From: Rugalucina vietnamica
Lineage: Eukaryota > Mollusca > Bivalvia > Lucinida > Lucinidae
Assembly: GCA_964017185.1 (NCBI GenBank)
Contig: OZ024873.1
Span: forward strand, 50,888,760 to 50,952,759
DNA: 64,000 bases
Direction of reading: 5' to 3'
How positions within the stretch are numbered: the stretch's first letter is position 1; each line of letters begins with the position of its first letter. Below are positions 1 through 64,000 of this stretch, piece after piece. A program made the position numbers and the translations under genes. The notes beneath the pieces were generated by a model. It was not told where the DNA came from. It ran no database searches and saw nothing but the letters and a program-made list of their open reading frames with translations.

Positions 1-113
1 TTTAATATAGAAAAACTGGGGTTTGCAGGGGTATACCTATTTTTCTTATTTTTGCTCCAAAACATAGATTGTGGGTACTCGTTAGAACCGCCTCACCTGT
101 ATTTTCTCTATCT
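1..113. mobile_element. Family-D foldback fragment at the window edge
   Basis: AAAACTGGGGTTTGCAGGGG, TTTTTCTTATTTTTGCTCC and GATTGTGGGTACTCGTTAGA match the right half of full copies; it ends abruptly after CCGCCTCACCTG. Confidence 0.8.
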
Positions 114-425
114 AGCATAATTTATTATACAGGTAAAACTGACTGATAAATTCTCCAAACTTGTACATCATTGCAGGAAAAGCTGCTTTGAACAGAAGTT
201 CTGTTTACATAATTATTAAACAAATTTTCCTGTTCAATATAAAAGATAATTGCTTGGTCAGGCTTGAAATTTGGACTAAAGTTACATGTACCTGTACCTA
301 AGTTACCTATAGCAAAGATTCTGATCAGCTCTGTGGTTGCAGTAAAGCTTGTGTGCAATTTTTGCATTTGCATGAAGCTGCTTCTCTAATGACACAACTC
401 ACCTGTAGAAAAAAAGCCTTTAAAT

Positions 426-656
426 GAGCCATATCATGAGAAAACCACCAATCTGTGTATGTGAAATCAAAGGCGCAGACCAGCTTTGCAGTAACCGCGA
501 AGCTGATCAGTGCCTTTGTTTTCGCTACATGGATAGTACAATCCCTCTTCTTTCTCAACCCAAAATTTGAAGCTTCTATCTATCTTCTGTGACTGTACAA
601 CTCAGTATGTGTCAGAGCTGTTCTGAAACATTGTTGATTTCCTCATGACGCTGCTC
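426..656 (-). mobile_element. Family-A inverted-repeat element (MITE-like)
   Basis: It starts GAGCC...ATGAGAAAACCA and ends TTCCTCATGACGCTGCTC. The core AACCGCGAAGCTGATCAG is followed by CCTTTGTTTTCGC. The asymmetric arm places it on the minus strand, by my convention that + runs from the long arm to the core. Confidence 0.85.
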
Positions 657-678
657 ATTAATAAAAGTATTACTATAT

Positions 679-912
679 GAGCCGCCTCATGGGAAAACCA
701 ACAATCTGCATAGGCGAAAACAAAGACACAGATCAGCTTCGCGGTTACCGCGAAGCTGATCAGCGCCTTTGTTTTCGTTACTCGGATAGTACAAATTCTC
801 TTCTACTTAAATCCGAAATTTCAAGTTTATAGCTCTTTTCTGTGCTTGTACAGGCCAGTTTGTGTCGGACCTGTTCGGAAACTACATTGTTGGTTTTCCC
901 ACGAGGTGGCTC
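679..912 (-). mobile_element. Family-A element, intact, TSD ATAT
   Basis: Termini GAGCCGCCTCATGGGAAAACC and its inverse ...GGTTTTCCCACGAGGTGGCTC. Flanked by ATAT (675-678 and 913-916). Core palindrome TTCGCGGTTACCGCGAA. Confidence 0.93.
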
Positions 913-1007
913 ATATGTTACAGCTGGCTTTTTAACCTTCAATAATTTCTGCATCATTAGCCATCTATTATTTATGCTTGAGTGAGAGCCAACTATTTTT
1001 CATATAT

Positions 1008-1241
1008 GAGCCACCTCGTGGGAAAACCAACAATGTGTTTTCCGACCAGGTCTGACACAAACCGGCCTGTACAGTTACAGAAAAGAGCTAGAAGCTTGAA
1101 ATTTTGGAGTAAAGTAGAGAAGGAATTGTACTATCCGAATTGCGAAAAGAAAGGCGCTGATCAGCTTCGCGGTTACCGCGAAGCTGATCTGCGCCTTTGT
1201 TTTCGCTTATGCAGATTGTTGGTTTTCCCATGGGGCGGCTC
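1008..1241 (+). mobile_element. Family-A element, intact
   Basis: Same termini as its neighbour in the opposite orientation, with core TTCGCGGTTACCGCGAA. An open frame through it is an incidental translation; the same peptide pieces recur at every family-A copy. Confidence 0.92.
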
Positions 1242-1716
1242 AATTATATTTTCAGCAGTGAAAATATCGAGATGGATGTGTATAATGTGTAGGAGATAGA
1301 TATATACTATTCTACGCCTTGGTGATTTTCTGACCTGCTTTGATCTGTCAAATACCTGTCAAGGATACCTGTACCGGGCTGACAGTCGGATATTTACATC
1401 GTGAGGTAAATATGCACTGGATATTTCAGTTTTAAATATTGCTTTGCAAATGCAGATTTTAGCAGGTTACAAAGTATTGGCTTTTAAAGTCATTAGTTTT
1501 TAGTTGTTGTAGAACTTTGCAACCTATGATAGTTATAAGTTTGGATGACCTTTTGCTTTTTACATCAAACTGAGTGTATCAACTGACAACTGGGCATAAA
1601 ATCATAAATCTGCCGCACATCAATACATGTATGTTATACATTGAGATACTGAGGCTTATAAGCAGCTTACATGTAGTTAACTCCAGACATCAGAGCATTT
1701 GTTAGTGGCAAATGAT

Positions 1717-2040
1717 TGTTTGTTTGTTTGAATTGATGCTTTACGTCCAAGTCAACAGCAATGGTCATGTCGGGGTGTTGCCTCCATTTTTATGGGACTT
1801 GTACCCAACATTTGGATGTTGTGACACTCAAAATGTGCTTCTTTTAATATAACCACCCAACTAAGCCAATAAGGCTTATATGTATGGATGGTTTGATTAG
1901 ACCACTTTTCCTGGGCAGGCTCAGACTTGAGCGCTTAACCAGTAATCAGTTGGCCGGTCAGTAGCTTCGAAGCTTTGCCTGGAGACACAAGCAGCCCATC
2001 TATTTTTCCTACCCCCAATTGGCGGGGGCCGGGCCAATGA
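1717..2040 (-). mobile_element. ~330-bp retroposon (SINE-like), inverted copy
   Basis: On the minus strand the tail AAGCATCAATTCAAACAAAC, 'TGACCATTGCTGTTGACTTG' and 'GTCCCATAAAAATGGAGGCA' match 24.5 kb. Confidence 0.75.
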
Positions 2041-2280
2041 TTGCGCTTAGAAAGTAACTCTTGACACTGGTAAAAACTGCTTGTGACTTATTCATGTAAT
2101 CACCATGAAAAAAAAGGTTTTTCTTGTAAAACATACCAAATTGTCAGTGTAAAGGCATGACATTCAGCATTATTCATCATTTATGTGATATGGATGTTAA
2201 AAGGATCAATTTCTGTGCCATCAATTATGTTTTGTGACATATAGCTGGCTCCGCTTATTTGCTTCTGTATTGATTCATAT

Positions 2281-2515
2281 GAGCCTCGACGCGAGAAAAC
2301 CGGTCTTCGGGGTTTCCGACCAGGTGCGACACAAATCGGCCTGTACAGTTACAGAAGCAGGCTAGAAGCTTGAAATTTCGGATTTAAGAAGAAGAGAAAT
2401 TGTACTATCCGTGTGGCGAAAACAAAGGCGCTGATCAGCTTCGCGGTTACCGCGAAGCTGATCTGCGCCTTTGTTTTCGCCTAGGCAAAAATCCCGTTTT
2501 CTCACGATGCGGCTC
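2281..2515 (+). mobile_element. Family-A element, variant termini, TSD ATAT
   Basis: Starts GAGCCTCGACGCGAGAAAAC and ends TTTTCTCACGATGCGGCTC, with ATAT on both sides. Core TTCGCGGTTACCGCGAA. Confidence 0.92.
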
Positions 2516-2700
2516 ATATAATGCAGTAAGCATTTTTGGCCATATTGGGCGATGCTTTTCTTGCTAATAATTGAACGGGAACTTTTTGTGGTGATTTTGA
2601 GTAATTATGTCTGGATATGCATTTTAACTGGTGTTTGTGACTGAGCCCAATAGCTCGATGAGTAGCTTGTCTGATTAGTAACATTAAAGCTGACACATTT

Positions 2701-2934
2701 GAGCCGTGCCATGCTAAAACCAACAATGTCGTTTCCGAACAGGTTTGATACAAACCAAGCTGTACAAGCACAGAAGATGGCTAGAAGCTGGAAATTTTGG
2801 ATTTAGAAAGTAGAAGCATTGTACTATATCTGTAGTGAAAACAAAGGTGCTGATCAGCTTTGCGATTACCGCAAAGCTGATCTGTGTCTTTGTTTTCGCA
2901 TATGCAGATTGTTGGTTTGTTTATGATGTGGCTT
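2701..2934 (+). mobile_element. Family-A element, TSD ATTT
   Basis: Flanked by ATTT on both sides. Core TTTGCGATTACCGCAAA shows paired changes in the stem. The right end is degenerate (GGCTT). Confidence 0.88.
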
Positions 2935-4382
2935 ATTTTATGAATTGTAGTGAAAATATTTCAAAGGCCATTCTTCCTGTACTGCTGATCCAAGATGAGC
3001 ACTACTGTCAGTTAGTGGTGAAGGGAATGTGCACAAGGGACTGGTATCCTGCCTCAAGGCTAGCTTAAGAACAGTGTGGCTAGGATAACTGACGGTATCA
3101 ACATGACCTTAGCTGTTGAGGCCATTATTATTTTATTTTTTGGTTCTCGGGAAAAATTTGGCTAGACATAGGGTAGGAGGAGGAAATAAAAATAAAATTA
3201 AAATGTCTCAAATCCTCCAGTCGGAATGAAATTAAAAATAAAACTCCCAAAAACTACCAACTATTTTTATTTTTTCAAATGCTGTCGACATTATTTTCAA
3301 TTCACAAGTTGGCCGTCTCTGAGGCTCAGAAATGTGTTTTTGTAGCAAAGTATCCCTGACTACCAAAAAAATATACATGTGTACATGTATATAACTCACT
3401 GCAGTCAGACTAAGTCATCAAATACTGAAAAAAGATAGAATAGCAGAATAATAACATATGCATAGTTTATTTATTAGCTCATCCTTGCAGACTGAAAAAT
3501 AATTACTATTAAAATGCCCCAAGAACCCTCACCAAGAATGATAAAGAAATAGTGTGGCTGTTTGCACTCCATATGATCTAAAATGTGATGAATGGCAATA
3601 AACTCTTATGTAGCAACAATGTCCACAGTTTCAGCAGCTGTCATATAATCAGTTAAGAACACAAAATGGGAAAATTTGTTATCTAAAAGCAAAATATTGA
3701 CTTGAAATAAAAATACTCATGGGTAAATTTTACTTTGCATTCACATGGGACAAAATAGTAAATTTACATGATTGTGTGTATTTGTAAAAATAAAATTTGC
3801 ATCTGGTCAGACCCAGGAGTAAATTTACCCATATGTAAATATACACCGGTGTGTATTTGCGTTCGCATGCGCCATTTGCTTACCCCGAGTAAAATTTGCA
3901 CACCGGAGTATATTTACACGTGTGTATTTTTGACGCATGTGAATTGGACTTATGTTGAGAGATTTTCACTATTGTGGGACAAGGCCTAATGCTGAAAAAG
4001 GGATATGGAATTTATCAAGCATCCGAAGCTACACTGTGGGCATGATTGTCAGATCCCTGAATGTGTTCTTATAATCCCCGGAAATATTTGCCAGGAAACC
4101 TCTTACTGCAGTCATTAGCAAGTCTCTCTATAGTTCTTTTTAACATCTCACTGTCTCAAGGCAAGCTTCATTAGAACCTACATTTATAGGCTTGGGAAAA
4201 CCTGTTTTTGGAGTGTCTTACCTAGTTTGGTTCAAGCTAGGCTGTAGCAAGAGGGACATTTTTAAAAAAAAAAAAAGATTGTGTTTTTTGGTTTAATGTC
4301 CTAGTCAACAATTTTTCTGTCCTGTGGGGACTGAACCACAACTTCATGGGTATAAGCCTTAGGCTTTGTGGAGTCAGTATTT
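2935..4382. other. Intergenic AT-rich sequence, no gene seen
   Basis: A T/A-rich tract (3125-3280) and a stretch rich in AATTTACCC/TATTTGC words (3760-3950) are visible. Nothing coding is supported. Confidence 0.6.
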
Positions 4383-4616
4383 GAGCCGCCTCGTGGGAAA
4401 ACCAACAATGTGGTTTCCGATCAGGTCCGACACAAACCGACCTGTACAAGCACAGAAAAGAGCTAGAAGCTTGAAATTTTGGAGTTAAGTAGAGGAGGAA
4501 TTGTACTATCCGAGTAGCGAAAACAAAGGCGCTGATCAGCTTCGCGGTTACCGCGAAGCTGATCTGCGCCTTTGTTTTCGCATATGCAGATTGTTGGTTT
4601 TCCCATGAGGGGGCTC
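4383..4616 (+). mobile_element. Family-A element, intact, TSD ATTT
   Basis: ATTT at 4379-4382 and 4617-4620. Termini GAGCCGCCTCGTGGGAAAACC and inverse; core TTCGCGGTTACCGCGAA. Confidence 0.93.
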
Positions 4617-4706
4617 ATTTCTTGCTGATGGACACAATTCAATGCCCAGGGAGATTTGACTTCCCAATCTTTCCATCTAAAGTCTGGTGTTTTTCTGTTT
4701 TTTTTT

Positions 4707-6236
4707 AGCTCACCTGAGCCGAAGGCTCACAGGTGAGCTTATAGTATACCCATGCTCCGTCGTCCGTCGTCGTCCGTCGTCGTCCGTCGTCCGTCGTCCG
4801 TCGTTCACAATTTCAAAGATCTTCTCCTCTGAAACCACTTGGCCAATCAAAGCCAAACTTTGTGTGGAGCATCCTTAGGAAGGGGGAACGAAAGTTTGTA
4901 TAAATGGTCCAGGTCACATGACCAAGATGGCTGCCATGGCTATAAATAGCCAAAACCTTTAAAAATCTTCTTCTCCAGAACCAGAAGGCCTATGATTTTG
5001 AAACTTGGCATGAAGCATCAGGCAATGAAGCTCTACAAAGTTTGTATAAATCATGACCATGCAATGACCTTGACCTTTTTTACGGCAAGGTCAACGTAGG
5101 CCGCCCATGCATTTGAATGGGAAAAAATTGGAAAATGTCATTTAATGGCAAAAACTTGCTAGGAATGAGCAAATGGACAGAATATTCATGTTTATGAAAA
5201 TATTTTGGGCCCAGAGGGTTGTCTGCCCCTGTTCCGGGGCTATATACATGTGTATGATTATAATATTCAAACATCTTCTTCTCTGAAATCCCTTGGCCAA
5301 TCAAAGCCAAACTTTATGTGGAGCATTCTGAGGAACAGTGAATGAAAGTTTATATAAATGGTCAAGGTCATTTGACCAAGATGGCCGCCATGGCTATAAA
5401 TAGCAAAAACCTTTAAAAAATCTTCTTCTCCAAAACCAGAAGACCTATGATTTTGATACTTTGCATGAAGCATCAGGCAATGAAGCTTTACAAAGTTTGT
5501 ATAAATCATGACCTTGGGATGACCTTGACCTTTTTTACAGCAAGGTCAACTTAGGCCGCCCATGCATTTGAATGGAAGAAACAGGAAAATGTCATTTAAT
5601 GGCAAAAAACTTGCTAGGAATGAGCAAATGGACAAAATATTCATGTTTATGAAAATATTTTGGGCCCAGAGGGTTGTCTGCCCCTGTCCCGGGGCTATAT
5701 ACTTGTGTATTACCATGATATTCAAACATCTTCTCTGAAACCGCTTGGCCAATCAAAGCCAAACTTTATGTGGAGCATTCTGAGGAAGAGTGAATGAAAG
5801 TTTGTATATTATGGTCAAGGTCACATGACTAAGATGGCCGCCATGGCTTTAAATAGCAAAAATCTTTAAAAAATCTTCTTCTCCAGAACCAGAAGGCCTA
5901 TGATTTTGAAACTTGGCATGAAGCATCAAGCAATGAAGCTCTACAAAGTTTGTATAAATCATGACCTTGGGATGACCTTGATCTTTTTACGGCATGGTCA
6001 ACTTAGGTTGTTCACGCATTTGAATGGGAAAAATTGTTACAATGTCATTTGAAGGGCAAAACTTGCAGTAAATTGGCAAATGGACTAAATCTTTATGATT
6101 TAAAAAAGAAATTGACTCCAGAGGCTGCTCTGACTCTGCCCTGGGGATATATACATAATACCATTCTAGTCAAACAAGTTTATTGGTATATATCTCAGGT
6201 CTCAGGTGAGCGTTTACAGGACCACTGGTCCTCTGG
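4707..6236. mobile_element. Tandem-monomer element with terminal hairpins (pearl/Helitron-like), ~455-bp monomers
   Basis: It opens with the hairpin AGCTCACCTGAGCC-gaag-GCTCACAGGTGAGCT, followed by a (CGTCCGT)n run at about 4758-4804. About three monomers of ~455 bp follow, each holding 'CTTGGCCAATCAAAGCCAAA' and a 'CAAGATGG' block. It closes with CAGGTGAGC (6203-6211), the inverse of the start, and a small hairpin GGACC-act-GGTCC, then a long T-run. No protein is encoded. The same plan is seen at 17.2, 33.4 and 37.4 kb. Confidence 0.78.
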
Positions 6237-6249
6237 TTTTTTTTTTTTG

Positions 6250-6280
<31 letters not shown>

Positions 6281-6283
6281 TAC

Positions 6284-6628
6284 CGTATTCATTCTAATTA
6301 GCGCACTGTGCGGTTAACTTTTCAAAATATCTCAAAGTTAAGGTAACAAAATATCGTTCTAATTAGCGCACACTACAAATGAAAACAACCTATAGACTCT
6401 TGAAATAACCATGTCAAACATATCGATAGTGATGTCATACAAGTGTTCAAACCGTTGCAAAATATTGTTTGATCATTTAAAGATAAATTTTAATGTGGTA
6501 TTAATGTGCAAAATTGTTATAAAATACCAGTTTGCTAGTCGAGCAGTGTGCGCTTATGCACAAATGTATAGAAACGAACGGGGTGTGCGCTTATTGGAGC
6601 ATGTGCGCTAATTAGAACGAATACGGTA
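6284..6628. mobile_element. Inverted-repeat element, CCGTATTC ends, TA target
   Basis: CCGTATTCATTCTAATTAGCG at the left pairs with CGCTAATTAGAACGAATACGG at the right, flanked by TA. ATCGTTCTAATTAGCGCAC recurs inside. Confidence 0.83.
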
Positions 6629-6629
6629 T

Positions 6630-6785
6630 TCAGTTTTACACCCCTTTCAAGATTATTTCAGCTCTTATGAAACGAGCAAAACGGTAGGGGGCGAAAACGT
6701 GAGAACCCCAAGAAAACAACCTGGCACACCCACAAGCAGAACTTGGCTTGTCTCACATGTGGCCAGTGCGGGGCTCGAACAGAGT
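6630..6785 (-). mobile_element. Same SINE, inverted and truncated
   Basis: On the minus strand, GTTCGAGCCCCGCACTGG, CACATGTGAGACAAGCCAAG and CAAGTTCTGCTTGTGGGTG match the copy at 41.9 kb. The region upstream of box B is missing. Confidence 0.83.
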
Positions 6786-7366
6786 CTGATGTATCATCAA
6801 AAAGGCCAATTATTCATGATTTATGGCACATCTCACTTACAAAGGGCTAACCAAGAAGGTACACCGTTACTGTGCAACTTGACTGTATTTGTTTACAGCT
6901 TTCATGCATTTGAAATTTTGGAGGCAGGACAGTACTTCTTTATTATTTTAGTTAACATGGTAAGGATGCTCACCCTAGACGAGGCTAGAGTTAGATCACC
7001 CCCGCTTTTTAAGCAAGCACCTGTCTTACGAAAGCAATTTTAGTGTTATCCTTGTCTGCTTGCTTAAGACAGGTTGGACTGTAAATGAGAAAAGCAGGTT
7101 TTTCTATGCCAGAAACTCATTAGATAATTGAGTTGTTGCATGTAGAGCTACTCCAATATCTTGTCAGCAGGCACCAGAATCATTAACGAGTAGGATTGTA
7201 GATCTTCAGACAAACATTTTGTTTTCTTGCAGATCAAGAGATTCTGTTCTAGTCTGATGTGTAGAACCTAGTTTGATTTTACAATTTGAAGTTTCACTTG
7301 CTATTAAATGGAGTAGCTGACGAGCATTAAGCTCAGCATGTTATTTTTTAATAACATGGAAACTGT

Positions 7367-7506
7367 ACTACATGTTTTCAGACCACTACAACATGTTTTC
7401 AGACCTCCACTACATGTTTTCAGACCACTACAACATGTTTTCAGACCTCCACTACATGTTTTCAGACCACTACAACATGTTTTCAGACCTCTACTACATG
7501 TTTGCA
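7367..7506. repeat. Minisatellite, alternating ~20-bp units
   Basis: About seven units of CATGTTTTCAGACCACTACAA / CATGTTTTCAGACCTCCACTA alternate. The frame across it is open but repetitive. Confidence 0.9.
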
Positions 7507-7709
7507 GCCCATGTACCCCTAAAATGTTGTTGTTCTAGTAAAACATGAATCACAATAAAAAATTAAAAATAAGAATTTATTTTCAGTATTTTCGCAAGTG
7601 CAACAATTTTAATGGTATTGCATACATCCCTCAAAATTGATATAATACTGTGAGCAAAACAAGGCATATAAGACCTTAAAACCGCAGAATGACAACATGA
7701 CTTTATTAA

Positions 7710-10464
7710 CACCCTGTATACCGTCGATGCAACTGAATATGTTACGGCACAGATTGATGCAACATTTCACGAGGGTAGGGAAAAATGGAGATCGGTAAGT
7801 TGACGATTATTTCAATTAATGTGACGATGTCGAGTCGTGAGTTTTAAGGAAACCACAGTAAGGATGCCTTCATTTTTTGCCATAAGTAGTTCGTTAAAAA
7901 TCCTTACATTGTGACAGAAAATATACATTTTATTGGAGCAATCTGCCACCAGAGACACGAAAATTGATTACGTTTGCTAATTGCTCGAATTCTTCATCAT
8001 CGTTTGTCAATGTCAAAGTTTCGGTATATACCGGAATCATTCCTTGTTTCATACCACCAAACGACAATCATGACCTCAAGCCGACTTTTGCACAATACGG
8101 TGTTTACACACCTTGATTGGAACGTTTGGGAAACAACGTACGTCAAGGTGTTCATTGCCTGGATGCAAGCTACGTCTAAGATGTGTTGTTAAAGAATGAG
8201 GCTACGTACGGCGGATCTTTGGGCCGAAAATGATATTTCTTACGGCGGTCAAATCGCAGAATGGAAATAATGTTCAATTTTAGACATTTTCTGCTGTGAA
8301 TTGACAGATTCAATATCAATTTGGATAAACATATATCGCTTAACATATTTGTTGTACTTATCTACACGCGTTGCAGAATTATTAATATACTTAATGAATA
8401 AAGAAACGCAACAAACACTTTGGGTCACTGTAGTCAGGATGTGTGATGCAAGTCTGTGGTGAAACTGGTCTTACTACATGATCGCAGTACGTCACATACA
8501 AATTATGGATTATCATAATTTAGCCTCGACGCGAGAAAACCGGCCTTCGGGTTTCCAACCAGGTCTGACACTAACCGAGCTGTACTTGCACAGAAGATGG
8601 CTAGAAGCTTGAAATTTCAGATGTAGGAAGTAGAAAACATGTGATATCCGAGTAGCGAAAGCAAAGACGCTGATCAGCTTCGCAGTCACTGCCAAGCTGA
8701 TCTGCGCCTTTGTTTTCGCATAGGCAAAAATCCGGTTTTCTCACGAAGCGACCCATATTACCTTTATTACATACCTTTCAACGTTTTCACTGCTTCTAAA
8801 GGATCTAACTTATATATTTTATTCTTTTCAAACTTTATATGCCCGATTTGTGCAATATTTGTGGATCAAATGTAAGGTACTCGCTGCATTAGGGCGGATA
8901 GGTACAATTGTGTATATAGTATATATGGTTCCATACTCTTCATCATACTTAAGGAATTAAAATACGCAACACATTAAAGTTCAACTGTAACGTATGTTTT
9001 TAACATTTTGATGAAATCCTTTTTAGAAATGTCTTGCAGACTGCATGTGGCATGTGATGAAATGAGAAAACGTCATTTTGTTGATAAAATTAACGTCAAA
9101 ACGTCAAAAACCATGGAAAAAAGCAAATTGTTACGCAAGCGTCGGGGCGAAGGTGAATATTCCAAATACTGTACATGCTTGGTAATATGACATCGACTAG
9201 AAAATATGCCATTAAGACTGGCGTGATTGCATACTTGGGTGTCATGCCATGTTGCGTCAAAACTGGCTAATGGAATGCAAAAGTGCACAATAATGAATGA
9301 TAAGCAATTAACGCCATTTACAATTTTCGATGTGGACGTTTTGTGTTTATACGGTATTCATCGAACCAAAAGACGACACGGCATGCTTTTCAGGCAACAA
9401 TGACGCCACAATTACTGTAGTAATGGGGCACCTAACGTTTGTCTTGGCATTAGGTGGCGTTAAACGTCCCAAATCACAACAAATGCTACCCACGGTCAAT
9501 GATCACCTCTGCAATCACTTTTAGCAGATTTGGAAACAATAAAATTGGTTTTGGTTCAAATTTGACTTTTATTGATCATGTTTCCAGAGTGCGTGACTGT
9601 GGGCCAGTGAGGTAATGCGCACGCCATCAAGCAAACGTAACCGACATAAAGGCTGTAATTTGACGTAAGTGCGATCATGTAGTAAGACCAGTTTCACCAC
9701 AGACTTGCATCACACATCCTGACTACAGTGACCCAAAGTGTTTGTTGCGTTTCTTTATTCCTTAAGTATATTAATAATTCTGCAACGCGTGTAGATAAGT
9801 ACAACAAATGTGTTAAGCGATATATATATGTTTATCCAAAAAGATATATTGAATCTGTCAATTCAAAGCAGAAAATGTCTAAAACTGAACATTATTTCCA
9901 TTCTACGATTTGTCCGCCGTAAGAAATATCATTTTCGGCCCAAAGATCCGCCGTACGTAGCCTCCTTCTTCAACAACACATCTTAGACGTAGCTTGCATC
10001 CAGGCAATGAACACATTGACGTACGTTGTTTCCCAAACGTTCCAATCTAGGTATGTAAACACCGTATTGTACAAAAGCCGGTTTGAGTTCGGGATTGTCG
10101 TTTGGTGGTATGAAACAAGGAATGATTCCGGTATATACCGAAACTTTGACATTGACAAACGATGATGAAGGATTCGAGCAATTAGCAAACGTAATCAATT
10201 TTCGTGTCTCTGGTGGCATATTCCTCCAATAAAATGTATAATTTCTATCACAAGGTAAGGTTTTCTAACAAACTTCTTATGGCAAAAACTGAAAGCATCC
10301 GTACTTTGTTCTCCCTACAACTCACGACCCAGACATCCTCGCATTTATGCCTGTAAAATTGAAATAATCGTCAACTTACCGATCTCCATTTTTCCCTACC
10401 CTCGTGAAATGTTGCATCAATCTGTGCCGTAACATATTCAGTTGCATCAACGGTATACAGGGTG
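7710..10464. mobile_element. Non-autonomous DNA transposon with ~780-bp terminal inverted repeats, TSD ATTAA
   Basis: Bases 7710 to about 8490 reappear inverted at about 9676-10464, with termini CACCCTGTATACCGT. Both ends are flanked by ATTAA (7705-7709 and 10465-10469), a 5-bp target duplication. The central 1.2 kb has no recognisable transposase and contains a family-A element (8523-8754). The inverted arms contain open segments that translate similarly on opposite strands; these are mirror images, not two genes. A CAC terminus with a 5-bp duplication is the Transib/RAG-like pattern, but superfamily assignment is inference. Confidence 0.85.
8523..8754 (+). mobile_element. Family-A element nested in the 2.75-kb transposon
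   Basis: Starts GCCTCGACGCGAGAAAAC and ends TTTTCTCACGAAGCGACCC. It sits in the spacer between the long inverted arms. The left edge has lost GA. Confidence 0.85.
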
Positions 10465-11104
10465 ATTAAGAAACAGTCCATTAATCTGGATTCCAAAGAC
10501 CATTTCCTTGATAAGTCATTTAGGGATTATTGAGAGACACAAATTAACACTCCAGCGTCCTTCAAGTCGGTAAATCACAGAATTTCTGGCCGAGTCGATG
10601 AAGAAAACTGTAATTTGGGTTGGACAAGTACCATCAGCTTCTAATGTATAGTGATGAAGTGGTTTGTTATGCAGCATTATTGGAGAATTTCTTTTCCTTT
10701 ACTTGGAAGAAGAGATAAGCTCGGTTTTTAGGATGAATTAGGAATAGTTCTTACCATATGATTTCTGTTATGACACAGTAAGGAGTACCTTTATTTAGTG
10801 AATCACTCACAGTACAGGCTGCTGTGTTTTAGATAGACAGAATTGCAATGAAGGGCTGAACTTTTCACTGGAAGTTACATTTTATATATTCTGTTCTTAA
10901 AATAAAGTTGTTATGCTGGAAGTGTGTGGTTATAAGCTGAGATAGAGCTTTTCAAGAACAACCTTCAATCTCATAGAGTTTGACCTATTGTAAGTACATG
11001 TACCTCATTGTAACACACATCAATATAATGCAGTTTTTGGGAAAAAAAACAACAACAGCAAAAACAAAAACCACAAAACAACAACAAAAAAAAACAAAAA
11101 CAGA

Positions 11105-11235
11105 CATATCATGACTCCCAAAATGATAATTTTGCTATGTAAGACTTTAGTAACCTCATTACAGCATGGTTTCACTTATAACTGTATGTTTCTATGGACC
11201 CCAAAGACAGCATTATGATGAGGTTGACTTAGGTA
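11105..11235. mobile_element. Partial pogo-like MITE
   Basis: GACTCCCAAAATGATAATTTTG, TGGACCCCAAAGACAGCATT and ATGATGAGGTTGAC remain; the left terminus is gone. Confidence 0.72.
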
Positions 11236-11486
11236 CTCCATGATTATATGTCATTTTTTTTACCACCAGACTTATTGGTAATGGGGTAAAATCTGTTCCA
11301 AGATGTTTCCATGATGTCTGATTTCTACTTGATCATTTGAAGCTCAGCCAGGTTTGTCTTTTTAAAGCCAATATTTCCAGAAAATTCAATTATAAAGTAT
11401 CAATTTGTTTAATTGTTTTTATCATGCTTTATTGGCTAGCAATCAGACCTTAAATTGGTTCTTAAGAGTTTTCAAGATTCTAAAAT

Positions 11487-11711
11487 GAGCCACCGCATCA
11501 GAAAACCAAGTGCATATGCGAAAACAAAGACACAGATCAGCTTCGCAGTAATATCATCTTCGCAGTGACTGCGAAGCTGATCAGTGCCTTTGTTTTCGCT
11601 ACATGGATAGTACAATTCCTCTTCTTCTTAAATCTTCTAGCCATCTTCTGTGACTGTACAGGCCGGTTTGTGTCTGAACTCTAAATTGTTGGTTTTCTCA
11701 CGGGCAGGCTC
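11487..11711 (-). mobile_element. Family-A element with partially duplicated core
   Basis: GAGCCACCGCATCAGAAAACC to TTTTCTCACGGGCAGGCTC. The core reads CTTCGCAGTAATATCATCTTCGCAGTGACTGCGAAG, an extended stem. Confidence 0.87.
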
Positions 11712-12203
11712 AGTCAAGACCTCAATGCTGCTGAGACAATAATTCCAAAGTTGAGTTGTCTGATTATGATTGATTAAATCTGATTGCTCACAAAGTCATG
11801 CCCTTAGAATATAAATTCTAAATTTTTACATGTCTAAACGGAAAATGCTATAAAGTTTTGCCCATTGATGTAGCCTGTGATACACCTAACATCTTCATTT
11901 TCTGTCTTCATGTCAGCTATTGTTAGTTTTCTTCAAAATTGCTGTGCTGATCATGGTGTAGTTGCTGCTCCTCAAGTGGTGCCATAAGTATCTTAACCGT
12001 TCCGCCTATTTGTTTAGAAATATCCATAAGGGTTTCATGGGTATTCTATTCTTGATAATGATTTTTGCCTGCTCCTTGTCATTGTCAACATTCTATATAC
12101 TAAAGGTAAATATTTTTATTTTGATAAAAGTTTCTGAATGAGGATTATTTTTTTTAAAAAACCATATTCAGCTCATACAAAATTATTTTGAAAATCCTCT
12201 TAA

Positions 12204-12719
12204 CCTTTAGCATGCTGTAGGCGACTGCGGTCGACCGTGGAATACCTATCTGTGCCAACTAGAGGCGACTGCGGTCGACAAGAAAAAACGCTTTCAAATT
12301 TCCCGCACTTTTCGCCCACTGCCTACTTATGAATATTAATGAGCGATGCCCAGACAGTTGGGCATGAAAACAACATGGCGGCTTGTGGTTTTGGGACCGA
12401 TTTGTCGGCCGATTTTGATCGGATTTCCGTTATTTTTGCATTAGAAATGCATTTTCAGCGCTTTTTTCGCTGGTAAATGGAAAATTGGGTGCATTTACAC
12501 CCGAAATATGACATCGTAACGGTACGTATGATGAATTTTTACGCTAGAAATCGGCATAACAAAGACTTCCGAAACCGAAAGTAGATTTGTTTACTGCGTT
12601 TGTTGAATTTATTCAGCTGTTTTTATGGCTCAAAAATTAAGAAAAAACATGGAAAAAATTGGAAAAAACGTCAGTGGGCTGCGATATCGATTTCACTATA
12701 TTGCTCAGCATGCTAAAGG
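12204..12719. mobile_element. piggyBac-type non-autonomous element, TSD TTAA
   Basis: Inverted termini CCTTTAGCATGCTG and CAGCATGCTAAAGG are bordered by TTAA on both sides (12200-12203 and 12720-12723). The 516-bp interior has no recognised protein. It contains two direct copies of a GGCGACTGCGGTCGAC motif near the left end (about 12220 and 12264). TTAA targets with CCY ends are the piggyBac signature; Kolobok is an alternative. Confidence 0.82.
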
Positions 12720-13224
12720 TTAAAATGATTAAAAGCCCTGTTTTCAATGCTTTGGCGTGGAGTTGTTTGGCTTGGCACAAGTTCATAAGTTACCTGCTAG
12801 CACAACAAAACAGTGTCATACATTAAGTGCAATGAGAACCAGTGACAGCTACATTAGCCCAACTCAGTGACTGAGCTATCATTTGGGTGTTCTGTTTCAT
12901 TCCTGCAGAGTTTTCAGCGGCAATGCTTAGCACTCTTGCAATGCTTCTACAGAACGAATGTTGGCATCTGAAAGAATGCTGAAAGATATACTTGTTAATA
13001 CTGCTCTATCTCCAGATGCTTGCAAAACAACTTTGGTCATGCTGGAAGAACTCCTATTGTGTATTTTTAGAAAAAAATGCTGCATTGTGTAATTGTGACC
13101 TGATACAGCAACTCCACAACACAGTGAATTATTAGAATGACAAGTGACAACATCTATTTTGAGTATAACTACATGTAAATTTGTGTTTCAGCAGCATTCT
13201 GTGCAATCCTACAGCAACCATGGA

Positions 13225-16200
13225 TGGATAAAATGATACACAAAGCCTTTAGGCCAAAAGTATGGATAACATGAAACACAAAACTTTTTAGTCCAAAAGT
13301 ATGGATAACAGGATGCACAAAACCTTTTAGGGCAAAAGTATGGATAACATGATACACAAAACCTTTTAGGCCAAAAATATGGATAACATGAAACACAAAC
13401 CTTTTCAGGCCAAAAGTATGGATAACATGAGACACAAAACTTTTTAGGCCAAAAGTATGGATAACATGAGACACAAAACCTTTTAGTCCAAAATTGTGGA
13501 TAACATGTTACACAAAACCTTTAGGCCAAAAGTAAAACTATGGATAACATGATACACAAAACTTTAAGGCCTAAGTTATGGATAACATGATACACTAGAC
13601 CTTTAGGCCTAAATTATGGATAACATGATACACTAAACCTTAAGGCCAAAAGTATGGATAACATGATAGACTAAACCTTTAGGCCAAAAGTATTGATAAC
13701 ATGATACACTAAACCTTTAGGCCAAAAGTATGGATAACATGATACACAAAACCTTTAGGCCAAAAGTAAAACTATGGATAACATGATACACAAAACCTTT
13801 TAGGCCTAAATTATGGATAACATGATACACTAAACCTTTAGGCCAAAAGTATGGATAACATGATACACAAAACCTTAAGGCCAAAAGTATGGATAACATG
13901 ATACACAAAACCTTTAGGCCAAAAGTAAAACTATGGATAACATGATACACAAAACCTTTTAGGCCAAAATTATGGATAACATGATACACTAAACCTTTAG
14001 GCCAAAAGTATGGATAACATGATACACAAAAACCTTTAGGCCAAAAGTAAAACTATGGATAACATGATACACAAAACCTTTTATGCCAAAATTATGGATA
14101 ACATGATACACAAAACCTTTAGACCAAAAGTAAAACTATAGATAACATGATACACAAAACCTTTTATGCCAAAATTATGGATAACATCATACACAAAACC
14201 TTTTAGGCCTAAATTATGGATAACATGATACACAAAACCTTTAGGCCAAAAGTAAAACTATGGATAACATGATACTCAAAACCTTTAGGCCAAAAGTAAA
14301 ACTATGGATTACATGATACACAAAACCTTTTAGGCCAAAGGTATGGATATCATGATACACAAAACCTTTAGGCCAAAAGTAAAACTATGGATAACATGAT
14401 ACACAAAACCTTTTAGGCCAAAATTATGGATAACATGATACACTAGACCTTTAGGCCAAAAGTATGGATAACATGATACACAAAACCTTTTAGGCCTAAA
14501 TTATGGATAACATGATACACTAAACCTTAAGGCCAAAAGTATGGATAACATGATAGACTAAACCTTTAGGCCAAAAGTATTGATAACATGATACACTAAA
14601 CCTTTAGGCCAAAAGTATGGATAACATGATACACAAAACCTTTAGGCCAAAAGTAAAACTATGGATAACATGATACACAAAACCTTTTAGGCCTAAATTA
14701 TGGATAACATGATACACTAAACCTTTAGGCCAAAAGTATGGATAACATGATACACAAAACCTTAAGGCCAAAAGTATGGATAACATGATACACAAAACCT
14801 TTAGGCCAAAAGTAAAACTATGGATAACATGATACACAAAACCTTTTAGGCCAAAATTATGGATAACATGATACACTAAACCTTTAGGCCAAAAGTATGG
14901 ATAACATGATACACAAAAACCTTTAGGCCAAAAGTAAAACTATGGATAACATGATACACAAAACCTTTTATGCCAAAATTATGGATAACATGATACACAA
15001 AACCTTTAGACCAAAAGTAAAACTATGGATAACATGATACACAAAACCTTTTATGCCAAAATTATGGATAACATGATACACAAAACCTTTAGGCCAAAAG
15101 TAAAACTATGGATAACATGATACACAAAACCTTTTAGGCCAAAATTATGGATAACATGATACACTAAACCTTTAGGCCAAAAGTATGGATAACATGATAC
15201 ACAAAAACCTTTAGGCCAAAAGTAAAACTATGGATAACATGATACACAAAACCTTTTATGCCAAAATTATGGATAACATGATACACAAAACCTTTAGACC
15301 AAAAGTAAAACTATGGATAACATGATACACAAAACCTTTTATGCCAAAATTATGGATAACATGATACACAAAACCTTTAGACCAAAAGTAAAACTATGGA
15401 TAACATGATACACAAAACCTTTTATGCCAAAATAATGGATAACATGATACACAAAACCTTTAGACCAAAAGTAAAACTATGGATAACATGATACACAAAA
15501 CCTTTTATGCCAAAATTATGGATAACATCATACACAAAACCTTTTAGGCCTAAATTATGGATAACATGATACACAAAACCTTTAGGCCAAAAGTAAAACT
15601 ATGGATAACATGATACTCAAAACCTTTAGGCCAAAAGTAAAACTATGGATTACATGATACACAAAACCTTTTAGGCCAAAAGTATGGATATCATGATACA
15701 CAAAACCTTTAGGCCAAAAGTAAAACTATGGATAACATGATACACAAAACCTTTTAGTCCAAAATTATGGATAACATGATACACAAAATCTTTAGGCCAA
15801 AAGTAGAACTATGGATAGCATAATACACAAAACCTTTTAGGCCAAAATTATGGATAACATGATACACAAAACCTTTAGGCCAAAAGTAAAACTATGGATA
15901 ACATGATACACAAAACCCTTAGGCCAAAATTATGGATAACATGATACACAAAACCTTTAGGCCCAAACTAAAACTATGGATAACATGATACACAAAACCC
16001 TTAGGCCTAAATTATGGATAACATGATACACAAAACCTTAAGGCCAAAAGTAAAACTATGGATAACATGATACACAAAACCCTTAGGCCAAAATTATGGA
16101 TAACATGATACTCAAAACCTTTAGGCCCAAACTAAAACTATGGATAACATGATACACAAAACCCTTAGGCCTAAATTATGGATAACATGATACACAAAAC

Positions 16201-16770
16201 CTTAAGGCCAAAAGTAAAATTATGGATAACATGATACACAAAACCTTTTAGGCATAAAGTATGGATAATATGATACACAAAACCCATAGGCCAAAATTAT
16301 GGATAACATGATACACAAAACCTTTTGGCCAAAAGTAAAACTATAGATAACATGATACACAAAACCTTTTAGGCCAAAATTATGGATAACATGATACACA
16401 AAACCTTTTAGGCCAAAAGTAAAATTATGGATAACATGATACACAAAACCTTTTAGGCCTAAAGTATGGATAACATGATACACAAAACCTTTAGGCCAAA
16501 CGTATGGATAACATGATACACAAATCCTTTAGGCCAAAAGTAAAACTATGGATAACATGATAGACAAAACCTTTTAGGCCAAAATTATGGATAACATGAT
16601 GCACAAAACCTTTTTGGCCAAATGTATGGATAACATGATACACAAAATCTTTTTGGCCAAAAGTAACACTATGGATAACATGATAGTCATCATACACAAA
16701 ACCTTTTAGACCAAAAGTATGGATAATTATGAAACACAAAACTTTTAAGGCCAAAAGTAAATAACTTGAT
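13225..16770. repeat. 3.5-kb satellite of 39- and 44-bp monomers with higher-order repeats
   Basis: The monomer reads TATGGATAACATGATACACA followed by AAACCTTTTAGGCCAAAAT (39 bp); a longer form carries AGTAAAAC (44 bp). The two often alternate. A block at 13717-13989 recurs at 14604-14876 with an identical minus-strand translation, giving a higher-order period of about 887 bp. The stop-free stretches on the minus strand (repeated YHVIH-FGLKGFV) are produced by the repeat and are not counted as genes. Confidence 0.95.
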
Positions 16771-17162
16771 TAGTACAGAAATTACAGAAGTGTGTTTCAG
16801 CAATTACACTGCCCTCATTTCTCTGCATTTAATAGACAACTAAGTGTGTGAAGCAGTGGTGTAGGAAAGATTTTGAATATTTTATGAGTTTTCCCTCTGG
16901 ATGAGATCTTCATGTACTGTAAATGTCCTAAATTGCAACATGCAAGAATGCTTGCTGTGGATATATTTAAAACTGTAAAGCTTGTTTTTTCCTGTTGCAG
17001 TGAAATAATTGTACAACTACTTAGTAACGACCCTGAACAGACTGCAAGAAGAGTAGTCACATCTGGGTCTGCACTATATCTGTCTGAAACTTTTGGTATA
17101 GCTTTGGTTGTTTTAAAAGCTATTTGTTGGTACAAAGGGGGCAAGTTGCAGATGGGTTTTTA

Positions 17163-20150
17163 GCTCACTTGTAAGAAAGTACAGGAAGAGCTATAGCAAT
17201 CACCCCTGCTTCGGCGTTCGTGTTGCTCAAATGTTAAAGTTTTTAGCTCGCCTGCACGAAGTGCATAGAGCTATTGTAGTCACCTCGGTCGTCTCCTTTT
17301 ACGTTTACGTGTACGTCCGCGTCACACTTTCGGTTAAAGTTTTTTATAAGTCTATATTTCTTGACCATGTTGATGGATCAAGTTGATACTTTGCATGTTG
17401 CTAGATCACGGCTAACAAACCTTTAAATGGGTAACCGTCGGTTAAGAAAGAAAATCCGATTCATGCCCTTCCGGTTCCGCATATGAAGACCAAAAAAAGG
17501 TAAACAAAACATACACTACTACGATCGATTGATGATTATATTTTAGTACAGAGATATATCGATTATCTATGAATGCTATTTTGTCACTTATTTACTATTG
17601 TAAGTCAGCACCAAAGTAGCTCGCAAAATAGTTTGATGGTCTTTGAGTGATTTATTCCCTTTTTCGAACCTGGTGTTACAACACGGCTAAAGTCGGCGAA
17701 ATACAATTAAAAAATTGGACAATTTGCTGGTAAATATCAAATTTTAGTGATTGTTCCACGACAAATTTACATATATATATTAACTAAATTGCAACTGATG
17801 TCTGTGCCAGTATTTCGTTGTGTTAGTGCCCGGCATTACCGATTTGAAGGGAAGGAAAAGATGGTTACGCATTTAATCATTAAAATATGAAGGATATATT
17901 TCAAGATACGTTTGAAAACCACTACCGGTTCAAGTTATGGTATTTATTTTCCCTGTAAAGCATTTTGAATGACATAAAACCAGGAAAAATAAATTAAAGT
18001 ATAAAGAATGCTGTAAAATCGTCTTCATGAACAGGAATATCATACATGTGAACTATTGTATTACAGATATTGCATAGACAGTTTGTATTATTTTATATCA
18101 AATATTTTCACTGCAAATATCACAAACACACCAATTTGAGTTAGCACCTATTAGGAGAGGACGAGAGAATGTGACAATTAAAACTTCAGCGTAAAACTAT
18201 TAACAAAAACAAAAACTTTAATACATGCGTTTTATTATGATTATATTGCTATCATTCTAATGATTAAATTCGTAACCGAAATGTTGACACAACTTTTAAC
18301 CACATATGCATAGAATGCAGTTGCCAGAGGCAACGAAACTGTCAACAGACTTCACACAATGTTAAAATCATCTGCATGCTGTATTGCTTTCCATTAATAT
18401 GGACGTAATGAGCGGAAATCTAAAAATATCCCTGCGACTGACCCACATTTTCATCGTGTACAATGCAATCCCAACATGTGTTTTGGGGTAGGGAATAAAA
18501 ATCATGATTTATAATTTATAAAGAAACGTTTCTGGAAATCCTTTGGGGTCCAAATATAGCAAAGTCTAACGAATAAAATAGCATTGAGAGAATTATAATA
18601 TCTGTCTTCGAATCAAAATATTTTATTCGGAAACACGAGCTGCAAAAGTTTGTTTACCTTTTGTTGGTCATCTGATGCGAAACCGAAAGAACGTGAATCG
18701 GATTTCTTTTCTTAACCGTGGTTACGCATTTAAAGTTTTGTTAGCCGTGTAGATAATGGTCTGAAGTTTTACGCAGTACCATCATGACCCACCCTGGGTG
18801 ACCTTGAGGTCAAGGTCACAGACTTAGAAATTTTTTGTTTAAGTATTGATGGATTGAGTTGATACTTTGCATGTTGCTAGATATTGGTCTGAAGTTTTAC
18901 GCAGTACCATCATGACCCACCCTGGGTTACCTTGAGGTCAAGGTCACGGACTTAGAAATTTTGTGTTTAAGTTTTTGGTTAAAGTTTTTGTAAGTCTATA
19001 TCTCTTAACCATATTGATGGATTGAGTTGATACTTTGCATGTTGCTAGATATTGGTCTGAAGTTTTACGCAGTACCATCATGACCCACCCTGGGTTACCT
19101 TGAGGTCAAGGACACGGACTTAGAAATTTTGTGTTTAAGTTTTTGGTTAAAGTTTTTGTAAGTCTATATCTCTTGACCATATTGATGGATTGAGTTGATA
19201 CTTTGCATGTTGCTAGATATTGGTCTGAAGTTTTATGCAGTACCATCATGACCCACTGTCGGTGACCTTGAGGTCAAGGTCACGACCCACTCTCGGTGAC
19301 CTTGAGGTCAAGGTCACAGACTTAGAAATTTTGTGTTTAAGTTTTTGATTTAAGTTTTTGTAAGTCTATATCTCTTGACCATGTTGATTGATCAAGTTGA
19401 TACTTCGCGTGTTGGTAGATATTGGTCTGAAGTTTTATACAGTACCATCATGACCTGCCCTGGGTGACCTTGAGGTCAAGGTCACAGACTTAGAAATTTT
19501 GTGTTAAATTTTTTGGTTAAAGTCTAAATCTCTTGAACATGTTGATGGATAAAGTTGATACTTGCATGTTGATAGATATTGGTCTCAGGTTTTGTGCTGT
19601 ACATCACAACTCACCTGGATGACCTTGAGGTCAGGGTCACAGACTTGGAAGTTTTGTGTTTAAGTTTTGGTTAATGTTTTTTTAAGTCTTTATCTCTTGA
19701 ACATGTAGATTGATCAAGTTGATACTTTGCATTGGTCTGAAGTTTTATGTTGTACCATCATGACCCACCTGAGTGACCTTGAGGTCAAGGTCATGGGTCA
19801 TAGATTTTAACAGATGTAGTGGCAAAGCACAAGTTAGGCGAGCTACGCTGTCCTGCGACAGCTCTTATAGGTTAAAGTTTTTATAAGTCTATATCTCTTG
19901 AACATATTGATGGATCAAGTTGATACATTGCATGTTTGTAGATATTGGTCTGAAGTTTTATGCAGTGTCATTAGATGTATCAAGTTGATACTTTGCATGT
20001 TTGTAAATATTGGTCTTAAGTTTTATGCTGTAACATCACAACCCACCTGAGTGACCTTGAGGTCAAGGTCATGGGTCATAGATTTTGATAGGTTTGGTGG
20101 CAAAGCACAAGTCAGGCGAGCTACGCTGTCCTCCTACAGCTCCTATTATA
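17163..20150. mobile_element. Tandem-monomer element with terminal hairpins, ~170-bp monomers, interrupted by a transposon
   Basis: It starts near 17163-17245 with AGCTCGCCTG and a hairpin-like GAGCTATTG, then a (TACGT)-type run. Monomers (18750-20110) contain 'GTTGATACTTTGCATGTTG', a tract ending ATCATGACCCACC and GAGGTCAAGGTCAC. Closing sequences GGCGAGCTACGCTGTCC with a GCTGTC...GACAGC hairpin occur near 19833-19868 and again, degenerate, near 20113-20147, so there are two ends. The 1.34-kb element at 17407-18749 is inserted in its first part. Confidence 0.75.
17407..18749. mobile_element. 1.34-kb non-autonomous transposon, TIR CACGGCTAAC, TSD TAGAT, nested in a tandem-repeat element
   Basis: About 100 bp at 17407-17510 is the imperfect inverse of 18650-18749. 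TAGAT precedes (17402-17406) and follows (18750-18754) it. The interrupted host repeat reads continuously across the site (GTTGCTAGATATTGGTCTG in neighbouring monomers), so the empty site is known. No coding frame was recognised in the 1.1-kb interior. CAC ends plus a 5-bp duplication again suggest a Transib/RAG-like or similar mobiliser. Confidence 0.88.
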
Positions 20151-20474
20151 TTGATTGTTTAATATAGATGATTTAACAACCATGTATGTATATTATGTGA
20201 GTTTTCAATTTTTATAGTATTCTGTATGCGGGCTCAGCTTTAGACAAACATGACATGCAAACAAAATAATGAAGCAAATCAAGTAAAAATTTGCAGTCTA
20301 AAACATTGATTGTACATACATGATTTAGTTTTCATGTAAAAGCAGGACCTTGACCCAAGGTCATTGAGATATCAAAATTAGGTCACAGCTGGGTGCTGTA
20401 GGGAGTAAAATATGTCTTCCTCAATGAGACAAACTGGCAGAGGTAGTTTCCAAATCCATGGCAAGATCTCTCGA

Positions 20475-21535
20475 TTTGGAGTCTTACTCTCTACCACTTA
20501 TGCACCTACTCTTAGTCACTATACGTATGTCCCTTTACCATGCAAAGTAGTTGTTGGTGAGTTTAATGAGTCTTACTCTCTACCACTTACGCACCTACTC
20601 TTAGTCACTATACGTATGTCCCTTTACCATGCAAAGTAGTTGTTGGTGAGTTTAATGAGTCTTACTCTCTACCACTTACGCACCTACTCTTAGTCACTAT
20701 ACGTATGTCCCTTTACCATGCAAAGTAGTTGTTGGTGAGTTTAATGAGTCTTACTCTCTACCACTTACGCACCTACTCGTAGTCACTATACGTATGTCCC
20801 TTTACCATGCAAAGTAGTTGTTGGTGAGTTTAATGAGTCTTACTCTCTACCACTTACGCACCTACTCTTAGTCACTATACGTATGTCCCTTTACCATGCA
20901 AAGTAGTTGTTGGTGAGTTTAATGAGTCTTACTCTCTACCACTTACGCACCTACTCTTAGTCACTATACGTATGTCCCTTTACCATGCAAAGTAGTTGTT
21001 GGTGAGTTTAATGAGTCTTACTCTCTACCACTTACGCACCTACTCTTAGTCACTATACGTATGTCCCTTTACCATGCAAAGTAGTTGTTGGTGAGTTTAA
21101 TGAGTCTTACTCTCTACCACTTACGCACCTACTCTTAGTCACTATACGTATGTCCCTTTACCATGCAAAGTAGTTGTTGGTGAGTTTAATGAGTCTTACT
21201 CTCTACCACTTACGCACCAACTCTTAGTCACTATACGTATGTCCCTTTACCATGCAAAGTAGTTGTTGGTGAGTTTAATGAGTCTTACTCTCTACCACTT
21301 ACGCACCTACTCTTAGTCACTATACGTATGTCCCTTTACCATGCAAAGTAGTTGTTGGTGAGTTTAATGAGTCTTACGCACCAACTCTTAGTCACTATAC
21401 GTATGTCCCTTTACCATGCAAAGTAGTTGTTGGTGAGTTTAATGAGTCTTACTCTCTACCACTTACGCACCTACTCTTAGTCACTATACGTATGTCCCTT
21501 TACCATGCAAAGTAGTTGTTGGTGAGTTTAATGCT
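20475..21535. repeat. Homogeneous 89-bp tandem repeat, about 12 copies
   Basis: The unit contains GAGTCTTACTCTCTACCACT, TACGCACCTACTCTTAGTCA and CTATACGTATGTCCC. Spacing of the GTTTAATGAG block is exactly 89 bp (20561, 20650, 20739). Copies differ by only a few bases (for example CCTACT/CCAACT). One copy near 21370 lacks part of the unit. Such uniformity implies recent expansion or ongoing homogenisation. Confidence 0.95.
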
Positions 21536-21539
21536 GCTA

Positions 21540-23500
21540 TTGCTTTTTGACATTACGACATTAAGGTCAATCTCTTTGAACAGATAATCTCTATTTCCGA
21601 CACCAGTTACATGCTAGCCAGGTATTCATGAGGCGAACTGAATCAGAAAGGAATGGAATTGATTCTTTCATAGTATGCCAAGCAATAATTTAATAAGCTG
21701 GATATCCATTCACGTTTATGATTCTGGAAACAAGATTTCATGGATTTTCTATAAAATACTGGTGTTAAATGTGCTCTGGTATTTATACAATTACCATAAA
21801 GTGGCCGAGTTTAATCAGCATACAGAAAATACCAAGCTTTACTGGTCATTTTATAAATGGTCAGAAATGTTTTGATGACTAAACCGGTAGGCTTTGTCTT
21901 TGAGTTAAAAAATAAATGGAAGAACTTTTGCTATACTGCGGTAAAAGGATTTAAAACATTTATTATATGAACCAGTCTTCGGGGTTTCCGACCAGGCCTG
22001 ACTCAAACCGTTCTGTACAATCACAGAAGAAGATGAGAAGCTTGGAATTGTAGATTTAAGAAGCAGAGAAATTGCACTATCTGTGTAACTGCACAGCGGA
22101 TCAGTGCCTTTATTTTTGATACACAGAATAGCATAATCACTCTATATTATAATGAGCACTTCAATCAGAAATTTCAAGCTTTTAGCATTCTTCTGAGAAT
22201 TTATAGGCTGGTTTGTGTCGAACAGGGTCGGAAACCCTAAAGACTGGCTTGTATAGATTTACTTTGGAAGCAGAATTCCCCCATTATTCCACATAGACAC
22301 TGTAATTAACAGTTTTATCCAGCATTTTATACCCTTCCCATCTTCTCCAGATCCCCATAAATTGCCGGCGAAAAAAACAAGATTACGCACTGGCTTGATT
22401 GGGCTGATTTAATTTACTTGTCCTATCGGAATGCTAGCAGTGCTTCGATGGAAGCGTCTCACTTCTAATTGACTTAATCACATTTCAGTTTCATCTTAGA
22501 TTGAATCTATAACTAGTCTCCAGGCAAATAAGTTTACCATCGATAAGAATAATGTGATCAGTCCTAGTCGAATGCCTTAACTGTCGACGATCTGCATACT
22601 AACAAAGCGAGGACAGTTTTATTTGATTTTAGCAGTCACGGGAATCTTTGGTAACATTTTTCTTCATTTTCAGTGTGAAAGCTTCTTCCTTTAAAAGTAT
22701 ACATTTTTGTATTTTAGAGGGCTGTCCCCTGTATACATGTATCTGAATTGGCCAGCTGACTACAGCATACTGAATATTGTACAATACATGTATATTGTTG
22801 GATCCAAATTTTGTCTTTAATATATAGGGCTGTCTGAATTATTTCAAATAGTGTCTGGTTAAATCAGACATTTTGTTATTCCCAAGATACAGGTTTCATG
22901 TCATATGAATTTTTACATTCTCTAAAGCAAAATATCTAATACAATTTATCAGCCCAGTTATGCAGTTAGTAGTATGGCTTCATTTGATTTGTGTCCGGGG
23001 CTCACATCTGGCTCCAAGATCATAAAACTTGTTTCATGCTCATTTTTTACTCAGCGGAGACTGAAATTTATCATGCTCATAAATGTTAAAATGCCAACAA
23101 TTATTGGCATTTTAACATATGAGCAAGATAACTTACTGGCTTTGATAATCTAAATCTTATTTTTTTCTACCAGCTTAAATTGCTTAATTCAGTGTTTATA
23201 GTGTCAGCAGTTAAACTTTCTGTCTCAGCTGAGTTGTACATGAAAAAAAATATGAAATCAGGGCCCAGGCGGGATTCCTGCATGATCTTTTACTCCTGAG
23301 AATGTGGTGAACCATTTCTGTTATATTAGGCACATTATTCAAAAGGTTTCCAGTGGATGCAAATGTAAACACTTGGACAATTTCCATTTTTCTTTCTTTT
23401 GAGCTGGGTGATCTACATATTGCCATACATAGTTTTAATTCCTGTGTGCTTCATCTTTAAGAATTGATTTCTGTACTTGTTTATTCAAGAATAGTTTTGA
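21540..23500. other. Intergenic sequence with worn repeats, no gene seen
   Basis: Apart from the degenerate family-A copy at 21969-22252 and a palindrome AAATGCCAACAATTATTGGCATTT near 23090-23115 (core of the TTATAAAAC-type element), I see nothing coding. Confidence 0.6.
21969..22252. mobile_element. Degenerate symmetrical family-A element
   Basis: Both long arms are present: CTTCGGGGTTTCCGACCAGG at the left and ...GGTCGGAAACCCTAAAGACTGG at the right. The core is eroded. Confidence 0.75.
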
Positions 23501-23509
23501 ACTTTTGAG

Positions 23510-23793
23510 CATCAGGATAACATGTCCATGAAATGTATACCCCCTTAAACACCACTTTTATACAGTAAGACTGGGGTTAACAGGCTTACACAGGCTTACA
23601 CATTTTTCTTATTTTTTTTTATCCAAAACATTGATTGTGGGTACTTGTTCTTGCGGTTCTAACATGTACCCACAATCAATGTTTTGAGCAAAAATATTAA
23701 AACTGACATCTATCAAAATTTTTCCAATGAAATTTTTATCTTTTTTGAAGGCGCAAAAATCGCTGTATATTGCATGGACGAGTTTTCGTAATG
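23510..23793. mobile_element. Family-D foldback element
   Basis: About 280-bp foldback whose edges read CATCAGGATAACATG and GTTTTCGTAATG. The centre pairs ACATTGATTGTGGGTACTTG with its inverse around a short AGAACC/GGTTCT stem. Confidence 0.82.
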
Positions 23794-24251
23794 CTAAGGT
23801 GAAAGAGCCTGGAGTCACCTATGTAAATCTTTTTGAAATTCTAACCTTTAGCAATTCAGAGACATAAAACAGTCTCATTATCTGTGAAAATGGAAGCAAA
23901 GTAGAAGCCTCTGGCAAAAACATTGTCATTAGAGGGATTTCGAAATCTGAGACTTGGTAATATACCAGAGGTATACACTAGCTGTGTCAGCCATCACTCT
24001 TTAAGGAGACTGTTTTTGTTTGAAGATTCTCTATAGCTGGAAAAGTGTTGATGTTTTCAGTCAGGGCCTGCATGAGTGGTGAACAAACTGTAGAAATCGG
24101 CTTATTCATGCATTTCATTACCGGTATACCTGAGAACCTTTCTTGTTAAAATATGTCATAATTGAGCAGGATAAATTTTAGTCTGACAGCTGAGTTGAGC
24201 ATATCCTAAGAGCTGTGTTTAATATTATCAGCACATTTATCCATATGCTTT

Positions 24252-24584
24252 CAAAACCAATGGTGGTCAAGTGGTAATATGGGCCCCCATTTATTGGGGC
24301 CTAAGAAATAGGCTGCTTCGTTGTGCCTCCAGGCAAAGCTTATGCTTAATGACTGACCATCTTCATAATTACTGGTTTAAGGTTATGAACCGCTCATGTC
24401 TAAGGCTGCCTCAAGTCAAAGCATCCATATATATATTTAAGCTTTATTGGCTTAGTTGGGTGTAATATCTTAGAACCACTTTTGGGGTACACTTAGTCCC
24501 ATAAAATGGAGGCAAGGTCCCAAAATGACCATAGCTGTTGACTGGGACGGTAAGCATCAATTAAAACAAACAAAGCTTTCAAAA
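24252..24584 (+). mobile_element. ~330-bp retroposon (SINE-like)
   Basis: It ends with GTCCCATAAAATGGAGGCAA, TGACCATAGCTGTTGACTGG and GCATCAATTAAAACAAACAAA. A second copy is inverted at 1717-2040. tRNA-like boxes are weak, so the source RNA is unclear. Confidence 0.75.
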
Positions 24585-24664
24585 CTCAAAATGTACAGAT
24601 CATGAGTATTCATTTTTAGTGTCTATAATTGAACCTTAATGGAAATACAACTGTACCTCCAACA

Positions 24665-24941
24665 GTACGAAAACTTTCCCATGCAATATACAGAGATTTT
24701 TTAAGTTTTAAAAAATGAAAATTTTCAGTAGAAAAATTTTGATATTTTTCTTATTTTTGCTCAAAACATAGATTGTGGGTACATGTTAGAACCACCTCGA
24801 CGAGGCGGTTCTAACGAGTACCCACAATCTATGTTTTGGAGCAAAAATAAGAAAAATAGGTATACCCCTACATACCCCAGTTTTGCTATATAAAAGTGGG
24901 GTATAAGGGGGTATTTATTTCACTGACTTGTTTTCCTGATG
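24665..24941. mobile_element. Family-D foldback element, well preserved
   Basis: Central arms of about 65 bp (ATTTTTCTTATTTTTGCTC, AACATAGATTGTGGGTAC, GTTAGAACC) meet at CACCTCGACGAGGCGG and are then inverted. Outer ends GTACGAAAAC and GTTTTCCTGATG. Confidence 0.88.
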
Positions 24942-25304
24942 AAAGACTCAGATTTTCATGGGAAGCTGCCGGCTCTAAGTATAGTTTTGTTTGAACTTTT
25001 GTTGCTGCCTGTGTTTTGACTAAATTTTCATGTCTGTGGATAGACGCTGTTCTATAGCTGGAAACCGATATCATGAGGTAATTAGCTGGCAAATCTAATT
25101 TGAAATTGTCCCCGATCGGAAATTGTAAAACATTTAAATGTTATTATTTGTAGTGTTATATTCCATTAACAAAAGGTATGATTGCAGCTTGTTACGATCG
25201 TTACCTGTAATTACTGACATTTTCTCAGAAACAGTGCATTCATATTGATTAGCATTTAGATCTAGTTTTGTTTTGCATGAAATCTGCATAAATATAAATT
25301 TGTT

Positions 25305-25492
25305 ACAGTTCAACCTCATTATAACACGCCTCATTATAAGGTGGTTTTCAATATATCACGGCCATGTCATGGCTCCCAAAATGATTATTTTGCTATATGT
25401 CTACTGTAAATAACCTCATTATAACACGGTTCTCTTATAACACGGTCTGTTTCCTTGGACCCCAATGATAGCATTATAATGAGGTTGACCTA
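25305..25492. mobile_element. pogo/Tigger-like MITE, TA target
   Basis: Termini CAGTTCAACCTCATTATAAC and ATTATAATGAGGTTGACC flanked by TA. Interior block GGCTCCCAAAATGATTATTTTG is shared with the copies at 11.1, 54.3 and 63.7 kb. The family label rests on TA target and terminal sequence. Confidence 0.8.
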
Positions 25493-25519
25493 TACTTATG
25501 CAATAGTCATTTGTAACCA

Positions 25520-26634
25520 CGGCCCCCACCCCTCGGGGAATAGCGGGGGCTTTGACTTTTTGTCCAGCAAATCCCCGCTAATTTAAGCCCCACCCTGCGG
25601 GGACAGTTAGTTGGTAAAACCACTGCTGTTTTCCCTGCAACCTGCTACCTTTTCATTTCACAGCCCCTTTTGCCTATATAAAGCAAACCTTGGGTATTTC
25701 CCCTTCACTGCTGTGACAAAACTTTGGTCAAAGTCCCGCTCATTTCCATGGCTATCCCCCGCCTTCGCCTCGACCGGCCTTGTAAACCAGGGGACATAGG
25801 TTCGATCCTTGGCTTCTTCCGTCTTTCAGATGAGATTTTAAACAGAACATGTAATACTGTCTTCAAGATTTTCTTGCTTTCATTTATCAGTTACAGATGC
25901 AAGATATTTTAGCCGTGTAGTAGTAGGAGAATATAGACCTGTAAATAAAAACATCCAGCCAGAGCTGGCCTCGAACCCCGATTGCCGGGGTAGAAATCAG
26001 GTGTCATAATCACGAGGCTCAAGGCCGTCATCGCCGGTTAGGCAGGTCCGGCGAGCGCCGGACCACTTTTTTGGCCGACCATGGTATCCGCCTTACCACG
26101 TTTTTCGATCACCGCAGCAGTGCTTACCTGTCTTTGATGAGTCGCGGCTTATTGATGAAATTATCATCAACACCTGAAACTCGTGTCATCAAGGCAAAGG
26201 TGCGAAAACAAACATCACAAGAAACACGAAGCGTGTCAAAACATTGCGGTCATTAAAATGACACCTATTTGATTGGATTTGAGGATTACTTTCAGTGAAA
26301 GATAGATTAGGGTTGTAATTAAATTGTTGCTTTTTAATCCAATCTTCGCTTTGATTTTGTGCGCCACAATGACATGAAAAAAAAAAAAAAAAGACGGAAC
26401 ATAGGGGAACACTGTTAAACCCAGGGCTATTAATCTCCAAATGTAGTTTATCAAAGAAAATGTCGACTGGCAAATAATATACACGACATTTTGTATTTGC
26501 ATGCATGTATATTCTAAGTTCTGAGACTGTGTTGATAGTAATATGCCAATGTTATTTCATTGTGGATATGCAAGTGCCGCACGTTGCAAAACAGCCTAAG
26601 ACTTTTCGGTTCCCACAACGTACAGTCCGTGTGA

Positions 26635-26686
<52 letters not shown>

Positions 26687-26990
26687 GTAAAATAAATAAA
26701 TAAAAATAAAAACAGAAGTTACTTTTCTGATAAATCTTCCAATTTATACTGCCTGAATTTCAGTGTTTTTGTTGACAAAAACTATCGAAACTCGGTCCCC
26801 AAAAAGCACTCAGAACACGTTTAGACGCATCAATTTATCAAAAGTTTCTCGGGTGGGTTCCCCCGAACCCCCCTTACGAGAGGGGATGTTCCCCCTCTCT
26901 TGCTCTCCCCCACTCGTGCCTTCGGCACTCGTCCATGCCTTCCGCCGGACCACTTTTTAAAACGCGGCGACGGCCCTGAGGCTAAAAGGT
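25520..26990. other. Mixed SINE fragments and GC-richer low-copy sequence, no gene supported
   Basis: 25760-25870 has a GGTTCGATCCTTGGCTTC box-B-like tract. 25965-26050 holds an inverted tRNA-like tract (GCCTCGAACCCCGATTGCC). 26850-26990 is unusually GC-rich, with short palindromes (CTCGTGCCTTCGGCACTCG). Short open frames here have no recognisable domain or splice context. Confidence 0.6.
26638..26710. repeat. AAT microsatellite grading into AAAT
   Basis: About 15 consecutive AAT units followed by A-rich AAAT units. Confidence 0.95.
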
Positions 26991-27080
26991 GCGGACAAGT
27001 TAGACTGGTCAATTATGCACCCTATACACTATATACCCTATATACATATATGCAACATACTTGGTCAGCCGCACTACCAC

Positions 27081-27188
27081 AGCCGCGTTGTGAGAAAACC
27101 GGATTTTTGCGTATGCGAAAACAGGATCTGATCAGCTGTGCCAGACCTGTTCGGAAACCATATTGTTGGTTTTCTTGTGGCGCGGCTC
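27081..27188 (-). mobile_element. Internally deleted family-A element
   Basis: Only about 108 bp remain: AGCCGCGTTGTGAGAAAACC, CTGATCAGCTGTG, CAGACCTGTTCGGAAACC and TTTTCTTGTGGCGCGGCTC. Confidence 0.82.
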
Positions 27189-27189
27189 A

Positions 27190-28424
27190 AATAATGATTT
27201 TCACAGACAATGGGATCATTAGAATTCTCCTAGCCAATAATGAGCCAGTCATGCCATGATAATTTCAACAAAATCACAGGATCTGAGCTTGTTAGTGGGC
27301 TGTGTGCCACACGTTTTGGTGTCATTTTCCGCGGACCACAGTGTGCTTACAAAGTTGACACCATTAATTTTGAAAGAACAGCTAAGACTCACTCATGTTT
27401 GCGTTGATTTAGGGAACAAAACTTGTTGGTCAGAATGATTGTCTCCGACTTACAATTGTTGCTAGAGATTTAGGGTATGTAATGGCTCAGTTGGTGTTGC
27501 ACTATTTTATTGGAGCATTGTGCCCTACATTAGAGCATTCCTTTGAATATAGGATTCTGAGCATTAACAAACATGTTTAGAGCGCTCTTTCTTGATACTT
27601 ATCATATTGGACTGGATATATTGATTCCTAGATTGTTGTTAAGGTCTATAGCTGTGATTGAAAGCTGGAACATAGGGCTTTTCTGAACAAGTCAAGAGCC
27701 TTAAGTTGTTTTGTGCTAAAAATTAACAACCCTGTTGTTCAAAACTTTGTTAGCTTAATGCTGTTGTTAAGCCCTCAATTTGTTAACTATAATTATTTCG
27801 ACTTCAAAAGCAAATACATTGTTATTTTTTGTTGAAAAAAATGTGAGAATCCTTTGCTGAAAAAAAATGTGAGAATCCTTTGCAGCAAAGGATTCCCACA
27901 TTTTTTCAACAAAAAATTAAGTGTGTATTTGTATTATTGCCATTTGAAATTTTAACGAATCATTATCTAACGACATCATTAATTTTGAACAACTTTCCCC
28001 GTCATCATCGATCATTGCTGTCATCTCAGGAAGGAGCCACTAAGTATCTCCTGGGTCCCAACCAATTATGCATAGTTAATGTGTCTTGCTTTAGAGGGAA
28101 ACAGTCATTGGCTAAAGTGGGATTTGACCTCATAAGCTCTTTATACAGTCTGACACTCTACTGGACTGGCAACCATACTTACCCCCATCAAAGTGACTCA
28201 TATATTTCTCAGAAGTACAAGTTATAATTGTTATTTCCTAGATATAGTACTTTTTTGTGGTGTTTTATGGAGATCTTTTAGTTGTGACTATTTATCTAAC
28301 AGTCTTAAATCTTCTGTGAGCTTCTTTCCATGTGGAATTCTTCATGGTTTGTGATCTGAACTTGATAGTCAGAGCTCAGATCTTCAGTTGCAAATTTTGA
28401 TTGTTTTTGTGATCAGTTCTATAT
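27190..28424. other. Intergenic sequence, one hairpin, no gene seen
   Basis: Only the 27.83-kb hairpin stands out. The 115-codon open stretch starting inside it shows no domain, no codon signature and no splice context. Confidence 0.55.
27829..27917. repeat. Hairpin with one duplicated arm
   Basis: TTGTTGAAAAAAATGTGAGA, ATCCTTTGCTG and a second copy of the same arm precede the inverse GCAAAGGATTCCCACATTTT. Confidence 0.85.
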
Positions 28425-28659
28425 GAGCCGCGAGGCGATAAAACTGGTCTTCGGGGTTTCCAACCAGGTCCAACACAAACCGGGCTGTACAAGCTCAGAG
28501 GCAGGCTAGAAGCTTGAAATTTCGGATTTAAGACGAAGAGGAAATATACTATCCGTGTAGCGAAAACAAAGGCGCTGATCAGCTTCGCGGTTACCGCGAA
28601 GCTGATCTGCGCCTTTGTTTTCGCCTAGGCAAAAATCCGGTTTTCTCATGATGCGGCTC
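28425..28659 (+). mobile_element. Family-A element, TSD ATAT
   Basis: Flanked by ATAT; starts GAGCCGCGAGGCGATAAAAC and ends TTTTCTCATGATGCGGCTC. Core TTCGCGGTTACCGCGAA. Confidence 0.92.
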
Positions 28660-29220
28660 ATATGGTGTATAACGTTTCCTTCTAGTGTTGTAAATATTTG
28701 CTAGTGTATGCTTAAGAAAATAGTAGATGAAGCACAGAACGGCTTTGGCATACATTTAGTCCTTATTTCATCACATTTTGAAGTAAACTGGTATGAACTA
28801 AGACAAACTTACTTCGTTTCTATTGGTCCTTTTCAGAAACTCATAGCATGGTAAGGTCTTGTCCTGAAGAGGCTGTTATAAGACTATATGTATTTATTAT
28901 ATAACTATAAATAGACAGTATTTCAAACAATGCTTTCAGCCCATTGTATATTTTGTCATATTCTATGACCTGGGGTTTTTCCTATTAAATATATGTTGCT
29001 AAATTTAGAACACTGTATTTATCAAGGAAATGTACATTGATTGATGTCTAGCAGTCTTGCTGATGAACTACAAATGATATTTACTACTGTTTAATTTATT
29101 TGAATTAAGACTTTATGTCCCAATGAACTTTTTTAGTAATGCTGGGACTTAATGCAAGCCATTTTCAAATGATTTTTTTTCTGCTCATTCTTTTTAAAAG
29201 TTTTGTATTAAAAGAAAGTG

Positions 29221-29379
29221 TTATACAATAAAACAATTGTTGACTATTGAGTCATTGAATATGATGTGATATCCAACAGAGACCACCAATATTGACCTCG
29301 GCTTCGCCTCGGTCAATATTGGTAGTCTCTGTTGGATATCACATCATATTCAATGACTCAATAGTCAATAATTGTATAA
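29221..29379. repeat. Near-perfect 75-bp-arm palindrome
   Basis: The arms (GACTATTGAGTCATTGAATA, ATGTGATATCCAACAGAGAC, CAATATTGACC) are inverted around CTCGGCTTCGCCTCGG. Only a few mismatches. Confidence 0.92.
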
Positions 29380-29455
29380 TATCATCTATATGTATATCAC
29401 TGCCTTATGCATGGAGTTCGATTATCTGAGTTCAGAGCCAAGTGACACATCTAAC

Positions 29456-29690
29456 TGAGCTGCGTTGTATAAAACCAGTCTTTTGGATTTTCCAATCATT
29501 TGATACACAAGCTAGAAATATAGTGCTAGAGACTCGAAAGGGATTTAGGATCTTAAGTAATGGTTATGTACTTGGTAGAGAAAACAAAGGCACTCCGATC
29601 AGCTTTACCCGCAGCTGATCTGCTCCTAGCTAATGCTTCTGCACATTTGCAAAAACCAGATTTTCTCTTTACGCCACCAAAGTGACACAG
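29456..29690 (+). mobile_element. Degenerate family-A relic
   Basis: Recognisable pieces: GAGCTGCGTTGTATAAAACC, AAAACAAAGGCACTCCGATCAG, GCAGCTGATCTGC and AAAAACCAGATTTTCTC. Confidence 0.6.
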
Positions 29691-30890
29691 AGCGTCTATA
29701 GAGTCTATAGTATAGCAGGTAGCATACATATTGATCTGTCATCGACAATATCTAGACAGAGTCTGTTGGGAGTCTCCTACAGATTTTTTGTGATTATTGA
29801 AACTGAGACTTGGCTTATGGATTATATTATTGCTCTCTATTGGGATTCCTAAGAGTATGTTTTAGTGTGTACCATTAAGATGTTTGAAATCTTGAGATTC
29901 TTGAGTTTGGATTGATTTTGCCTGCAAAGAGGTATGGGTTTTGCACTTTGTTTTCATGTTTTTGAAATAATGTTTGCAATTTATTGTTGCTCATTTGGTT
30001 AAACAGACTGTGCCATCTATAATGCACAAGTCATTTGTAATCATGCAAATGACTGGTGCATCAGTTTGGTTAAGAATAGTATGAATGAGTAGCATTCATA
30101 GTTTGCAACATAGTGTACAGCCCCTTTCACTTGAGTTTGCCGTTTGAGCATTTGCATCACACAAGAAGATCATGTGTTCCGAAGATCTGAGTTTCTTTTC
30201 ATGTTGCCCTCAAAGACTTTTGGATTGATTGATCTGCTGATTTGAGTGACAGCTTCAAACTAAATGACCTTTAAAAACGGCAAGGCAAACTCGAGTGAAA
30301 TTTTTTATTTACTAAGTGGAATTTTTGCCATGTAGATACCGATCAGGCAACTGCTTAAATTGATAAAATTCTGCTTTTGTCTCTATCCTGTTATAAATGT
30401 GTGTTCTTAATATGCATTGTATATGTTGTGCAAAGAATTTTGAAATAAAAATGTGCTTTAACCAAGCAATTACAATGTTTTATCAGAAGAGGTGACATCA
30501 TTACCTAAAGATAAATGCTGAATAGATTTTAAGAACACCTGGCACTTGGGACACTGTTTCAGTTCTAAAATAGAATAAAAAGTTACCTGATTTACAAACA
30601 TTAACGGCAAACTCGAGTGAACAAATTTGATTGACCTAAATGCTCAAACAGCAAACTCGAGTGAAAGCGGCTGTAATTACGAAAGGGTTGACAAATTAGG
30701 TGATGAGCCTTGAATGATGTATTTTTATGACTTCATTTATTATTTATAGATGTGCTCTTTCGACTATCTATTTTGGTAAATGTCACACAAATATGATGAT
30801 ACAATATATGGAATAGCAGTTTTCTGCTTTATGGTTTAAAGTCTAAACTTTTCTGTCAGAGATATCCTGTCAACATTAACATGTATGACT

Positions 30891-31126
30891 GAGCTGCTGC
30901 ATCATAAAACCAGCAATCCATACAGGAAAACAAAGGCGCTGATCAGCTGTGCAGTAACGGAACAGCTGATCAGGGCCTTAATTTGTTTTCAATACAAGGA
31001 TGGTACAATCCCTGGTCTTCTTAAATCTGAAATTTCAAGCTTCTAGCCTTGTTCTGTAACTGTACAGGCTGATTGGCGTCTGACCTGGTTGGAAACCACA
31101 TTGTTAGTTTTCTCATGACGTGGCTC
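30891..31126 (-). mobile_element. Family-A element
   Basis: GAGCTGCTGCATCATAAAACC to TTTTCTCATGACGTGGCTC. Core CTGTGCAGTAACGGAACAG has an imperfect stem. It ends about 435 bp before the acceptor of the first coding exon. Confidence 0.87.
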
Positions 31127-31560
31127 ATTTATGGGATTTTTTATATTACAGGCCAGGAAACCTTTCATTAACACTGGGGTGATTTAAATAATGCTTCTTA
31201 TAATGTCGTTGGAGCCATTTGTATACAATCACATGCAATACCCTTCTGTCATCAGCATAGATGGTCGACTGTCGTAAATAATAGTGATTTTGCTGTCGAT
31301 CGTCCAGTCATGATACACTGTCAATATATCTCAGACAACAGCAAGTTTTGCATGTAATGGTATACACATCACAGGTAGCATTATTTGAATCAACCCCATG
31401 ATTAAACAACATGCCTTATAAAGCAGGTTGACTTTGAAGAGAGTTAAAAGTCTCCATAACTTTGGATATTATAGTAGATTAATATTAATTTAAGGTCCTG
31501 TCTTCTTGTACATCTGCATTACAATCACATTTTCTTCTATCATGTCTATATGTTTTTCAG

Positions 31561-31667
31561 ATTGAGGTTGTGAGTACAGAGTATTGACCAGGGACACACA
31601 TACACATACATATCTGCTGGTGTACTGTATATAGTGTGGCAAGATGTGCGGGTGTTGTGGCGATAAG
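31561..31667 (+). CDS. SLC44A1-like: Exon 1 (first coding exon): 5' UTR part plus residues 1-8
   Basis: A pyrimidine-rich acceptor ends in TTTTTCAG at 31560. About 83 nt of untranslated sequence follow, then ATG at 31644 opening MCGCCGDK, then donor GTAAGA at 31668. Phase 0. The acceptor means a non-coding exon lies upstream. The short Cys-rich N-terminus resembles the Met-Gly-Cys-Cys start of vertebrate CTL1 and could be a site of lipid modification (inference). Alternative first coding exons elsewhere cannot be excluded, because only eight residues support this one. Confidence 0.72.
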
Positions 31668-34600
31668 GTAAGAAGAGATTCAAACTAATCATAATGATAG
31701 ATCTATGTTACTAGTTATTAAAACCAAATCGATGATGGTGATGATGATAATGATGATGATGAAGATGATGATGACAATAACGGTGATGGTGATGATGATG
31801 ATTTTGAGTGTGGGGGCTTATTGGTCAAGCATCAGATTCAGAATTGAGAGGTCCTAAGGTTTGAACACTAATCTGTCGCCAATTAAGTTATGTCCTTCAT
31901 TGAGCAAGATAGTACTGCATGGTTTTTAACCCAGGAAACAGTGGCTAAATCCTGACAGACTGATATGAGCCGCCTCGTGGGAAACCAACAATGTGGTTTC
32001 CGAACAGGTCCGACACAAACCGGCCTGTACAAGCACAGAAAAGAGCTAGAAGCTTGAAATTTCGGATTTAAGTAGAAGAAAAATTGTACTATCCGAGTAG
32101 CGAAAACAAAGGCGCTGAGCAGCTTCGCGGTTACCGCGAAGCTGATCTGCGTCTTTGTTTTCGCTTATGCAGATTGTTGGTTTTCACATGGGGCAGCTCA
32201 AATATTGGTATGTTAAACTACATTCTAAGCGAAAAAAAAAATCATCAACATGGCTAGATAACCAGCTCTTCCCCAGATTGGTGTACATCCAGCCAGCAAC
32301 AACCAAAGCATACACACTATCATGCACATTAAAATAGACAAATTCTAATTCATCAGTGAGCATATAAACATCATGGAGAAATTGCTCAGTAAAGATTTTC
32401 TGGAAGGTTCAAACTAATTTGAAGGCTGGGGACTCAATAATTCTTGTCCTTCAGGTCTGCAGTAACACAACGCAGGGATATTTAAATTCCATAGGAATGC
32501 ACCCTGTGATATTATTGTCCCAAAAAGTTCATTATAGACAGAGACTAGATTCTAGAAGTCATCTTGGCGTTGGCACCATAGAGTCAAAACCATATGAGTT
32601 GTGACGCGAGAAAACCGATCTTGGGGGTTTCGGACTAGGTCCGACACAAACCGGTCTGTTCATTCTCAGAAGAAGGCTAGATGCTTGTAATTTTGGATGT
32701 AAGTAGAAGAAGGACTGACTATCCTTGTAGTGAGAACAAAGGCGCTGATCAGCTCATCTGCGCCTTTGGTTTTGCATATGCATATTTTTTTTTTCTCATG
32801 AAGCGGTTCATATGAAAATTGGCAACAGTTTGCAGGGGGCTATAAAATATTTATTGGGGTTATTGATCTGAAAAGCTGTAACAACTCTGCCACTTATTAA
32901 AAAGGCTGGTCATAGAGAGAAACAAATATAATCATCAAGAATGATTTATGGTTCATGCGCCCAATGTCTGAAGTGATGAAATGGTCAAGCATAAGAAATT
33001 AAGCACACACACAGAGACTGATTTTGTATAAAAAAAAAGTAAAATGACAGTCCGGATTTGATATTCTTAGTGGGCTCATGGGGGCTCATGGGGGCCCAGC
33101 TGCGAGACAGTGGTAAACAAATAAGATATGTATCATGTCTTACATCCTCCGAAGGGCACATAGGAGAGGCATAAATAAAGAAGACTGGGTTTGGGACCTG
33201 TAGACCATTTAATAAAAAAAAGCAAAAAAAGTAACATCATTTGGCACAGTGTACCTGTGCCTGCAATCATCTAATAACATATATGATTCCTAAATACTAC
33301 ATAGTATCATGAAATGATTCTCCACTGGAAGGAGCTTCTTGAGAAACAGTCTAACTTGGAACCACATGGTCCACCTTTGTGTTGCACTTTACTTTTCTAT
33401 TTTTATCGCACCTGCTTATAGCAGGGTGCGATATAGGAGTCCAAATTTCCGTCCGTCCGTTCGTCTGTCCGTACGTCCGTCCGTCCATCAACATTTACGT
33501 CGAAGTTTGGTTTTCTCGACATCAGAGATAGCTGCGAGTCTGAAACCTTGCATAGTAATTGTCCCTGACATACCCTTCAAGCACGCACCTTAACCCGGTG
33601 GCTTTGACCTATATTTCACGGTCCACTGACTTTGAAAAATTTTACGTCGAAGTTTTGTCAACATTACGTTTCTCGACATCAGAGATAGCTGCGAGTCTGA
33701 AACCTTGCATAGTAATTGTCCTTGACATACCCTTCAAGCACGCACCTTAACCCGGTGCCCTTGACCTATATTTCACAGTCCACTGACTTTGAAAATTTTT
33801 ACGTCGAAGTTTGGTTTTCTCAACATCAGAGATAGCTGTCAGTCTGAAACCTTGCATAGTAATTGTCCCTGACATACCCTTCAAGCACGCACCTTAACCC
33901 GGTGGCTTTGACCTATATTTCACGGTCCACTGACTTTGAAAATTTTTACGTCGAAGTTTTGTCAACATTACGTTTCTTGACATCAGAGATAGCTGCGAGT
34001 CTGAAACCTTGCATAGTAATTGTCCTTGACATACCCTTCAAGCACGCACCTGAACCCGGTGCTCTTGACCTATATTTCACGGTCCACTGACTTTGAAAAT
34101 TTTTATGTCGAAGTTTGGTTTTCTCGACATCAGAGATAGCTTCGAGTCTGAAACCTTGCATAGTAATTGTCCTTGATATACCCTTCAAGCACGCACCTTA
34201 ACCCGGTGCCCTTGACCTATATTTCACGGTCCACTGACTTTGATAATTTTTACGTCGAAGTTTGGTTTTCTCAACATCAGAGATAGCTGCAAGTCTGAAA
34301 CCTTGCATAGTAATTGTCCTTGACATACACTTCAAGCCAGCACCTCAACCCAGTGCCCTTGACCTATATTTCACGGTCCACTGACTTTGAAAATTTTTTT
34401 GTCGAAGTTTGGTTTTCTCGACATCAGAGATAGCTGCGTGTCTGAAACCTTGCATAGTAATTGTCCTTGACATGCCCTTCAAGCACGCACCTTGACCCGG
34501 TGCCCTTGAACTATATTTCACGGTCTGTTGACTTTGCCCGATGCAGGTGCGATATCGACCTCCGCGGAGTTCTTGTTGTTCACAATATGTAGATAAAAGT

Positions 34601-37600
34601 TAAAACAGAGACAAGTTAAGTAAGCTACTTCCCTAGTGTAAACCAGGGTTTGTGTGTTTGGTGGCACATACTAGTCTTCTCCACACTTTAAGATAATACT
34701 TAAACCTATGTCCTGTCTCTGTATGACATTTCCTGTCCGTGACATATTTAATTCCAACTCAACAGCAGGGAGCGAGGTGGCTTAATGGTAGAGTCTTGGA
34801 CTCCAAATCAAGTAGTCCTGGGTTCAATCCCCACAGGAGTCACTGTGTTGTCTCCTTGAGCAAGACACATTCACTCCCTACAAGTACTTGTTGATACCCA
34901 GGAAGAGTTTGCTCTTTCCCGACCTGAGTGAATAATTGTCGAATGGGATGTTAAACCTCGATACAAACAATCAAACAATCAAACAAACAACAACAGCAAG
35001 ATTTTGGATGTCTGAAAATGTTTAACTCTAATGGTACACTGTACCCATTACATAACAGCACTCTCCTGGCAGTTGAAGACAGCTTCATCTGAGCCGTGAT
35101 GCAAGAAAACCCGGTCTTTGGGAGTTCCGATCGGTCTGACACAAACCGGCCTGTACAATCCCAGAAGCAGGCTAGAAGCTTGAAATTTCGGATTTAAGAA
35201 GAAGAGAAATTGTTAAGTATCCGTGTAGCGAAAGCAAAGGCGATGATCAGCTTCGCAGTAACTGCGAAGCTGATCTGCGCCTTTGTTTTCGCATAGGCAA
35301 AAATCCTGTTTTCTGGTGATGTGGCTCATCTATCTCTGTGTCTAAGACAGGTGCAACACTTATGCTAGAATAATTACAGGCAATATGATGAGATCTTGTA
35401 TAAGACAAAACACAAGGTTTTATATATCAGCATGTTCTTAACAGCAACATTCTGTAACCATTCACCAGTGCTTCGAGTGAGGCTTAGATGTTGCTGACAA
35501 ACCAAGTTGAATGGTTATGTATTAAGATGGTTGTGATTCTGTAAAAAACATGGTGAAGGGGCTGACTTTGTGGATGACATTTGAGATTGTCATTTGAGAT
35601 ATTATGAGACACATAGGTCATTCAATTTGGTTTCTTCGTGCTGTGGCAATTCTTGGAAATTCCATCAGTACTGGGGTGTTTCTTGCCAGTTGATTAAGAA
35701 TCTTTGATGTACCGACTGTGAACAGATAGACAGGTCATTTGGAGCTGTCAGAATAAACACAGGCAGCTAATGTCTCTATAGTCTCCTACCATGTTACCTT
35801 TTCATATTATTTGTTTGTGGTGGTCTGTAGACTTTGTTATGTATTAAGAGGTCTTCGATGCGACCCCCATGGATTACCATAGAGGCTAACATCAAGAGTT
35901 TTGAAAAGTGGGCAGAATTTTCCATACTCTTCGCATGGTTTTACTAGATTCTAGTAACTGATAAGCCATAAGTCCTGTAGGTATGATGGGGGTTTTTGAT
36001 TTGGAGCAAATCATATTCTCTATATTACTGGAAGCCTCCGTGGTGCATTGGTTTTGTCACTTGTCTAGTAAATCAAGGATCGCAGGCTCGATCCGGGGCT
36101 TCTCCAGTCTGTCGGATGAAGCTATAAACCGAGGTCCCATCTCCATTATGACCTTAGCTGTTGGTGGGAAACAAATCAACCAAATCTATTAAATGGTGAA
36201 TACCCATAATCTGGACATAACTAAAAAGTTGACCAGAATTTTAAACCACTCTACAGTCAAACAAACATTATATTGTATTAACAGAAAGTTTGGCATTAGT
36301 GTATGAAACTTTTTTCAATAGCATTCTGCATGCTCGGCAAATCACACTATTTGGTCATCACTAATACTGTAAATTCGGAAATTTTCGCGAGACTTATTTC
36401 GCGAATTTTCTATTTCTGAATTATAAGCGAGTTCTTGAATTCGCGAGTAAGTGTCCATGTATTCTATAAAGTTTATAGTGACTCTTTATTAGCGAGAATT
36501 TTGAATTCGCGAGGCATTAACCCATTCGCGAATATTAGCGAAAATTAAGTTCTCGCGAATATTTCCGTATCTACAGTATTTCAGATAAATTTTTCACAAT
36601 TTAAGCAGTTAAATTTACATGAAAAGCTGCCATATCATGCTATAGTTTACGCAATGCTGCATAAATACAAGCAATATCATTTCGTTGATGAAATTTGAAA
36701 AAAAAAAAATAAAGAAAAATAAATAAATAAGAAGAACGACCTTGAAACAAGGTATTTTTCACCACATCTTTTTGAGTCCCAATATTTGCTCTGAATTTCA
36801 GAAAGGGACATAAAATTGCATTATGAATTACATGTACTATTTTTGCTCTGAATTTCAGGATGATGAAGAAAAGACAGATTTGACCAATCCAGTGAGCAAC
36901 CGGGGCTGTACCGATATCTTGGTGTTGCTCATCTTCGTCCTCTTCTGGGCCGGAATGGTAAGTAAGCCGTGTCATGAAGAAACAGGATTTTTGCCTTTGC
37001 GAAAACAAAGACATAGATCAGCTGTGCAGTAACTGCACAGCTGATCAGTGCCTTTGTTTTCACTACACAGATAGTACCGTCCCTCTTCTTCTTAACTCTG
37101 GAATTTCAAACTTCTAGCCTTATTCAGAGTCTGTACACTGCAGGTCGCTTTATGTTGGACCTGGTCAGAACCCGTCCAAAAACTGTTTTTCTCGCATCCC
37201 AGCTCAGTTAACCTTGTGCCATTGTTGCTGGACAGAACAGTTGAAAGTTTGGCAGAAATACCGGATTTGACATGGTGGCTCAATCAGTAGTGTGTCTGAA
37301 TTGAAATGGAGCTGATCCAAGATCAATTGGCTTGTCAAGCATATTTCTTTCTTGAAGATTTGATTGTGAAAATATTTCTAAAGCCATTTCTTCTGCTGAA
37401 TCTAGAAGAGCATTATTTTGTCATCTAGTTATACCCCCGGCATTTATGCCGACGGGTATATAGTTTTCGCTTTTCCGTTCGTATGTTCGTTCGTTCGTTA
37501 GTTCGTTTCTTCGTTCGTAATTCCGGAACGTTCGTAGAATTTATGTCAGAGTTTTGGTTAAAGTTTCTCTAGAGGTGTATATCTCATGAACCAATGATCA

Positions 37601-38278
37601 GAAACTATTCATATTTGGACCATAGGTACCTTATAGGGTTTGCTTTGTTTCTATGAGTTTGGACCCTGGGTCCATGCCCGGGGGTGGGGCTAGAGGTCAA
37701 AATCTGGGTCACCTTTAATTTGGGTCACAGGTTTGGTTTAAGTTTCACTGGTGGTGTATATCTCATGAACCAATGATCAGAAACCATTCATATTTTAACC
37801 ATAGGTACCCTATAGGGTTTGCTTTGTTTCTGTCAGTTCGGACCTTGGGTCCATGCCCGGGGTAGGGGCTACAGGTCAAAATCTAGGTCACCATGAAAAT
37901 GTGCTATTTACATAGTGTTTTTTCATCTCTAAGTTCATATCTTAACAAATACTTATAGGAATGTATTCCTGTTTGGATCATAGATACCCTTTAGGATTGA
38001 ATTAAATTACATGGCACCAAACTCTAGGGGTGGGGCTCGAGGTCAAAATCTAGGACACATAAAATACAGTACATAGTTACCAAGATTAATATTCTGTTTG
38101 TCTATATCTTGACAACCATGTATTAGAAAGCGTTCATGCTTACAACACAACATACATGTAGGTACCACATAAGGGCTAGGCTCACTGGTCCATGCATGGG
38201 GTGGGGGTGGGACTTGAGGTCAAGATCTAGGACTTTTTTTTTTTTTTTTTTTTTTTTTTAAGAATGACATTCTACTTT

Positions 38279-38333
<55 letters not shown>

Positions 38334-41300
38334 TAAAGAATGACATTATACTTTCATTTCAATCTAGGACTGAGGACCTGACCCAAAATGTCCGCGCTTA
38401 TGTCCTAGATTGGGTATACACGTCAGCTCTGTATACCACTCTAAAATAGATATGTCATTCTAAAACTACACTTCCCCATGTTTGTATGTACTTTGCACTG
38501 CTTATTTCTAAAATGTACTTGATAAGGGTACTGTCTTTCATTGGTGATGTGAGGTTCAATGTCAGGGGTGAGCATGTGCCAGGTTGTTTAGGTAGGGGGT
38601 GGGGAAGGGGGCTTGGTGGTTTCTAAAATGTACTTGTTAAGGGTACTGTCTTTCATTGGTGATGTGAGGTTCAATGTCAGGGGTGAGCATGTGCCAGGTT
38701 GTTTAGGTAGGGGGTGGGGAAGGGGGCTTGGTGGTTTCTAAAATGTACTTGTTAAGGGTACTGTTTTTCGTTGGTGATGTAATGTTCAATGTCAGGGGTG
38801 AGCATGTGCCGGGTTGTTTAGGTAGGGGGTAGGGAAGGGGCTTGGTGGCTACCAGCCGGGGGTATACGTGCCTCTCAAGGCACTTTTTCTAGTTGTGAAA
38901 GAAATGTGCTATAGGTAAGTTCTGGTAATCTGAGTCTAGGAGGCTTGTCTAGAAGAGTTTGAATAACTGACTGTTTGGACATGTCCTTGATGAAGGCCTC
39001 ATCACACTTAAGATGTAGACTTGCGTTTAATTGCGAAAAGTAGTTTTTATTTGTTTGATTTATTACTTTACTTCCCAGCGAGCAGCTATGGTCATGTAGG
39101 GATGTTAGCTGTTGAAAGAGATATGAGCCGCCTTGTGGGAAAACCAACAATGTGGTTTCCGAACAGGTCTGATACAAACCGACCTGTACAAGCACAGAAA
39201 TGAGCTAGAAGCTTGTAATTTCGGATTTAAGTAGAAGAGGAATTGTACTATCTGAGTAGCGAAAACAAAGGCGCTGATCATCTTCGCGGTTACCGCGAAG
39301 CTGATCTGCGTCTTTGTTTTCGCCTATGCAGATTGTTGGTTTTCCCATGAGGCGGCTCATATAAAGCAATAAATCAAACAATGAATAATTCTATTTTGCA
39401 ATAAAACACATATTGTCTACATCCAGGGGTTTTCGCTTAATGTGACAGCTTTAAGTTAGCTCTTGACTATGGAGATAAAGTTTTACCTCAAACATACAAA
39501 AGTATGTAGTGTATACATTCTTTGAGTTTTATTGTATGAAGGAGATAGATCAATAGGTATGCAACTGAATCTATGGCACAAAAAGCTTTCTATTGACAAA
39601 TGAGCAGCGTCGTGAGAAAACAGGATTTTTGCCTATGTGAAAACAAGGGTGCAGATCAGCTGTGCAGTAACTGCACAGCTATCAGTACTTTGTTTTCGCT
39701 ATGTGGATAGGTTCTCTAGCCTTCTTCTGTGTGTGTACAGCTTGGTTTGTGTCAGACCTGGTAGCTAGGAAACCCAAATTGTAAGTTTTCTCATGCAGAG
39801 GCTCAAATTAGGAAAGCTGTGTTCCTGAAACGTTTAAGGAAACGTTGCTAGAATGTTCATTTCCTGTAAATTTCCTTTGGGGTAATTGACTTGTCAGATG
39901 TTGGATGTACATTTCTCCTGCTGATTACAACATATTGCTGTCATTTGTGACAAATTGTGTTTGAAAATTGTATGCCATACATCAGTACCTCAGTTCATTT
40001 GAGCCACAGTGCGAGAAAACCAGTCTTCTGGTGTTCTGACCATGTCTGACACAAACTGGCCTGTGCAGTTACAGAAGAAGGCTGGAAGCTGGATATTTCA
40101 GATTTAAGAAGAAGAGGGGTTGTATTACCCATGTATGAAAAAACAAAGGCGCTGATCAGCTGTGCAGTTACTGCACAGCTGATCTGCGCCTTTGTTTTGG
40201 CATATACAAAAAGCCATTTTTATCATCTTGCAGCTCATTTAGATTGGATCTACGTCTCAGTCAGAAGCAAGAAATAGACAACAATTTGAGCCACCGCATG
40301 GGAAAACCAGCAATCTGCATAGGCGAAAACAAAGGCGCAGATCAGCTTCGCAGTGTTACTGCGAAGCTGATCAGCGCCTTTGTTTTCGCTGCAGGGATAA
40401 TACAATTCCTCTACTTTCTTAATCCAAAATTTCCAGCCTCTAACCATCTTCTGTGATTGTACAGCCCGGTTTGTGTCGGACCTGGTTGGAACCCAAATTG
40501 TTGGTTTTCTCACGCACAGGCTCATTTGTCAATAAAATTCTGTGATCATCTTGAAATCTCTGAAATATTGACAGACTGAATAATCTGGATTTAATGACAC
40601 TCGCAACAATAATATATGAGCCTTTGCGTGAGAAAACCAACAATTTGGGTTCCGACCAGGTCTGACACCATTGGGCTGTTCAGTCACTAAAGATGGATAG
40701 AGGCAGGAAGTTTTGGTATTAGAAAGTAGAGGTATTGTATCTGTAGTGAAAACAAAGGCGCTGATCAGCTTCGCAGTTACTGCGAAGCTGATCTGCACCT
40801 TTGTTTTCGCCTATGCAGATTGTTAGTTTTCCCATGAGGTTGCTCAACAATTTACAGACTAGGGTCACTTTTTCTGTTCAGTTTAGCACAAGCATAACCA
40901 GATATTGTTTAAGAAATATGCACAAATGATTGATTCACAGAGAAAAAAAATGTCAAAATTGGTATTTCAAATTGCTTCTTATAATGCACACAGAAAAAAG
41001 TATGTAGATGTATGCTGTTAATTTTGATGCAGTTTCTGCTTCAAACTAAGGATAAGAGAATCAGACAAGAAGACTAATAAGATCTTTGAAATGTTTTGTG
41101 CTGTCATCTCTTTCTTACCACCGTCCTATTGCCTGGGTTGGGATTTTGAATTTAAATGTATCATTTCTTGTGCCTTTTATTCTTACTTTAAATATCATTG
41201 TACGAAATGTCTTCAATTTTTTTGTCTGGGAAATATTATAACTTATTGGTATACCAGAGTTTCAAAACCTGAGAACCTTATTGAAATTTTCAACAAAAAC

Positions 41301-44300
41301 TTAATGTATCGTGTCTTATATATATTCTTAGCTTTATCATTCTTCTTGATGCCTTTGGCGTGATTGTAAAATGAAACTAGGCAGAATGTTTTGTGACAAT
41401 ACTGCACAGTCAACCTTTACTGTCTGCTCTTGCCCATTTAGCTTTGCAGTGCTAATTACAATGCATACATATGATATCTCCCTATTTGGAGGAATTTTCC
41501 TATTTTGGAGGAATTTCTCCCTATTTGGAATTTCAAAATTTCCTTATAACATCTCCCTATTTGGAATTTCAGATCTCCCTATTTCAAATCATGAAACTCC
41601 TTCTTTGTTTAATCATTCTCCCTATTTCGAAAGGCAAGTCTCCTATTTTTGCTTCCCAGGTGGATCACATAATGCAATGGTATAAAGATGAAAACATGAT
41701 GTTTACCCTATATACCCATGATGCAACCAAATTTATTTCAGCACAGATTGAAGCAACATCACACAACGTGTGACAAAATGGAGTGTGGTGATTGGAATCC
41801 ACATAGATTGTCCAACAACCAACAGTAAGGCAGTTGGCTTAATCACTTGATCATCTCACCGTTGTGTCTGGTGTGGGTTCGAGCCCCGCACTGGCCACAT
41901 GTGAGACAAGCCAAGTTCTGCTTGCAGGTGTGCCAGGTGTTTTTTCTCGGGGTTCTCCCGTTTTCGCCCACCTACTGATTGGCCCATCTCATATGAGCTG
42001 AAATAATCTTGAAAGGGACGTAAAACTGAATTAAAAAAAAAAAAAAAAAAAAGCAGTTGGCTCTTTGCTGTATGTTTTTGTTGGCTATAAATCACTGCAC
42101 TCCATTTCTCCTTGTGACATGTTACGTTGCAACAATCTGCGCAGTAAGAAATGTGCATCACTGATATATGAGCCAAGTCATGAGGAAACCGGATTTTGGC
42201 CTATGTGAAAACAAAGGCGCAGATCAGCTGTGCAGTAACTGCACAGCTGATCAGCACCTTTGTTTTCCCTACACAGATAGTACAATCCTTTTTCATCTCA
42301 AGTCTGAAATTACATGCTTCTAGCCTTCTTCTGTGACTGTACAGACCAGGTCGGAAACCCTGAAGATCAGTTTTTGCATGACGCGGCTCATGTAGATGTT
42401 GATGAAGCCATTAGCTAAGTAACAGAAAGCTTTTCACTTTATATATTTTATTATGCAAAAACTCAGGCTATTGCAAGACAATAGTAACATGTCTTGCAGC
42501 AAAAACCTCAGCTACAGATCTCATTAAAAGCTGAAGTTATTGTTTTAGAAACTAGATATATCTGTATATTAATATAAATAAAACAGTTTTTATGTAGAAT
42601 TTGTATTTAATATCTTTTTTACATGTATCATAAATGTTATAAAACCTTGATTATTACTTTTATATGAGACAGATCTGAAGGTTATGTTACTCACACATTT
42701 ATGACAGCTTCATTCCATTGTAGGGGCTTTTGTTGCATTGTGGTTAAGTGACATGCCTTGTAAAAGAGTAAGCTAGTTTGAGCGCCAGCTACTCTAGTCA
42801 TTCAGACAAGATTTTAAACTGTGGTATCATCTCTATATGACCATAGTTGTTGAGCGGGATGCATGAAGTCACTTGGCTTACCAGTTTTGTGACAGTCTGA
42901 CACTATTATAGTTTTTCGATCCATCCTTTTTAGTCATTAACATGTAGCTAGTGCTTAAAAGCAACAAATGAGCCGCCTCATGAGAAAACCAACAATCTGC
43001 ATATGGGAAAACAAAGGGGCAGATCAGCTTCGCAGCAGGGCCTTTGTTTTCGCTACATGGATAGTAAGTTCCTCTTCTTTCTAAATCCAAAATTTCCAGC
43101 CCCTAACGATCTTCTGTGCTTGTACAGCTTGGTTTGTGTCAGACCTGCTGGGAAACCACATTGTTTGTTTTCTCATGACGCGGCTCAAATCAATGACAAA
43201 GACAATGGCAAAGACACAGATCAGGTGCAAAGTAATTGCACAGCTTGTCAGCATCTACTCCATAGATAAAATACAGTAAGTAACTGGAGGAGAAGTCCAA
43301 CTAAGATATAACTACCCATTAACTTTCTCAAACCAAGGTTTTATGCCACCTGCAATTTTCTGTCACTGTATACCAAAAGACAGATTTTCACATGACGATG
43401 TTCATTTGATTTCAGATCTACATAGCTGCATTCAGTATAATGCATGGTGATGCCTTCCGACTGGTTTACGGCTACGATAGCTATGGCAATACCTGTGACG
43501 CCGACAACACGGGCAGGAAGGTGAAGAATGTGTCACTGTCGGGCATGAACATGAAAGGGAGGCCGTAAGTACATAACGAAAACATGACTATATATGCAAT
43601 AATTTTCAATTTTTTTTTTTTTTTTTTTTTTTTTGCTGTAAACATGAAAATTTTTGGTCTAAATATTTTGATATTTTCAATATTTATGTTCAAAACATTG
43701 ATGGTACACATTAGAACCACATGCAGTTGTAATGAGTACCTGCAATCTATGTTTTGGGTCAAAAATAAGTAAAAATTGCATACCCATGTACACCAAGTTT
43801 ATCACATTAAAGTGGGATATTACACAATTGGTGCCCTTGAGTGAGGATGACATGGCGATTTGTTTACCCGAGGCAGGCAATATAACCTGTCGAGGGTGAA
43901 CAAATCGTCATGTCACCCTCACTCAAGGGCAACAATTGCTTTATTATACAGAACCCTTTTTGAAACAAATTAGCGACATACCATAGGACAAACACGTGAC
44001 ACCAAGTGCAACTGCACATTTAGGTGAATATGACGTCAGAGGGTGATATGATCATGCGACATGACAGAATAGCACCCTCCACGTGCACTTTACACAAACG
44101 CATGTGACTGCAAGTGCAGCTGAACGTTTTAGGCAGATGTGACGTCAGAGGGTTATAATTATGATCATGCGACATGACGGAATAGCACCCTCCGTGTGAC
44201 CTGCTCTGGGCCAATGAAAATCCACACTCAGCCAATGAATATTAATGAGGTATAATAGAAAGGTTTATACATGATTTACTGATGAGCTAGAAATATGTAC

Positions 44301-47300
44301 TATGTGAATATACAATATAGAATTCTGGCACATCTCTTTCTTTCATGGAGATAATGGTGGGCTAGTGGCTGGAGGCATCAAACTCAAGACCATGAGGTCA
44401 GAGGTCCAAATCTCACCGGTGCTCGGAGGTGTTATGCCCTTGAGCAAGACACATTTACTCTCCATGGTATAGGTTAATACACTGGAAGCACTGGTTCTGT
44501 ATGCACATGACTGAAAAAATTGTTAATGTGACATTAAAAACAAAAACAAAACAAAAAAAAAAAAAAACAAAAAAAAAAAACACTTACTTTTTAATGAAGA
44601 TTGGGAATGAAAATAGTTCTTTAATCATTCTCCTTCTTCTGACTAAATGTTTTGTTTTAAAAATCATTTATTAACGGGCCATTTCAGTAACCTAATTATA
44701 AAAGGGATACCCACTAACTTGCTAAATTGCAGTTTTGTGTGGGTGAAATTTCTCTATTAATCAATCCAATACAAAGTGCCAAAATAATGCTTAAAATGGA
44801 ATTGATCAGATTTGCTGATAATTCTGGTTCCATTGTAAGAGTGTCTGCATTTGTATGACTTCTTCCATTGGGGCATGCTTATTAAAACACCATGTCTGGA
44901 ATCTAGCATGTCTAGTATGCAAATTTTACCATATTTTTCTCAGCATGAGAAAACCAACAATCAGGTCCAACACAAACCGGCCTGTACTGTCATGGAAGCA
45001 GGCTAGAATCTTAAATTTTGGATCGAAGAAGAAGAGGGATTATACTATCTGTATAGTGAAAACAAAGGCGCTGATCAGCTTTGCATTAATTACTACAAAG
45101 CTGATCTGCGTCTTTGTTTTTGCATGTGCAGATAGTTGGTTTTCTCATGCAGGGGCTGAAATGGTACAGTATGCTAACCTGCCTATCCAGCATCCTGTAG
45201 TATTTTTGGTATAAAAATTTGACAATGTTTAGATTACAAATCGTAAAAATGACCATATTTTAGATGTAACAGGTAATCCAAGGTAATAAAACTCCTGCCA
45301 CCCGATGGCAAATGTGCCCCTTTAAGATGAGGAAAACTGGACATGCATGTAAAACAGTTTTACCATATTATAGTGCTGTGTTAGGGGTTGTGTCTAGATA
45401 ATATGGACATGCTAACAGAATGTTGTGATGGGACAAATAAGTCAGAAAAAGTAGGACTCCCTGCTATAGAATAGGAAAGCTTAATTTCAAAAGATCTTTA
45501 GCTATTCTTAAATGAAGATTTAAATATAAGAGGCATTGTATAATAAACAGAGATGTAAAATGGTTGTGTTAAAATTATCTATTAAACCTAGTTTTGCAAT
45601 TGTGCTTATAGCATAAATTCTTTTAAAACTTTTAACTTAAATATCTAAATTTCTTTATCTCTAAATTCCTTTCAGGTACATGTGTTTTTTATGGATGTCC
45701 AGTCCCCATTCACCGATCTGAGTCTGTGTGTCAACAAATGTCCTGACTATCAGTTAGATGACCTTGGGGAAGTCCAGCACTTCATCCAGACCTGGGGTTC
45801 ACAGCTGTGTTAAAAACAATTTTGTTTTTATTTACATCAAATGCTATAAAGCATTTACTGCATGTATTCTTTATTTTTTTCAGATATGTGTTTTTCATGG
45901 ATGTCCAGTCCCCCTTCACCTCTCTGAGTCTGTGTGTTAACAAATGTCCTGACTACCAGTTAGATGACCTGGGGGAAGTTCAGCTGTTCATCCAGACCTG
46001 GGGCTCACAGCTGTGTCGCTATGATATCTGGCCCAACAAGACAACACAACAGGTGTCGTCAAAGAAAGGGCCCTGTCCTGTTGTACCAGTCCTAGCCAGG
46101 TAATATAAAATGAGCCTGTGCGTGAGAAAACCAACAGTTTTGGTTCCTATCAGGTCCTACACAAACCGAGCTGTACAGTCACAGAAGATGGTTAGAGGCT
46201 GGAAATTTTGGATTTAGAAAGTAGAGGAATTGTACTATCCGTGTAGCAAAAACAAGTATGCTGATAAGCTTTGCAGTTTCTGCGTCTTTGTTTTCACCAA
46301 TACAGATTGTTGTTTTTTCCATGTAGCAGCTCAATGTTGTATGTTATATTACATTTTTGTAAAATACTTGATTGACATACCATATTTGTTCTAATTAGCA
46401 CACAATCATGGTCCAATAAGTGTACACCCTGGTCATTGCAAAAAAAATTATATACTTGGTATATTTCACAATTTTTACACAAATTGCTGCATTAAAGCTT
46501 AACATTAAATGGTCAAACACTATTATAAACGATTGGAACACTTCAATGGCATCATAGTTGATTAGTTTGACCTGTTTATTTTATCCGATAATGTATTGTT
46601 TTGGTTCATAGTGTGCACTTATTAGGACGATATTTTGTTACCTTGACTTTAGATTATTTTGAAAAGGTAAGCGCACTAATTAGAACGATTACAGTACTGT
46701 ATTTTACTGCAAAGTTTTGAATATAGAAATGTATGATAAAATTTTAATCACATAAAATATACAGAATGAAATAGGAAAAATTGAGAGACTAATCAGGCTG
46801 CTGTAGTTTCACACATCTACACTGTTTTCCTAGACATTTTAATGTATAGAATTGTTTCTCAAGAAATATTTCTTTGCGCATTCTTCCTGTTTAAAAAACT
46901 GTCGTAGAGAAAACATTTAACTGTCTCAAGGATTTAAATCAATGTGGTAAAATATATAGGGTGTTACCCAAAAGGTGCAAACTGCCAATTAAAGTAGAAA
47001 CTTAAACCAAATCTGTTACAATAATTCACTTGGCTGGAGTTTAATTCTTACCAAAAGTCTACTTTAATTATCACCTAAGCAATGCTTATTTACTTCTATG
47101 CAGTGAACTGATAGTTAATTTGACTTTGAAACGACACCCTCTGCCGATACTGCACATGGGATTTTTACTTCTCCATATACCATAAAAATTCTATTAAACT
47201 GACACCAACACTCTAATAAATGCCCCAGGGGTGGATCCAGGAGTTCTGAAAGGGGGTTTGTTTTCAACAATTTACCTGATTATTCACAAATTTGCCGATG

Positions 47301-50300
47301 AAATTGAAATAATTTGGTCCAGAAGGGGGGTTCAAGCAAACCACCCGAACCTCCTCTAAGTCTGCCACTGCGCCCATACCCCTATTTTGATGCCAAAACT
47401 CGGGCTGAGGTTATAAAACTTTTTTCATGCTCAGCTCAGCTGAGACTAAAATTTATCCTGCTCATAAATGTTAAAATGCCAACAATTGTTGGCATTTTAA
47501 CATTTATTAGCAGGATAAATTACAGGCTTTGACGTTCTAAACCTTCAATTTCAATATATTTGGGCTATTTCAGTATTTATGAGGATTTGAAATTTCAAGC
47601 TCAGCCGAGTTGAGCATGAAAAAAGTTTTATAACCTCGGAGCCTGGTCATTTTATCCGTGAGTTTTGGAATTTCAGGAACCTCTAATAAACACCCACTTT
47701 AAAAATGTTTGGAAAAAATCCTATATTTTAAGCCGTAAATTAATTGCTACCTTTGTTGCTTTATCACATAAAACACAAATCTATTTGTCTCTTGTAGTCC
47801 AAATAAATGGTAATACATGCACATGGGATACCCAAACAACTACATGTACTTGGAACAAAAGTCCTGTCTGGGGCATATTGAGAGCCACCAATGATTTCAA
47901 TTCCTGTATATGAATTCCTGAATATTGCCCTACAGTGTAGCCTCCAATAAACCCCCATCCCCTTCTATTGTTGAGGTACTGTTTTGAAGAAACGTCCGTC
48001 CATATAATAGAATTTTTACGGTATCTGTGAATTTGTTGATTGGATTGACACTGGTACATGGAGGGAGCTAAAAGCGCTACAAAAATTTGAAAGATGGATC
48101 CTGGTCATACTTCATCTGACTGCCCAACACTATTGCCCCGGACTAAGCCAGAAACATTAGGCTCACCTGGGTAACAAAATATGCAGGTTGGAAGACAGCA
48201 AGTGTGAAATCTATGAATTCTAGTTCTGCTAGATAACAACCCTAGCACATCAGGAAAACATGTTCGTGAAATGTATACCCCTGATACCCCAGTTCTATAT
48301 ATTAAAACTGGGGTGTATAGGGGTGTACCTATTTTTATTTTTGATCCAAAACATAGATTGCGGGTACTCATTAGAACCCCCTCACCGAGGCGGTTATAAG
48401 GTGTACCCACAATCAATGTTTTGAGCATAAATTTTGAAAATATCAAAATTTTCCCAATGAGATTTTCCATTTTTACTGCTGAAAAAATCTCTATATTGCA
48501 TGGGCATGTTTTCGTAATGCTTGTGCTGAGCTGCCCACCTTTCGTGGCGACACTGGTCAATATAGCAGAATCCAGTCCACACTAAAACAGACCAATAAAC
48601 ATCCTTATAAATATTGTGTTACGCTTTTAATGGGTATAATCACATAAATCAAGCTTATGCCGTTATTGATGGCTCAATCAAACAAGATTTCAAGTAGAAT
48701 GTAATGGGATTAATGGATTTCGTCCACAGTTAAGAGAAAGAATAAAATTCTCCAAAGAATTCTCCTAATGATTCAATTGAATAGATGTTTGCAGAAGAAA
48801 ATTGATTCGTTTGCAAGATACACGGCTTCTAGATGGATTCTAGCAGCAAGTCATTACGAAAACTTGGTTGTGCAATATACAGAGATTTTTTTCTGCAGTA
48901 AATATTGAAAATTTCATAGGAAAATTTTGATACTTTCATATTTTTGCTTTAAATATTGATTGTGGGTACAGATTAGAATCAAGTCAGCAAGGCAATTCTA
49001 GTGAGTACCCAAAATCTATGTTTTGAATAAAAAAGTAAGAAAAATAGATGTACCCCTGTTCACCCAAGTTTTATAAAAGATATAAAAATGGGGTTTAAGG
49101 GGATACACTATATTTTTCATGAACAAGTTTTCCTGATGGTATACTTTGCATGAGCATGTTTTCCTGATGTTTGAGCTAAACAGTCATGTGAACCAAAGTC
49201 ACTTCCTAAAACTGAGGTGGAATAAAGTGAATTGACAATCACATACTGATACAAAGAGAAAATATTGGAAGCTGAGAAAGCAGATATTTCCCAAAAGGTT
49301 GCCACTCAGTCACCTGAACTATGAACATACACATAAAAGGCACAAACTGCATGAAAATAAATCAGGAAAGCTCAATGGCTGAAATGAGACTGGTTGCCAG
49401 CACTGTGTCACCAGAGACCCAAAAGTCTGATGTCTTGTAGTGGGGCTATACACATACATTTGACAAAAACATCTGTAGAGATTGATAGATTTGATAATCT
49501 CACTATCAGCTCTGTAAGTCATGAATCGGGACAATATTTGGATTGAACATTACACCATGTCATTGTTTTAACCTGATTGAGTTTTCAGCAACATGGGAAT
49601 TTTATGCTGTCTCAGCTTTAGATTGAAAGCAAATTTGTGAAGGGGACTTGTCACGATTGATAATCTTGTAGTTTTAGTGAGGAACTGTATTAAAAGGACA
49701 CTAGTCCCGAGCTTTTGCAATGTAAAAATAATCTGGGTTTCATGCATACTTGCTCTTAATTCAGTGAGTCCCAAAAGCTGTCTACACAGTTAAAACAGTC
49801 TACAGTTGATGTTCAAGTGTGTTTTGAGGAAAGCAAGATTCCCACACAGTTGATAGACTTAAATGCCTCCTGGATGTTCGCTGCTAACATTTGACATTTC
49901 GGAACTTCCGGTTTTTCTTTTGTTGAATATCTCGTAAACGGTTGCAGATATTGTCCTAATATTTTATATTTGGATACATATTGATGATATGCATTGAATG
50001 AGCCATGAAAATTGTCAATCTAAGAAACTTCATTTTTTCACCCCATTTTCTGCAACTTTTCAGAAAATTTTAGATGTCAGTAAAATTTAGGGGGTAGGGT
50101 AGATTAAACTTGAATATTACACATCTTCAAATTAATTGCACCAGTTCGATGTTTGTTTAAGCAGCAGTATATGTGTAAATGGCCTTCTAAGTCAGTCTAT
50201 GTGTCTTTGGTGTGCTGGTTTTAAAATTTTAGGTGGTTTTATGAAATGGGCTTTAAGAAACAAAACAGCCGAAAAAAGGCTGAAAATAGCGATTTTCAAG

Positions 50301-53300
50301 TTGTTGGTTCTCTCTTATATGCACACTACCCTATATATTTCTTTCTTTCATTCGAACAATATAACCAAGTTCTATGTTGTGTGAAAATACAAGAAAAAGT
50401 TTGAATCAACAAATATGGGTTTGGCACATTTCAAAATTTTGATTTTTTCCGACTTTTCAAGTATGGGGGTAGGGTTGGAAAAGGAATCGTAAAATTTTGT
50501 CATCCACTTCAAGTTGCAAATTTTTCTATGCTTTTGATTCAAAATAGTCTGCGTTACGTAAATATGATGGCTTTTGAAAGCATTCTAGGTGTATTTTTGT
50601 TCAAGGCAGGTATGTTTCAAAGAATTAAAAATTAAATTAATTTTACTAAATTTAAAACATGGTGCTCAGAGGTCTCTTTCAGAGGCCTGTAGCTTGAAAA
50701 AATGCACACTACCCTATATTTATTTTGTTTTCAAATGTCTTGTGTTGTATTTCGGAATCAAAAAATGGTGGTTAGAAAAAAAGTTTGAATACTTTTTCAT
50801 TGGCAGCGAACATCCTTAAGATTATACTAATAAATGTAGAGAATAAAGTAGTAGACTCTGGTCAGGTTGCTCTCAGGTAGGTCCTGGCTGATCTGCCGAC
50901 ATAAATTGTTTCAGAAACTCACTTTGGGTCTTCTTTAGCTGTATCAATACTCCCCAGCGGTTTGTTCACATTGATTTCTGAGAATTCATTGATTGTGAAC
51001 AGGTGATCAACTGAGCTATTATTCTTTATTTCTCCTCTTATTAAGTTCCTCCATCTGCCCCAGGACATAGCTGCCATTAAATCTTCTACAATAAAAAATT
51101 ATAATGTTGCTTTATTTGCTGCTTATTCAACATCAGTGGAACATGTTCATGAAATGTATATCCCCTTGTACCCCAATTTTATATCAGCCGCCGCATGGGA
51201 AAACAAACAATCTGCATAGGCGAAAACAAAGGTGCTGATCAGCTTCGCAGTGAGCTTTGCAGTAACTGCGAAGCTGATCAGCACCTTTGTTTTCGCTACA
51301 CGGATAGTACAATCCCGTTTCTTTCTAAATCCAAAATCATCTTCTGTGACTGTACAGCCCGGTTTGTGTTGGACCTGGTCGGAACCCAAATGGTTTTCTC
51401 ACGCACAGGCTCATATTGAAAAACTTGGGTGTACGGGGCTATTCGTTTTTTCCTACTTTTGATCCAAAACATAGATTGTGGGTACTCGTTCTCATGTTTC
51501 TAACTTGTATCCACAATCAATGTTTTGTGTAAAAATGCGCAAAATTTCAATTATTTTTCTACTGAAGGTTTTCATTTATTTCACAAATTTAAAATTGTTT
51601 GTATTTTGCATGGGCTAGTTTTCGCAATGACTTGTGATTCCTTCAAAGAACAGCCTATTCTGGAAGCCACAAAACTGGCCCTGAGGTTATAAAACTTTTT
51701 TCAAGCTCAGCTCAAATGAGCATGAAATTTCAACTGCTCATTAATGCTGAAATAGTCAAAAGTAGTGGAAAATTATGGTTCAAACCTCAAAAACTGGTAA
51801 TTTATCCTGCTCATAAATGTTGGCATTTTAACATTTTTTATCAGCAGGATAAATTTCAAGCTCAGCTGAGTTGAGCATGAAAAGAGTTTTATAACCTTGG
51901 GACCTGGTCACACTGTTAATGATTTCAAATGAAAACATAGGCTGAAAACAAATGATTCACTGTGGTATATAAAGGCAGCTGTTTCTCTAAAGGTAGCCAC
52001 TCAATGTTTGAATACACATGTGAAAAATGTGTGAAAAAAAGAACAATGCAAAATCTTGACAGCCAAACATGAAACATATAGAACCACCATAGAAGTACTT
52101 TGTGAATAAAAAAGCGGGCCTGCTTCTGTTTTTGCACAGAACCTTATGTGCCAAACCTGCTTCAAGGTTGTGATATGCCTCATGCCTGCTGAATTCTGGG
52201 TTTAAATGAATATTTTATAAGTGTTGTTTCTCACATCGAAAAAACGATCAGGAGAACTCTTTTTCAATGTGCTTCGAATTTCTTATTCATGAAGTGAATT
52301 CTTGCAAATTGAAAATACATCAGTCTACTAAATTATTTACATATCCATTTATTTCATTTAAGTCTTGATTTACTTCTGGGCTTTTAACAGCTTTATAAAT
52401 TACTTCCTCTTAATTGTTTGTTACTCCAGGAAAATTTTTGTACTTTTGTGTACAGTTTTTGCAAAAGTTAGTTTTTAAAATATTTTAAATATGGAGGGTG
52501 CAAATTTCTGGTCTGTCCATCTCTAGTTTAACCTTAGTTTTGCAAGAAATGTGCAGTAGAATAAGTCTCAGACCAGTTGCATGGTACCATCTTATCTGAA
52601 CTGTGCTTTTGATTTCTTATTTATAAAAATCTGGTTTCCACAAAGGCGATGATCAGCTTCACAGAAACTGATCATCGCCTTTATTTTCACTACAGGGGTA
52701 GTACAGTTCTTCTTTTTTCTCAATCATAAATTTCTAATCTCTAGCCATCTTCTGTGCTTGCAGAACTGTGTCCGACCTGTTCGGAAACCACATTGTTGGT
52801 TTTCTCATGACATGGCTTATATGTTGTGGGTTATAAGTAGTAAGAATAAATGCTTGTTAAAACATAGCATAAAAGGATTTTATATCTATTAAAAGCCTGA
52901 TAGTAATCTAGACATCAGGGACTCATCAAAGAACACTTTATTTGAGCCCATAATGGGGAAAATCAGCAAAATTACTTGTACTGCTAGCAAAAGCTTAAAG
53001 ATAAAAACAGGTACATGTGTATGTTTTCTACCCCCCCCCCCCCCCATCCCCCCACCCCCAGCCCCAACCCCCTCACCTTTACAGTAGAGGAAGACTGTCT
53101 ACCCATATTTAAGATAAGCAGAAAACTCATTACAATCAGACTGAAATACTTCAAAACTGCTGAAATGGATATAGCATATGATAATGTTTGTTTTGTTAGT
53201 CATCTAAGCTGAATCTTGATTTCTGTATTCTATAGAATCAATAATGTCAGCGCTTATGGTGGCAGTAAAATGAGCCTTCGCCTGAGAAAACCAACAATTT

Positions 53301-56300
53301 GCATATGCGAAAACAAAGACGCAGTTCAGCTGTGCAGTAACTGCACAGCTGATCACGCCTTTGTTTTCGCTACAGGGATAAAAAAATTTCTCTACTTTCT
53401 AAATCCAAAATTTGCAGTCTCTAACCATCTTCTGTGACTGTACAGCCCGGTTTGTGTTGGACCTGATCGGAACCCAAATAGATGGTTTTCTCACACACAG
53501 GCTCAAATCTCTTTGAGGGATAAGCTTTGTTGACACTAGCTCTTTGAAGAATAACAGTGTCGCAAGCCGCTATACTTTCTCTGATTAATTAAAAGATTGC
53601 TCGATGAAATATGCAAAAGGCATAGATTCTTTGACTTAAGGCAAAATGTCTGTATATTCATATAAACTAGTTATGATTTTATAGGCATTTACTTCAATTA
53701 ATTCTTGTAGACTCCATCTTAAGTTTAGTGGTAGAGCATTGGACTCCAAATCAAGAGGTCCTAAGGTTCAATCTCCATTGGCGGCACTGTGTTATGTCCT
53801 TGAGCAAGACACATTAACTCCCCAGAATGCTGGTTAAAGGCTAGGAAGCGGTGGCTCCATCCCGACATGACTGAAAAATAAAATTGTTGACTTGAGTGTT
53901 AAACCTCAAAACAAACAAAAACAAATCAATCTAATGCTGGAATAAGGAGCAATGTCAAATATGTACAATAATTAAAGGTTAAGATATCATCACAATTTCA
54001 GACTCAGACCAACAAAAATGCTGCTTAATCAATGAAAATGGAATAAAGTTTGCAATTGCATATTAAAGTTTAAAAGGCAGAGGGTTTATAATTACACCCG
54101 GTAAACTGCAATTGACCACCATCGGTGGTCAACGTAAAAAAGGTTGAATTATATCCAGTTATTTTGATCATTTCTTGTATTTCAAATATTGGTTATTTTT
54201 GAGCGGGAAACCAGCTGATAATGCAAAAATGGTGAATGTCACATAAATAAAGATGCTGTTCAGCAATTTTCAAAGTCGTTACTTATTACTACAGCTCAAC
54301 CTCATTATAACACTATCTTTGGGGTTCATGGAAACAAACCATGTTATAATTGAAACCATGTTATAATGAGTTTTACAAATGATGTACATGTATAACAAAA
54401 TAATCATTTTGGGAGCCATGTATTGAAAACAGCACTATAGTGAGGCACATTATAATGAGGTTGAACTGTAATAGGTTTAGGTGCAAAAATGTGACTGTAC
54501 TGAGGAGCTTTGCTAATGACATTTGCTATAGTTTCACAGATCATTTGATTGTTAATTTATCATAATTATAACAATGCACATTTTCATTTCAGCGAGCCTT
54601 TGATGCATTTCTGTGTGCCAAAAGATCTTGTTAATCTTAAGTTTGATGCCAAGAATGACATTGTAGCTTACCTCAACGAGAAGGACGTATTCCATAAGGT
54701 CCTGAGCGACCTGATTGCCTCTTGGAAGCAGATGATACTACTAGTTCTGTTATCTATAGGTAGTACACCGAGTCACTGATCAGTTGCACTGTATTTTGTT
54801 GATGTTTTATTGCATAAGCAGGGGGTGTGATGTATTTGGTTTAAGTGGTCAGTTTTTTGTGGTGCATTATGAATATAATATATTTGTAGTATTTTGGTGA
54901 CATCATAAATGCATAAGATACAGAATTCAGTCTTCATTAGGAGCCTCTGCATCTGGAAATCCTAAAATAGGAGTGAAGCCAGAATAACCATAAATTGGAG
55001 TTTTTAAGTCACCATGAATGTTTTAGAAAAAACAAAACAAAAAATCTACAAAACTTCTAGATATTGTAAGCAATTAAGATATTCCATCAGCCTTGTGCAG
55101 CAGTCACATGATACTCTAGATTAAGCTTTAGAACGAAAGTGTAAGGAAACGAAATAAAGAATACTCGATAAAACTGACCACAAAAATCAAATACATTGCA
55201 CCCTGATTAAGAAATGATGCACAGGTCCAACCTTGCTTGAAGATCATTGTGAAAATTTTGATTTTGTTTGCTTTCTTGCATAAAACTTTGCTGGCTTTTT
55301 CTGGATGTCAAACAGTTTTTGGAGCTGTTCAATATTTTGCTTGAAAATGTGCCGCCTTAACCATGACGCTTCACCGCAAACATGACAAAAAAGCACAAAG
55401 TTAAGATTTTAATTATGTTTTGAGAAGTGCATATTTTGAAATTATAGTTAAAAGTGGTACAATCTATATCATTACATAAACTTGCCCATGTAATAAACAG
55501 AGATTTTTTTCGCTTTAAAAATTGAAAAAATTTCAGCTGAAAAATTTTGATATTTTTGTAATTTTTGCTTAAAACATAGATTGTGGGTACACGTTAGAAC
55601 CGCCTCGCCGAGGTGGTTCTAACGAGTACCCACAATCTATGTTTTCGAGCAAAAATAAGAAAAATAGATATACCCCTGCATACCCCAGTTTTGCTATATA
55701 AAATTGGGGTTCAAGGGGCTATACATTATATGGACATGTTTTCCTGATGCATTCTCTAAATACTATGATGACATTAGTATACTAACCCATTTCATGTCAT
55801 TGATATTAACATGATTTTCTATTCTTTTATTTAAATTAATATTTTTATTGATCAATACATATTTAAAAGAAGCAATAAATTTCTAAAAGCGGTTACAGAT
55901 GTTTTTGAAAAACATGAATCAGCATCAATATAAATTAAATTGTTCAGATTCAATGTAGCTTGTTGTCTACTATGCCTATACATGCATATGTATTGCGGAG
56001 CTTTTTTCCTTGTTTATTTGCATAGATATTGCCGTTAGTAACATCCTGTAGTTACATGTCCCCTCTTTAGTTTGTTCTTACCCTGTGTTATTCAAGAATA
56101 ATAAGATAAAGCAACACCAAGGAAGAGTCACTGCTTTGTCAGTTACAGGATTTTGAAATTCTTTCACACAGAACCTCAATTACATTTACCACCCATTTTT
56201 AAACATTGCTCAGAATTTGATGTTCCTTGCTGCTTAATACTGTCACTTCAAAGGATCTGGGCTTTAATTACTAGATGATAAATTGTGGCATGTCATATTA

Positions 56301-59300
56301 ACCACACCACCCAAAAGGCCATGGCTCCATCCCAGCATGATTGAAAAAATACTGTCTGGGACATGTAACCACAATGCAAATAAACAATACAGTACATTGT
56401 TAATTACCAAAATGAGTCTCACATTATTTGATACATTGACAAAAAAGGATTTCATAACATATTAAAATATTATAGGATCTTTCCTAGGTGTTGCAAGAGT
56501 ACATACCGGTAGAAAAATGGACATTGAAAGCTGTTGTTAGACAGCATAATGTTCAAAAAAGCCATTCAAATTTTAAAAAGGATTTCAAGAATTTCTAATT
56601 GAAAAGGTTCAAAATGATTCTTTCAAGCAAGGTTGGGACTGAGACAATAAGATCAATGTAGTAAAAACAAAAAACACACACACAAGGTATGTATGTTCCA
56701 TGTTTTAATTTAATTTCAGTCATCCTGTATTGAATCGCTGTATCCCTCAAAACTTGGTTGAGCTTGCCTCGAATGCATCCGCCAGTATCGTTCATTTTCT
56801 GAACACAAGCGACATCTTCCAGAAAGTTCTGGCCGATCTTTACCAGTGTTGGCGTCAGATGCTGGTCTTGTGTTTTGTTGCCGTAGGTACGGAGTGCTAG
56901 TGCTAGTGCCATATTTATTATCTTATAGTCTTTGAAAAATAGTACAGTGGTGGGTTTTGAGACTAATGCCAGAAAACAAAATGCATAGGTTCTTTATAAC
57001 ACTATAGTTGGGGCCCATGGCAATAATTGTGACCATTTAGGGATGATATATATCCAAAACCATGCTTTAAATAAAGAGTGTTATAAAGGGATGTAGGTGT
57101 TCATCCATTATTTTGTTTTTCTCTGCAAAGAAAAAAATCTGATGGGATCACACATTGTGTAGAAATATTTCTGATTGAAAAACACATTGTGAAGCAAGTG
57201 TCTGATTAAAAACACATTGTGTGGCAGTGTAGCAATGTTTTAAAGGAAAACACGGTGTGTAGAAATGTTTCTGATTAAAAAACAACAACAACAACAACAA
57301 CAGCATTGTGTAGCAATGTTTCTGATTAAAAAAGCACATTGTGTAGCAATATTTATTATTAAAAACACATTGTGTAGCAGTGTTTCTGATTGAAAAAACA
57401 CATTGTGTAGCAATGTTTCTGATTAAAAAACAAAACAAAAAAATGTGTAGCAGTGTTTCTGATTAAAAACACATTATGTAGCAATGTTCTTAATAACAAA
57501 AACACACATTGTGTAGCAATGTTTTTTGTTTGAATAATACATCGTGTAGCTATGATCTGTCCTGATCATTGAAAACACATTGTGTTGTGTAGCAATGTTT
57601 TTGTTTGAAAAACACATTGTGTAGCAATGTTTCTGATTACAAAAACATTATGTAGCAATGTTTCTGATAAAAAAAACACATTGTGAAGGAACATGGAAAA
57701 CATTTTGTTGGCTGGCTAGTCATGCATAGTGGCTGTAGGTGTTCATATATAGAGTAGTTGTAGCTGCTTTCAATATGCTTGACACCCCTAGTATTTGATC
57801 AATACTGTAACCTTTCCCCTCCTGTTTTATGTATACCCGTGTACAAGTGCTGTAGTTTTGAATCAACTTCATATCTCGTGGTAACTTTCACTATTTAACA
57901 TCGTATCATAACCCTTCTCTAAATTGCCTTAGCTGTTGGCTGGACTCTTACCTGAGAAATAAAGAAACAACAAAAACAATAGTGTGGAAAAAGAAAAGAA
58001 AACCACACATTGTTGGATTTAAATTCTATTCACTTTTAGTGTTAAATATAGTAAAACACAAATTGCATGGACATTTTAACTGAAGAACTGTTTGATTTAC
58101 AAATTCATGCCTGCAGGCATGCATGTCTGTTTTAGTATACTAGTTTTGTCTTTCTTTATTTCACAGTATTTAGGTTGCTTGCTAATGACTCTATAATATA
58201 CAAGCACATTACAAAATCGTTCCCATGCAATATACAGAGAATTTTTTCAGCTTAAAAAAGTGAAAATTTCATTGGAAAAATTTTGATATTTTTCTTATTT
58301 TTGCTCGGTGAGGCGGTTCTAACGAGTACCCACAATCTATGTTTTGGAGCAAAAATAAGAAAAATAGGTATACCCCTGCATACCCCAGTTTTACTATATA
58401 AAAGTGGGATTTGAGGGGGTATACTTTACACGGACATGTTTTCATGATGAAATAGTCATCAGCACAGAAATTTGCTAGTGGCTTAATTTTTTTTCTCCAA
58501 AAGTTTGTAATTTCATTAAGACGGTTTCAATTAGCACCAACAATTCCTTAAGCCTGTTGAAACCTTTTCTATAGCCACTAATCTTAGTCACAGTATATTG
58601 CTTGATACTGTTCACATAACTCTGTGTGTAGTGAAGTGCATGTTTAATGTCTGACTTTCAAATTTAGCCTAATGACTTTAATGTGTATTATATATTGTGG
58701 TTCCTTTGTTGATAGTTAAAATACATTTCTTTCATTAGCAATTTCAAGTCTTCTTTTTTCTGCTCATATAAGGTTCTAATAGCCTGTGCACACAAATAAC
58801 AGAGCTTTGTTTAACTCCTGCAGTTAGGGTTTGTGTAGAAAGTTAATAAACGTGTACTCTGGAATAAATACCAGCTTTTAGATTGAAATTTCAGATAATC
58901 AGAAGCTTACATGTGGCATTTTTAAAATATTTACATATGAGCCGCCTCGTGGGAAAACTAACAATGTGGTTTCCGAACAGGTCTGACACAAACCGGCCTG
59001 TACAGCTACAGAAGCAGGCTAGAAGCTTGAAATTTTGGAGTTAAGTAGAGGAGGAATTGTACTATCCGTGTAGCGAAAACAAAGGCGCTGATCAGCTTCG
59101 CGGTTACCGCGAAGCTGATCTGCGCCTTTGTTTTCGCCTATGCAGATTGTTGGTTTTCCCATGGGGCGGCTGATAAGAAATACACTGATTGCACCCTGCC
59201 TCAAATAAAAGCACTTTTGCTTGGCTCAGTTATGACATTGTATTGCAATTCTAGAAGATAATGACAGTGATTCTAAAAACTTTTGAATTTAACTGATACT

Positions 59301-62300
59301 TTGTTGTATTGGAGCTATAGTTTAACAAAGTCTGTGCATGTACAATTTGAGCCGCCTTATTAGAAAACCAACAATTTGCATAGGCAAAAACAAAGACGCA
59401 GATCAGCTTCGCAGTAACTGCGAAGCTGATCAGCGCCTTTGTTTTCGCTACACGGATAGTACAATTCCTCTACTTTCTAAATCCACAAATTGTTGGTTTT
59501 CTCTTGCAAAGGCTCATTTAGTAACTTGGTGTCTGTGGCATCAACTCATTTGCAAATCAGTGCATTTCTTATTGTAGGCAAGGCAAAGAAAAAACATTGA
59601 CTAACATTATGGCTAAAAGAAAACGATTTAAGGAAATATTTATGCTTAACTGTACACAGGAAACTGTTAAGCAGGCTTTTCCGTGTTGTTGCTCAAATAA
59701 GAATGATGATTCAGATTCAAATTGAGCCTATGCATGAGAAAACCAACAATTTGCACATGCAAAAACAAAGACACAGATCAGCTGTGCAGTAACTGCACAG
59801 CTGATCAGCGCCTTTGTTTTCGCCACATGGATAGTACAATTCCTCTTCTACTTATATCCAAAGTTTCAAGCTTTTAGCTTTATTCTGTGACTGCACAGCC
59901 TGGTTTGTGTCTGACCTGGTCATAAGCCCAAATTGTTGGTTTTCTCATGCACAGGCTCAACTGTTAGTATCTCTATGCAGAAACCTAGTTTGCTTTTAGT
60001 TTAAATCTGTATATCTTCCATATTTTGCAGGTTTTTCTGGTTTGATGGTACTGCTGATCCGGTTCCTGGCCTCAGTAATAGTGTGGGTGATACTAGCCGT
60101 AGCTATTGTGGCCAGTATAGGTAGGTATGGAGGATGTTTTAGAATTCATAGGTCATTTGATGTATGAGCCGTGTCATGAGAAAACAGGATTTTTGCCTTT
60201 GAGAAAACAAAAATGCATATCAGATGTGCAGTAATTGGATTTTTGGAATCAAAAACTGGATTTTTGTCTATGGGAAAACAAAGGCTCAGATCAGCTTTGC
60301 AGTAACTGCACAGCTGATCAACGGCTTTGTTCTCGCAACACAGATAGAACAGTTCCTCCTATGTAAATCCAAAATTTCAAGCTTCTTCCCTGCTTCAGTG
60401 ACTGTACAGGTCGGTTTGTGTCCAACCAGGTTGGAAATCCCGAAGACTGGTTTTCTCGCGTCATGGCTCTTAATATACCAGTAAATGCTGTGTAATTATG
60501 GAGAAGTTTTGTTAATGAGCTGAGTCATTAGAAATTCAACATCGTGGTTTCAGAATGGGGCCAACACAAACGGAGCTGTACAAGCACAGAAGATGGCCAG
60601 AGGCTGGAAATTTTGGATTTAGAAAGTAGGGGAACAGTACTTATAATCCCTGTAGCGAAAACAGCTGATCAGTGCCTTTGTTCTCGCTACATGGATAGAA
60701 CAATTCTTCCTCTATGTAAACCAAAATTTTAAGCTTCTAGCCTGCTTCAGTGACTGTACAGGTCGGTTTGTGTCAAACCTGGTCGGAAATCCTGAAGACT
60801 GGTTTTCTCACATCGCAGCTCATAATATACCAGTAAATTCTGAGTAACTATGGACTGAGTCATGAGAAATTCAGCATTGTGGTTTCAGACTGGGGCCGAA
60901 ACAAACAGAGCTGTACAAGCACAGAAGATAGCTAGAGGCTGGAAATTTTGGAATTAGAAAGTAGAGGAACAGTACTATCCGTGAAGCGAAAACAATGTTG
61001 CTGATCAGCTTAGCAGTTACTGCGAAGCTGATCTGCGCCTTTGTTTTCGCACATGTAAAATGTTGTTTTTCTCATAAAGTGGCCCCTATAATGTAGTTTT
61101 ACTTGTCTTCCAGTGGGTACAGGTTTCCTATGGTGGACCTATGTGGACATTAAAAACCAGATAGAAAAAGACGAAGCTGTCAACTTGCCTTTACTAGACG
61201 TAGAAATCAACAGTGAACGGGCATTCTTGATTTACTCCATAGTGTCTACTGTGTTAACGGTAAGTACATGGTACCACTATAGTTATGAGTGCTTAAGTGA
61301 ACAGTAATAGTATCATTATCATCATCATCATATCTGTTTTATAGTCCGTTGTCCTCTACTGAGGGTTGGACTTGTTTGACAAGTCTCCTTCTTAGACGAC
61401 CTCTCCACTCTGATCGATTCTGAGGATCAGCAGTATCCATTCCTAGCTTTTTTCTGTCGTCTAACAACACTTCATCCCATGATTTCCTTGGCTTGCCAGA
61501 TCTTTTCTGTGCAACTATGTTTAGCTTGCGTACTTGAGCAATCCAGCCTTTGCTGCGCTCTACGTGTCCATACCATCTCATTCTGCTGGAGCGAAGCACC
61601 ACATCTATATCCTGGAGTCCAAGCTTTGAGAGAAGGGAGTCTGAGCTTACTTCATCATTCGCCTTGACATTACAGATCCAGCGGATCATCGCACGGTCAT
61701 TGCGCCGTAGGCGGTTAAGTGTAGCCACAGTCATGGCCCATGTTTCTGCTGCATGCAGCATTACACTTCTCACGCAAGTTGAATACACTCGACCTCTAGT
61801 CAAAAGTGGCAGACTGCGGTTGGTGAGGAGGGGGAGTAGCTGTCGGAACTTGCCCCAAGCAGATTTGCAACGCGTAACTGCAGCCTGTTCACAGCCACCA
61901 CCAGCAGAAAGCATGTCTCCTAGATAACAGAACCCTGTAATAGCCTCAACTGTTTCTTCATCAACCTGAACCTCCTTCACAAGTCTTCCATCTATAGGAC
62001 GTGCCTTTCCCAGACAGCGAGCACATCTGAAATCAGGATCAGGGCGTAAGGGGCCTTTGATTCCACTGCATTTCTTGTGGATCCAGGACAAGCAGCCACC
62101 ACAGAAGATAGCATTTCTTCCTACACCTGTCTGACACGCCACAGGGATCCTTTCCAGATTTTTTCAGAAGGTCCAGATTGGGGCCAGAGACCATAATCTT
62201 TGTCTTCCCCATGTTCACTCGAAGGCCTTTCCTCTCTGTCTCTGCTTTCCATGTCTTCAGCTTAACCAGTAGTTCCTCCATGGACTCAGCACTAATCATC

Positions 62301-63271
62301 AAGTCATCTGCATACAACAGCTCCCAAGGGCAGCCTGTACAGAACTCTCTGGATAAAGCCTCTAGCACAATGATGAAGAGTAGGGGACTTAGGACAGATC
62401 CCTGATGAACACCTACTTTGACACCAAACTCCTCACTGTATCCACTGCCAACTCTTACCCTACTTATCACGTCTTTATACATGGACTGGACAAGGCGCAC
62501 TAGCCACTCGTCGATTCCAAGTTGTTGCTTTGCCCACCAGATGACACCCCGTGGGACCCGATCAAATGCTTTCTCCAGATCAACAAAGGCCATGTAGAGC
62601 AGCTTGTTAGCAGCTAAGTGCTTCTCTTGTAGTAAACGGACAATGAAAATCGCATCTGTAGTGACATAAAGCCACACTGCAGCTCATCAATCTCAATTCT
62701 TTGCCGGATGAGTCCTTCTACTACACGCTCCAGTACTTTCATTGTCTGTTCAATCAGCTTCAAGCCCCTGTAGTTACCCCTGTTCAGAGCATCTCCTTTG
62801 CCCTTGTACAAATTGACAATGTAACTCTCCTGCCAGTCAATTGGGATGCAACCTTCTGAGATGATGTCCTCAATAAGATCACGCACCAACAAGCAAAGTA
62901 AAACAAGTAAAACAAGCAAACTTGTTGTTGTTGCTTATTGAGGTACTTTGTTCATTGAATATGCAAAGCTAAGAGGATATCAGTTTCCTCTTCTTAAGGT
63001 CTTGTTCGCAGAGAAGTTTTAGGGTAAATCCCAGTCAACAGCTATGGTCATGTTGGGAAATAAGGTGTTGACAGAGTAGTAAAGCAGAAAACAAACAAGA
63101 ATTCCTTTTTGCAATAAAACACAAAGGATTTTCGCATATATGTGATAAGGCCTTTAAACATTGATAATCACATTAACTCCCTACAGTACTGGTTAAACCC
63201 AGGAAGCGTTGGCTCCCTCCTTACATGACTGAAAAAGTGTTGACTGGGACGTTAAGCCTCAACACACTAAC

Positions 63272-63302
<31 letters not shown>

Positions 63303-64000
63303 AAAACATTGATAATGACTCTGTGCCTTTGATTATACAGTTTCTGTCATCTCAAAGTTAAGTTTATCACCACTTACTGTTAATTTAGAAAAATTTTCCG
63401 GACTTTTTTTTTTTTACACAATTTTTTTTCTTAATAATTAGCAAAATGTTTAATGCCGTTGCATGTATTCATGCAATCTATCAAGCTTATAGAGAAAACA
63501 TTAAATACCTGAGGCAACGAATTTGCGAATATTCACATACTAATATTTGCAAACTTTACTTAGTTTAGATATAGTATATAGCAACATAGAAGCCACTGAG
63601 GTAGCCAGTGGGCTTGAGTTTAAACACAATTATGTTTTATTGAAAAATTGCAAATTACCCTCTCTTCTCTCTTCTTTTGCAGATGGTAGATTTGTACAGG
63701 TCAACCTCATTATAACGCTATCATTTGTGGTCCATGGAAACAGACCATGTAATAAGTGAAACTGTTATAACAAGGTTATTTACAATAGACATAAAGCAAA
63801 AGAATCAATTTGGGAGCCATGACATGTCTTTGTTATATTGAAAACAACACGAAAGGGGGTTGTTTTTTATTTTGGTTGAACTGTACATGTACTTGTTTTT
63901 CCTTTTGCAGGTAATTCTATTACTGATCATCCTTATCATGAGAAAGAGAATAGCACTGGTTGTAACGATGTTTTACGAGGCGGGAAAGTGTATAGCTGCT
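31644..64000 (+). CDS. SLC44A1-like: Choline transporter-like protein (SLC44A1/CTL1 type), 5' half, eight exons, runs off the window
   Basis: Joined coding exons 31644-31667, 36859-36957, 43416-43564, 45884-46099, 54593-54759 (or 56720-56886), 60031-60120, 61114-61259 and 63911-64000 give 327 uninterrupted codons. All introns are GT-AG and phases agree at every junction. The family are multi-pass membrane proteins moving choline (and, for some members, ethanolamine) across plasma and organelle membranes for phosphatidylcholine synthesis. Seen here: an NRGCTD block before TM1 (about residues 27-51), GYDSYGN-C after it, a loop of about 130 residues with Cys68, 108, 112, 135, 155 and 170, then TM2 (about 209-233), TM3 (about 234-258, ending in an LWW motif) and TM4 (about 285-307) followed by MRKRIAL. 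The short loop and these blocks match vertebrate CTL1 better than the longer-loop CTL2/4/5 as I recall them. Vertebrate CTL1 is about 650 residues, so about half is present. Substrate is inferred from family only. Confidence 0.92.
31726..31805. repeat. GAT/GATGAT microsatellite just inside intron 1
   Basis: Imperfect (GATGAT)n beginning about 60 bp after the exon-1 donor. Confidence 0.9.
31815..32235 (+). mobile_element. V-domain-like SINE split by a family-A element
   Basis: GCTTATTGGTCAAGCATCAG, CATTGAGCAAGATAGTACTG and CAGGAAACAGTGGCTAAATCC lie left of 31967. TATGTTAAACTAC and an A-run lie right of 32199. Confidence 0.75.
31967..32199 (+). mobile_element. Family-A element inserted in a SINE, intron 1
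   Basis: GAGCCGCCTCGTGGGAAACC to TTTTCACATGGGGCAGCTC. SINE-like sequence stops at the left edge ('GACAGACTGAT') and resumes at the right ('ATGTTAAACTAC', then an A-run). Confidence 0.9.
32596..32809 (+). mobile_element. Family-A element with half-deleted core, TSD ATAT
   Basis: GAGTTGTGACGCGAGAAAAC to TTTTCTCATGAAGCGGTTC, with ATAT on both sides. Only GCTGATCAGCTCATCTGCGCC is left of the core, so one stem half is lost. Confidence 0.87.
33401..34577. mobile_element. Tandem-monomer element with terminal hairpins in intron 1, ~160-bp monomers
   Basis: It opens with TATCGCACCTGC-tta-tAGCAGGGTGCGATA (33404-33433) and a (GTCCGTCC)n run. About seven monomers follow with 'GACATCAGAGATAGCTGCGAG', 'CCTTGCATAGTAATTGTCC' and CCCTTGACCTATATTTCACGG. 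It closes with GCAGGTGCGATA (34543-34554) and hairpin CTCCGCGGAG. Open frames across the monomers are a by-product of the repeat, not a gene. Confidence 0.78.
34767..34990 (+). mobile_element. tRNA-derived SINE with V-domain-like core
   Basis: TGGCTTAATGGTAGAG resembles a box A and GGGTTCAATCCCC a box B. The CTTGAGCAAGACACATT core and TGTTAAACC-(CAAA)n tail follow. The core resembles the V domain of vertebrate and invertebrate SINEs as I recall it. Confidence 0.83.
35091..35327 (+). mobile_element. Family-A element, intron 1
   Basis: GAGCCGTGATGCAAGAAAAC to TTTTCTGGTGATGTGGCTC. Core TTCGCAGTAACTGCGAA. Confidence 0.88.
36041..36195 (+). mobile_element. tRNA-type SINE fragment, intron 1
   Basis: GGTGCATTGGTTTTGTCACT, CAGGCTCGATCCGGGGCTTC (box-B-like) and ATGACCTTAGCTGTTGGTGG. 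Related fragments lie at 25760-25870 and 42722-42875. Confidence 0.68.
36366..36581. mobile_element. CG-rich inverted-repeat element, intron 1, 280 bp before exon 2
   Basis: TACTGTAAATTCGGAAATTTTCGCGAG pairs with CTCGCGAATATTTCCGTATCTACAGTA (each in pieces below 20 bases). The interior repeats GAATTCGCGAG. Confidence 0.82.
36859..36957 (+). CDS. SLC44A1-like: Exon 2: residues 9-41, start of TM1
   Basis: 99 nt, phase 0 to 0. It encodes an acidic stretch (DDEEKTD), the family block NRGCTDI and the first half of TM1 (LVLLIFVLFWAGM). The acceptor is TTTCAG at 36858 and the donor GTAAGT at 36958. The 17-bp acceptor region is duplicated exactly 57 bp upstream (36785-36801). Use of that upstream site would add in-frame sequence with an immediate TAA, so it is a decoy. 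A family-A inverted-repeat element begins about 6 bp after the donor starts. Confidence 0.93.
36964..37205 (-). mobile_element. Family-A element abutting the exon-2 splice donor
   Basis: Starts AAGCCGTGTCATGAAGAAAC about 6 bases after the donor GT at 36958 and ends TTTCTCGCATCCCAGCTC. Core CTGTGCAGTAACTGCACAG. Confidence 0.87.
37424..38895. mobile_element. Tandem-monomer element with terminal hairpins in intron 2
   Basis: It opens with TATACCCCCGGCAT-tta-TGCCGACGGGTATA (37430-37459), then a (GTTCGTTC)n run. Diverged ~180-bp monomers follow ('TATATCTCATGAACCAATGA', GAGGTCAAAATCTAGGTCACC), then long T-runs (38234-38332) and three ~118-bp direct repeats (about 38505-38850). It closes with GCCGGGGGTATA (38855-38866) and hairpin GTGCC-tctcaa-GGCAC. 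CTAGTT stands at both edges and may be a target duplication or part of the element. Confidence 0.75.
39125..39358 (+). mobile_element. Family-A element inserted in an older repeat, TSD ATAT
   Basis: ATAT at 39121-39124 and 39359-39362. The flanking repeat (39010-39120 plus 39363-39430) exists without the insertion at about 63011-63140 (shared TGCAATAAAACACA and 'CAGCTATGGTCATGT'). Confidence 0.92.
39602..39804 (-). mobile_element. Family-A element, TSD AAAT
   Basis: AAAT at 39598-39601 and 39805-39808. Core CTGTGCAGTAACTGCACAG; part of the long arm is deleted. Confidence 0.9.
40001..40236 (+). mobile_element. Family-A element, TSD ATTT
   Basis: ATTT on both sides. Core CTGTGCAGTTACTGCACAG. 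Confidence 0.9.
40288..40523 (-). mobile_element. Family-A element, TSD ATTT
   Basis: GAGCCACCGCATGGGAAAACC to TTTTCTCACGCACAGGCTC, with ATTT on both sides. Core CTTCGCAGTGTTACTGCGAAG. Confidence 0.92.
40618..40845 (+). mobile_element. Family-A element
   Basis: GAGCCTTTGCGTGAGAAAACC to TTTTCCCATGAGGTTGCTC. Core CTTCGCAGTTACTGCGAAG. Third copy within 850 bp. Confidence 0.9.
41704..41790 (+). mobile_element. Relic resembling the tip of the 2.75-kb transposon, intron 2
   Basis: ACCCTATATACCCATGATGC and CAGCACAGATTGAAGCAACA follow the terminal bases of the element at 7710 (ACCCTGTATACCG..GATGC, CACAGATTGATGCAACA), then AAAATGGAG. About 90 bp are alignable; the remaining element is not visible. 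Confidence 0.65.
41827..42053 (+). mobile_element. tRNA-derived SINE with A-tail
   Basis: Box-B-like GGGTTCGAGCCCC near 41876, body 'ACATGTGAGACAAGCCAAGT' and CGGGGTTCTCCCGTTTTCGCC, then AAACTGAATT and a ~20-base A-run. Confidence 0.85.
42170..42389 (-). mobile_element. Family-A element, intron 2
   Basis: GAGCCAAGTCATGAGGAAACC to TTTTTGCATGACGCGGCTC. Core CTGTGCAGTAACTGCACAG. Confidence 0.9.
42970..43186 (-). mobile_element. Family-A element with deleted core, TSD AAAT
   Basis: GAGCCGCCTCATGAGAAAACC to TTTTCTCATGACGCGGCTC, with AAAT on both sides. The core is shortened to CAGCTTCGCAGCAGGGCC. It lies 230 bp before exon 3. Confidence 0.9.
43416..43564 (+). CDS. SLC44A1-like: Exon 3: residues 42-91, end of TM1 and start of extracellular loop 1
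   Basis: 149 nt, entering in phase 0 and leaving two bases of a split Pro codon. It encodes IYIAAFSIMHGDAFRLVYGYDSYGNTC; the GYDSYGN-C run is close to vertebrate CTL1. An N-glycosylation sequon NVS lies at residues 79-81. The acceptor is GATTTCAG (ends 43415) and the donor GTAAGT at 43565. A different inverted-repeat family (family D) starts at about 43572, directly downstream of the donor. Confidence 0.94.
43572..43830. mobile_element. Family-D element 7 bp after the exon-3 donor
   Basis: CATAACGAAAACATGACTAT starts just after GTAAGTA. The centre is degenerate and carries a T-run (43612-43634); AGTGGGATATTACACAATTG marks the right part. Confidence 0.75.
43813..43940. repeat. Palindrome with ~50-bp arms in intron 3
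   Basis: AATTGGTGCCCTTGAGTGAG is inverted as CTCACTCAAGGGCAACAATT around GAGGCAGGCAATATAACCTG. Confidence 0.88.
43996..44215. repeat. Two ~107-bp direct repeats, each with a TGACGTCA site
   Basis: Each unit carries AAGTGCA-CTG, then TGACGTCAGAGGG and GATCATGCGACATGACGGAA (one base differs in unit 1), then AATAGCACCCTCC. TGACGTCA is a perfect CRE-type octamer. Function is not shown. Confidence 0.85.
44345..44580 (+). mobile_element. V-domain-like SINE, intron 3
   Basis: GGTGGGCTAGTGGCTGGAGG, AGGTCCAAATCTC, CCTTGAGCAAGACACATTTA and an A-rich tail to 44580. Confidence 0.8.
44942..45158 (+). mobile_element. Family-A element with worn left end, intron 3
   Basis: ATGAGAAAACCAACAATCAGG to TTTTCTCATGCAGGGGCTG. 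Core CTTTGCATTAATTACTACAAAG. Confidence 0.8.
45676..45812 (+). pseudogene. Truncated tandem copy of exon 4 (dead or poison exon)
   Basis: Positions 45679-45810 match 45885-46016 of exon 4 with about 12 mismatches in 132 bases (hand count). Most are silent; three codons change residue. The matching frame is open to a TAA exactly where homology stops, at 45811. An acceptor (TTTCAG, ends 45675) is kept, but the exon end and donor are missing. Entry from exon 3 would use the wrong frame because of two extra bases at the 5' edge, reaching TGA at 45719-45721. It is therefore a decayed duplicate, or at most a poison exon. An assembly artefact merging two haplotypes is possible. Confidence 0.82.
45884..46099 (+). 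CDS. SLC44A1-like: Exon 4: residues 91-163, Cys-rich part of extracellular loop 1
   Basis: 216 nt; one base completes Pro91 and the exon ends with AG of a split Ser codon. It encodes YVFFMDVQSPFTS, then LCVNKCP and further Cys at 135 and 155, with sequon NKT at 142-144. YVFF-D followed by a Cys-x3-Cys-Pro pattern is typical of this loop in CTL1. The acceptor is a T-run then CAG (ends 45883); the donor GTAATA at 46100 is weaker than its neighbours. A truncated tandem copy lies about 75 bp upstream, and a family-A element starts 12 bp after the donor. Confidence 0.94.
46112..46332 (+). mobile_element. Family-A element 12 bp after the exon-4 donor
   Basis: GAGCCTGTGCGTGAGAAAACC to TTTTTTCCATGTAGCAGCTC. 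The core is largely lost (GATAAGCTTTGCAGTTTCTGC). Confidence 0.88.
46381..46697. mobile_element. Second copy of the CCGTATTC-type element, intron 4
   Basis: CATATTTGTTCTAATTAGCAC pairs with GCGCACTAATTAGAACGATTA; internal GCACTTATTAGGACGATATT parallels the 6.3-kb copy. Confidence 0.8.
47408..47645. mobile_element. Inverted-repeat element, GAGGTTATAAAACTTTTTTC ends
   Basis: Left GGTTATAAAACTTTTTTCATGC pairs with right GCATGAAAAAAGTTTTATAACC. A central palindrome AATGCCAACAATTGTTGGCATT is present. Related sequence lies at 51680-51905 and 23010-23130. Confidence 0.85.
48248..48519. mobile_element. Family-D foldback element, well preserved
   Basis: CATCAGGAAAACATG to CATGTTTTCGTAATG. ATTGCGGGTACTCATTAGAA pairs with TAAGGTGTACCCACAATCAA around CCTCACCGAGG. 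Confidence 0.87.
48852..49138. mobile_element. Family-D foldback element
   Basis: CATTACGAAAACTTG to AAGTTTTCCTGATG; diverged central arms. Confidence 0.83.
49872..50815. mobile_element. ~945-bp element with GGATGTTCGCTGC inverted ends
   Basis: GGATGTTCGCTGC (49872) is inverted as GCAGCGAACATCC (ends 50815). Two internal blocks resemble each other (each with ATGCACACTACCCTATAT, near 50318 and 50700). No clear target duplication and no recognised protein. Superfamily unknown. Confidence 0.6.
51130..51629. mobile_element. Family-D element split by a family-A insertion
   Basis: Left part 51130-51184 (CATCAGTGGAACATGTTCAT), right part 51413-51629 ending AGTTTTCGCAATGA. The two parts join into a normal copy when the insertion and one ATAT are removed. 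Confidence 0.88.
51185..51412 (-). mobile_element. Family-A element nested inside a family-D element, TSD ATAT
   Basis: CAGCCGCCGCATGGGAAAAC to TTTTCTCACGCACAGGCTC. ATAT stands at 51181-51184 and 51413-51416. The family-D sequence reads through the junction as in uninterrupted copies. Confidence 0.92.
51680..51905. mobile_element. Second copy of the TTATAAAACTTTTTTC-type element
   Basis: GAGGTTATAAAACTTTTTTC to GAGTTTTATAACCTTGGGACC, with internal GTTGGCATTTTAACATTTTT. Confidence 0.83.
52633..52818 (-). mobile_element. Truncated family-A element
   Basis: CAAAGGCGATGATCAGCTTC, CTGATCATCGCCTTTATTTTC and TTTTCTCATGACATGGCTT remain; the left terminus is replaced. Confidence 0.75.
53272..53504 (-). 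mobile_element. Family-A element, TSD AAAT
   Basis: GAGCCTTCGCCTGAGAAAACC to TTTTCTCACACACAGGCTC, with AAAT on both sides. Core CTGTGCAGTAACTGCACAG. Confidence 0.92.
53729..53935 (+). mobile_element. V-domain-like SINE, intron 4
   Basis: GTGGTAGAGCATTGGACTCC, AGGTTCAATCTCC, CCTTGAGCAAGACACATTAA and TGTTAAACCTC-(AAAC)n. Confidence 0.83.
54291..54471. mobile_element. pogo-like MITE in intron 4, 122 bp before exon 5a
   Basis: CAGCTCAACCTCATTATAAC to CATTATAATGAGGTTGAACTG, bordered by TA on both sides. Confidence 0.83.
54593..54759 (+). CDS. SLC44A1-like: Exon 5a: alternative version of residues 163-219 (loop 1 end and first half of TM2)
   Basis: 167 nt: one base completing Ser163, 55 codons, one base of Gly219. 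It encodes EPLMHFCVP, a helical segment ending LIASWKQM and hydrophobic ILLVLLSI leading into TM2. It corresponds to the FFHRCAP...LISGVMTSKEIILGLCLL region of vertebrate CTL1. It has no N-glycosylation sequon and one Cys (170). The acceptor is TTTCATTTCAG (ends 54592) and the donor GTAGTA at 54760. It has the same length and phases as exon 5b and about 42% residue identity with it, so it is probably spliced as an alternative. Confidence 0.9.
55470..55749. mobile_element. Family-D foldback element between exons 5a and 5b
   Basis: CATTACATAAACTTGCCCATG to CATGTTTTCCTGATG. The central arms are nearly perfect around CGCCTCGCCGAGGTGG. Confidence 0.87.
56720..56886 (+). CDS. SLC44A1-like: Exon 5b: second, probably mutually exclusive version of residues 163-219
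   Basis: 167 nt with the same phases as exon 5a. It encodes HPVLNRCIPQNLVEL, a helical segment ending YQCWRQM and hydrophobic LVLCFVAV. Ser163 and Gly219 are preserved at the junctions (AG|T and G|GT), as are C170-x-P, I-V, D-x-F-x-KVL-x-DL and W-x-QM. Unlike 5a it has sequons NAS (181-183) and NTS (191-193) and extra cysteines at 206 and 214. The acceptor is TTTAATTTCAG (ends 56719) and the donor GTACGG at 56887. No stop or frameshift is visible, so it appears intact rather than decayed. Confidence 0.87.
57140..57690. repeat. Minisatellite of ~31-bp units in the intron after exon 5b
   Basis: About 15 diverged units of ACATTGTGTAGCAATGTTTC + TGATTAAAAA with variable A-runs, including a (CAA)n stretch near 57285. 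Confidence 0.9.
58207..58449. mobile_element. Family-D element lacking most of one central arm
   Basis: CATTACAAAATCGTTCCCATG to CATGTTTTCATGATG. The left copy of the GATTGTGGGTAC arm is missing; only the right one remains. Confidence 0.83.
58939..59172 (+). mobile_element. Family-A element, intact
   Basis: GAGCCGCCTCGTGGGAAAAC to TTTTCCCATGGGGCGGCTG. Core TTCGCGGTTACCGCGAA. Confidence 0.92.
59349..59515 (-). mobile_element. Family-A element lacking most of the long arm, TSD ATTT
   Basis: ATTT on both sides. Core CTTCGCAGTAACTGCGAAG. Only 167 bp, so near-symmetrical short arms remain. Confidence 0.92.
59724..59958 (-). mobile_element. Family-A element just upstream of exon 6
   Basis: GAGCCTATGCATGAGAAAACC to TTTTCTCATGCACAGGCTC. 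Core CTGTGCAGTAACTGCACAG. It ends 72 bp before the exon-6 start. Confidence 0.9.
60031..60120 (+). CDS. SLC44A1-like: Exon 6: residues 219-249, second half of TM2 and most of TM3
   Basis: 90 nt, accepting one base and leaving one base. It encodes FSGLMVLLIRFLASVIVWVILAVAIVASI; the IRF-x-x-x-x-VW pattern between two membrane helices is a CTL family hallmark. The acceptor is ATTTTGCAG (ends 60030) and the donor GTAGGT at 60121. The following intron is only 993 bp and is made almost entirely of three family-A elements. Confidence 0.93.
60166..60468 (-). mobile_element. Family-A element, first of three in intron 6
   Basis: GAGCCGTGTCATGAGAAAAC to TTTTCTCGCGTCATGGCTC. An internal repetition ('GGATTTTTG' and the AAAACAAA block twice) lengthens it to about 303 bp. 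Confidence 0.85.
60517..60821. mobile_element. Symmetrical long-arm family-A element, second in intron 6
   Basis: Both long arms are kept: ACACAAACGGAGCTGTACAAG at the left and CTGTACAGGTCGGTTTGTGTC at the right around a small core. This makes a ~305-bp foldback. Confidence 0.85.
60855..61086 (+). mobile_element. Family-A element, third in intron 6
   Basis: Left part 'TGAGTCATGAGAAATTCAGC', core CTTAGCAGTTACTGCGAAG, right end TTTTTCTCATAAAGTGGCCC. It ends 27 bp before exon 7. Confidence 0.85.
61114..61259 (+). CDS. SLC44A1-like: Exon 7: residues 249-297, end of TM3, connecting loop, start of TM4
   Basis: 146 nt, ending in phase 0. It encodes GTGFLWWTYVDIKNQIEKDEA..., close to GTGVLWWLYAK in vertebrate CTL1, then a charged linker and ERAFLIYSIVSTVLT entering TM4. 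The acceptor is TCTTCCAG (ends 61113) and the donor GTAAGT at 61260. A family-A element ends about 27 bp before the exon. Confidence 0.93.
61324..62892 (-). mobile_element. 5'-truncated, frameshifted non-LTR retrotransposon (LINE) with reverse transcriptase
   Basis: On the minus strand three overlapping frames form one reverse transcriptase: NLYKGKGD...NYRGLKL (about 62880-62680), then FVDLEKAFDRVPR, VHQGSVLSPLLF and catalytic YADDL (about 62600-62180), then a C-terminal part with LRRNDRAMIRWIC, MRWYGHVERS and GKPRKSWDEVL (to about 61340). Two frameshifts break it: one near 62660, where the residues between QCGFM and TTDAIF are lost, and one near 62130. A Cys/His cluster (CGGCLSWIHKKCSGIKG, then CARC) follows the polymerase domain. 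The 3' end carries a short ATG-type repeat. The endonuclease part is absent. It sits antisense in intron 7. The clade is unsure; RTE-like is my best guess. Not mobile as it stands. Confidence 0.9.
63170..63301 (+). mobile_element. 5'-truncated V-type SINE with A-tail, intron 7
   Basis: TTAACTCCCTACAGTACTGG, CAGGAAGCGTTGGCTCCCTC, GGGACGTTAAGCCTC and a ~30-base A-run. Confidence 0.78.
63699..63884. mobile_element. pogo-like MITE just upstream of exon 8
   Basis: CAGGTCAACCTCATTATAAC to ...GGTTGAACTG, bordered by TA. It ends less than 30 bp before the exon-8 start and so contributes or abuts the branch-point region. Confidence 0.78.
63911..64000 (+). CDS. SLC44A1-like: Exon 8, cut by the window end: residues 298-327
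   Basis: Acceptor CCTTTTGCAG ends at 63910. The frame stays open to the last base: VILLLIILIMRKRIALVVTMFYEAGKCIAA. This closely follows the CTL1 block [27 protein letters not shown]. The exon end and the remaining helices lie beyond the window. Confidence 0.9.

Follow-up and report, generated by a model that had tools for sequence, protein, structure and literature searches.

In the SLC44A1/CTL1-like gene of the bivalve Rugalucina vietnamica, exon 5 underwent tandem duplication long ago, and the two copies, exon 5a (54593..54759) and exon 5b (56720..56886), are very probably spliced as a mutually exclusive pair. In the proposed mechanism, exon 4 would be joined to 5a or 5b in vivo, with the choice possibly made by tissue, and either copy would then be joined to exon 6. 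The two resulting proteins would differ in roughly 45 residues at the end of the ectodomain and in about ten at the start of M2, and form b would be glycosylated at its two sequons; messages that contain both copies or neither would be frame-shifted, meet an early stop, and be degraded. An earlier note on this DNA had proposed the mutually exclusive pair, which is strongly supported by the sequence through homology, phase, frame, and constraint, but the functional gloss that it placed on the helix and on transport is not supported. A general caution in such cases is that many adjacent similar exons are not spliced in a mutually exclusive manner (PMC5740500).

The exon pair and its gene

The window, meaning the whole stretch of 64,000 nucleotides that was analysed, corresponds to C5:50888760-50952759 in an assembly that totals 1.09 Gb in 47 contigs. 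A COX1 on contig C47 of this assembly contains nine TGA codons within the match, is open when translated with the invertebrate mitochondrial code, and has a sequence that would suit a bivalve. Human CTL1 aligns exon by exon to the plus strand of the window, on which all of the exons described here lie. Exon 2 (36859..36957) encodes M1, is bounded by AG/GT, and matches human CTL1 residues 20-42 at 56.5%. Exon 3 (43416..43564), which has splice sites and a human CTL1 match, encodes the end of M1 and the start of the ectodomain, while exon 4 (45884..46099; AG/GT) continues the ectodomain, matches human CTL1 residues 90-166 (E = 6.9e-9), and has two bases left over. Downstream of the pair, exon 6 (60031..60120) takes two bases and encodes the remaining part of M2 and beyond; it matches human CTL1, as does exon 7 (61114..61259), which is also placed by the spliced model. 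Exon 8 (63911..64000) is cut by the window end and extends to position 64097 in numbering continued downstream, where later CTL1 parts are matched to about position 73490. Exon 1 was not found, and the search upstream for an MGC-type start gave one candidate with a stop at its fourth codon. Rfam at gathering scores returned 0 matches in the window.

Similarity and domain content both identify the gene that carries 5a and 5b as SLC44A1/CTL1-like. A partial protein of 319 amino acids, built from exons 2-8 with form b, retrieves the CTL1 chains 7wwb and 9qu3 from the PDB at E ~9e-62, and no other PDB entry up to E = 10. The in-window part of the gene scores 14.4 bits against the Pfam family Choline_transpo (PF04515), below the cut-off of 26.9, which is exceeded farther downstream in the same gene, for example at C5:50956239-50956394 with 54.4 bits. 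The SUR7 and Peptidase_U4 Pfam matches of the form-b model are weak and below cut-off, and were taken as noise. Searched alone, the 5a and 5b peptides match no Pfam family and give chance-level matches in the PDB (best E 0.65 and 0.22); the peptide of exon 4 plus 5a, and also a longer model, do retrieve CTL1.

As the earlier note had stated, both exons are 167 nt long at these coordinates and take one base in and give one base out. Each starts with one base that finishes the Ser codon of exon 4, continues with 55 codons, and ends with the first base of a Gly codon completed by exon 6, with junction codons AG+C/T for Ser and G+GT for Gly. TTTCAG precedes and GTA follows each copy, and solely the expected frame is open in each. 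Mutually exclusive homologous exons are described as internal, adjacent, in the same frame, and comparable in length, and the use of both often shifts the frame (PMC5740500, PMC9741552). The two copies are homologous adjacent internal exons with the same length, the same phase (2 in, 1 out), and AG/GT boundaries.

The homology is old yet unambiguous, with 86 of 167 bases identical at the DNA level and a gapless peptide alignment with identity at 22/55 residues. The count of 24 in 57 aligned positions given earlier is correct with the junction Ser and Gly included, and both peptides contain C-x-P, D-x-F-x-KVL-x-DL, and W-x-QM as noted then. The BLOSUM62 score of 129 compares with a mean of -47 (sd 15.6) and a highest value of 23 in 20000 shuffles. 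Within the window, tblastn with 5a finds 5b at E = 1.9e-13, followed by a runner-up at 0.088 on the opposite strand, and tblastn with 5b finds 5a as the sole match at E up to 0.1. Across the 1.09-Gb genome, the 5a query (cut-off 0.001) finds 5b at 1.6e-8 and the 5b query (cut-off 1) finds 5a at 8.1e-9; each query yields two first-pass candidates, namely 5a and 5b, which places the pair at a single locus. No third copy of exon 5 is present genome-wide at these cut-offs or, at E < 0.1, in the window and the 40 kb downstream, where chance-like matches lie at 0.14 and 0.38. A query made of the second half of the region and the next exon of a paralogue matched that paralogue alone, missing even 5a and 5b. 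AlphaFold models of the 55-residue peptides from two-row alignments have a mean pLDDT of 69.1 for 5a and 66.7 for 5b, with helices at 10-29 and 32-54 (5a) and at 10-29 and 31-54 (5b), a weak indication that the predicted folds agree in shape.

Splicing logic, constraint, and alternative explanations

A length of 167 nt combined with a phase of 2 in and 1 out means that using both copies or neither shifts the frame and leads to an early stop. In the partial model from exon 2 to the cut exon 8, either copy alone leaves 319 codons open, whereas the version that lacks both copies meets a stop at codon 198 and the one that contains both meets it at codon 215, which bears out the earlier claim that both combinations break the frame. 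Owing to these early stops, degradation of such messages would be expected, and at the level of the protein the stops would by themselves enforce mutual exclusion. A frame break on joint inclusion or skipping supports assignment to the mutually exclusive class and is not required for membership. The splice sites are less clear-cut than the "good" sites first described. Both copies have AG/GT, but in a matrix scoring of seven donors and eight acceptors of this gene the 5a donor is the lowest of the donors (3.48, against 6.8 for 5b, with the other five between 4.73 and 10.45) and the 5b acceptor the lowest of the acceptors (2.4, against 3.43 for 5a, with the other six between 3.23 and 10.28). 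Such modest sites are compatible with regulated exons and could also mark an exon that is poorly used. The intron contains long inverted repeats, one pair of which (48332-48466 / 55527-55661) would loop out 5a only; these repeats belong to families with multiple copies here, and no claim is made for control of exon choice by RNA structure.

Synonymous divergence between 5a and 5b is saturated (pS 0.75), with dN at 0.59. Identity at codon positions 1, 2, and 3 is 25, 39, and 21 of 55, the second position being the best kept, as in coding sequence. In a neutral-decay simulation of 5000 runs, 5a was allowed to drift to the observed DNA identity; the simulation is lenient because it starts from present-day 5a and excludes indels. 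Only 281 of the 5000 runs stayed stop-free, and none reached 22 identical residues (mean 12.3, maximum 21), while the observed second-position identity of 39 is high yet within the simulated range (mean 29.4, maximum 41). The pairwise tests show signs of constraint on the pair, and constraint on each copy is suggested by a small number of outgroups.

The PF04515 family also identifies two more genes of the SLC44 type, p28 at C5:28.8 Mb and p67 at C5:67.05 Mb, with further matches at C2:31.10-31.25 Mb; p28, p67, and human CTL1 served as outgroups for exon 5, and the C2 matches were left out. In both paralogues the region equivalent to exon 5 appears to be divided between two exons. Of the two halves, the second is recovered by tblastn in p28 (E ~8e-6 with 5a, ~4e-6 with 5b) and in p67 (~1e-3 and ~4e-4). 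The first half was picked by its NRCVP motif among candidate exons, with ends chosen by eye, and its tblastn match is weak in p67 (E = 0.019) and unsupported in p28. Between exons 4 and 6 of p28 and p67, neither half was seen a second time, in a comparison with low power for the first half.

In a fixed alignment, 5a scores 79 against p28, 55 against p67, and 64 against human CTL1, and the corresponding scores of 5b are 107, 78, and 59. None of 5000 shuffles matched any of the six scores, a null that is lenient since the shuffles were not re-aligned. With re-alignment of the shuffles, the human sequence scores 62 against 5a (16 identities; best of 1000 shuffles 30.5) and 49 against 5b (12 identities; best of 1000 shuffles 31.5). 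Exon 5b retains NRC-I-P like the paralogues, 5a has HFC-V-P, which is closer to human CTL1, and identity to human CTL1 in the M2 half is 8/25 for 5a versus 3/25 for 5b. Since 5b is nearer to the paralogues and 5a nearer to the human protein, neither looks simply like a decaying duplicate. The two exons score 135 against each other in this comparison, above either exon against any outgroup, so that the duplication would most simply postdate the split of CTL1 from p28 and p67 and, as far as so short a stretch shows, also the divergence from the human lineage. Pattern scans of viral contigs for relatives gave 147 and 12 matches, none of which was confirmed.

Several other explanations of the pair can be weighed against these results. 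Frame-shifted transcripts with both copies or neither may be abundant alongside the two alternatives and lower expression, a form of unproductive splicing that overlaps with the preferred explanation and is judged unlikely, its odds not being exclusive of those of a mutually exclusive pair. The early stops that it needs do arise in both combinations and the low-scoring splice sites would suit it, but it leaves the retention of two distinct peptides unexplained. That one copy is a dead relic, an unspliced old duplicate left intact by luck, is distinctly less probable again. The low-scoring 5a donor and 5b acceptor speak for it, as does the presence elsewhere in this gene of tandem duplicates that are clearly partial, since incomplete copies do arise here. 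Set against this are the open frame, exact length, and splice dinucleotides retained despite saturated synonymous sites, the failure of all 5000 neutral runs to keep as many residues, and the resemblance of both 5a and 5b to the outgroups.

An assembly artefact or haplotype duplicate, which the earlier note had listed among the ways in which its proposal could fail, is practically excluded: no point in its favour was found, just 86/167 bases are identical, and the pair occupies a single locus in the 47-contig assembly. Comparison of the flanks (54201-55200 versus 56301-57100) shows no matching flank either, the best match being 36 bases that lie upstream of 5a but downstream of 5b. Least probable of all is a chance likeness of an intronic open frame to 5a. 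Nothing favours this idea, and the genome-wide match at 8.1e-9, the score of 129 against a best shuffled value of 23, and the outgroup matches of both exons speak against it. A mutually exclusive pair derived from an old tandem duplication is the explanation retained below.

Consequences for the protein and relation to known systems

The human CTL1 equivalent of exon 5 comprises residues 168-223, in a numbering that agrees with the PDB chain. With the human ectodomain given as residues 63-213 (PMC13160678), about 46 of these 56 residues belong to the ectodomain and ten begin M2. Exon 5b contains the sequons NAS at 56772 and NTS at 56802, which fall on residues 18 and 28 of the exon, and, besides Cys 7, which is common to both forms, it has cysteines at residues 43 and 51; exon 5a has no sequon and Cys 7 alone. 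The residue inventory therefore confirms the two extra sequons and two extra cysteines ascribed to version b. One of the 5b-specific cysteines lies directly before the membrane and the other within M2, where it aligns with human Cys 219 in the PDB CTL1 chain. The human stretch has its own sequon (NIS), closer to the shared Cys.

The sequence supports two versions of the ectodomain of a CTL1 protein. The description of M2 as a pore-lining helix is not borne out by the human structure, for which putative pocket residues are given in M6, M8, M9, and M10 and no M2 residue is listed (PMC13160678). The phrase "two transporters" likewise goes too far, because neither choline nor ethanolamine uptake by CTL1 was observed in oocytes and a role other than transport was suggested in the same paper (PMC13160678). 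Even for human CTL1, then, choline uptake is doubtful. A tentative and rather speculative reading, given a low probability, is that the switch swaps the face of the ectodomain near the membrane, with its glycans, cysteines, and charges, and leaves the membrane core nearly untouched, which would point to a role in recognition or partner binding; the pair may be common to many molluscs. Such a role agrees with a recently proposed view in which CTL proteins do not act as transporters.

The A, B, and F variants of NKCC2 are mutually exclusive, as are exons 4A and 4B of ZIP14/SLC39A14, and the splice variants known for vertebrate SLC44A1 differ at the C terminus rather than in the ectodomain. These SLC44A1 variants belong to the same gene family as the gene described here, in which 5a and 5b would vary the ectodomain instead. 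The exon 4 variants of NKCC2/SLC12A1 likewise involve an alternative exon at TM2 of a membrane transporter (PMC6873903). In NKCC2, however, TM2 takes part in Cl- binding and the variants change affinity, whereas in CTL1 no pocket residue is listed in M2 and transport is doubtful (PMC6873903, PMC13160678). ZIP14/SLC39A14, named in PMC5740500, is an SLC gene of an unrelated family. Among bivalves, a duplicated exon is alternatively spliced in the alternative oxidase of Crassostrea virginica, a mitochondrial enzyme of another family (PMC5589949).

Membrane proteins are enriched for homologous exons that are mutually exclusive (PMC5740500, PMC9741552). The catalogued homologous exon pairs are validated by junction reads (PMC5740500, PMC9741552), whereas 5a and 5b were recognised in genomic sequence. 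SLC44 is absent from the main text of PMC5740500 and "choline" from that of PMC9741552, where "SLC" is mentioned once. No mutually exclusive exon pair in SLC44 was found in the open-licence literature searched, in line with the remark in the earlier note that none was known. The pair is an exon event of a known kind that is apparently still undescribed for the SLC44 family.

CTL1 is an animal membrane protein with a disputed function and an ectodomain so poorly defined that it was not modelled in the 2026 paper on the structure of human CTL1 (PMC13160678). Two natural forms that differ only in the last stretch of the ectodomain and the start of M2 would be well suited to assays of localisation, glycosylation, partners, and ligands. 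The tissue pattern of the two forms could provide a hint at the role of the ectodomain.

Partial exon copies within the CTL1-like gene

Exon 4 of the SLC44A1/CTL1-like gene (window 45884-46099) is accompanied by a young, partial tandem copy at window 45670-45810. The copy begins with TTTCAG followed by the start of the exon, and 41 of 44 residues are identical between the two. A two-base difference close to its start places the copy out of register with the acceptor, and past the matching part it runs into a TAA and other sequence. Downstream of the window, the late exon at extended positions 71869-71961 (window numbering continued past 64000) also has a young partial copy, the second in this gene, at extended ~72033-72107 (~8033-8107 of the downstream sequence, L025); the copy spans ~75 nt and differs from that exon at one of 25 residues. 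A third short duplication within the gene, identified by eye, repeats the first part of the exon that begins at extended 67472; this copy lies directly upstream of that exon, at extended ~67410-67440 (L025 ~3410-3440), and is preceded by CCAG.

Repeats and open frames in the window

The intron surrounding exons 5a and 5b, the putative mutually exclusive pair, contains several copies of a partly palindromic dispersed repeat (window 48332-48466, 55527-55661, and 58304-58449). A second dispersed family starts ~11 nt past exon 4, with an inverted copy upstream of 5a at window 53361-53505. A tandem array of ~3.5 kb, with reported periods of 38, 83, and 205, occupies window 13224-16763; the long open frames on its minus strand look like by-products of the repeat. 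Judged by eye, the minus-strand open frames at window 61339-62683 resemble fragments of an element of the reverse-transcriptase type.

Further SLC44-type matches in the assembly

Additional matches to the choline transporter domain (PF04515) are present at C2:31.10-31.25 Mb, C5:28.8 Mb, and C5:67.05 Mb. Those on contig C2 are grouped into three clusters close together, which are perhaps neighbouring gene copies.
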